The translations under genes were made by a program, and so were the position numbers. Below the pieces are notes generated by a model, which was given only the letters and a program-made list of their open reading frames with translations, was not told the DNA's origin and ran no database searches. This document shows positions 1-36,785 of a stretch of 36,785 bases of DNA, one piece after another (within the stretch, counting starts at the first letter, position 1; each line of letters starts with the position of its first letter). The DNA lies in NCBI GenBank assembly GCA_944322805.1, contig CALUQC010000054.1, positions 1-36,785 of the forward strand, written 5' to 3'. This DNA comes from an uncultured Bacteroidales bacterium. Lineage in GTDB: Bacteria > Bacteroidota > Bacteroidia > Bacteroidales > UBA932.

Positions 1-429
1 GACAAACTGCCGGAGGAACTGGGCGAACTTCTGAACATGAATTCTCTCGGACTGACCGGTTCGATAGAGTCGACATTGCCTTTGCAGCTCGACATGACAC
101 TGGATCTGCTCGATTCGAACAGGGAAATCATTCCGTCTGAGAAGATATCCATCCCTGTCAAGGCCGGGTCGGCAGACTATCCTGCGGTATCGCCGCTCGA
201 TGTGGTTCTGAAGCTGGCAGAGGGCGCCGACGGCAAGGATCTGAGCTATATCAGGATGAACTTCACGGTAACGTCCGGCAACATGTCCGGAGAGCCGGTA
301 ACGGAGTCGTCCTATATCAGGGCTACCCTGAAGGCAAAGGTGCCTGGCGGTGTCACCATAGATCTCAGCAGCCTGGGCGAGAGCGAGGAGAACACGGACA
401 ATACTGATAATTCGGGTAATCAAAACTGA
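1..429 (+). CDS. Hypothetical protein, C-terminal part (5' end outside window)
   Basis: The reading frame is open from the first base of the window, so the true start lies upstream and only the last 142 residues are visible. I do not recognise the family. The visible part alternates short hydrophobic and polar stretches as in a beta-rich domain. It ends in an acidic, Asn/Thr/Glu-rich low-complexity tail (GESEENTDNTDNSGNQN), as often seen in exported Bacteroidota proteins. Only 5 nt separate its stop from the DUF5723-like gene that follows, so the two are very probably one transcript and may act together at the cell envelope. That link is inference from spacing only. Confidence 0.75.
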   Translation, partial: DKLPEELGELLNMNSLGLTGSIESTLPLQLDMTLDLLDSNREIIPSEKISIPVKAGSADYPAVSPLDVVLKLAEGADGKDLSYIRMNFTVTSGNMSGEPVTESSYIRATLKAKVPGGVTIDLSSLGESEENTDNTDNSGNQN

Positions 430-434
430 CGGTT

Positions 435-1925
435 ATGAAAAAGTTCTATATAACATTGATTGTGTGCCTGCTCCCGCTTATTGCAAGCGGGCAGGCTTTG
501 AGAGGAAGCTATTTTTCGGAATATTCCATATACAGGAACAAGATGAATCCGGCATTTACACCCCGTTCCTCCTATCTCGGCTTTGCCGCGATAGACAATC
601 TCGGACTCGGGCTGACGGGCAATATCGGTGCAGCGGACTTTATCTACCCGTCCGGTGAAAAGATGTTGACTTTCATGCATCCGGATGTGTCGTCCGAAAC
701 ATTCCTGAACAATCTGCCGGCAAATCCGCATTTCGATGTCGATGTGGATACGGATATTCTGAATTTGGGATTCTTCACAGGGAAAAACAGTTTCTGGACT
801 ATCGGATTAGGAATACATGCGGATGCCGAATTCAATATTCCGAAAGAGCTGTTCACTTTCCTGAAAAACGGGGCCGCGACCGATCCCCAGGTGTACAATA
901 TCCGGAATACAAGTTTGATAGCCAATGCATACGCTGAACTGTCATTAGGCTATTCGCACGATTTCTCCGACTTGGTCAAGGGCCTCAGGGCCGGCGCGAG
1001 AGTGAAATTCCTCGCCGGCTTGGCAAAGGCCGACGTGAGGATAAACAATCTGAATCTGACCATGGGTTCCGAAATGTGGAGCGTAGCGGCTGATGCGTCC
1101 GCATACCTTGCTTTAAAAGGGGCGAACATAGGTCTTACCGAGGATAAGAAACTCAGCGGTTTCGACTATGATATGTCTCAGATGGGACTTGCAGGTATGG
1201 GAGCCGCTTTCGATTTCGGTGTGGAATATCGCCTGTATATCAACAGGTTTTTCGACAGTGTCAGATTCTCTGCTTCAGTGACTGACCTCGGTTTCATAAA
1301 TTACGGGGCGGACGGCATCCAGCAGTTCAAGTCGGCCGGCGGAACCGTGCAATACGAGGGATTGAATGATATTACGTTCGGAGAGGAGATGAATTTTCAG
1401 AAGACGATCGACCAGATCAAGGATGAATTCATGCAGATGATAGATTACGACAAGGTGGCATCTCCAGGAGCCGTGCATTCACGTATCAGGCCGAATCTCT
1501 ATGTCGGAGCCGAAGTGCCTTTCCTGTGGAACAGGATGAGTCTCGGTTTGCTGTACAATGCGAAATTCGGCTATACGAGCACCAGGAACGAGCTGACCAT
1601 GGCATTGAATATCCGTCCTGGAAAATGGCTCAACCTGGGCGTGAACTATTCGATGCTGAATGCTGCAAAATCCGTCGGCTGGCTCATAGAATTCATCCCG
1701 AGAAGCGGTATCGGCTGCTTCATAGGCAGCGACTATACTTTCATGGAGGTATTCAAGGTCAGCTCAGGCTCGGACGGAATGTTCCCGATATATGCTCCGC
1801 TGAATGAAGTGAACTTCAACTTCAGACTCGGCTGCTACATCACTATGGGCAACAAGTATGACGATATCGCCGCTGCCAAGAGAGACAGGCGCGAAGCCCG
1901 CCGCGAGGCTCGTCGCGACAGGTAG
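435..1925 (+). CDS. DUF5723-like outer-membrane protein
   Basis: A 496-residue protein with an N-terminal signal peptide (MKKFYITLIVCLLPLIASGQ, cleavage near residue 19-20). A long body follows with many short amphipathic beta strands rich in Gly and aromatic residues. The early segment around RGSYFSEYSIYRNKMNPAF and the repeated pattern LGLGLTGN / LNLGFF resemble the DUF5723 family of Bacteroidota envelope proteins, which are thought to form outer-membrane barrels of unknown role. The C-terminus is an unusual basic tail made almost only of Arg, Ala, Glu and Asp (about residues 480-496). It follows the truncated upstream gene by 5 nt and is closed by the terminator at 1991-2022. Function unknown; family assignment is from memory of sequence style. 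Confidence 0.8.
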   Translation: MKKFYITLIVCLLPLIASGQALRGSYFSEYSIYRNKMNPAFTPRSSYLGFAAIDNLGLGLTGNIGAADFIYPSGEKMLTFMHPDVSSETFLNNLPANPHFDVDVDTDILNLGFFTGKNSFWTIGLGIHADAEFNIPKELFTFLKNGAATDPQVYNIRNTSLIANAYAELSLGYSHDFSDLVKGLRAGARVKFLAGLAKADVRINNLNLTMGSEMWSVAADASAYLALKGANIGLTEDKKLSGFDYDMSQMGLAGMGAAFDFGVEYRLYINRFFDSVRFSASVTDLGFINYGADGIQQFKSAGGTVQYEGLNDITFGEEMNFQKTIDQIKDEFMQMIDYDKVASPGAVHSRIRPNLYVGAEVPFLWNRMSLGLLYNAKFGYTSTRNELTMALNIRPGKWLNLGVNYSMLNAAKSVGWLIEFIPRSGIGCFIGSDYTFMEVFKVSSGSDGMFPIYAPLNEVNFNFRLGCYITMGNKYDDIAAAKRDRREARREARRDR

Positions 1926-1990
1926 AGGTATGGCCTGAACGGGGCAAAAGTTCCTTTGGGACCGAGCCGCAGCCAATATGGGTTTCAAAT

Positions 1991-2022
1991 AAAAAAACCG
2001 GCACTTTCATGCCGGTTTTTTT
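1991..2022. terminator. Bidirectional intrinsic terminator
   Basis: A perfect 13-bp inverted repeat (AAAAAAACCGGCA at 1991-2003 and TGCCGGTTTTTTT at 2010-2022) with a 6-nt loop. The A-run before and T-run after give a U-tract on either strand. It sits between the convergent genes ending at 1925 (+) and 2121 (-), so it can serve both. Confidence 0.9.
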
Positions 2023-2071
2023 GTTGCTGTTGTCTTTATTTGACCATTCGTCAATACCCCTAACGCTGAAA

Positions 2072-2098
2072 TGTCATGTCGAGCTTGTCGAGGCATCT
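2072..2098. repeat. REP-like interspersed repeat, single copy
   Basis: A 27-nt segment between the terminator and the next gene, containing TGTCATGTCGAGCTTGTCGA at its left end and an imperfect dyad around GTCGAGCTTGTCGA. It closely resembles the short intergenic repeats of the TGTCAT..GAGCTTGTCGA..CATCT type that I recall as scattered in many bacterial genomes, including Bacteroidota. Only one copy is in this window, so its repetitive nature cannot be shown here. Confidence 0.45.
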
Positions 2099-2120
2099 GC
2101 CGAAAATCATCGAACTCACG

Positions 2121-2576
2121 TTATTTTATAATATTTTCAACCTGGCTGATCTTGTATTCGAAGAACGGAGTACAAGGCTCATAGCGGTATGGAATGTACT
2201 CGTACAGACGGCAGTATGCCTTTCCGGTTTTCCTGCTGTAGTAGACATCCACCCTAAGCCCGTTGCCTTTGTCCTCTTCGGACGTGTCGATTTTCCCCGG
2301 ATCGGTCGAAATAGCATTCGTAAACGAGTCTTTCTTGCTTTGTGCAAAGAATTTTTCCGCTTTCCGGTATATTTCTTTAGTGCCTTCCAGCCTGTAGCAG
2401 GTCTTGAGCGTAAAGACAAGTATCAGTCCGGCAAAAATCAGAAAGAAGCCTACGATGTTTACCGATGCTGATGTAGGCAGCGCCACCAATACGGCGCCTG
2501 CAACGATGAGTATTGACGAAATAATAATATCTTGTGCAGAGCGGACCCTGCTGAATTCTTTTTCCATGATTTGCAT
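2121..2576 (-). CDS. Small hypothetical membrane protein
   Basis: A 151-residue protein with two predicted membrane helices close to the N-terminus (roughly residues 17-36 and 40-57, separated by a very short turn). A soluble, charged C-terminal part of about 90 residues is rich in Lys, Tyr and Glu and probably faces the cytoplasm. An in-frame Met at residue 4 (start at 2567) is an equally good start. I recognise no domain. It is followed by the bidirectional terminator at 1991-2022 and preceded by the hairpin at 2591-2620, so it may be transcribed alone or from the ROK-regulator side. Function unknown. Confidence 0.65.
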   Translation of the reverse strand: MQIMEKEFSRVRSAQDIIISSILIVAGAVLVALPTSASVNIVGFFLIFAGLILVFTLKTCYRLEGTKEIYRKAEKFFAQSKKDSFTNAISTDPGKIDTSEEDKGNGLRVDVYYSRKTGKAYCRLYEYIPYRYEPCTPFFEYKISQVENIIK

Positions 2577-2590
2577 TTGATTTGAGGGCC

Positions 2591-2620
2591 GACTAAAAAG
2601 GGTATTCCTCCTTTTCAGTC
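2591..2620. other. Hairpin between two minus-strand genes
   Basis: Inverted repeat GACTAAAAAGG (2591-2601) / CCTTTTCAGTC (2610-2620), 11 bp with one mismatch and an 8-nt loop. It lies downstream of the minus gene ending at 2699 and just upstream of the minus gene starting at 2576. It lacks a T-run on either strand, so it may be a weak terminator, a processing site or an RNA stabiliser. Confidence 0.4.
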
Positions 2621-2698
2621 ACCCGATGATTATTGTATTATTGTAATTGAAATTTTCGCACTGAAGCGTGCGTGGGCTGAATAATCGGACTCGCGTTG

Positions 2699-3136
2699 TT
2701 AGATAATCAGAATCCTGAGCCGGTGCATCCTCTCGGCATTGGTCGGCAGACCATCATCGAGAATACTGTCATTGCGTTGATAGAAAAAGTATTTCGCGGA
2801 CAGGGAATTTCCTGCCGTATTGTCGGCAGTCCACTTGAGCCCGCTTCCTCCCGGCCTTTTGGCAGCAGCCGGATTGTATCCGAGATTCTGAAAAGAGTTT
2901 CTGTAGACAAGCACCTCTTTTTCAGTGGATTTCAATTCTGCAGAAGTGCCGTTCAAGGCATTGCAGGCAAAGAAACCGTGAAATGTCCGGGAATCATCTA
3001 TGGATGCCGCAGTTCTTCCGGTCTCAAGACTGTCATGAAAGTTCCCGGAGTCTTCGACGGTAAAGACAGCCATTGCCGCGGCATAGGCCGCAGCAATTAT
3101 CATTATCATCAGTGTGGATTTTACCGTCTTTTTCAT
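2699..3136 (-). CDS. Hypothetical exported or membrane-anchored protein
   Basis: A 145-residue protein if translation starts at the Met followed by KKTVKS. This start gives a typical basic-hydrophobic signal or anchor (residues 1 to about 24, core LMIMIIAAAYAAAMAV). An upstream in-frame Met at 3175 would overlap the end of the ROK gene and put 13 odd residues before the signal, so I prefer 3136. The rest is polar, Ser/Asn/Lys-rich, with no motif I recognise. It begins 26 nt after the ROK regulator gene and may be cotranscribed with it. No function can be assigned, and it could be a degraded or lineage-specific gene. Confidence 0.55.
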   Translation of the reverse strand: MKKTVKSTLMIMIIAAAYAAAMAVFTVEDSGNFHDSLETGRTAASIDDSRTFHGFFACNALNGTSAELKSTEKEVLVYRNSFQNLGYNPAAAKRPGGSGLKWTADNTAGNSLSAKYFFYQRNDSILDDGLPTNAERMHRLRILII

Positions 3137-3161
3137 AAAACGGTCAAAGATATGAAAAAAA

Positions 3162-4385
3162 TCATTGCCCGTCAAGCATCTTGCTGCGGGCTATCATGCA
3201 GGCTCCCATAACCGCGGTATCGTCTCCGAGTGACGATGTCGTTACCGGAACATCCCTGCACATCAGTCTGAGTGCATATTTCCGGATTTCAGTTTCTACG
3301 GGCTGAAGAAAGTAGCAAGGCTCCACCTTGGCCAGATTCCCTCCGATGATGATTGCCTCGGGGTTGAAAATGTTTACAAGTCCGGCAAGAATATGTCCCA
3401 ACCTGACGCCTGTTTCGCTGACGATTTCGATACTGAGTGCATCTTCCTTTTCGACAGCGTCAAGAATGTCCTTGACTGTAATGGTTTCTCCCTTGAATAC
3501 TTTGGTCGACAGAAGCGAGGTCTCTCCGCGGCTGATTCTCTCTGTAAGTTTGCGCTGAATTGCCCTTATGGATACTTCCGTTTCGATGCAGCCTTTCTTG
3601 CCGCAGTGGCACAAGACATTGTTTTCGTACATATGCACGTGCCCGAGTTCTCCCGAGTATCCGTCTTTCCCGTAATACAGTTTGCCATCTATGATGATGC
3701 CGAGTCCGAAACCCCATCCGATGTTGACATACAGAATATTGCTGTATTTCCCTGAAGCCCAGGCCATATATTCTCCGTATGCCATGGCTTTCGTGTCGTT
3801 TTCGATATATACCTTCATCCCGAGTTTTTCCTCCAGGATATCGGTCAGCGGAATTCCTGCTGTATCTTCAAAATTGAAAGTTGTGGCACTCGTGCCGGTA
3901 TGGCTGTTTACCCGTCCCGGGATATTTATGTTTACAGCGGAGATTCTTTCACGGCTGATACCATCGAGGCTGTCGATGAATCCCGTTATGCGTTCGCAAA
4001 TCAGGTCCAAGGTGTCATGCGTGTTATCGAGCCTGAAGTCGTCGAAGTGTTCCGTCCGGATTTTTTCTCCAGTAAAATTCATAAGGCCTATGGTGAGTTC
4101 GAAAGTGCGCATGTCCACTCCGAGAAAATAAAACGAATCGGAAAGGATTCCGTACCGCACCGTTTTACGTCCTTTCGTATGCAGACTGACTTTTTCCGAC
4201 TCCATGATTTTTCCTTCTTTTATCATGGCGGAAACATATTTTGCAACGGTTGTGGTACTGTAGCCGCTGTCTATGGCAATTTCAGAAACTGTAAAAGACC
4301 CGTTCTCCATTATTTTTGTGATGATACAGTTGCGTATTGCCTTGTCTACAGTTTTGCTCCCTTTTTCGTGTAACAATGTAAGCAT
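3162..4385 (-). CDS. ROK-family transcriptional regulator of the sialic acid locus
   Basis: A 407-residue protein with an N-terminal winged-helix DNA-binding part (about residues 12-75, recognition region SGYSTTTVAKYVSAMIKEGK) followed by a ROK sugar-binding domain. Hallmarks are the END motif (195-197), GELGH (245-249) and the ROK zinc cluster CHCGKKGC (259-266). The DxGxT phosphate loop of true ROK kinases is replaced by GVDMRTFE (about residues 89-96), so I read it as a regulator rather than a sugar kinase. It diverges from nanA across a 332-nt control region, as expected for the local regulator. The likely effector is Neu5Ac, ManNAc or GlcNAc (inference). A good Bacteroidota promoter lies just upstream (4405-4436), leaving only a short leader. 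Confidence 0.88.
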   Translation of the reverse strand: MLTLLHEKGSKTVDKAIRNCIITKIMENGSFTVSEIAIDSGYSTTTVAKYVSAMIKEGKIMESEKVSLHTKGRKTVRYGILSDSFYFLGVDMRTFELTIGLMNFTGEKIRTEHFDDFRLDNTHDTLDLICERITGFIDSLDGISRERISAVNINIPGRVNSHTGTSATTFNFEDTAGIPLTDILEEKLGMKVYIENDTKAMAYGEYMAWASGKYSNILYVNIGWGFGLGIIIDGKLYYGKDGYSGELGHVHMYENNVLCHCGKKGCIETEVSIRAIQRKLTERISRGETSLLSTKVFKGETITVKDILDAVEKEDALSIEIVSETGVRLGHILAGLVNIFNPEAIIIGGNLAKVEPCYFLQPVETEIRKYALRLMCRDVPVTTSSLGDDTAVMGACMIARSKMLDGQ

Positions 4386-4404
4386 GATGATAATCTTATA
4401 TGGA

Positions 4405-4436
4405 CAAAAATAGTCGTTATTGATAAATTAATCAAA
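4405..4436 (-). promoter_or_regulatory. Candidate promoter of the ROK regulator gene
   Basis: On the minus strand the -7 element TATTTTTG (4412-4405) matches the Bacteroidota consensus TAnnTTTG. It is preceded by TTTG (4436-4433) at a 20-nt spacing, matching the -33 element. Transcription would begin about 4398, leaving a leader of only some 13 nt before the ATG at 4385. The imperfect palindrome TTGAT-N6-ATCAA (4420-4435) overlaps the spacer and the -33 element. Confidence 0.6.
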
Positions 4437-4646
4437 TTTCAACAGGAAATTTAAGACGAAATAAACAATATAATTGTTAAATACTGTGAAATTATCTACT
4501 AAATAAATAAGATATTGTATAATTGTCGCTTTGATGCAGAATGGTTTAATTTTAGATAAAATCTTATTTGTTAAATATTTATATCATATATCCTTAAATT
4601 TAATTAAATAACTTATTTTATTAATTAATTTTAATTAAATAAAACA

Positions 4647-4676
4647 TTGATTTAATATAAATAATTTTTAGATTTG
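4647..4676 (+). promoter_or_regulatory. Candidate promoter of the nan operon
   Basis: TAGATTTG (4669-4676) matches the Bacteroidota -7 consensus TAnnTTTG. TTG at 4647-4649, 19 nt upstream, fits the core of the -33 element. Transcription would begin around 4683, about 35 nt before the nanA start codon. Confidence 0.6.
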
Positions 4677-4680
4677 CTCT

Positions 4681-4695
4681 TGTCATTTGGTGACA
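4681..4695. promoter_or_regulatory. Possible operator at the nan transcription start
   Basis: TGTCA-TTTGG-TGACA, a perfect 5-bp inverted repeat with a 5-nt spacer, placed directly over the predicted transcription start of the nan operon. This is where a repressor would block initiation. No second copy was found at the ROK promoter, so assignment to the ROK regulator is inference. Confidence 0.35.
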
Positions 4696-4717
4696 CATAA
4701 GTCTTAATCTCTCTATT

Positions 4718-5635
4718 ATGGAAAAAATCAAAGGATTGATTGATGCGCCGTTTACACCGTTTCTTGCAAACGGCGATGTGAATTTCGAACCGATTCCCGC
4801 ATATGCGGCGATGCTGCAGAAGAACGGTCTGAAGGGTGTTTTCATAAACGGCTCATCCGGTGAGGGCTACATGCTTACCACGGAAGAGCGCATGAGTCTG
4901 GCCGAGAAGTGGATGGATTCGGTTCCTGAAGGTTTCAAGGTCATTGTCCACGTAGGCAGCTGCTGTCTGCGGGAAAGCGTGAAACTTGCATCTCATGCTG
5001 CTGAAATCGGGGCCTGGGGTATAGGTTCAATGGCACCTCCGTTCCCTAAGATAGGAAGGATAGAGGAACTTGTCAAATATTGCGAGGCCATCGCTGCCGC
5101 AGCACCAGGACTTCCTTTCTACTATTATCATATTCCTGCTTTCAACGGGGCTTATCTGCCAATGCTGGACCTTCTGAAGGCTGTTGACGGGAGAATCCCG
5201 AATTTTGCCGGCATCAAGTACACATATGAAAGTTTGTATGAATACAATCAGTGCCGCCTGTACAAGGACGGCAAATACGACATGCTTCACGGACAGGACG
5301 AGACGATTCTTCCAAGTTTGGCCCAGGGTGGCGCTCAGGGAGGCATCGGAGGCACAACGAACTACAACGGACGTGAACTTGTCGGAATTATTGAGGCATG
5401 GGAAAAAGGTGACTTGGAAACTGCACGGGAGAAGCAGAATTTTTCTCAGGCCGTCATCAATGTGATATGCAATTATCGCGGAAATATCGTGGCCGGAAAG
5501 CGTATCATGAAACTGATCGGCCTGGATCTCGGTCAGAACAGGGTGCCTTTCCGCAACATGACCGATGATGAGGAAGCCATGATGAAAAAGCAGTTGGAGG
5601 AGATAAATTTCTTCGAGAGATGCAATAGATTCTGA
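4718..5635 (+). CDS. nanA: N-acetylneuraminate lyase (sialic acid aldolase)
   Basis: A 305-residue cytoplasmic TIM-barrel enzyme of the DHDPS/NAL superfamily that splits Neu5Ac into ManNAc and pyruvate. The sequence shows the substrate carboxylate loop NGSSGE (44-49), the catalytic Tyr137 in YYYHIP (135-140), and the Schiff-base Lys167 in AGIKYT (164-169). These spacings match the family. YYHIP and the sialic-acid context separate it from dihydrodipicolinate synthase. It is the first gene of the operon, starting about 35 nt after the predicted transcription start with no clear Shine-Dalgarno. The next gene follows after 33 nt. The product ManNAc is the substrate of the AGE epimerase two genes downstream. 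Confidence 0.95.
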   Translation: MEKIKGLIDAPFTPFLANGDVNFEPIPAYAAMLQKNGLKGVFINGSSGEGYMLTTEERMSLAEKWMDSVPEGFKVIVHVGSCCLRESVKLASHAAEIGAWGIGSMAPPFPKIGRIEELVKYCEAIAAAAPGLPFYYYHIPAFNGAYLPMLDLLKAVDGRIPNFAGIKYTYESLYEYNQCRLYKDGKYDMLHGQDETILPSLAQGGAQGGIGGTTNYNGRELVGIIEAWEKGDLETAREKQNFSQAVINVICNYRGNIVAGKRIMKLIGLDLGQNRVPFRNMTDDEEAMMKKQLEEINFFERCNRF

Positions 5636-5668
5636 ATTTGACGCAAAACCAACTTAATATACCACATA

Positions 5669-7765
5669 ATGAGATTTTCAACAAAGTTTTTCGTGCTGGC
5701 TGCAATACTGCCGGCAATGTTGTGGTCCTGTAAAGAGAAATATGAAGAACAGGACTGGGCTGAACCGAAGGAGGGGCACATCAATGTCAGTTGTACAGCC
5801 TCTGCTTTCGGTGAGACTATGATATGGCCGGATGGCGCTAAAATAGGCCTTTATTGTGAGCAGGCAAATGCCGTAAATGTCCCTGTGAATATTTCCGCTG
5901 CATCTGCAGGCGGGGAGAGCGGGGAATTTTATTCCACTGTTGCATGGGGTGAAGGTACACATACCGTTTATATTTACTATCCGTACAGGGAAGATGCCGT
6001 ATCCGAAGAGTTTTCCATAGAACTTCCGTCGACATGGTCTCAGTCGGGACAGACATACAGCCATCTGATGTCTCGCAATCTGTTCCATACAAGCATTGAA
6101 ACGGAGCCTGCCGAGGGCAGCAATGTGCTGGCTGCAACTCTCGAACCGATATTCAGCCTTGCTGAAATCAAGGTATCTGGAAGCAAGTACGAAGGATATA
6201 ACCTTGACAGGATAAGTATTTCTGCAAAGGATGGCAGTGCACTTTCAGGTAAATACAAATTCAATATTGCGACAGGTGCCCTTACATTAGAGGGGGGTAC
6301 GGTAGAAGATTCCGCGCCGCTTACACTGAATGCCAGCGGCATACAGATAGGGAGCGAGCCGGTAAGTTTATGGTATCTGACAGGTGCTGCGGATGACAAG
6401 TCCGTAACCTGCGATTTTGTCATAACGCTTTCCAACGATAGGGGAAGCATCGAACTGACCGGAGAGGACGATCTGACGATGAAGACCGTACTTTCCGTAG
6501 ATTCTTTCAGTTCTTCTGTCATAGAAGACGATTCCATCGATTTAAGCGACCCTGATGGTGACGGTGCGCGTGAAACAGCGAATTGCTATGTCGTCGGAAA
6601 GGCAGGCCAGACTTATCGCTTCCCTGCTACGATAATGGGTAACGGTTATACTACGCCGGCTGATCCATCTTATGATGCCGGATCTGCTCCTGGCATAACG
6701 CCGTCAGTAATGGCCCCTGCGTCTGCCAAAGTCCTCTGGCAGACAGCTAAGGATCTCATAACCAATGTCAAGCTGCAAAATGACCACGTTTATTTTGACC
6801 TGCCTGGAGACAACGGTACGTTCGTACCCGGCAATGCCGTCATTGCGATTTATAACGGGTCTGGCAGGATTCTTTGGAGCTGGCATATATGGGTAACGGA
6901 TGCAGACCTTGAAGCAAATCTCCAGACATGGAAAGTACATGAGGATCTGGCTGCATACGATGCATATCAGGACCCGCAGCTCATGGACAGAAATCTCGGG
7001 GCCTTGAGTAATCTCGACTGGGCAAGCTCCAATACAAATGCAGCGAAAGGTTTATTCTATCAATGGGGCAGAAAAGATCCGTTTATCGGTCCGGACAATT
7101 CAGGATTTAAATCCAGGGTAGCTATGCCGACGTACGATAGCGAAGGCAATCTATGCGACGTATATCCGCCGGAATCGACAACTCCTGACTTTACGAATGA
7201 TGCACGTTGGACACATGTTGATAAGCAGTTGTCCAGGGCTGATATTGCTGCATATCCTATGGCATTCGTATCCGGTGCAAGCATTGAGGCTGAAACTGCT
7301 TTCTGGATGGAAGAAACCGCTCATGACTTATGGGGGTTGCCTGCTCTTGGTACAGAAGCAAATACTATCGGACATAAGACAATTTATGATCCTTGTCCTC
7401 CGGGATACAGAGTAATGAATCCGTATGCGATGACCGGTGTCATGTCTTCAATGAACGGCGGGAAATATGCGGATCTCGGGAATGGAAACGTCGTCAATCC
7501 AAAAAACTATGGAGAAACGGACCTGCAGGTCAAGTACGACGGGACAAATATTGCGACACTTCCGCCATGTGGACTGATTTACTTTGAAAAAGGGGATAAT
7601 TTTTATCCTTTCGACAGAACCGGTACATATTGTTATATGTGGACAAGTTCGATTTCTGATGAAAAGAGAGGGATGCGCATGCATTATGACATCAATAATT
7701 TCGTGGCTCAGGAAGCTGCCTATGCATCATATGGACATGGTGTCCGCTGCGAAAAAATCAAATAA
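5669..7765 (+). CDS. Fimbrillin-like/FISUMP-domain lipoprotein in the nan operon
   Basis: A 698-residue lipoprotein. The signal peptide ends in the lipobox LWSC with Cys21, followed by a charged KEKYEEQD stretch compatible with surface export in Bacteroidota. The N-terminal half (about 35-290) looks like the fimbrillin/Mfa-like fold (FGETMIWPDGAKIGLY near its start). A middle module begins at ANCYVVGK (Asn305). The C-terminal part (about 435-698) has FISUMP-type features: LMDRNLGA (Met439), YQWGRKDPF, DPCPPGYRV (from 574) and a closing VRCEK. No catalytic motif is visible. It lies between nanA and the epimerase gene, 8 nt before the latter, so it is certainly cotranscribed. I infer a surface glycan-binding or adhesin role, analogous to SusE/SusF-type proteins, but this is unproven. 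Confidence 0.85.
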   Translation: MRFSTKFFVLAAILPAMLWSCKEKYEEQDWAEPKEGHINVSCTASAFGETMIWPDGAKIGLYCEQANAVNVPVNISAASAGGESGEFYSTVAWGEGTHTVYIYYPYREDAVSEEFSIELPSTWSQSGQTYSHLMSRNLFHTSIETEPAEGSNVLAATLEPIFSLAEIKVSGSKYEGYNLDRISISAKDGSALSGKYKFNIATGALTLEGGTVEDSAPLTLNASGIQIGSEPVSLWYLTGAADDKSVTCDFVITLSNDRGSIELTGEDDLTMKTVLSVDSFSSSVIEDDSIDLSDPDGDGARETANCYVVGKAGQTYRFPATIMGNGYTTPADPSYDAGSAPGITPSVMAPASAKVLWQTAKDLITNVKLQNDHVYFDLPGDNGTFVPGNAVIAIYNGSGRILWSWHIWVTDADLEANLQTWKVHEDLAAYDAYQDPQLMDRNLGALSNLDWASSNTNAAKGLFYQWGRKDPFIGPDNSGFKSRVAMPTYDSEGNLCDVYPPESTTPDFTNDARWTHVDKQLSRADIAAYPMAFVSGASIEAETAFWMEETAHDLWGLPALGTEANTIGHKTIYDPCPPGYRVMNPYAMTGVMSSMNGGKYADLGNGNVVNPKNYGETDLQVKYDGTNIATLPPCGLIYFEKGDNFYPFDRTGTYCYMWTSSISDEKRGMRMHYDINNFVAQEAAYASYGHGVRCEKIK

Positions 7766-7773
7766 TCCCAGAC

Positions 7774-8955
7774 ATGTTTGACAAAACTTTTATCCGGTCG
7801 TGCAGGGAAAGGTGCCTGCACGACCTTACCCAAGACATTATCCCGTTCTGGATGAAAAATGGTGTGGACAAGGTCAACGGAGGTATCTACACCTGCCTGG
7901 ACAGGGACGGGACCCTTATGGATACTACGAAGTCTGTCTGGTTTCAGGGGCGTTTTGGCTACGTTGCAAGCGCATTGTACGCAAATCTTGTCAAAGATGC
8001 GGCATTGCTGAAAGCCGCCAAGGATACAATAGATTTCATTGAGAAATATTGTATCGATACGGACGGACACATGTTTTTTGCCGTGACGGCGGAAGGCAGA
8101 CCGCTCAGAAAGAGAAGATACGTTTTTTCCGAATGTTTTGCCATAATGGCAATGGCTGAATATGCTCTTGCCGCATCAGATCCGACATACGCAGACAAGG
8201 CCCTGGACATGTTCCACCGTGTGCGGAAGATGCTTTCGACGCCCGGTTTCCTGGAGCCGAAATATCTTTTCGAGGCAAGGGGGCACTCCATCACAATGAT
8301 GTTGATAAATGTGGCAAATGTCCTGAAACAGGTCTGCAATGATGAAATTCTCGACAGGCAGATAGATGAATCCGTACAGGCTTTGTCAGCATATTTCATG
8401 AACAGCGAATACAAGACGATTCTCGAGACTGTCGGTCCTGATGGAGAATTTATCGACACTTGCGAAGGACGGACCATTAACCCCGGGCATTGCATGGAAA
8501 CGGGCTGGTTTATTCTTGATGTCGCCAACGCCAGAGGGAAAGACCCGGAACTGACGAAAATGGGACTCCAAATCATAGACTGGGCCTGGGACTGGGGATG
8601 GGATGAGGAGTACGGCGGCATGATAAATTTCCGCGACTGTAAAAATTTCCCTCCGCAGGACTATTCTCAGGATATGAAATTCTGGTGGCCTCAGTGTGAA
8701 ACTATCCTGGCCTCTCTTTATGCATACAATGCTTCCGGAGACGAAAAATACATGGATATGCACAGAAAAGCGTTTGAATATGCTTTCGGAAAATTCCCGG
8801 ATCCGGAATACGGGGAATGGTACGGTTATCTTCACAGGGACGGTACCGTAGCGCAGCCTGCAAAGGGCAATCTTTTCAAGGGGCCGTTCCATGTACCGCG
8901 GATGATGATGAAGGCTGTACAACAATATGATACTTTACTGACAGAAAAACAATAA
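7774..8955 (+). CDS. nanE: N-acylglucosamine 2-epimerase (AGE family), ManNAc to GlcNAc
   Basis: A 393-residue (alpha/alpha)6-barrel enzyme of the AGE/renin-binding-protein family, the usual length. In Bacteroidota sialic acid loci this family interconverts unphosphorylated ManNAc and GlcNAc, replacing the NanK/NanE phosphate route of enterobacteria. Visible family residues include WFQGRFGY (56-63, Arg60), GHCMETGW with His239, the aromatic WWPQCE (304-309) and the second catalytic His373 in GPFHVPRMM. No signal peptide, so cytoplasmic. It starts 8 nt after the lipoprotein gene and ends 4 nt before the sialidase gene. The symbol follows Bacteroides fragilis usage; the enterobacterial NanE is an unrelated ManNAc-6-P epimerase. 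Confidence 0.92.
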   Translation: MFDKTFIRSCRERCLHDLTQDIIPFWMKNGVDKVNGGIYTCLDRDGTLMDTTKSVWFQGRFGYVASALYANLVKDAALLKAAKDTIDFIEKYCIDTDGHMFFAVTAEGRPLRKRRYVFSECFAIMAMAEYALAASDPTYADKALDMFHRVRKMLSTPGFLEPKYLFEARGHSITMMLINVANVLKQVCNDEILDRQIDESVQALSAYFMNSEYKTILETVGPDGEFIDTCEGRTINPGHCMETGWFILDVANARGKDPELTKMGLQIIDWAWDWGWDEEYGGMINFRDCKNFPPQDYSQDMKFWWPQCETILASLYAYNASGDEKYMDMHRKAFEYAFGKFPDPEYGEWYGYLHRDGTVAQPAKGNLFKGPFHVPRMMMKAVQQYDTLLTEKQ

Positions 8956-8959
8956 GGCA

Positions 8960-10186
8960 ATGATAATCAAGAATATTTCCATAGTGCTGGCCGGACTTAT
9001 GACACTCAGTACGATTGTTTCCGGCTGTGAAAAAGAGATACAGCGGCCCGAAGTTACCGAGCCGTTGATGCCGGATCTCGGCCCGGAGGGAACCGAGGGA
9101 ACAATCGGGTCCGCGGAAGTGACAAGGACTACGGTTTTTTCCGCGGCTGCTAACAACGAAGTTTTCCGCATACCGTCGGTTATTACCGCCAAAGACGGGT
9201 CGATACTTGTTTTTGCGGAAGACAGACATGAATCATGGCGCGATAAGAGCTATACGGACGTGGTTGTAAAGCGAAGCACTGACAACGGCAAGACATGGTC
9301 GGCCGCAGTCAGCATCACTGGAAGTCTGAATGCCGGTGATTTCGCATTCATGGATCCTACGCCTGTGCTGGATGAAAATACGGGTACGATATATCTGTTC
9401 TGCAACAGATGGAATGAACTGAATACGGACTATACCAACAACAGGGCATTCATGTCCAAGTCAACCGACCATGGGGCGACTTGGTCCAATCCTGTGGATG
9501 TGACCGATCAGATTGTAAATGCCGGCATGTATTGCGGCGGTTTCGGCCCCGGCCATGGCATAATGATAAAGGAGGGCCGGTATGCTGGCAGACTCGTACT
9601 GATAACACGGCAAAACAGCGCAACCGGCTCGGGAAACTGTTATGCAATATATTCCGATGACGGCGGCAGCAGCTGGAGCATAGGCGGCGCCGTATCGTCC
9701 GGAGAGGCGCAGATAGCCGAAGCCGGAGAGGACAGGCTGTACATTAATATCAGAAGAGGTGCAGCCAGATATTCATCATTCTCATTGGACGGAGGTGCAA
9801 GCTGGTCTGCTGCTCAACAGGATGTTTCGCTGCCGAGTGTTGACGGAGGATGCCAGGCAAGTGTCCTCGGAACGGGAAGCAATATGGTATTCTATTGCGG
9901 TCCTGAAAGCGGGGCGGCATCGGACGGCCATGACAACAGATACGGTCTTAAACTGTTCAGAAGCGCTACGAGCGGCTCAGGCTGGACAAGAAGCCAGGTG
10001 CTGTATGAAATGGCATCAGGTTATTCGGACATGACGCTGCTTCAGGACGGGCGAATGGCTATCATATTCGAGGCAGGAGATGAAAAAGGCTTTATCAAGA
10101 CCAGTAACAGGGTGCCTGGATGGCTCCGTCTCGACCTGATGGTCCTGCCTGCGGAAATTACGGACTATGACTATTGGTTTGAATAA
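8960..10186 (+). CDS. Lipoprotein exo-alpha-sialidase (GH33)
   Basis: A 408-residue sialidase that would release terminal sialic acid from glycoconjugates. The signal peptide ends in lipobox VSGC (Cys23), followed by acidic residues, so it is an outer-membrane lipoprotein and may be surface exposed. A six-bladed BNR propeller follows: FRIP (69-72, first catalytic Arg70), and Asp boxes STDNGKTW (106-113), STDHGATW (168-175), SDDGGSSW (232-239) and SLDGGASW (275-282). The probable nucleophile is Tyr355 in SGYSDMTLL, with Glu254 in the GEAQIAEAG stretch as its likely partner. It carries no extra domain, unlike the second sialidase of the operon. It sits 4 nt after the epimerase gene and 17 nt before the SusC-like gene. 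Confidence 0.93.
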   Translation: MIIKNISIVLAGLMTLSTIVSGCEKEIQRPEVTEPLMPDLGPEGTEGTIGSAEVTRTTVFSAAANNEVFRIPSVITAKDGSILVFAEDRHESWRDKSYTDVVVKRSTDNGKTWSAAVSITGSLNAGDFAFMDPTPVLDENTGTIYLFCNRWNELNTDYTNNRAFMSKSTDHGATWSNPVDVTDQIVNAGMYCGGFGPGHGIMIKEGRYAGRLVLITRQNSATGSGNCYAIYSDDGGSSWSIGGAVSSGEAQIAEAGEDRLYINIRRGAARYSSFSLDGGASWSAAQQDVSLPSVDGGCQASVLGTGSNMVFYCGPESGAASDGHDNRYGLKLFRSATSGSGWTRSQVLYEMASGYSDMTLLQDGRMAIIFEAGDEKGFIKTSNRVPGWLRLDLMVLPAEITDYDYWFE

Positions 10187-10203
10187 AATAACACACACTT
10201 GAG

Positions 10204-13200
10204 ATGAAACAACTAATAACTATGCTGACCCTCATCTGCCTGCTTTGCATACAGGTGAGTGCACAAGGACCGGCTACGGTGTCCGGAAAGGTATCCGATT
10301 CGTACGGGGAACCGATGATAGGAGCTACGGTCATCGAGAAAGGCACTACCAACGGAGTGACTACCGATGCTGACGGAAACTACAGGATCACTCTCGAAAA
10401 CAACAAATCCACGATTGTTTTCAGTTCATTGAGCTACATTACCCAGGAAATCCCTGTCAACGGCCGCTCTGTCATTGATGTGACCATGGAAGATGATGCG
10501 TTGAGTCTGAATGAAGTCGTGGTGACAGGATACGGACAGACCGTGACAAAGGACAAACTGACTGCCGCAATTTCCAAGGTATCGGATGATGAAATCAGCA
10601 GAGGCTCGCACGGCAACGTATTGAAGACACTTCAAGGATCAGTCACCGGTGTCAGGATTTCAACTACTTCCGGCCAGCCTGGCTCGCAGCCTTCCATCGT
10701 CATCCGTGGTGGTGCGGCACTGGATGGAAGCGGTACTCCGCTTTACATCGTGGACGGTATGCAAAAACCCGATCTCGCCGCACTGAATCCCAACGACATA
10801 GCTTCCATCGAAATTTTGAAGGATGCGGCTGCTACTGCTCTTTACGGCGCGAAAGCCAATGCCGGTGTCGTTATGGTTACTACCAAACAGGGCCGGGAAG
10901 GCAAGACGGAAATCAATTTCAAGGCCAATGTCGGTCTGAATTATTTGAGAAATACCAGCGAATTCCTGGAGGCTGATGACTATCTGTATTATCTCAGGCT
11001 GGCAGCATACAGGTCAGGCAACACTTCCGCCTTGTCGGCAGCCGGACCTTACGGTACCGGAAACGTCTATACTGCAGATGGAAATGAATCGGCAGAGGGT
11101 GTGTACAGTACGATGTTCCTGACAGATGAGAACAGATTCCTTTTGGACCAGGGATACAAGTCAATGACCGACCCAATTACCGGCAAAACCATTATTTACA
11201 ATGAGTTTTCGTCCAGAGATGCTTCTGTCAGGGATGTTGCCATTACTCAGGATTACAATATCTCCGCTTCCGGAGGCAACGAGAAGGCCAAATATTACGT
11301 AGGTCTCGGATATTACAACGAAAAAGGTTTTCCTGTGATTTCAAACTATGAAAGGTTGTCATTTACGGGAAATTCGCAGTACAGGATTACGAAGTGGCTC
11401 AACAGCCGCACTTCAGTGACATTCTCCAAGGCAGATGATTCTTCCGTATCAGATTACATAAGCGGAGGTGAAAAGAATTTCTTCGGAATCATGTATTCGG
11501 CTCCTCCTACCATGCGCCAGTACAACCTTAACGGCGATCCGATCATTTGTACCACGAACTGGGAGAACGGAAACTGGGAAGCCGCCTCGGACTTTTTCTA
11601 CCGCCGTCATACGAACTACCGCATGACGTTCACTCAAGGGCTGGATTTCAATATCACAGATCATCTGACATTCAAGGTCAACGGAATGTGGTATCTCAAC
11701 ATGACCGAAACGGAAAAGGCCAACAAGAGGTATATTTCCAGACCGGGAATCTGGAATGACGACAGGGGAGTGACGGACAATTATGCGAGAAGGCTTGACC
11801 AGACTTACAACGCCATGCTCAATTACGAGAATTCATGGGGAAATCACAATTTCAACGTTGTTGCCGGTTTCGAATACTGGGATTCATTTACTTACGGGCT
11901 GTCCGCATATGGTCAGGGTGCTGATTCCGATGACTTCATCAGCCTCGGATATTTCGACAAGACCGAAGAAGCCAACATCACCAAAATAAATATGAATTCC
12001 ACGCACGTGCGCCAGAGAAGCATGTCTTTCTTCGGAAATGCAATGTATGACTACAAAGGCAAATATCTGTTCTCTTTTTCGGCACGATATGACGGATACT
12101 CCAAACTGGTAAATAACAAATGGGGATTCTTCCCTGGTGTCAGCGCCGCATGGAACATCCATAAGGAGCCGTTTATGGCAGGAAGTTCGAACTGGCTTAC
12201 CGGACTTAAGCTGAGAGCAGGTTTCGGCCAGAACGGAAACGTGAACATTGTCGCCGGTGCATATGACCTGCAGGGCGATTACGGCAAGACCGGAAACTAT
12301 GGAGGAGAATACGGTATATTGATAGACGATCTTCCGTATCCTGACTTGAGATGGGAGAAGACAACATCGACCGACGTAGCCGTTGAAGCCGTATTCTGGA
12401 ACAGGCTCAGCGCGTCGATAGGTTTCTATAACAAACTTACGTCGGACCTGCTTGCATCCGTGCCTTTCCCGTCTTCGAGCGGAGTGGGCAACCAGTTCAC
12501 CAACAACGGCAGTGTACGCAGCCGGGGTATCGAGTTTGAAATCGGTGCTACCTTATTCAAAAACAAGGACTGGAATATCCGTATTGGCGGTAACGCCACA
12601 TATATGAGGTCCAAGATCATTTCACTGCCTTATAATGGCAATGAAAACAACCGGCAGGGCGGTTCCCAGGTATATAATCCGGATACTGGCGATCTGATGT
12701 GGGTAGGAGGATATCAGGAAGGTCAGGAATACGGAGTCGCATACGGATTCAAGATGATGGATATTGTCAGATCCAATGAAGACCTGCAGAAATATGCCTG
12801 GTACAAGGATGTCACTCCTTCCAAAGGCACTATCTATGGTCCGGCTATCTGGGAGACACTGACTGCGGAGGAACAGAAGAACGGACAGCTCCTTCAGCCC
12901 GGCGATGCGATATTCTATGATGTAAACGGCGATCAGGTCGTTGACCAGTACGATCTCGTATATATGGGAAATACCGTGCCGAGGTGGATCGGAGGCCTGA
13001 ATTTTTCCGTCGACTGGAAAGGGCTTTCACTTTATGCCAAATTCGACTATGCCGCCGACTATGTGGCCGTCAATTCGAGAAAACGCTGGTATATGGGACT
13101 GTTCCAGGGAACATTCAATACAATCAAGGAAAGCAAGGATACCTGGTCTGTAGACAATCCGGATGCTACATATCCTATACTTATGTATGCCGACAACCAG

Positions 13201-13461
13201 AACAGGAACAACTACAGGCTCAGCGATATTTTCTACGAAAACAGCAGCTATCTCTGCGCCAGGGACATAACCCTGTCATACAGCCTTCCTCAGAAATGGT
13301 GCAAGGCAATAAAAATGCAGGACCTGACGATATCCGTGACCGGACAGAATCTGTTCTATATCACACCGTCCACTTTGTACAGCCCGGAATACGGTGCTGA
13401 CGACGAGGGAGGTTACGGAATCCCAAGGACCATACTTTTCGGAATTAAAGCCACATTCTAA
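10204..13461 (+). CDS. nanO: SusC/RagA-type TonB-dependent receptor (NanO-type)
   Basis: A 1085-residue outer-membrane transporter. The signal peptide ends near SAQ (residue 21). A carboxypeptidase-regulatory-like domain follows (about 24-105, starting ATVSGKVSDSYGEPMIGATV). The TonB-box-like VVVTGYG comes next, then the plug with the SusC hallmark LKDAAATALYGAKANAGVV. A long beta-barrel ends in a terminal Phe. No STN or anti-sigma extension is present. In sialic acid loci of Bacteroides and Tannerella this pair (NanO/NanU) imports free Neu5Ac across the outer membrane using TonB energy. The cargo here is assigned from context: it is flanked by sialidases and precedes its SusD partner by 13 nt. 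The symbol is by analogy only. Confidence 0.93.
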   Translation: MKQLITMLTLICLLCIQVSAQGPATVSGKVSDSYGEPMIGATVIEKGTTNGVTTDADGNYRITLENNKSTIVFSSLSYITQEIPVNGRSVIDVTMEDDALSLNEVVVTGYGQTVTKDKLTAAISKVSDDEISRGSHGNVLKTLQGSVTGVRISTTSGQPGSQPSIVIRGGAALDGSGTPLYIVDGMQKPDLAALNPNDIASIEILKDAAATALYGAKANAGVVMVTTKQGREGKTEINFKANVGLNYLRNTSEFLEADDYLYYLRLAAYRSGNTSALSAAGPYGTGNVYTADGNESAEGVYSTMFLTDENRFLLDQGYKSMTDPITGKTIIYNEFSSRDASVRDVAITQDYNISASGGNEKAKYYVGLGYYNEKGFPVISNYERLSFTGNSQYRITKWLNSRTSVTFSKADDSSVSDYISGGEKNFFGIMYSAPPTMRQYNLNGDPIICTTNWENGNWEAASDFFYRRHTNYRMTFTQGLDFNITDHLTFKVNGMWYLNMTETEKANKRYISRPGIWNDDRGVTDNYARRLDQTYNAMLNYENSWGNHNFNVVAGFEYWDSFTYGLSAYGQGADSDDFISLGYFDKTEEANITKINMNSTHVRQRSMSFFGNAMYDYKGKYLFSFSARYDGYSKLVNNKWGFFPGVSAAWNIHKEPFMAGSSNWLTGLKLRAGFGQNGNVNIVAGAYDLQGDYGKTGNYGGEYGILIDDLPYPDLRWEKTTSTDVAVEAVFWNRLSASIGFYNKLTSDLLASVPFPSSSGVGNQFTNNGSVRSRGIEFEIGATLFKNKDWNIRIGGNATYMRSKIISLPYNGNENNRQGGSQVYNPDTGDLMWVGGYQEGQEYGVAYGFKMMDIVRSNEDLQKYAWYKDVTPSKGTIYGPAIWETLTAEEQKNGQLLQPGDAIFYDVNGDQVVDQYDLVYMGNTVPRWIGGLNFSVDWKGLSLYAKFDYAADYVAVNSRKRWYMGLFQGTFNTIKESKDTWSVDNPDATYPILMYADNQNRNNYRLSDIFYENSSYLCARDITLSYSLPQKWCKAIKMQDLTISVTGQNLFYITPSTLYSPEYGADDEGGYGIPRTILFGIKATF

Positions 13462-13474
13462 AAAGAGGACAGAA

Positions 13475-14995
13475 ATGAAAAAATTTTTATATGCAATCAG
13501 TGCAGCCGCAATGCTGCTGTCATCCTGCAGTGCACTTGATCTCGGACCTATAGACCAGTATGGTATAAACAACTACTGGAATACGGAAGAACAGTGCGAG
13601 CGCTTCATAGTAGGGCTGCACTACCGTCTCAGATCCAGGATGGAAACCATAATGATTATGGGAGAACTGCGGGGTGGTACATTGAATACATCCTCCATCA
13701 CGTCTTCGGGGGAAGGTGCTTCAAATATAGCCGCTGTATCAAACAACCTTTCCGTAGCGAATCCCGTTCTGACCAACTGGGGAAATTTCTATATGGACAT
13801 TTACCAGATAAACCATGCCATAGACAAGATTGAGAATGAATGCGAATTTCTGGATGACGTTACCAGAAAGACATATCTGGGACAGCTTTACGGCTTGCGT
13901 GCATTCTATTATTTCCATCTTTTAAGGACATGGGGCGGAGTTCCTCTCTGCGACAAGCCGGACGTACTTATAACCGATGACCTTCAGGTGCTGGACAAGC
14001 CTCGTGCCACGGAACAGGCTACCTGGGAGTTTGTCCGCGATGCAGTGGACAAGTCCTGCGAATACTATAAGGATCTCGGTTTCGAAAATTTCAAGGGAAT
14101 GAACTGTTATTGGAACAAGGCCGCGTCTCTTTGCCTTAAAGCGGAAGTCTACCTTTGGGGAGCAAAGGTAAAGCCTATCGGAGGGACCGCCGTTCTCGCA
14201 CCTGAACCTGAGAAATATCTGGAAGATGCCAAGAGCGCGCTTGAGGAAGTAGAGCCGCACTACAGCTACAACAAGGATTTTGCAGACGCATTTTCAGTTG
14301 AAAACAAGGACAGCAATCCTGAAACAATATTTGCTGCCAGATATCTCTTGGGAGAAAGTACAAACTATTTCGTGAATTTCACGTACAACATAGCCATTTT
14401 TACGAAATTCTGCGATGCTGACGGAAATTCTATCGGTAACGTTCTTAATATCGGAAGCGGATTCCAGAGGTACGAGTACAGCCAGGACTTCTACAATTCA
14501 TTTGCAGCAGGTGACAAACGTCGTGATGCAAGTCTGTATCAATATTATCAGAAGGACAACGACAATACTGTACAGCCTGCAGGACGTGCCCTGTGCAAGT
14601 TCCTTGGAGACCTGGACAACGGCAAGATCCAGTACACAAACGATGTCCCTGTTTACAGATACATGGATGTAGCGCTGATGCTGGCGGAAATCAACAATGA
14701 GCTTGAAAACTCCGGTGAAGTAAGCAAATGGATAGGCGTCGTCAGAAGCAGGGCATTCGATACTCCGCCTGCATTCACATACACGGACAAGGAAAGTGCG
14801 GAAGAGGTTATTCTGGCTGAACGAAAGGCTGAATTCGTTGCGGAAAGCAAGGTGTGGTACGATGTCAGACGAATGCTCGGCGGAAAATATGCGCTGGATT
14901 TGGTGGGCGATAATGAACTTAAACTCGTTTGGCCGATTGATTCTGGTGTACTTTCGAAAGACGACAATGTCAAGCAGAACGAAGGCTATCTGTAA
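13475..14995 (+). CDS. nanU: SusD/RagB-type lipoprotein (NanU-type), sialic acid binding
   Basis: A 506-residue surface lipoprotein that caps the SusC-type barrel and captures the ligand. The start at MKKFLYAIS gives a standard signal peptide with lipobox LSSC (Cys18). Longer in-frame starts upstream would overlap the receptor gene and precede the signal, so I reject them. The SusD signature is clear: LYGLRAFYYFHLLRTWGGVPL-like helix pair (about residues 131-150), TPR-like helices and the C-terminal block VILAERKAEFVAESKVWYD (about residues 448-466). It follows the SusC gene by 13 nt and ends 10 nt before the sialidase-mutarotase gene. Sialic acid as ligand is inferred from context and from the described Tannerella/Bacteroides NanU proteins. 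Confidence 0.93.
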   Translation: MKKFLYAISAAAMLLSSCSALDLGPIDQYGINNYWNTEEQCERFIVGLHYRLRSRMETIMIMGELRGGTLNTSSITSSGEGASNIAAVSNNLSVANPVLTNWGNFYMDIYQINHAIDKIENECEFLDDVTRKTYLGQLYGLRAFYYFHLLRTWGGVPLCDKPDVLITDDLQVLDKPRATEQATWEFVRDAVDKSCEYYKDLGFENFKGMNCYWNKAASLCLKAEVYLWGAKVKPIGGTAVLAPEPEKYLEDAKSALEEVEPHYSYNKDFADAFSVENKDSNPETIFAARYLLGESTNYFVNFTYNIAIFTKFCDADGNSIGNVLNIGSGFQRYEYSQDFYNSFAAGDKRRDASLYQYYQKDNDNTVQPAGRALCKFLGDLDNGKIQYTNDVPVYRYMDVALMLAEINNELENSGEVSKWIGVVRSRAFDTPPAFTYTDKESAEEVILAERKAEFVAESKVWYDVRRMLGGKYALDLVGDNELKLVWPIDSGVLSKDDNVKQNEGYL

Positions 14996-15005
14996 ACCGT
15001 TCCGT

Positions 15006-17651
15006 ATGAAAGCGATATTCGTTTCCGTGCTTTTCGCATTCCTGTCCGTGTCGCAAGCAGTGTGTGCGGATGTGGATATTCCGGAAGTACATTATCCCGT
15101 AGTCCCTGTCATTGCAGGCAGGGACTGTAATGTGGCGGCCGAAATCTGTATCGTATCAGACGGGGAGAGGAATGGAAAGCTCGACTACATAGATGTAAGA
15201 CTTGACGGTATTCCGACAGATGCCGTCAGGTCTTTGGAACTGATGTATTCCGGGACAATGTCGGTTGTCCGTTCCCGGACAACATCTTATGTGCTTGTAG
15301 ACAATGCCCGTAAATCGGGCGGAGGCCAGAGTATATGGTGTGATTCCGATTTCGTCGAAAAAGTCGGCAGTGCACCGGCCGCAGACAAGGCAAGAATCCA
15401 TTGCGAGAAAGCGCTCGTCTCCGGTAGAAATTATTTTTACGTCAGCATATCCATTGATCCTGAAAAGGTTATGGATATTTCCGCTCCTTTCGTTGTGGAA
15501 GTGACGGGAATTTCCGTAAATGGAAATGAAAGAAAATATTCAGTCAGCGGCAATCCACGGCACAGGCTCGGGATTTCTGTCAGGCAGGCAGGAGATGACG
15601 GAGTGGTTGCTTACAGAATTCCGGGGCTTGTCACGGCGTTGGACGGGTCACTCATTGCCGTATATGATATCAGGTACGATTCGAGTCTCGATTTGCAGAA
15701 CAATATAGATGTTGGAGTGAGCCGCAGCAGTGATGGCGGCTTATCATGGCAGTATCTCGGTCCGGTATTGGATATGGGGACTTACGGCGGGTTGCCACAG
15801 GCACAGAACGGAGTGGGAGATCCTTCCGTATTGGTCGACGAGATGACGGGAGAAATATTCATCGCCGGACTGTGGACGCACGGAATAGGTGTGGACAGGG
15901 CCTGGACAGGAGTCGGGCAGGGACTGACACCTGAAGAAACAGGTCAGATTCTCTTGACAAGCAGCAGGGATAACGGTCTTACATGGTCTGATCCAGTCAA
16001 TATCACTCCGCAGGTCAAGAGACCTGAATGGTATCTGACCTTGCAGGGCCCGGGAAGAGGAATTTCCATGAATGACGGTACGCTGGTTTTCCCCATGCAG
16101 CATATTGGGACGGACAGGGTGCCATGTGCCGGAATCATGTACAGTCAGGATCATGGAAAAACATGGAAAACACATAATTATGCCAAGACAAATACGACCG
16201 AGGCCCAGGTAGTTGAAGTTTCTCCAGGGGAGTTGATGCTCAACATGAGAGATAACAGAAAAACCGGACGGGCAGTAGCAGTCACCCCGGATATGGGAGA
16301 GACCTGGACGGAACACCGTTCTTCCGGAGCACTCAGGGAGCCTGTCTGCATGGCGAGCATCATTAAAGTTCCGGCAGACAAAAACCGGTACGGAAAGGAT
16401 ATTCTGCTGTTTTCAAATCCTGATACGACCAAAGGCCGCAATCATATGAGCATAAAGGCGAGTCTGGACGGCGGCAATACCTGGCTTCCTGAAAACAGCC
16501 TCCTGCTCGACGAGGAAGAAAACTGGGGATATTCCTGCATGTCGATGATAGATGAGGAAACCGTGGGGATATTGTACGAATGCAGTACGGTACAGCTTGT
16601 TTTCCAGGCAGTCAAGCTCTCGGACATCATTTCATCGCCCGAACCTTTTGCTGCGGAAACTTTGCCTTCGGCTTCGGCAGAAGACACCAGCGGCTACGGC
16701 ATGGGTGTATCGGCAGCATTCTGCGGGATATTGGGCAGCGTCCCCGTCATGGCCGGCGGAGCGAATTTCCCGGATGTTCCTGCATCGGAGAACGGCAGGA
16801 AGTCTTTTTATGACGATATTTTCGTCTTGAGCGGAAACAGATGGCTGCATGCCGGAACGCTCCCGGAAACTTTGGCATACGGCGGATCTGCCGTATGCGG
16901 AAACAGACTTTACGTGATTGGAGGAAACGGCGGGCATGGAACAACAGGCTCCGTTTACAGCCTGTCGGTAAAGGATGGAAAGGCAGATGTCAGGCAGGAA
17001 AACAGCCTTCCTTTTCCGATAGAGCAGGCCGGTTATGCTTCGGAAAACAACAAGATTTATGTTGTAGGCGGCATTTCCGGCACCTCCGCTTCCCGGAAAG
17101 TCTTGGCCGGCACAGTCGGCAGATCCCGCGGCATACAATGGGAGGAGATAGCGGTACTTCCGGAGAATTTAGTACAGCCGGTGGCTTACGCGTACGGCGG
17201 AAGTCTCTATGTATGGGGAGGATACGACCCGGAATCAGGGCTGTGCTCCGGTAAGGGATATCGTCTTGACTTGCGCAGGAAAGAATGGTCATCCGTATCT
17301 GCGGTTCCTGACGGAGGTACTTTTACGGGAGCGGTTTCCATTGCTCTTCCATGCGGTATGGCTGCTGTCGTCGGCGGTGTCTGTCCGGAGATCTTCGAGA
17401 GGGGATTATCCGGCAAATACAAGGATTATCTGACATTGCCTCCGGCAAATTACCGCTTCAATGATCGATTGTGGATTTATTCTCCGCGTACCGATACTTG
17501 GGATTGTGCCGGTTGTTCAGGGCGTCTTGCCCTTGCCGGTGCTGCTGCAGCCGCAGACAACGGTTACATATATGTTTTCGGTGGAGAGATCAAGCCTGGA
17601 GTCCGCACTCCTGAAAATCTCAGAATTGAAATCAGAAATATTGTAAAATGA
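15006..17651 (+). CDS. Sialidase (GH33) fused to kelch-type sialic acid mutarotase
   Basis: An 881-residue protein when started at MKAIFVSVLF, which gives a type I signal peptide (cleaved near Ala21). The frame is open further upstream but those Mets lie inside the SusD gene. Domain order: BNR-associated N-terminal domain (about 25-180); GH33 catalytic propeller (about 190-545) with YRIP (203-206), Asp boxes SSDGGLSW (241-248), SRDNGLTW (320-327), SQDHGKTW (380-387) and SLDGGNTW (486-493), catalytic candidates Glu399, Arg415, Arg478 and Tyr509; then a kelch propeller (about 565-881) beginning VMAGGANFPDVP, as in NanM/YjhT-related, cyclically permuted mutarotases. It should release alpha-Neu5Ac and speed its conversion to the beta anomer, probably in the periplasm. 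A 4-nt ATGA overlap couples it to the transporter gene. Confidence 0.92.
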   Translation: MKAIFVSVLFAFLSVSQAVCADVDIPEVHYPVVPVIAGRDCNVAAEICIVSDGERNGKLDYIDVRLDGIPTDAVRSLELMYSGTMSVVRSRTTSYVLVDNARKSGGGQSIWCDSDFVEKVGSAPAADKARIHCEKALVSGRNYFYVSISIDPEKVMDISAPFVVEVTGISVNGNERKYSVSGNPRHRLGISVRQAGDDGVVAYRIPGLVTALDGSLIAVYDIRYDSSLDLQNNIDVGVSRSSDGGLSWQYLGPVLDMGTYGGLPQAQNGVGDPSVLVDEMTGEIFIAGLWTHGIGVDRAWTGVGQGLTPEETGQILLTSSRDNGLTWSDPVNITPQVKRPEWYLTLQGPGRGISMNDGTLVFPMQHIGTDRVPCAGIMYSQDHGKTWKTHNYAKTNTTEAQVVEVSPGELMLNMRDNRKTGRAVAVTPDMGETWTEHRSSGALREPVCMASIIKVPADKNRYGKDILLFSNPDTTKGRNHMSIKASLDGGNTWLPENSLLLDEEENWGYSCMSMIDEETVGILYECSTVQLVFQAVKLSDIISSPEPFAAETLPSASAEDTSGYGMGVSAAFCGILGSVPVMAGGANFPDVPASENGRKSFYDDIFVLSGNRWLHAGTLPETLAYGGSAVCGNRLYVIGGNGGHGTTGSVYSLSVKDGKADVRQENSLPFPIEQAGYASENNKIYVVGGISGTSASRKVLAGTVGRSRGIQWEEIAVLPENLVQPVAYAYGGSLYVWGGYDPESGLCSGKGYRLDLRRKEWSSVSAVPDGGTFTGAVSIALPCGMAAVVGGVCPEIFERGLSGKYKDYLTLPPANYRFNDRLWIYSPRTDTWDCAGCSGRLALAGAAAAADNGYIYVFGGEIKPGVRTPENLRIEIRNIVK

Positions 17652-18895
17652 AAATCAATGATAAAATTATCCGGGCCTATCCTTGGATTGTAGTAGCACT
17701 TCTCTGGGTCGTAGCCTTGCTGAATTACATGGACAGGCAGATGCTTTCCACCATGAGGGAGGCGATGCAGATAGATATCGTGGAATTGGAATCTGCCGCA
17801 AATTTCGGGAAACTGATGGCCGTATTTCTCTGGATTTACGGTATTATAAGTCCTTTTGCCGGAGCCGTAGCTGACAGAGTAAGCAGGAAATGGCTCATCA
17901 TAGCGTCTCTCGGGGTCTGGTCTGCCGTAACATTGCTGATGGGGTATTGCACGTCTTATCACCAGATATTGTGGCTCAGGGCTCTGATGGGTGTCAGCGA
18001 GGCTTTGTATATTCCAGCAGGACTGTCCCTCATAGCAGACTACCATGAAGGGAAATCGAGAAGTTTCGCAATAGGCATCCATATGACCGGACTTTATCTC
18101 GGCCAGGCTGCGGGTGGATTTGGAGCTACCATTGCCGCGACATTTTCATGGCAGCAGACTTTCCACTGGTTCGGAATCATCGGTGTAATTTACGCCCTGG
18201 TACTTATAGTACTTCTTCATGAAAAGAGGGACGAATCCACTGCACAGGTAAGGTCAGCCATGCCGCAGACTGCAAAAATCCCTGTCCTGAAAGGATTCGG
18301 AATGATATTTTCCAATGTCGCTTTTTGGGCGATACTCTTTTTCTTCGCTTCCACCTCACTTCCGGGATGGGCTACGAAAAACTGGCTGCCGACCTTGTTT
18401 TCAGAGGGTTTGGGTATTCCGATGGCCCAGGCAGGTCCGATATCTACCATTACCATAGCGGCATCTTCGTTCATCGGTATCCTGATAGGCGGACCTCTTT
18501 CAGACAAATGGGTGCGCAGGAATCTCAAAGGCCGTATCTATACGAGTGCCATAGGCCTTGCGCTTATGATTCCGTCTTTAGTCTTGCTCGGACTCGGATC
18601 AGGCCTTGCAGCCGCAGTGACGGCAGGTCTGCTTTTCGGAATAGGATATGGTATGTTCGACACGAACAATATGCCTATCCTCTGTCAGTTCGTCCCTGCC
18701 AAGCTGCGTGCGACTGCTTATGGTGTAATGAACATGACGGGGGTCATCGCCGGTGCCGTATGCACACAGGTCCTCGGAAGGTGGGCTGATGCCGGCAATC
18801 TGGGGCTGGCTTTTGCTGTCCTCGGATGCATTACGGCAGTAGCACTTATAGTACAGCTGACGATATTACGTCCGGTGACAGATGACATGAAATGA
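17648..18895 (+). CDS. nanT: MFS sialic acid transporter (NanT-type)
   Basis: A 415-residue inner-membrane permease of the major facilitator superfamily, with about 12 hydrophobic helices. The first helix ends in NYMDRQMLST and the loop between helices 2 and 3 carries GAVADRVSRKW, the usual MFS A-motif. The style matches the anion:cation symporter branch, and Bacteroides NanT belongs to MFS. It would bring Neu5Ac from periplasm to cytoplasm with protons. It overlaps the preceding fusion gene by 4 nt (ATGA) and the next esterase gene by 4 nt (ATGA), so the three are translationally coupled. Substrate is assigned from context, not from residues I can name. Confidence 0.9.
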   Translation: MKINDKIIRAYPWIVVALLWVVALLNYMDRQMLSTMREAMQIDIVELESAANFGKLMAVFLWIYGIISPFAGAVADRVSRKWLIIASLGVWSAVTLLMGYCTSYHQILWLRALMGVSEALYIPAGLSLIADYHEGKSRSFAIGIHMTGLYLGQAAGGFGATIAATFSWQQTFHWFGIIGVIYALVLIVLLHEKRDESTAQVRSAMPQTAKIPVLKGFGMIFSNVAFWAILFFFASTSLPGWATKNWLPTLFSEGLGIPMAQAGPISTITIAASSFIGILIGGPLSDKWVRRNLKGRIYTSAIGLALMIPSLVLLGLGSGLAAAVTAGLLFGIGYGMFDTNNMPILCQFVPAKLRATAYGVMNMTGVIAGAVCTQVLGRWADAGNLGLAFAVLGCITAVALIVQLTILRPVTDDMK

Positions 18896-20973
18896 TTATG
18901 AAGCGCATATTTCTTTTGCTTTTGACGGCATTGGCAGCCATAACCGCCAATGCCGGGCCTGATACGGTCAAAGTCGCCTGTATAGGTGACAGCATCACAT
19001 ACGGTGTCGGAACGGATGACAGGGAGACGGAGTCATATCCGTCCAGGCTGCAGCAGCTTCTCGGCAGCGGGTACTTAGTGGAGAATTTCGGAAAGTCCGG
19101 TGCTACACTGCTCAGAAATGGGCACAGACCGTATGTGGAGCAGCCTGAATTCGCCAGAGCTATGGCTTTTGTTCCTGATATAGCTCTCATTCATCTCGGA
19201 GTCAATGATACCGATCCTCGAGACTGGCCGAATTACGGTGACGAATTCGTCAGGGACTATCTTGCAATCATAGATTCTCTCCGGTCTGTAAATGCCGGCA
19301 TGCGTATCCTGATTGCCGAAATTACACCAATAACTTCGGATCATCGCCGTTTCTGTTCCGGAACGTCCCAATGGCAGAAGAAAATACGCGAAGCGATAAA
19401 GGTAGTCGCAGATGTCGGCAACGTGCAGCTTGTCGATTTTTTTACACCATTGTTTCCACATCCTGACATGCTCCCGGATTCTGTTCACCCGGACAGCAGG
19501 GGAGCAATGATTCTGGCACGTACGGCATATTCGGCCATTACAGGAGACTTCGGAGGTTTGAGTATGCCGGCCTTGTATTCTGACGGGATGGTTTTGCAAA
19601 GGGACTGTCCCATAAGGATTTCCGGGACAGCAAATGCGGGGGTCGATGTTTCTGTCAGTTTCGCAGGGCAAAAAAGAAGAGCCGTGACCGGTTCTGACGG
19701 CAGATGGTCTGTCGTTTTCGACCCGATGCATGCTGCTACCGGTATGTCACTGAAAATTAAGGCGGCAGGGGAGTCGTTGATATTCAAGGATGTGGCTGTC
19801 GGGGATGTCTGGCTTTGTTCCGGACAGTCGAACATGGAATTTCCTGTCAGTCGCATGAACGGAAAAGACAGGGTTCTCGAAGATGCTGATGACGGTGATT
19901 TGAGACTTTTCGACATGAAGGGCAAGTGGAGAACAGACAACACCATATGGGACAATGATGCTATTTCTTCAGTCCAAGTTCTTGATTATTATGAAAAAAC
20001 GCAATGGAAAAAGAGCGAGAGGGGAGTGGCCGACGATTTTTCAGCTGTAGGATACTGTTTCGGGCGCATGCTCAGGGACAGCCTTGATGTACCCGTAGGT
20101 TTGATCTGCAATGCGGTAGGCGGCTCTACGACCGAATCCTGGATCGACAGAGAGACACTTGGTTCATATTTCCCGCTGATCTTGAAGGACTGGCTGAACA
20201 ATGATTTCGTACAGGAATGGGCCAGGAAAAGGGCGGCCAAGAATATAGACAGTGCAAATACCGGTATTCACCGTCATCCGTATGAGCCTTGTTATCTATT
20301 TGAAGCAGGGATTCTTCCTTTGGAAGGCTATCAGATCAAAGGTGTCATATGGTATCAGGGAGAGTCAAATGCGCACAATGCTGATGCTCACGAGACGCTT
20401 TTCCGTCTTCTTGTCAAAAGTTGGAGGACGTATTGGAACAATCCTGAATTGCCATTTTATTTTGTCCAGCTGTCGGGTATTGATCGTCCGTCATGGCCTG
20501 CTTTCCGGGACAGCCAGAGACGCCTTGCTGACTCCATACCGTTTACCGCTTTTGCCGTATCAAGCGATCTCGGGGATTCCCTGGATGTGCATCCGAAGGA
20601 TAAACGTCCTGTGGGTGAACGACTTGGACGGTTGGCTCTGCATTGTGAATACGGATATGTATCCGTGGTCCCATCCGGACCTGCCGTGAAGTCGGCAGAG
20701 TTTCAAAACGGAAAAATTATCGTTCATTTCGACTGGTCTGACGGTCTGACTTCATCTGATGGCGGACCGGTAAGGACTTTCGAGGTCGCCGAGTATCCTG
20801 GTTTGTTTTATCCTGCAAAGGCTGCCGTTAATGGCGATTCCGTTGTACTGACTTGCGATTATGTCGCAAGACCGCGTTATGTCCGCTACGCATGGCAACC
20901 TTTTACACGCGCAAACCTGATAAATTCATCTGGTTTACCTGCATCAACTTTTATGATTGAAATTGACAGATGA
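18892..20973 (+). CDS. nanS: Bimodular sialate O-acetylesterase (SGNH + SASA), NanS-type
   Basis: A 693-residue secreted esterase. The signal peptide ends near ANAGPD (residue 21); an alternative start at the Met of MKRIF (18898) is equally possible. The N-terminal SGNH/GDSL hydrolase domain (about 25-218) shows GDSITYG with Ser34, GVNDTDP (103-109) and the Asp196/His199 pair in DSVHPDS. The second domain (about 222-690) is the sialic-acid-specific acetylesterase fold with SGQSNM (310-315, nucleophile Ser313), VIWYQGESN (485-493) and an Asp/His element near DVHPKDK (565-571). Such enzymes remove O-acetyl groups that block sialidases; a two-domain NanS is described from Tannerella forsythia. 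It is the last gene of the operon, coupled to nanT by an ATGA overlap. Confidence 0.92.
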   Translation: MIMKRIFLLLLTALAAITANAGPDTVKVACIGDSITYGVGTDDRETESYPSRLQQLLGSGYLVENFGKSGATLLRNGHRPYVEQPEFARAMAFVPDIALIHLGVNDTDPRDWPNYGDEFVRDYLAIIDSLRSVNAGMRILIAEITPITSDHRRFCSGTSQWQKKIREAIKVVADVGNVQLVDFFTPLFPHPDMLPDSVHPDSRGAMILARTAYSAITGDFGGLSMPALYSDGMVLQRDCPIRISGTANAGVDVSVSFAGQKRRAVTGSDGRWSVVFDPMHAATGMSLKIKAAGESLIFKDVAVGDVWLCSGQSNMEFPVSRMNGKDRVLEDADDGDLRLFDMKGKWRTDNTIWDNDAISSVQVLDYYEKTQWKKSERGVADDFSAVGYCFGRMLRDSLDVPVGLICNAVGGSTTESWIDRETLGSYFPLILKDWLNNDFVQEWARKRAAKNIDSANTGIHRHPYEPCYLFEAGILPLEGYQIKGVIWYQGESNAHNADAHETLFRLLVKSWRTYWNNPELPFYFVQLSGIDRPSWPAFRDSQRRLADSIPFTAFAVSSDLGDSLDVHPKDKRPVGERLGRLALHCEYGYVSVVPSGPAVKSAEFQNGKIIVHFDWSDGLTSSDGGPVRTFEVAEYPGLFYPAKAAVNGDSVVLTCDYVARPRYVRYAWQPFTRANLINSSGLPASTFMIEIDR

Positions 20974-20975
20974 TA

Positions 20976-21012
20976 GTGACGGACAGCGTAAAAAATCACA
21001 TGATTTTGTCAC
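20976..21012. other. Nested hairpin after the nan operon
   Basis: AAAATCA-CA-TGATTTT (20992-21007) is a perfect palindrome. GTGAC (20976-20980) and GTCAC (21008-21012) can pair around it with an 11-nt bulge. It begins just after the nanS stop and is a plausible 3' end or stabilising structure of the operon mRNA, though without a T-run. Confidence 0.4.
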
Positions 21013-21032
21013 ACAATTTATATTATGTTAAG

Positions 21033-21094
21033 TAACGCAATAATCAGAAATCCCCTGCCGGCCATGCTGACAGAGGATTTCCTGTTATTGCGTA
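21033..21094. repeat. Long imperfect inverted repeat between convergent genes
   Basis: Left arm 21033-21053 and right arm 21075-21094 pair as CGCAATAA/TTATTGCG and GAAATCC/GGATTTC, interrupted by a 3-nt internal mismatch. The loop of about 21 nt is GC-rich. It lies between nanS (+, ends 20973) and the acyltransferase gene (-, ends 21122). It could form a factor-dependent or bidirectional terminator, or be a remnant of a small mobile repeat. Confidence 0.6.
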
Positions 21095-21121
21095 ATATTG
21101 GACTGACGAACAATATCGATG

Positions 21122-22318
21122 TCAGATGCGGATTTCGCGGCCCCACTGGAGTTTCCAGCCTGGCAGGTCGACTTTCTCGGCGAGAAGTTCCTTGGACAAA
21201 ACAGGATTCGAGTAGATTTTCAGGAACAGGACGCGCAGGTCATTGCGGTCCAGAGTCTTTTCCACCGTATCGAGCTGATGCTCCATGTAGTCGCTGAATG
21301 ACTGAACGTCTTCTGCGGAATATTTGTCTGCGTATTTTGAAGCACCGTTCAGGAGATCATATGCAATATAATTGGTCTTCCACAATTTGTAGCCGTCGAT
21401 GACCCTCAGATCCACGGCGTGCCTTATCCACTGGTAACGGTCGTTCTTGTCGCATTTTGAAGCGGCCTCGATCTCGTCGGACGATAACGGAAGTCCTATG
21501 TTAAGGTGAATATTGCCTTTCTGCTGCTTTATACCGGTCAGGATGCTGTTCAGATCCTCGTTTGGAGCCTTTACGTATTTCCGCGTTCTCGAAATCAGCA
21601 GCTCACGGGCTTTCAGCACGTCGCACGGTTCGTATTCATATGAAATGCTTAATGGTGTGATATTCAGTTCTTCAAAGTTTTTCCTGAAGTCTGCCGACCC
21701 GCTCATGTCCAGCATTTTGAGCAGGCCCTGCTCCGTGATGTCTTCCCCGTCTTTGGTCCTGCCCTGACGCTGTGCGAGCCATATGGAGCTTTTCTGTCCG
21801 GTAATATTAAGCCTGATGTACTTCGAAAGCATCTGGGAGGAAAGATAAAGTTCCCGTGCCGATATCCCCCTGACAACCTTGATCATTCTGTTGGAACGGA
21901 TCAGGTATTCTATGAACTTGTTGGTAATCAGATTGTCCCCTACGGCGATTTCTGTCAGCGGGATTCCGTTCCTGTAAAATACGAGCTGCGTAATGGCCGG
22001 GTCGAGAATGATGTCCCTGTGATTTGACAATGCCAGGAACTTCCGGTCCCTGTCGATATTGGCTATTCCGTCATAGGAAAAATTGTGCGCCGTGTGCTCT
22101 ATCACCCACTCCACGACCCTTGACATCACCATTATCTGGAAATCATCTATGCTTTTTACCTGTTTCAGCAGATTCTGAAGGTAATCCGGAGCCTTGTCAG
22201 GGAAAAAATATTGCGAAACCTCTTGTAGGACAGGATTTTCAGCCACGATATTCAAGGCCTTTACTGCTTCTTCATCTGTATATGGACTGATGCTTTCGAA
22301 TTCAGACAAATCTATCAT
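21122..22318 (-). CDS. PlsC-like glycerolipid acyltransferase
   Basis: A 398-residue protein resembling the 1-acyl-sn-glycerol-3-phosphate acyltransferase superfamily. It would transfer acyl groups in phospholipid or related lipid synthesis at the inner membrane. The acyltransferase block I is visible as SNHRDIILD (98-106). The spacing between His100 and Asp106 is one residue longer than the classic NHxxxxD. Further conserved-looking segments are VVRGIS and SIWLAQRQGRTKDG, which takes the place of the FPEGTRS motif. No transmembrane helix is obvious. It is longer than typical PlsC (about 240 residues) and probably belongs to a Bacteroidota subgroup. A -7-like promoter lies just upstream (22347-22354). 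Substrate unknown. Confidence 0.8.
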   Translation of the reverse strand: MIDLSEFESISPYTDEEAVKALNIVAENPVLQEVSQYFFPDKAPDYLQNLLKQVKSIDDFQIMVMSRVVEWVIEHTAHNFSYDGIANIDRDRKFLALSNHRDIILDPAITQLVFYRNGIPLTEIAVGDNLITNKFIEYLIRSNRMIKVVRGISARELYLSSQMLSKYIRLNITGQKSSIWLAQRQGRTKDGEDITEQGLLKMLDMSGSADFRKNFEELNITPLSISYEYEPCDVLKARELLISRTRKYVKAPNEDLNSILTGIKQQKGNIHLNIGLPLSSDEIEAASKCDKNDRYQWIRHAVDLRVIDGYKLWKTNYIAYDLLNGASKYADKYSAEDVQSFSDYMEHQLDTVEKTLDRNDLRVLFLKIYSNPVLSKELLAEKVDLPGWKLQWGREIRI

Positions 22319-22346
22319 AACAAATTTTCGGTATTTTGTAGAAACA

Positions 22347-22354
22347 CAAAGTTA
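22347..22354 (-). promoter_or_regulatory. Candidate -7 promoter element of the acyltransferase gene
   Basis: On the minus strand TAACTTTG matches TAnnTTTG exactly, about 29 nt before the start codon at 22318. I see no convincing -33 element, so this rests on one box. Confidence 0.4.
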
Positions 22355-22395
22355 ACTCTTTCTTAGAAACTGTTAAATAAGTGTTAAGAATTTTT

Positions 22396-23610
22396 TCACT
22401 TTTTTCTGCGGAACAGGATGGAACTGTCGCCATAGCTCAGGAAACGGAAACCGTGCGACAATGCGAAATCGTAGATTTTTCTCCAGTCACCCCCGACAAA
22501 TGCGGATATGAGCAGCAGAAGCGTACTCTGCGGCTGATGGAAGTTCGTCACCAGCACGTCCGCAATCCTGAATTTGAAGCCCGGCACGATGATGATACGG
22601 GTGCCGATGCCGAGTTCGTCCATCCCGTTGGCGTCGAGATAGTCGGCTATCGCCTGCAGGGCCTCCTTCGTCGGATACGGATATTCCCTTTCATATGGTG
22701 CCCACTGGGCAATGTCGGCAGGATGCCCTTGCTCGATACAGCTGACGCCTGCATAATACAGGGACTCCAGTGTCCTGACGGAAGTAGTGCCTACGGCAAC
22801 GACGGTCCTATCCGAGTTTATAAGGTCCTTCAGGAAAGATTTCCTGACGATGAACGGCTCCCTGTGCATCCTGTGCCCGGCTATAAGTTCCGATTTGACA
22901 GGCAGGAAAGTCCCTGCGCCCACATGAAGGCATATGGTCTCCATGTCGATTCCCTTTCTGCGAATGGCCTCCATTTCGGCTTCGGCAAAATGCAGCCCTG
23001 CCGTAGGCGCTGCGACGGAGCCGCGGAATTTGGCGTACAATGTCTGGTACCTCTGCGTATCGACAGCCTCGGATTCCCTGTTAAGATAAGGAGGTATGGG
23101 TACGGTACCGCAGATGTCCAGGACTTTGGAAAACGGCAGTCCTCCGTCCCAGGTGAATTCCACCGTAGAAGTCTCATTGTCCCTTTCTATCTGCCTTGCC
23201 CGCAGATTCATCCGCGCCACGATATCGTCGTTTTCCGGATTGTACAGTGACAGCAAGTCCGACTTCCAGCGCTTTACGTTTCCTACGATGCATTTCCACC
23301 GGCAGGAAGCCGTCTCTGAAAATATGAGGTTGTATTCAGCCGGCTGTACAGGCTCAAGACAGAAAATTTCGATGTGTGCTCCCGTCTCGCGCTGGAAATG
23401 CAGCCGTGCGGGGACGACCTTCGTATCGTTGAACACCATTATCGAGTCTGCCGGTATAAAATCAGCTATTTCTCTGAAAGCATGTTCCGAGACCTCTCCG
23501 TCCGAATATTTCAGCAGTTTGGACATGTCTCTTTGCGGAAGAGGGTATTTCGCGATCTTCTCGTCCGGCAGTTCGTAGTCGTAGTCGGATATTCTTATTT
23601 CCGGTATCAT
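22396..23610 (-). CDS. queA: S-adenosylmethionine:tRNA ribosyltransferase-isomerase
   Basis: A 404-residue cytoplasmic enzyme that moves the ribosyl part of SAM onto preQ1 in the wobble position of GUN-anticodon tRNAs, making epoxyqueuosine. Family landmarks are IAKYPLPQRDMSKLL near the N-terminus, FNDTKVVPARL, GSVAAPTAGLHF, HVGAGTFLPV, VGTTSVRTLES and TNFHQPQSTLL near the C-terminus. It is about 50 residues longer than the usual 340-360. The extra length sits mostly between VGTTSVRTLES and the IIIVPGFKFR strand. The E. coli HLPES sequence is replaced by HQPQS. It lies upstream of the acyltransferase gene on the same strand with a 77-nt gap. Confidence 0.95.
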   Translation of the reverse strand: MIPEIRISDYDYELPDEKIAKYPLPQRDMSKLLKYSDGEVSEHAFREIADFIPADSIMVFNDTKVVPARLHFQRETGAHIEIFCLEPVQPAEYNLIFSETASCRWKCIVGNVKRWKSDLLSLYNPENDDIVARMNLRARQIERDNETSTVEFTWDGGLPFSKVLDICGTVPIPPYLNRESEAVDTQRYQTLYAKFRGSVAAPTAGLHFAEAEMEAIRRKGIDMETICLHVGAGTFLPVKSELIAGHRMHREPFIVRKSFLKDLINSDRTVVAVGTTSVRTLESLYYAGVSCIEQGHPADIAQWAPYEREYPYPTKEALQAIADYLDANGMDELGIGTRIIIVPGFKFRIADVLVTNFHQPQSTLLLLISAFVGGDWRKIYDFALSHGFRFLSYGDSSILFRRKK

Positions 23611-24129
23611 ATGTTAGAAACTGTTTTCCGAATCCGCCGCACGTTCTGACAATTCAGTTTTCGCGCGGCAATATAAACGGCGGCGAAAATACGCAATTCT
23701 CGCGAGATTTGAAATAATAACAGATGTTATTTACTTTTCGAAATCATATGATTACAAAACAATAATTATTGCAGGTGCAAAATTATAATATTGTAAATCC
23801 TAACGGGAAATGTAACGTTGTAAAATAAGAAAATTTTATCAAGAAAGATTTTTAACACAAATATTTTATAACCAGTATTTTATACTGTTTACCTAAACTA
23901 TTGGTAAATATCGTTGCAGTAAATTTCAGGCAAACAGCCCCACACGTGATGATTCTGCATGTTAATACTAAAACAATATGTTTGTTGCCAAAGTATTACT
24001 GATATCATATAAAGTGTTGCTTCAATACTTTTCCGCGATTTACCGGCATTGTTTCCAAATGTAACTCCGTCATAAGTTATAAAAGTTACCATTTTTATTA
24101 TTACATTTGTAAATAAATTGATTACAAAA
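23611..24129. promoter_or_regulatory. AT-rich non-coding region with several inverted repeats
   Basis: A 519-nt region between divergent queA and the XRE regulator gene, strongly AT-rich. I see no convincing gene. It holds CAGTAT-TTT-ATACTG (23873-23887), TTTACC-N9-GGTAAA (23888-23908), TTTGTAA-N9-TTACAAA (24106-24128) and several scattered TTGTAA/TGTAAC words. A minus-strand TAATTTTG box (23785-23778) could belong to a queA promoter with a long leader. The region may hold operators of the XRE protein or an unannotated small RNA. Confidence 0.5.
24102..24128 (+). promoter_or_regulatory. Candidate -7 box and overlapping operator of the XRE gene
   Basis: TACATTTG (24102-24109) matches TAnnTTTG. 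A perfect inverted repeat TTTGTAA (24106-24112) / TTACAAA (24122-24128) with a 9-nt spacer overlaps it and ends one base before the ATG at 24130. This is a classic place for autorepression. No clear -33 element is seen. Confidence 0.45.
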
Positions 24130-24606
24130 ATGAATGAGCGTCTCGAGCAGTTTCTTGCAGCCGAAAACATATCTCAGGCCGCTTTCGCCGACAAGCTGAA
24201 AGTGACAAGACCCAGTATTTCACATATTCTGACCGGCAGGAACAAACCCGGCTATGATTTTTTCGCTCGCCTGATAAAGAATTATCCGTCACTCAATATC
24301 GAGTGGCTGATTACCGGCAAAGGCAGGATGTACAAGGATTTCGGCTCCGGGAATACACTGTTCGACAGCCCCGGGACTGGGGTTACATCTGTAAATCAGG
24401 AGACTCCGCAGGACTCTCCCCTGCCGCTTGAAATGCCTGACAGTCAGGAGCTGAGGGCTGAAAATGGCAGCTTCATCAATGAGGAGCCGCAGAGCCGGCC
24501 GGATGTTTCTCCGGATACTCCTCCGGCAATGGTGCACAGGCAGAGGAAAGCCGTCAAGATCATTGTATTTTACGACGACAACACGTTCGAGGAATTCAAA
24601 AAATAG
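24130..24606 (+). CDS. XRE-family helix-turn-helix regulator
   Basis: A 158-residue protein when started at ATG 24130; a TTG four codons upstream is less likely. The first 65 residues form a Cro/CI-type HTH: QAAFADKLKVTRPSISHIL with the turn before VTRPSIS, then NIEWLITGKGRMY, typical of phage-repressor-like XRE proteins in Bacteroidota. Residues about 70-140 are Pro/Ser/Glu-rich and probably disordered. The C-terminus KIIVFYDDNTFEEFKK is a short conserved-looking tail. It precedes pyrD by 32 nt on the same strand and probably shares its transcript. The inverted repeat over its own start suggests autoregulation (inference). Targets unknown. Confidence 0.85.
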   Translation: MNERLEQFLAAENISQAAFADKLKVTRPSISHILTGRNKPGYDFFARLIKNYPSLNIEWLITGKGRMYKDFGSGNTLFDSPGTGVTSVNQETPQDSPLPLEMPDSQELRAENGSFINEEPQSRPDVSPDTPPAMVHRQRKAVKIIVFYDDNTFEEFKK

Positions 24607-24638
24607 GTATCTTTGCGCACGATTCAAAGACACTGGAA

Positions 24639-25673
24639 ATGTACAAGAAACTTATCCGCCCTATCCTTTTCTGTTTCAATGCGGAAACTGCGCACAACCT
24701 GACACTGTTCGCACTCGGCATATTGAGATATGTCCCTTTTGCGAGGACTATGATACGTCTCATATACAAAAGGGAATCCCCTGCACTCGAACGCGAAGTA
24801 TTCGGACTGAAATTCAAAAATCCGGTGGGACTTGCAGGCGGATTAGACAAGAACGGCGAATTTTACAACGATTTGGGCAATTTCGGTTTCGGATTTATTG
24901 AAATCGGATCCCTGACTCCCGAGCCCCAGCCGGGGAATCCCAAGCCGCGGCTTTTCAGGGTTGTCAAGGACCGGGCCATCATAAACCGCATGGGTATCAA
25001 CAACAAGGGTGTGAAACATGCCGTGGAACAGTTGAAGAAAACACGGCCGAACACTATTTTAGCCGCCAACATTTCGAAAAATACTACGAGTATAAATGAC
25101 GATGCTTCAAAGGATTATGAATCATCATTCGCACTTCTCTACGATTTCGTGGACATGTTCGTGATAAACATATCATGCCCGAATGTCAGCGGACTCTCCG
25201 ATTTGCAGGACGTCTCGTTCCTGTCGGACATCGTAGACAAGCTGCTGGAACTCAGGATGTATTTCGACGATTACAGGCCGATTCTCATAAAGGTATCGCC
25301 GGACATTTCCCACCAGCAGCTGGATGAAATCATCGACTATTGCCTGATGTCAGGAGTGGACGGTATAGTGGCCGGCAACACTACCCGCTCGCGTTCCGGT
25401 CTGACATTGGAGCCGGAAAAAATAGAGGAAATCGGAAACGGCGGAATGTCTGGCGCGCCCCTGTATGCGAAAAGTCTGGAGTTGGTGAAGTACATCAGCA
25501 CGCAGTCGAAAGGGAAACTGCCGGTCATTGGCGTGGGTGGCATCATGTCCGGAGCACAGGCGAAGGAAATGCTCGATGCCGGAGCGTCTCTCGTGGAAAT
25601 CTACAGCGGATTCATATACGAGGGCCCTTCTATTGTACGCAAGATCAACAGCTATCTGCTCGGAAACAGGTAA
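24639..25673 (+). CDS. pyrD: Dihydroorotate dehydrogenase (quinone), class 2
   Basis: A 344-residue FMN enzyme that oxidises dihydroorotate to orotate in pyrimidine synthesis and passes electrons to the quinone pool. The N-terminal helical extension (about residues 1-45, amphipathic, LTLFALGILRYVPF) is the membrane-docking part of class 2 enzymes. Then come NPVGLAGGLDKNGE (61-74), IEIGSLTPEPQPGNPKPRLFR (88-107) and INRMGINNKG. The catalytic-base region reads NISCPNVSG (177-185), with Cys180 where E. coli PyrD has Ser175. FMN-phosphate residues are near VIGVGGIMSG. It lies between the XRE gene and cinA (12-nt gap). Confidence 0.95.
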   Translation: MYKKLIRPILFCFNAETAHNLTLFALGILRYVPFARTMIRLIYKRESPALEREVFGLKFKNPVGLAGGLDKNGEFYNDLGNFGFGFIEIGSLTPEPQPGNPKPRLFRVVKDRAIINRMGINNKGVKHAVEQLKKTRPNTILAANISKNTTSINDDASKDYESSFALLYDFVDMFVINISCPNVSGLSDLQDVSFLSDIVDKLLELRMYFDDYRPILIKVSPDISHQQLDEIIDYCLMSGVDGIVAGNTTRSRSGLTLEPEKIEEIGNGGMSGAPLYAKSLELVKYISTQSKGKLPVIGVGGIMSGAQAKEMLDAGASLVEIYSGFIYEGPSIVRKINSYLLGNR

Positions 25674-25685
25674 TGGTATCATAAC

Positions 25686-26954
25686 ATGACTACTGCAAGC
25701 ATTTGTACCATAGGCGACGAGATACTGATAGGTCAGATCGTCGACACGAATTCAGCCGTTATCGCAAGGGAAATCGGCAGAGCCGGGGTCCGTATCCGGG
25801 AAATTGTGACAGTCGGAGATGACCGGCAGGAAATCAGGGATGCAATCATAAAGGAACTGGAGAAAAGCGACATTGTGATAGTCACTGGCGGTCTCGGGCC
25901 GACTAAGGACGATGTCACCAAAACCGTCCTGTACGAGTTGTCCGGGAGTTCGGGATATGTCATGAACGCGGAACAGTTAGAGATTATCCACAGGATATTG
26001 TCCTCCCGCGGGCTTGACGTCATGGAAATAAACCGTCTCCAGGCATCCGTTCCGGAAAAATGCAGGGTGATACCCAACAGGCTCGGAACGGCTCCGGTGA
26101 TGGCTGTCGGATTTGACGGGGAGAAATTCGGGCACAAGGCCGTACTGTATTCCCTGCCGGGCGTGCCGTTCGAGATGGAAGGCGCGTTGCCTGACGTTGT
26201 GGCCGATATCCGCTCCATATTCGGTCTTTCGGCCATAACTCATCGTACCGTAATGACTTACGGTATTGCCGAGTCGGCTTTGTCCGAGAAGATTTCCGCA
26301 TGGGAAGATGCCCTGCCGGGCAATATCCGTCTGGCTTATCTGCCGGATCCCCTTAAGGGCGTGGCCCTGAGACTCTCCGTTTATGAAAACGAAGGCTGCC
26401 GAAGTGACGGGGAACTGATTGAAGAACAGTTGCAGTCATTGCGCGGCATTCTCGGGGACAATATCTATTCCGAAAACGGAGAGACATTGCCGGAGGTCAT
26501 CGGGAAACTCCTCAAGTCCGAAGGAAAGACTGTCAGCACGGCGGAATCATGTACCGGAGGGCTCATTGCCTCGCTTCTGACCTCTGTTCCGGGCGCTTCG
26601 GACTATTTCCTTGGCTCGGTAGTATCGTATGCAGTAAGCGTAAAGGAAAACGTGCTCGGGGTGCCGGCCGGAATCGTTGAAAAATACGGCGTGGTAAGCT
26701 CCGAATGCGTTGCCGCAATGGCGCAGGGCGTAAGGAATCTGACCGGCAGCGACTATTCCGTGGCTACTTCCGGTGTTGCCGGCCCTGGTGGCGGCACGGA
26801 AAACACTCCCGTGGGCCTGGTATGGGTAGGCGTCAGCTCCGTGTCGGGAACCGAAACCATGAAATTCAGCTTCAGAAACGACAGGCTCCGCAATATCGAA
26901 CGCTTTTCGGCTTCCGCCCTCGATGCCTTGAGGCGCTTCATCATCAAGGGCTGA
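25686..26954 (+). CDS. cinA: CinA family protein (nicotinamide-nucleotide amidohydrolase)
   Basis: A 422-residue two-domain cytoplasmic protein, normal full length for CinA. The N-terminal molybdopterin-binding-like domain (about 1-170) carries VTGGLGPTKDD (67-77), the COG1058 pyrophosphatase signature. The C-terminal PncC domain (about 265-422) has the conserved STAESCTGGLIASLLTSVPG followed by YAVSVKENVLGV and ATSGVAGPGGGT. PncC hydrolyses NMN to nicotinate mononucleotide in pyridine nucleotide recycling. It starts 12 nt after pyrD and ends at an intrinsic terminator (26988-27015). Confidence 0.95.
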   Translation: MTTASICTIGDEILIGQIVDTNSAVIAREIGRAGVRIREIVTVGDDRQEIRDAIIKELEKSDIVIVTGGLGPTKDDVTKTVLYELSGSSGYVMNAEQLEIIHRILSSRGLDVMEINRLQASVPEKCRVIPNRLGTAPVMAVGFDGEKFGHKAVLYSLPGVPFEMEGALPDVVADIRSIFGLSAITHRTVMTYGIAESALSEKISAWEDALPGNIRLAYLPDPLKGVALRLSVYENEGCRSDGELIEEQLQSLRGILGDNIYSENGETLPEVIGKLLKSEGKTVSTAESCTGGLIASLLTSVPGASDYFLGSVVSYAVSVKENVLGVPAGIVEKYGVVSSECVAAMAQGVRNLTGSDYSVATSGVAGPGGGTENTPVGLVWVGVSSVSGTETMKFSFRNDRLRNIERFSASALDALRRFIIKG

Positions 26955-26977
26955 TAATGCGGATGGCCTGACAGCCG

Positions 26978-28036
26978 CTACAATAACCGCAGGAAATTTC
27001 CTCCTGCGATTTTTTCGATATCGTCGGAAGCATAGCCGCGGGAACGCAGCTCATCGAATATTATCCCGAACTTGGATATGTCCTCTATTCCTGCCGGAGT
27101 GACGGAAATGCCGTCGAAATCGGAGCCGAGCCCCACATGGTCTATCCCTGCAACGGACACCGCATGATCGATATGGTCTGCCACCCTTTTGTATGAAGGG
27201 CGTTCGAGAGCTGCCAGTTCATCTTCCACGGCATACCATGCCTTCCTCTTTTCGGGGTCCGCAGGATCCTTGATGAACGCCTCCTCAATATCGGACTTCG
27301 CTTCAAGGCCGGATTTTGCCAGCACTTCCGCAAAACCGTCATCCAGGAATACGGGATAAAAGTTTATCTGGACCACGCCTCCGTTCGCCGCCAGAGCCTT
27401 CAGCATTTCATCCGTCAGGTTCCTTTTGTGGCTTGCCAGCGCCCGGCAGCATGAATGCGTGGCCACAACGGGTTTTTCCGAACATTCGAGGACATCGAAA
27501 AAGGCCCTGTCTGAAATATGCGAGACATCGACGAGCATCCCGAGCCTGTTCATCTCCGCGACCACTTCCCTGCCGAACGGACTTAGACCGCCCCATCTTT
27601 CCGCTGCCGGAGCGCATGAATCGCATATGTCATTGTGGCCGGAATGCGTCAGGGTCATGTAGCGGACCCCCATACGGTGAAAAAGCCGCAGAAGCGACAG
27701 CGAGTCCTGGATGGCGGACCCGTTTTCAAGGCCTAAAAACACGGAAATCAGCCCTTTTTCCTTTGCAGCCATGGCTTCGTCCCGGCTCGTGGTCAGAACG
27801 GCTTTGCCGGCGTTTTTGTCCAGGGCATCATACACTCCGGCCATCAGTTTCATCGCATATGCGGTGGCTTCGTCCGGAGGCAGTGCGGCCGGGACATACA
27901 GGGCGAAAAACGCCCCGTCCACTCCCCCTTTTTTCATTTTCGGGAAATCGACCTGGCCATGACCGTTCCATTTGCCTATGTCCCTGAGCCTGAGAATCTG
28001 CGACGGAGTGTCACAATGTGAATCGAGTATGAACAT
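26978..28036 (-). CDS. Membrane-dipeptidase family metallopeptidase (M19)
   Basis: A 352-residue TIM-barrel dizinc peptidase of the renal dipeptidase family. The metal and active-site residues align well with the mammalian enzyme: His7 and Asp9 in DSHCDTP, Glu104 in LGLENGS, His173 in VDVSHIS, His194 in VATHSCCRAL and Asp306 in GLGSDFDG. There is no signal peptide, so it is probably cytoplasmic and acts on dipeptides, possibly including D-amino-acid dipeptides. It is the last gene of a minus-strand run, starting 12 nt after rlmB. Its 3' end overlaps the terminator used by the convergent cinA gene. Confidence 0.93.
   Translation of the reverse strand: MFILDSHCDTPSQILRLRDIGKWNGHGQVDFPKMKKGGVDGAFFALYVPAALPPDEATAYAMKLMAGVYDALDKNAGKAVLTTSRDEAMAAKEKGLISVFLGLENGSAIQDSLSLLRLFHRMGVRYMTLTHSGHNDICDSCAPAAERWGGLSPFGREVVAEMNRLGMLVDVSHISDRAFFDVLECSEKPVVATHSCCRALASHKRNLTDEMLKALAANGGVVQINFYPVFLDDGFAEVLAKSGLEAKSDIEEAFIKDPADPEKRKAWYAVEDELAALERPSYKRVADHIDHAVSVAGIDHVGLGSDFDGISVTPAGIEDISKFGIIFDELRSRGYASDDIEKIAGGNFLRLL
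26988..27015 (+). terminator. Intrinsic terminator of the pyrD-cinA transcript
   Basis: CGCAGGA (26988-26994) pairs with TCCTGCG (27002-27008) around a 7-nt loop and is followed by ATTTTTT. It begins 33 nt after the cinA stop and lies inside the last codons of the convergent dipeptidase gene. Confidence 0.75.
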
Positions 28037-28048
28037 CTTTCCCGCGGC

Positions 28049-28810
28049 TTATGCTTCCATATGCTGGCGTACAGCCTCATAAAGGATGACCGAAGCAGCG
28101 GCCGACACATTCAGAGAAGATATCTCCCCTGCCATTGGAATCGAGACCTTGTCGTCCGCAAGCTCGAGCATGGAGGACGATATGCCCTTGCCCTCCGAGC
28201 CTAATACGAAGGCGCATGGCCCCGTCATGTCTGCGTCATACATCCGCCGTGACACCTTCTCGGTGACGGCGATAATTTTGAAGCCGCTCTGTTTCAGGTA
28301 GTAAGCCGCAAGCCTGAGATTCGGCACCCTTGATACGGAAATTCTCATCAGGGCTCCGGCCGATGCCTTGACAGCATCCGCGTTTATCGCTGCGCCACCC
28401 TTTGCAGGCACTATTATCCCGCTGCCTCCGGCACATTCGAGAGTCCTGGCGATGGCTCCGAGATTCCGTACATCGCTAACCCCGTCCAATATGACTATGA
28501 CGGGATTTTTGTCCGTTGCCAAAGCCGTCTCGATCATCATTTCGTACGGTACATAGTCTATTCTGGAAATATAGGCCACAACTCCCTGATGCGCTCCGCG
28601 TACCGCCCTGTTCAGACGCTCTACAGGCACGAACTGGAACGGAATCCCGTTCTTCTGCATCAGGTCCATGAGCTCCTTGAACACAGGCGTTTCCAGACCC
28701 TGTTTCAGGAGGACCTTGTCCAATTTCTTGCCGGCTCTCAGGGCTTCCAGCACAGGATGTATTCCGAAAAGGTACTGGAGTTTCTGTTCTTCCATATTTT
28801 CCATAAGCAA
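28049..28810 (-). CDS. rlmB: TrmH/SpoU-family 2'-O-methyltransferase, RlmB-type
   Basis: A 253-residue SPOUT methyltransferase. It would use SAM to methylate a ribose 2'-OH, most likely G2251 of 23S rRNA. The N-terminal substrate-binding domain (about 10-85) starts at YLFGIHPVLEALRAGKKLDK. The knotted catalytic domain has DGVSDVRNLGAIARTLE, AFVLGSEGKGIS and SIPMAGEISSLNVSAAAS, the three SpoU motifs. In-frame Mets at residues 3 and 6 are alternative starts. It sits 13 nt after the ABC-F gene and 12 nt before the dipeptidase gene. Confidence 0.93.
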   Translation of the reverse strand: MLMENMEEQKLQYLFGIHPVLEALRAGKKLDKVLLKQGLETPVFKELMDLMQKNGIPFQFVPVERLNRAVRGAHQGVVAYISRIDYVPYEMMIETALATDKNPVIVILDGVSDVRNLGAIARTLECAGGSGIIVPAKGGAAINADAVKASAGALMRISVSRVPNLRLAAYYLKQSGFKIIAVTEKVSRRMYDADMTGPCAFVLGSEGKGISSSMLELADDKVSIPMAGEISSLNVSAAASVILYEAVRQHMEA

Positions 28811-28823
28811 ATACTTTTATCCA

Positions 28824-30779
28824 CTACATTTTTTCCACAAGCTCTTCCCACTCCTCCGTAAAGGCGTCGGCTTCGCGTTTCAGTTCCAAATAGTTCCGAG
28901 TCAGTTCCATGATGTCGTCCGAAGGCCCCGGAGCCGCCAGCACTCCTTCGATTCCCTTCATCTTCGCCTGGGTCTCCTCTATTTTCCTTTCGAGGAAATC
29001 CATCCTGTTTTTCAGCTTGCGTTCCTCTTTGGAAATGAATTTTTTCTGCTGGTATTCCGTCTGCGATGCGGATGCCGCCGGTTTTTCTGGAGAAGGCTTG
29101 GGCTGTCCGGCAGCACCGTCCGATGTCTTTCTTTCCAACTCGCTGAGATTCTCGATCTTCCTCTTTTTCAGGAAGTCGGAGATGCCTCCCAAATGTTCCT
29201 TGACCTTTCCGTCCCGGAATTCATACAGCTTGTCCACTAACCCGTCCAGGAAGTCCCTGTCGTGCGAAACGATGATTATAGTGCCGTCATAAGACTTCAG
29301 AGCCTGTTTCAGGATGTCTTTCGAACGGATGTCCATATGGTTGGTCGGCTCGTCCAGCGCCAGAAGATTGTATGGCTTCAGAATCAGTTTCGCCATGGCT
29401 AACCTGGCACGTTCGCCTCCGCTCAGAACGGCGACCTTCTTGTCGATGTCCTCCCCCTTGAACAGGAATGCTGCCAGAATATCCCTGAGCCTGGTCCTTA
29501 TGTCACCTGTGGCTATCTTGTCCAAGGTCCCGTACACGGTATCTTCCTTGTCCAGTATATCCTCCTGATTCTGGGCATAATATCCTATGCTGACATTGTA
29601 TCCCGTCCTGGCTTCTCCGGCAAGCGGCTCCAGTTCCCCGGTAATCGCACGCATCAGCGTAGTCTTTCCCTCGCCGTTGCGGCCTACCAGCGCCACCTTT
29701 TCTCCCCTGCGGACCTCGATATCCGCACCACTGAACACCACCTTGCACCCTGTCCCGTCTGTTTTCGGATAACCTAACGACAGATCCTCCGCCTTGAAGA
29801 CCACGTCTCCCGACCTCGGCGCCGGAGGGAATTTCACTGCAAGGGCGGAATTGTCCTCGACATCCACGTCAATTCTCTCCAGCTTGTCCAGCTGCTTGAT
29901 TCTGGACTGGACCTGGTTCGATTTGGTCGGCTTGTATCGGAACCTTTCGATGAATTCCTCCGTCTTCTCGATCATTCTCCGCTGGTTTTCATAAGCTGCC
30001 TTCTGCTGTGCGATTCTTTCCTTGCGGAGTTCCAGATACTGGCTGTAAGGCACCTTGTAGTCATGGATATGGCCGAGCATTATCTCGATGGTCCTGTTCG
30101 TGATATTGTCGAGGAACTTCCTGTCGTGCGATATCAGCACGAGGGCTCCCTTGTAGCTTTTCAGATAGTCTTCAAGCCATTCTATGGATTCTATGTCCAG
30201 ATGGTTGGTCGGCTCGTCCAACAGCAGGACATCCGGTTTCGACAGGAGGATTTTCGCCAGTTCTATCCGCATGTTCCATCCCTGGCTGAAAGTTTCGGTA
30301 GGCCTGTCCATTTCCTCCGCCCTGAATCCGAGGCCGAGCAGCGTTTTTTCGGCAGCGACTCTCGGAGATTCAGCCTTGGTGTATGCAAGACGGTCGTTGA
30401 TATCGTTCATCCTCTCTATCAGCCTGCCGTATTCAGCCGAATCGTAGTCTTCCCTCGTCGAGAGCTGTTCCATCAGCGAATCCAATTCCGCTTCCATGTC
30501 GAAAAGTTCGCTGAATGCCGTCATGGCCTCGTCTATGACGCTTTTCCCACGATGGTGCTCCATTATTTGAGGCAGATATCCGATACGCAGGTCGGAAGGC
30601 ATCTCGATTTTCCCTGAAGTCGGCTTCTGAATCCCGCATATCAGCTTGAGTATGGTGGATTTGCCGGCCCCGTTCTTGCCGACGAGACCGATCTTGTCAT
30701 TTTCACCGACAAAGAAGCCGATATTGTCCAAAAGGGTGAAGCCGCCGTAGGCGACTGTCAATGAGTTTATCGATATCAT
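28824..30779 (-). CDS. ABC-F family ATPase (ribosome-associated type)
   Basis: A 651-residue soluble protein with two ABC ATPase domains and no membrane part. I start it at MISINSLTVAYGG, which begins the first ABC domain directly. The longer ORF adds nine residues without support. Domain 1 has Walker A GLVGKNGAGKST and LLLDEPTNHLD. The inter-domain linker (about 240-310) is highly charged with YENQRRMIEKTEEFIERFR. Domain 2 has LVGRNGEGKTT and LSGGERARLAMAKL with LALDEPTNHMD. A C-terminal coiled coil (about 560-651) resembles that of Uup/ABCF3-like proteins. ABC-F proteins act on translating ribosomes; resistance or housekeeping roles cannot be told apart from sequence alone. It is 45 nt downstream of the thioesterase gene. 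Confidence 0.93.
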   Translation of the reverse strand: MISINSLTVAYGGFTLLDNIGFFVGENDKIGLVGKNGAGKSTILKLICGIQKPTSGKIEMPSDLRIGYLPQIMEHHRGKSVIDEAMTAFSELFDMEAELDSLMEQLSTREDYDSAEYGRLIERMNDINDRLAYTKAESPRVAAEKTLLGLGFRAEEMDRPTETFSQGWNMRIELAKILLSKPDVLLLDEPTNHLDIESIEWLEDYLKSYKGALVLISHDRKFLDNITNRTIEIMLGHIHDYKVPYSQYLELRKERIAQQKAAYENQRRMIEKTEEFIERFRYKPTKSNQVQSRIKQLDKLERIDVDVEDNSALAVKFPPAPRSGDVVFKAEDLSLGYPKTDGTGCKVVFSGADIEVRRGEKVALVGRNGEGKTTLMRAITGELEPLAGEARTGYNVSIGYYAQNQEDILDKEDTVYGTLDKIATGDIRTRLRDILAAFLFKGEDIDKKVAVLSGGERARLAMAKLILKPYNLLALDEPTNHMDIRSKDILKQALKSYDGTIIIVSHDRDFLDGLVDKLYEFRDGKVKEHLGGISDFLKKRKIENLSELERKTSDGAAGQPKPSPEKPAASASQTEYQQKKFISKEERKLKNRMDFLERKIEETQAKMKGIEGVLAAPGPSDDIMELTRNYLELKREADAFTEEWEELVEKM

Positions 30780-30824
30780 AAATTTCTGATGGCCCGTCCC
30801 GGGCAATGTTTGATTTGATTAAGG

Positions 30825-31226
30825 TCAGATATTGGCGGAAATGATGTCCGCCAGCTTCTGCGGACAACGCACGGGATGACGCGTGACGGCATCGATGAAG
30901 CCGAGCACCACCTTGCCCGAACAAAGCAGGGCGCCGTCCTGATTGTAGATTTCGGAAAATACCTCCAGCTTGGCAAGCGGCACCTTGTCTATGTGCGAGA
31001 CAATCCTGATGATGTCCCCCATTTTGGCCGGAGTCTTGTATCTGGCTTCCACAGATACCACCGGCAGCATCACACCCTCCTTTTCAATGACCTCTATCGG
31101 AAGTCCGTACTTGCACATCATGTCCGAACGTCCGCACTCGAAATACCTCACGTAATTCGAATGGTGCACTATTCCCATCTGGTCCGTCTCATAGTACCGT
31201 ACGGCCAACTCTAATTCCGCCCTCAT
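30825..31226 (-). CDS. Acyl-CoA thioesterase, YbgC/4HBT family
   Basis: A 133-residue single hot-dog-fold enzyme. The 4-hydroxybenzoyl-CoA thioesterase signature is YYETDQMGIVHHSNYVRYFE (11-30), with the catalytic Asp15 and His22 at the same spacing as in E. coli YbgC. It hydrolyses acyl-CoA or acyl-ACP thioesters; the natural substrate cannot be read from sequence. It lies 57 nt downstream of valS and just upstream of the ABC-F gene on the same strand. Confidence 0.9.
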   Translation of the reverse strand: MRAELELAVRYYETDQMGIVHHSNYVRYFECGRSDMMCKYGLPIEVIEKEGVMLPVVSVEARYKTPAKMGDIIRIVSHIDKVPLAKLEVFSEIYNQDGALLCSGKVVLGFIDAVTRHPVRCPQKLADIISANI

Positions 31227-31283
31227 GTTTTTTGTTTTTATCCGACCTCCAAATATTTTTCTTCAAAAGACCGTCACCCCGGA

Positions 31284-33932
31284 CTATTTCCGCAATGCGG
31301 CAAGCGATGCCCTGGCAGCCTCGATTTTGGCAAGGGAATCCGCTTCTTTCTTCCGTTCCATGGCCACGACCTTTTCAGGGGCGCCATTGACGAATTTCTC
31401 GTTGGAAAGTTTCTTCCTCACCGTTTCGATGAATTTCTCCTGATATGCTATCACCGCCTCGAGTTTCGCGATTTCTTCCCCGACATCCACTTTCCCGGTG
31501 AGCGGAACGAACATTTCGTACGTCCTGACCATGAAAGTCACTCCTGATGCGGTATCTCCGAAAGCTGCATCGGCACTCACCTTCACGTTCCCCAACTTTT
31601 CGATGACCGGTACGGTATCCGTCGGAAATCCCTCCCTTACATGCAGTTCAAGTGTCTCTTTCGGAGAAATATTCTTTTGCTGGCGGATGTTCCTGACGCC
31701 GGCCACTGCCTCTGCGGCAATTTCGAATTCTGCGATGAATCCTGCATCGTATTTTCCGGCCGTAGGATAGCGCTGCAGCATGATTGTCTCCCCTGCCTTC
31801 CTCTCTGACATGGACTGCCACAGTTCTTCGGTAATGAACGGCATCACAGGATGTATCATTTTCAGCAAGGCTTCGAAAAATTCGCTTGTAGCCTCTGCCG
31901 TCTGCCTGTCGATGCCGGTATTGTATGCCGGTTTCACGATTTCAAGGTACAACGAGCAGAAATCGTCCCAGAAGAACTTGTATATTGTCATCAGGGCGTC
32001 CGATATCCTGAATTTGGAGAAATGGTCCTCTACCTGTTCCAGGACCTGGCTCAGCTTGAAGCCGAACCATTTCACCGCCACAGCCGATGCGGCAGGCTGC
32101 GCTGCATCACCGTCAGTTTTCCAGCCTGAAATCAGCCTGAATGCGTTCCATATCTTGTTGCAGAAATTCCTGCCCTGCTCTATCTGGGCCTCGTCGTAAA
32201 GAATGTCGTTTCCAGCCGAACTGCACAGCAGCATGCCGAGCCTGACGGCATCCGCCCCGTATTTTTCTATAAGGTCGAGAGGGTCCGGAGAGTTTCCGAG
32301 CGTCTTGGACATTTTCCTGCCGAGCTTGTCCCTCACGATACCGGTCAGATAAACATTCCGGAACGGTATGTCTTTCATGAACTCGTTTCCGGCCATAATC
32401 ATCCTCGCAACCCAGAAGAAAAGTATGTCTGGTCCCGTCACCAGGTCACTCGTAGGATAATAGTAGGCAAGATCCCTGTTCGGCCTGTGTTCCGGATGCC
32501 CCGGCATCTCAGTATCGAACACCGAAATCGGCCAGAGCCATGATGAAAACCACGTATCCAGTACATCCTCGTCCTGTTTCAGGTCTTCTGCCGCGATATC
32601 CGGATTTATCTTCCTTGCAGCCTCGAGGGCAGCTTCAAAACTTGGCTCCACCACGAAGTTGCCGTCCGGCATGTAGTAGGCCGGAATCCGCTGTCCCCAC
32701 CAGAGCTGGCGCGAAATGCACCAGTCTTTCACGTTCTCCATCCAGTGCCTGTACGTGTTCCTGTATTTGTCCGGAATCAGCCTTACCTTTCCGCTCTCCA
32801 CGGATTCCAATGCCTCCCTGGCCAGATCGTCCATTTTCAGGAACCACTGCATCGAAAGACGCGGCTCGATGACTGCGTTCGTCCTTTCCGAATATCCTAC
32901 AGGAGAGGTATAGTCTTCCACCTTTTCGAGATTTCCCGCCTCGAGGAGCATGCCCTCGATCTTGCGGCGTGCTTCGAACCTGTCTTCGCCGACGAGAATG
33001 AGCGCCTTTTCATTGAGCCTGCCGTGATCATCTATAATGTCGATGACCGGAAGGTGGTGCCTGAGACCTATTTCATAGTCGTTTACGTCATGTGCCGGCG
33101 TCACTTTCAGGCATCCCGTACCGAAGCCCATTTCCACGTAACTGTCTTCGATGATAGGAATTTCCTTGTTTATAAGAGGAATAAGGACTTTCTTGCCTTT
33201 CAGCCAATGATATCTTTCGTCTTCCGGGTTGATGCAGACCGCGGCATCGGCCATTATAGTCTCGGGACGGGTCGTGGCGATGATGATGTACTTGTCTGTC
33301 GGCTTGCCGTTTCCGTCGGAAATGAAATACCTGAGATGATAGAACTTGCTGACCGTATCCTTGTGGATGACTTCCTCGTCGCTGACGGCGGTATGTCCGA
33401 CAGGGTCCCAGTTCACCATTCTGACGCCTCTGTAGATATAGCCTTTCCTGTAGAAGTAGACGAAAGTGTTGATTACCGCTTCGCTCAGGTCCGGATCCAT
33501 CGTGAATTTGGTCCTGTCCCAGTCGCATGATGCACCGAGCTTGCGCAGCTGGCTGAGGATGATTCCGCCATGCTTCTCCTTCCATTCCCAGGCATATTTC
33601 AGGAACTCCTCGCGTGTGAGGCTTTCCTTTTCTATGCCTTCCGCCTTCAGCTTGGCCACGACCTTGTTTTCGGTGGCGATGGATGCGTGGTCCGTTCCCG
33701 GCACCCAGCAGGCATTCTTCCCGTCCATACGCGCCTTCCTTATCAGGACATCGTTAAGAGTATTGTTCAGCACGTGCCCCATGTGCAGGATTCCCGTCAC
33801 GTTTGGCGGGGGGATTACTATCGTATATGGCTCCCTTTCATCGGGCTCGGAATGGAAAAACTTGTGTTCCAGCCAGTATTTGTACCATTTGTCTTCCGTA
33901 TTCGACGGATTGTATTTTGCGGACAGTTCCAT
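31284..33932 (-). CDS. valS: Valyl-tRNA synthetase
   Basis: An 882-residue class I synthetase of normal bacterial length that charges tRNA-Val. The HIGH motif is HMGH (50-53, after PPPNVTGIL), and the KMSKS loop is KMSKT (540-544, GRKMSKTLGNSPDP). Between them lies the CP1 editing domain (about 150-370), which includes TTRPETIMAD and GTGCLKVTPAHDVNDYE. The anticodon-binding domain follows (about 600-750), then a C-terminal tRNA-binding coiled coil (about 815-882, Lys/Glu/Ala-rich). It has its own candidate promoter (33959-33966). Confidence 0.97.
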   Translation of the reverse strand: MELSAKYNPSNTEDKWYKYWLEHKFFHSEPDEREPYTIVIPPPNVTGILHMGHVLNNTLNDVLIRKARMDGKNACWVPGTDHASIATENKVVAKLKAEGIEKESLTREEFLKYAWEWKEKHGGIILSQLRKLGASCDWDRTKFTMDPDLSEAVINTFVYFYRKGYIYRGVRMVNWDPVGHTAVSDEEVIHKDTVSKFYHLRYFISDGNGKPTDKYIIIATTRPETIMADAAVCINPEDERYHWLKGKKVLIPLINKEIPIIEDSYVEMGFGTGCLKVTPAHDVNDYEIGLRHHLPVIDIIDDHGRLNEKALILVGEDRFEARRKIEGMLLEAGNLEKVEDYTSPVGYSERTNAVIEPRLSMQWFLKMDDLAREALESVESGKVRLIPDKYRNTYRHWMENVKDWCISRQLWWGQRIPAYYMPDGNFVVEPSFEAALEAARKINPDIAAEDLKQDEDVLDTWFSSWLWPISVFDTEMPGHPEHRPNRDLAYYYPTSDLVTGPDILFFWVARMIMAGNEFMKDIPFRNVYLTGIVRDKLGRKMSKTLGNSPDPLDLIEKYGADAVRLGMLLCSSAGNDILYDEAQIEQGRNFCNKIWNAFRLISGWKTDGDAAQPAASAVAVKWFGFKLSQVLEQVEDHFSKFRISDALMTIYKFFWDDFCSLYLEIVKPAYNTGIDRQTAEATSEFFEALLKMIHPVMPFITEELWQSMSERKAGETIMLQRYPTAGKYDAGFIAEFEIAAEAVAGVRNIRQQKNISPKETLELHVREGFPTDTVPVIEKLGNVKVSADAAFGDTASGVTFMVRTYEMFVPLTGKVDVGEEIAKLEAVIAYQEKFIETVRKKLSNEKFVNGAPEKVVAMERKKEADSLAKIEAARASLAALRK

Positions 33933-33958
33933 AAGATAAAACGATTTTTATAAACGCG

Positions 33959-33966
33959 CAAAGATA
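33959..33966 (-). promoter_or_regulatory. Candidate -7 promoter element of valS
   Basis: TATCTTTG on the minus strand matches TAnnTTTG, 26 nt before the valS start codon. An imperfect TTTCG at about the right distance (33991-33987) could be the -33 element. Confidence 0.45.
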
Positions 33967-33993
33967 TAAAGTTTCCGCAAGAATGCCGAAATC

Positions 33994-34572
33994 CTACAGG
34001 AATTTCTTAAGATGACGGTAGACCTTGTAGACGGGAAAACCCATGACCGTGTAGAAAGAGCCTTCGATGGACTCTATGCCGATATAGCCGATCCATTCCT
34101 GGACGCCGTAGCTTCCTGCCTTGTCGAAAGGCTTGTATTTGTCTATGTAATAATTGATTTCCTCATCGGAAAGTTCACCGAACCTGACTGTGGCCCTGTC
34201 GGAAAATGTATCTTTTTCACGGCAGGACCGTATAGTGACGGCGGTGATGACTTCGTGCGGCCTTCCGGCCAATGTTTTCAGCATCGAAACGGCTTCCGCC
34301 CTGTCCGCGGGCTTGCCGAACACCCTGCCGCCGCATATGACGACGGTATCGGCCGTAATCAGGATCTCGTTCTCTCCGAGAGGCCTGTGGAATCCGTAGG
34401 ATTTTCCCTCGGACATCATCGACGGTATTTCCCGGACTGCCTTTATTTCCCGGAAGTTTTCCCTGAAACCGTTCTCCGTATCGACCTCGAACTCGATGTC
34501 AAGTCCGGACAACAATTCTCTCCTTCTCGGAGAAGCACTTCCGAGAATTATCTTTTTCCCTTTCAGATCCAT
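33994..34572 (-). CDS. maf: Maf family nucleoside triphosphate pyrophosphatase
   Basis: A 192-residue protein when started at MDLKGKKII, giving the usual short lead into the Maf motif LGSASPRRRELL (10-21). The longer ORF would overlap the upstream kdsC-like gene and adds 11 unsupported residues. Other landmarks are ITADTVV, the loop after FGKPADRAEA, and FDKAGSYGVQEW, all typical of the YhdE/dTTP-UTP pyrophosphatase subgroup. It removes non-canonical or excess nucleotides and has been linked to septum formation. It begins 4 nt after the kdsC-like gene. Confidence 0.93.
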   Translation of the reverse strand: MDLKGKKIILGSASPRRRELLSGLDIEFEVDTENGFRENFREIKAVREIPSMMSEGKSYGFHRPLGENEILITADTVVICGGRVFGKPADRAEAVSMLKTLAGRPHEVITAVTIRSCREKDTFSDRATVRFGELSDEEINYYIDKYKPFDKAGSYGVQEWIGYIGIESIEGSFYTVMGFPVYKVYRHLKKFL

Positions 34573-34576
34573 CGTC

Positions 34577-35101
34577 TCAGAACTTTGCCTTGTACAGCTC
34601 CACATCCAAATGCCACTTTCCCTGCAGCCTCATCACTTTTTCGATGCCTTCCCTCGCACAGCGATGCCCTCCGGCACATGGAGAGACGTAATCCGCCGCA
34701 TCCAAAACTTCCTGTACGGCATCCGCAGGAGCAACACCGCATCCGCATTTAACCATCACCGGAATATCAGGCAGGTCATCTCCGAAATACATCACTTCCG
34801 ATGCATCCAGGCCGTGCCTGAGACAGAAATCGTCAAAGTCTTCTATTTTTGCACGCGAGCCGAGATACACATCCTCAGCCTTCACGCCGCAGGTCAGAAA
34901 ACGCTTTCTGATGCTTTCCGAACGGCCTCCCGTGATGATTCCCACGGCATACCCCGCCATAGTCGCCATTCTGATGGCAAACCCGTCCTTCGAATCGAAG
35001 GTGCGGAAGAGCTCCCCGTCGAGATTTGCAAGGATGCCACCGTCAGTCAGGACTCCGTCCACGTCGAATGCAAAAGCCCTTATCTTTCCGAACATGTCCA
35101 T
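34577..35101 (-). CDS. kdsC: KdsC-type HAD phosphatase (KDO-8-phosphate phosphatase)
   Basis: A 174-residue HAD-superfamily enzyme of the small C0 type, the right length for KdsC. It releases phosphate from 3-deoxy-D-manno-octulosonate 8-phosphate in lipopolysaccharide synthesis. The catalytic motif I is DVDGVLTDG (13-21, Asp13 and Asp15), followed by FDSKDGFAIRMA, Ser/Thr motif IITGGRSE and the Mg-binding YFGDDLPDIPVM. A related sugar-acid phosphatase, for example N-acylneuraminate-9-phosphatase-like, cannot be fully excluded, but the housekeeping neighbourhood favours KdsC. It lies 3 nt after the DUF3467 gene. Confidence 0.88.
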   Translation of the reverse strand: MDMFGKIRAFAFDVDGVLTDGGILANLDGELFRTFDSKDGFAIRMATMAGYAVGIITGGRSESIRKRFLTCGVKAEDVYLGSRAKIEDFDDFCLRHGLDASEVMYFGDDLPDIPVMVKCGCGVAPADAVQEVLDAADYVSPCAGGHRCAREGIEKVMRLQGKWHLDVELYKAKF

Positions 35102-35104
35102 AAA

Positions 35105-35431
35105 CTACGAAATATTGCCGTTCTTCGGTCCGAAACCTCCCATCGGGAATGTCTTCGGCTTGCTGTCCTGTCCGAATGTTATCGGGCCGAATTGTGCCTC
35201 GTATTTGTTTACATTGTCCTGAAGTGCCAGAAGCAGTTTCTTGGCATTTTCAGGATTCATGATGATACGGCTCGATACTTCCGGCTTGGGAAATCCGGGA
35301 AGCATTGAGGCGAAATCCACCACGAATTCGGACTGCGAGTGCGTGATGACCGCCAGATTCGAATAGTGGCCTTTCGCCACGTCCGGTTTTATCTCGATGC
35401 TCAGAGAATTGTTCTTGTTCTGTTCTTCCAT
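35105..35431 (-). CDS. DUF3467-like protein
   Basis: A 108-residue protein when started at MEEQNKNNSL; the longer ORF overlaps the upstream lipoprotein gene end and carries an unlikely basic leader. It contains HYSNLAVITHSQSEFVVDFA, then RIIMNPENAKKLLLALQDNVNKYE, which together match the small bacterial DUF3467 family as I know it. The C-terminus is Gly/Pro/Phe-rich. Function is unknown. It is located between a lipoprotein gene (46-nt gap) and the kdsC-like gene (3-nt gap). Confidence 0.85.
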   Translation of the reverse strand: MEEQNKNNSLSIEIKPDVAKGHYSNLAVITHSQSEFVVDFASMLPGFPKPEVSSRIIMNPENAKKLLLALQDNVNKYEAQFGPITFGQDSKPKTFPMGGFGPKNGNIS

Positions 35432-35477
35432 CTTGTAAATATTTTTGAATGACAAAAATCCGTTTTTCGACTGAATT

Positions 35478-35894
35478 TCAAATCGTCTCCCCTTCCGGAG
35501 CCGTGGCTGCCTCCCCGTTTTCCGGAGCGTCGTTTTCATCCGTCAACCCGTCGATGAAGCCTTCGATTTTGTCTGGAATATTTTCCAGGACCTTTTTGGC
35601 TTTCTCTATGAAATTGTCAGTGGAACTGCGCGTTATGATACCCCAATATTCGCCTATGGCCTTTTCGACAGCCTTTTTCTGTTCTTCCGTCAGTTTGTCC
35701 GCCTGCTCCCTGTATTTTTCAGTCAGGGCATTGAATTCCTCTTCCGCTTTTGCCCAGTCCTCTTCCGTAAAAGTATCCATTTCCCGCTCCGTATTGTCTA
35801 TGAAGTCCTGGAAGTCGGAAATCAGCCTGTCCGCAGATGCCGTACAGCCGCATGCCATAATCGACACAGCCATGAATATTAAAACCTTTTTCAT
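35478..35894 (-). CDS. Small lipoprotein, Glu/Lys-rich helical
   Basis: A 138-residue lipoprotein when started at MKKVLIFMAVS, giving a normal signal peptide with lipobox ACGC (Cys17). The upstream Met at 35948 would add 18 residues before the signal and overlap the HD gene. The mature part is charged and helical (DFIDNTEREMDTFTEEDWAK and following), ending in an acidic tail. It is reminiscent of the DUF6565-type lipoproteins of Bacteroidales, a tentative match. Function unknown, periplasmic or outer-membrane location. It follows the HD gene by 28 nt. Confidence 0.8.
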   Translation of the reverse strand: MKKVLIFMAVSIMACGCTASADRLISDFQDFIDNTEREMDTFTEEDWAKAEEEFNALTEKYREQADKLTEEQKKAVEKAIGEYWGIITRSSTDNFIEKAKKVLENIPDKIEGFIDGLTDENDAPENGEAATAPEGETI

Positions 35895-35922
35895 CTTGTA
35901 ATCCCTGAAACAATCTACAAAT

Positions 35923-36570
35923 CTACCTCTTTTTCGGATAAGTTGCAATTTCCGTATCCTTTGTCAGATGCCCTTTTTCGAGCTGGGGCGATATGAAATT
36001 GGCTATGGCGAAGTTCCAGAGGGCGGACGAGCCTTCGGCCGTGCGGCTGTTCCGTTTCAGGACTTCGGACAGTTTCCGTCCTCCTTCCCGCCAGGCGCGA
36101 CCGTCCGTGGCCGCCTGGAGCATCATCGGCTGGAAGTTGTCCAACGTGTGTGCAAAATGAGCTTCCGGGGTTTCGTCTGCCTCGAATTCATCCCACAGAT
36201 GCCTGATTTTCGCGGCGAGATCTTCCGGAAGTTGCGTAAAAAGTCTGTCGGCGGCGGCATTCTCCCTCTCTTTCTGCGTTTTCAGACCGTCCTGATCGTA
36301 GGCAAATGTATCTCCGGCATAGATTTCGACCAAATCGTGAATCAGAACTATGCTTATCACTTTCAGCAAATCCACGTCTTCGTTTGCATATTCATGCAGG
36401 AGCAATGCCATTATTGCCAGATGCCATGCATGCTCGGCGTCGTTCTCAAGCCTTTCCCCATCAGTGAGATAGGTCCGCCTGCTGATGAATTTCTCCCTGT
36501 CGGCCAGTCGGCAGAAGTCCACTATCCGCGACAACCGTTCTCCGGAAACGTTTTTTCCCTCTTTAATCAT
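35923..36570 (-). CDS. HD-domain hydrolase, YfbR/HDDC2-like
   Basis: A 215-residue HD-superfamily phosphohydrolase. Metal ligands are visible as His47 in NDAEHAWHL, His78-Asp79 in IVLIHDLVEIYAGD, and a later Asp in HTLDNFQPM. The pattern AEHAWH..HDLVE..AGD is characteristic of the YfbR/HDDC2 group, which are 5'-deoxynucleotidases; the exact substrate here is inferred from family only. Its start codon overlaps the stop of the upstream MFS gene by 4 nt (ATGA), indicating translational coupling. Confidence 0.88.
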   Translation of the reverse strand: MIKEGKNVSGERLSRIVDFCRLADREKFISRRTYLTDGERLENDAEHAWHLAIMALLLHEYANEDVDLLKVISIVLIHDLVEIYAGDTFAYDQDGLKTQKERENAAADRLFTQLPEDLAAKIRHLWDEFEADETPEAHFAHTLDNFQPMMLQAATDGRAWREGGRKLSEVLKRNSRTAEGSSALWNFAIANFISPQLEKGHLTKDTEIATYPKKR

Positions 36571-36785
36571 AATGACTTCGTTAATTTAATCCTTGTATTG
36601 CGGATGTCGGGCAGGAAGACCGCCACGACTCCGAGCAGCGGCAGCAATGCGCTTACATTGAATATGAAAGCAATGCTCGTGAGGTCTGCAAGCCATCCGA
36701 AAAACGCCGACCCTATACCGCCGAGGCCGAACATCAGTCCGAAAAATACTCCCGACACCATGCCTACCTTGTCGGGTTTCAGGTC
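36567..36785 (-). CDS. MFS transporter, C-terminal part (5' end outside window)
   Basis: The frame is open to the window edge, giving the last 72 residues of a membrane protein. About two hydrophobic helices are visible (VSGVFFGLMFGLGGIGSAFF and IAFIFNVSALLPLLGVVAVF), with the loop GWLADLTS between them, then a short basic tail. This looks like the last two helices of a 12-helix MFS permease of the Fsr or sugar-transporter kind. Substrate unknown. Its stop overlaps the start of the HD gene by 4 nt. Confidence 0.75.
   Translation of the reverse strand, partial: DLKPDKVGMVSGVFFGLMFGLGGIGSAFFGWLADLTSIAFIFNVSALLPLLGVVAVFLPDIRNTRIKLTKSL

Follow-up and report, generated by a model that had tools for sequence, protein, structure and literature searches.

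The window, a stretch of 36,785 nucleotides, encodes a protein in which a GH33 sialidase is followed in one chain by a circularly permuted kelch propeller of the NanM type. The reading that we prefer, at a probability of roughly three in four, is that this protein is a single soluble, exported (periplasmic) bifunctional enzyme that couples the release of alpha-Neu5Ac to its mutarotation before uptake by NanT. This reading draws on domain content, residue conservation, predicted folds, the surrounding operon and the recurrence of the fusion in other genomes. The earlier note had placed a single periplasmic protein of 881 residues at the coordinates given in Table 1, and an ORF is indeed found there with a signal peptide at its ATG (15006). 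The mechanical ORF opens at a GTG (14796) inside the SusD gene, and the ATG is preferred as the start because the signal peptide begins there. Cleavage probably occurs at AVCA/D, and a reading of the N-terminus of the 881-residue protein revealed no good lipobox.

Table 1. Features of the fusion gene and of the nan locus around it, by position in the window.
Feature	Positions	Strand	Basis or remark
ROK-family regulator	3162..4385	-	divergent
NanL/NanA-type lyase (DHDPS family)	4718..5635	+	
Mfa_like_1 lipoprotein-like protein	5669..7765	+	recurs in three related nan loci
AGE-family epimerase (NanE)	7774..8955	+	profile matches
Second GH33 sialidase, lipoprotein-like N-terminus (SGCEKE)	8960..10186	+	profile match
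TonB-dependent receptor (NanO position)	10204..13461	+	profile match
SusD-like protein (NanU position)	13475..14995	+	profile match
Sialidase-mutarotase fusion gene	15006..17651	+	881 codons plus stop
Predicted Sec signal peptide, residues 1-21	15006..15068	+	sequence reading; helix 2-24 in predicted model
BNR_assoc_N domain, residues 28-174	15087..15527	+	Pfam PF14873, 41.3 bits vs cut-off 25
GH33 sialidase propeller, residues 181-543	15546..16634	+	Pfam, PDB and Foldseek matches; five Asp-box-like motifs
Linker, residues 544-565	16635..16700	+	no signal-like hydrophobic stretch
Circularly permuted NanM-type kelch propeller, residues 566-876	16701..17633	+	Pfam, NCBIfam, 2uvk match, model
E861 and R867 within GGEIKPGVR	17586..17606	+	counterparts of NanM Glu209/Arg215, taken as catalytic
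MFS transporter (NanT-like)	17648..18895	+	start overlaps fusion stop by 4 bases; profile matches
NanS-like sialate O-acetylesterase (GDSL and SASA)	18892..20973	+	overlaps NanT by 4 bases

The earlier note had also described a BNR-associated N-terminal domain and a full GH33 propeller with all key residues, and both are present: BNR_3 (residues 205-484) and BNR_2 (residues 233-517), like the N-terminal domain, score above the curated Pfam cut-offs. R204, D229, E399, R415, R478 and Y509 are identical in all 15 aligned GH33 domains, six of which belong to fusions. We take these residues, from the Micromonospora numbering, to be the Arg triad, the acid/base Asp and the Tyr nucleophile with its Glu, and this numbering fits how the second sialidase of the window aligns with 1eur. 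The closest solved relatives of this half are Bacteroidota sialidases (4fj6 by sequence, E 6.5e-161; 4q6k by Foldseek, TM 0.93 by target length), and it is predicted to be a sialidase that releases alpha-Neu5Ac with retention.

For the kelch half, a circularly permuted mutarotase of the TIGR03548 type had been proposed, and most of that proposal stands. The domain exceeds the cut-off of the Pfam family NANM (PF24996; 117.2 bits against 45), and the permutation is visible in the order of the matches, with the stretch for NANM profile positions 236-347 lying before that for positions 4-224. Residues 566-870 match positions 2-321 of the 323 in the NCBIfam profile TIGR03548, 'cyclically-permuted mutarotase' (E 2.3e-53). 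The part that does not hold is formal membership: the score of 181.4 bits lies 62 bits under the curated cut-off of 243.2, which none of the seven relatives scanned reaches either, whether free or fused, and the domain is therefore called TIGR03548-like. The best PDB sequence match is E. coli NanM (2uvk, E 1.9e-15), and the mutarotase active-site residues that had been looked for are present, with E861 and R867 aligned to chain residues 209 and 215 of 2uvk. We take Glu209/Arg215 to be the catalytic pair of NanM, for which a catalytic Glu and Arg were reportedly described by Severi in 2008. E861 is kept in all 100 and R867 in 99 of 100 distinct domains (window included) from loci found without use of the motif, a set reached by removing, from 142 mutarotase ORFs, 30 that were too short and 12 that were repeats. 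The counts in a larger set (129/129 and 128/129) hold partly by construction, since GGE[IL]KPG[VI]R was one of two search patterns in the scan of named genomes that supplied part of it. AlphaFold2 models are confident for this half (pLDDT 95.7, pTM 0.93) and for the full-length protein (pLDDT 89.7, pTM 0.86). From these sequence features, the kelch half is probably a Neu5Ac mutarotase.

An alternative, which we consider improbable, is that the kelch half merely resembles NanM and is a non-catalytic or carbohydrate-binding module. The missed TIGR03548 cut-off would suit such a module, as would the nearest folds, which are binding-type kelch domains: the top 50 Foldseek matches are generic kelch domains and do not include 2uvk, so the fold is not enough by itself to mark the domain as a mutarotase. 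The permutation penalises a sequential alignment of this kind. The conservation of E861 and R867 across free and fused domains argues against a binding role. Low dN relative to dS between two Alistipes fusions (0.020 and 0.156 for GH33; 0.037 and 0.233 for the mutarotase) indicates that both halves are under purifying selection, which also speaks against such a module. So do two points of context: the domain is the only one of the NANM type found in the 86.9%-complete assembly, and in most of the loci typed, the free relatives lie next to a gene for a lyase, an epimerase or a transporter.

The gene belongs to a nan locus of ten genes, in which the MFS transporter gene follows it directly. The window holds in full the gene set that we take to define the Bacteroidota nan operon (NanL, the AGE-type NanE, NanOU-type TonB/SusD proteins, MFS NanT, NanS and GH33). 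In Parabacteroides merdae, according to the excerpted text of PMC12893687, Neu5Ac upregulates the gene of a permuted mutarotase together with those of a sialidase, an AGE epimerase and an MFS transporter, all of which have nearby locus tags. It is very improbable that the mutarotase half acts chiefly on another keto-acid sugar (Neu5Gc or Kdn) or on another hexose. One study found a preference for Neu5Gc in four of five selected Bacteroides sialidases, as far as the available portion of PMC10017367 goes, but the lyase, AGE epimerase, O-acetylesterase and NanOU-like genes suit a general sialate pathway, a context that does not separate Neu5Ac from Neu5Gc.

How might a bifunctional enzyme work at this position? 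The GH33 half would act in the periplasm on sialylated oligosaccharides or glycopeptides and free alpha-Neu5Ac with retention, and the NanM-like half would use E861 and R867 to open the ring and speed equilibration to beta-Neu5Ac, the form that the MFS transporter of the next gene would import. The partial texts of two papers favor the beta anomer for other importers, in that E. coli NanT is reported to take up beta-Neu5Ac (PMC8141875) and the same anomer is bound by SiaT, a sialic acid symporter from a different transporter family (PMC5931594). Fusion would supply one mutarotase per sialidase molecule, at fixed dosage and with shared export behind a single signal peptide. We infer both activities, the periplasmic location and the anomer preference of this transporter, as well as an advantage under mildly acidic conditions, in which mutarotation would be slow if left to itself.

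The earlier note had gone further and suggested a direct transfer of the product between the two active sites, and this part of its proposal is unsupported. We regard as quite improbable such a channelling arrangement, in which facing active sites would pass alpha-Neu5Ac from sialidase to mutarotase before it escapes into the periplasm. The pTM of the full-length model is compatible with a fixed arrangement of domains and the linker is short (about 20 residues), but the linker is also the least conserved part when the window protein is compared with those of G092 and G233, with identities of 53% and 20% over the 19-20 residues compared; the figure is 90% in a close Alistipes pair. The mutarotase is moreover fused elsewhere to transporters, on its other side. 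According to the available text of PMC8141875, the aldolase NanA is accelerated in vitro by NanM present in largely substoichiometric amounts, which its authors count against complex formation and which shows, albeit with a different partner, that free NanM suffices. Co-export and a fixed 1:1 dosage account for the fusion just as well as hand-over.

The fusion is rare but real. How often it occurs in Bacteroidota had been raised as a question, and the survey found it in 4 of 400 sampled genomes of the window's genus (probably Cryptobacteroides), the window and three others, and in four Alistipes genomes; it is restricted to these two genera among the matches listed and the genomes sampled, and most relatives in the genus sample do without it. 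The order and phylum surveys were samples with a threshold of 1e-10. Among 36 matching genomes other than the window's own in one scan, 29 were typed, as were G042, G655 and G425; G491, G485, G772, G726 and a second place in G519 were left out. A scan of viral contigs with the whole protein gave no relatives, and no description of a sialidase-mutarotase fusion was found in the open-access literature searched. An assembly artefact or a stop codon lost in one metagenome-assembled genome has a negligible probability: the window does come from a fragmented assembly (174 contigs), but seven further genomes carry GH33 and then mutarotase in one frame, and this explanation was rejected. Six of those seven also carry the N-terminal domain (including L174, which is cut by a contig end), and G110 is without it.

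A single ancestral fusion, with the fused mutarotase domains as one clade, was likewise rejected. Constraining these seven domains to group lowers the log-likelihood by 112.4 units (AU p 2.3e-5) in a tree limited to those domains (129 of 147 distinct) that span the greater part of the query. Forced monophyly gives p 0.033 without An66 and p 0.067 without An66 and G110, with subsets picked after seeing the tree. In the GH33 tree, the eight fused sialidases fall in a clade of 11 (SH-aLRT 92, not starred) that includes three unfused ones. A single vertical event does not readily account for the distribution, and the trees suggest that fusion took place more than once or that a single fusion was followed by replacement of a domain in the An66 line, a conclusion weakened by the long G110 branch and by a bootstrap that had not settled.

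Fusions of related mutarotases to the NanS esterase and to GH20-NanS also occur, and 27 of 400 genomes carry one joined to a Na+/solute symporter. Other candidates were discarded: in the apparent giant fusions L149, L168 and L208 (open frames of 795, 1150 and 572 aa) the extra part reads like an out-of-frame neighbor and the other query domains have no match, and G425 (1734 aa) and G981 (793 aa) gave partial matches only and were judged other kelch proteins. Free mutarotases may carry an export signal of their own, as 89 of 92 passed a hydrophobicity test (of 97, five of which had no usable prefix) that 155 of 335 internal control stretches also passed.

A broader interpretation, which we offer tentatively and at somewhat less than even odds, is that mutarotation of sialic acid serves as an anomer gate after release and before import, and that Bacteroidota have repeatedly hard-wired a mutarotase to a flux-limiting neighbor (sialidase, esterase, GH20-esterase or Na+ symporter), with the window protein as the release-side version and its kelch half an active Neu5Ac mutarotase. 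The in-vivo importance of sialic acid mutarotases is unsettled, since the excerpts of PMC3658417 and PMC8141875 describe E. coli nanM mutants as having little or no defect. Repeated fusion to the step before (sialidase, esterase) or after (symporter) provides independent genomic evidence that mutarotation is under selection in gut Bacteroidota, and the fusions are single proteins in which the coupling of release, anomer switch and uptake could be measured directly. No biochemical characterization of the permuted mutarotase family was found in the open-access literature searched, and the window protein links this family to Neu5Ac through a covalent sialidase partner.

Comparison with known systems places the sialidase-mutarotase pairing as one of several bacterial ways of joining a mutarotase to a neighboring step. 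The kelch half shares with the E. coli Neu5Ac mutarotase NanM (YjhT) the kelch propeller, the Glu/Arg pair in GE-x-KPG-x-R, a predicted periplasmic location and a place in sialate catabolism; unlike NanM, it is circularly permuted, attached to a sialidase and a remote match (33.0 and 27.7 bits in two stretches). With the TIGR03548 family it shares the permutation over nearly the whole profile, but it is fused and below the cut-off. BTSA of B. thetaiotaomicron (4bbw), BDI_2946 (4fj6) and T. forsythia NanH (7qy9) likewise combine an N-terminal domain with GH33 (lowest E value 6.5e-161; TM 0.92-0.93, normalized by target length), and their solved chains stop after the propeller, whereas the window protein adds a second one. 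The mutarotase-symporter fusions of Bacteroidota also tie a permuted mutarotase to a neighboring step of sialate uptake, but there the mutarotase is N-terminal and its partner is the importer rather than the releasing enzyme. B. bifidum SiaBb1, an O-acetylesterase/sialidase, similarly fuses a sialidase to another sialate-processing enzyme; its partner, as described in the accessible part of PMC10017367, is an esterase that acts before cleavage, whereas the mutarotase of the window protein would act after it.

The sialidase-mutarotase fusion is real, recurrent and rare. Its mechanical open reading frame starts at a GTG at position 14796, inside the SusD gene and earlier than the ATG at 15006, which opens a signal peptide (MKAIFVSVLFAFLSVSQAVCA/D, with a putative cleavage site); on reading the sequence, this N-terminus has no convincing lipobox. 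The earlier note had described an 881-residue protein with a BNR-associated N-terminal domain, a GH33 sialidase and a NanM-type kelch propeller, and the profile searches bear this out. Pfam places BNR_assoc_N at residues 28-174 and BNR_3/BNR_2 at 205-517, and scores NANM (PF24996) at 117 bits against a cut-off of 45, with profile positions 236-347 lying upstream of 4-224, i.e., in permuted order. The match to TIGR03548 (NCBIfam 'cyclically-permuted mutarotase') that the note also expected is present over residues 566-870 (E 2.3e-53), but its 181 bits fall under the curated cut-off of 243, which all seven scanned relatives, fused and free, also miss. AlphaFold2 modelled the whole protein with a pLDDT of 89.7 and a pTM of 0.86.

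The GH33 half matches nine distinct sialidase chains in the PDB, several of them named Bacteroidota enzymes (E <= 1.1e-153), and its model superposes on them with TM scores of 0.92-0.93 by target length. As claimed from sequence alone, the key residues are all there: R204, D229, E399, R415, R478 and Y509 are invariant in 15/15 aligned GH33 domains, six of them fused. Their catalytic roles are those we presume from Micromonospora sialidase numbering, which is consistent with the 1eur alignment of the window's second sialidase. For the mutarotase half, the top PDB sequence match is E. coli NanM (2uvk; E 1.9e-15), aligned in two stretches whose order is swapped. E861 and R867, within GGEIKPGVR, lie opposite chain positions 209 and 215 of 2uvk, which we take to be the NanM catalytic pair Glu209 and Arg215. 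The predicted active-site residues of the kelch region are kept, with Glu in 100/100 and Arg in 99/100 distinct homologous domains (the window's own row counted) from loci found by similarity alone, and in 129/129 and 128/129 of a wider set gathered partly with a GGEIKPGVR-type motif as search pattern. This half was modelled as a confident propeller (pLDDT 95.7); generic kelch domains, which a permuted fold would favour, top its Foldseek list, so fold comparison alone is not diagnostic of a mutarotase.

How often the fusion occurs had been left open, and our surveys indicate that it is rare. The mutarotase half matched in 75 of 400 genomes of the genus, and domain content was used to type the loci of each; G124 and G172 held only fragments that could not be typed. 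The typing, 74 entries from 73 genomes because G284 holds two kinds, comprises free mutarotases (42 genomes), mutarotase-SSF (sodium:solute symporter) fusions (27), the sialidase-mutarotase fusion (4: the window, G092, G233 and G110) and a NanS (sialate O-acetylesterase)-mutarotase fusion (1), some of the ORFs being incomplete (e.g., G170, at a contig end). The order and phylum surveys gave matches in 37/393 and 23/395 genomes (own counted), with the sialidase-mutarotase fusion in 0/29 loci typed from the former and 0/22 further loci from the latter. Among named genomes, the best 80 of 142 relatives included 6 sialidase-mutarotase fusions (that of L174 truncated by its contig end), 6 NanS-mutarotase fusions and 68 others. 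With the window and G110, the six named-genome loci bring the carriers to eight genomes.

Coordinates and loci of the features discussed (G, genomes and L, loci carrying relatives; G000, the window's own genome)
Feature	Location	Strand	Remarks
Sialidase-mutarotase fusion gene	window 15006-17651	+	881 residues
Second GH33 sialidase	window 8960-10186	+	distantly related to fusion GH33; lipoprotein-like N-terminus SGCEKE
Mfa_like_1 lipoprotein-like protein	window 5669-7765	+	SCKEKYEE; inside nan operon
YhcH (DUF386) anomerase-family gene	G000:C129:27987-28424	+	only YhcH-family gene noted; outside nan locus
Named-genome fusion	L132		Candidatus Cryptobacteroides avicola; counted as one with G092
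Named-genome fusion	L134		counted as one with G233
Named-genome fusion	L141		Candidatus Alistipes intestinigallinarum
Named-genome fusion	L162		Alistipes sp. An66
Named-genome fusions	L174, L187		uncultured Alistipes
Mutarotase-SSF fusion	L064:5203-7809	+	example from L064-L071 and others
NanS-mutarotase fusions	L062:2382-5525; L175, L184, L197, L206	+ (L062)	next recognised gene is an MFS transporter
GH20-NanS-mutarotase	L102:3144-7775	+	1543 aa; single chain of a GH20 hexosaminidase, a NanS-type esterase and a permuted mutarotase
NanS-mutarotase	L204:1-1515		contig labelled Collinsella sp. (Actinomycetota)

The tree of sialidase domains places all eight fused ones within one clade of 11 (SH-aLRT 92) that includes three unfused GH33 domains. 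The fused mutarotase domains form no clade: that of An66 groups with an unfused mutarotase from Alistipes (support 99), and monophyly of the seven usable domains is rejected (AU p 2.3e-5; 0.033 without An66 and 0.067 without An66 and G110, subsets picked after the fact). These phylogenies suggest either that there was more than one fusion event or that the C-terminal domain has been exchanged. SusD upstream and NanT downstream, as in the window, flank the fusion in 5/7 other loci (G092, G233, L141, L162 and L187), with an intervening Mfa_like_1 gene in G233; the full set is not seen on the L174 and G110 contigs.

The mutarotase domain has other partners. It is the N-terminal partner in the SSF fusions (27/400 genus genomes), of which the five scanned with Pfam are 833-922 aa long, and a NanL-like lyase adjoins the gene at several loci. 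The NanS-mutarotase proteins span 1024-1050 aa where complete, two being confirmed by Pfam. The sister of the L204 mutarotase domain, with support 99, belongs to a genome of the window's order, and the L204 contig is probably mis-binned. Free mutarotases adjoin lyase, epimerase or MFS transporter genes at most typed loci. A crude test found a signal-like N-terminus in 89/92 of them, 30 with a lipobox pattern, a count that shows little since 155/335 internal stretches pass the same test and the linker of the G233 fusion also reaches its threshold. At L013/L026 (G030:C11) there are two adjacent GH33 ORFs, one of which is hit twice, with overlap, by a single portion of the GH33 query, which suggests an internal repeat or insertion; a tblastn match there crosses two stop codons.

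The nan locus of the window runs from a divergent ROK regulator through NanL, Mfa_like_1, NanE, the second GH33, a TonB receptor, SusD, the fusion and an MFS transporter to a NanS esterase; from NanL onward, successive genes lie 4 to 33 bases apart or, in two cases, overlap by 4 bases. Since the second sialidase has a lipoprotein-like start and the fusion a plain signal peptide, we infer that the former is placed on the surface and the latter in the periplasm, which suggests a division of labour. The Mfa_like_1 protein is possibly a surface sialoglycan-binding protein; the nan loci of G092, G233 and G298 encode relatives of it, in two copies in G233. A domain search of the window's assembly found no second NANM-type domain, and the YhcH-family gene is likely a cytoplasmic counterpart of the mutarotase.

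What might the fusion achieve? Retaining sialidases free alpha-Neu5Ac, which mutarotates slowly to ~90% beta (PMC10017367); anomerisation without enzyme proceeds slowly at pH 6, its rate rising ~fivefold with each pH unit, and E. coli NanT is reported to import the beta anomer (PMC8141875); and SiaT, of a different transporter family, binds beta (PMC5931594). On these grounds, a sialidase that acts in the periplasm and carries a mutarotase of its own would supply the transporter encoded by the next gene with its preferred anomer, if that preference is shared. In P. merdae on Neu5Ac, genes with nearby locus tags are raised jointly, among them those for a permuted mutarotase, a sialidase, an AGE epimerase and an MFS transporter (PMC12893687). 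Counting against a strong need, nanM loss in E. coli lowers the growth rate by <= 20% (PMC3658417) and, in another test, left the mutant at no disadvantage in competition (PMC8141875).

An alternative, proposed in the earlier note, is that the product is handed directly from the sialidase site to the mutarotase site. This reading is unlikely, as substoichiometric NanM suffices to accelerate the aldolase reaction (PMC8141875), and in distant pairs it is the linker that has diverged most (identity of 53% and 20% across 19-20 residues, with GH33 at 87% and 73% and the mutarotase at 74% and 45%); in a close Alistipes pair the linker is 90% identical. We favour co-export and fixed dosage as the putative benefit of the fusion.

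Searches of an open-access library brought up no description of the sialidase-mutarotase fusion, or of this covalent order, although an earlier mention in subscription papers is possible. Both enzyme families and the operon type are known, and an O-acetylesterase/sialidase fusion has already been published (PMC10017367). The broader set of mutarotase fusions lifts the interest beyond one odd protein.
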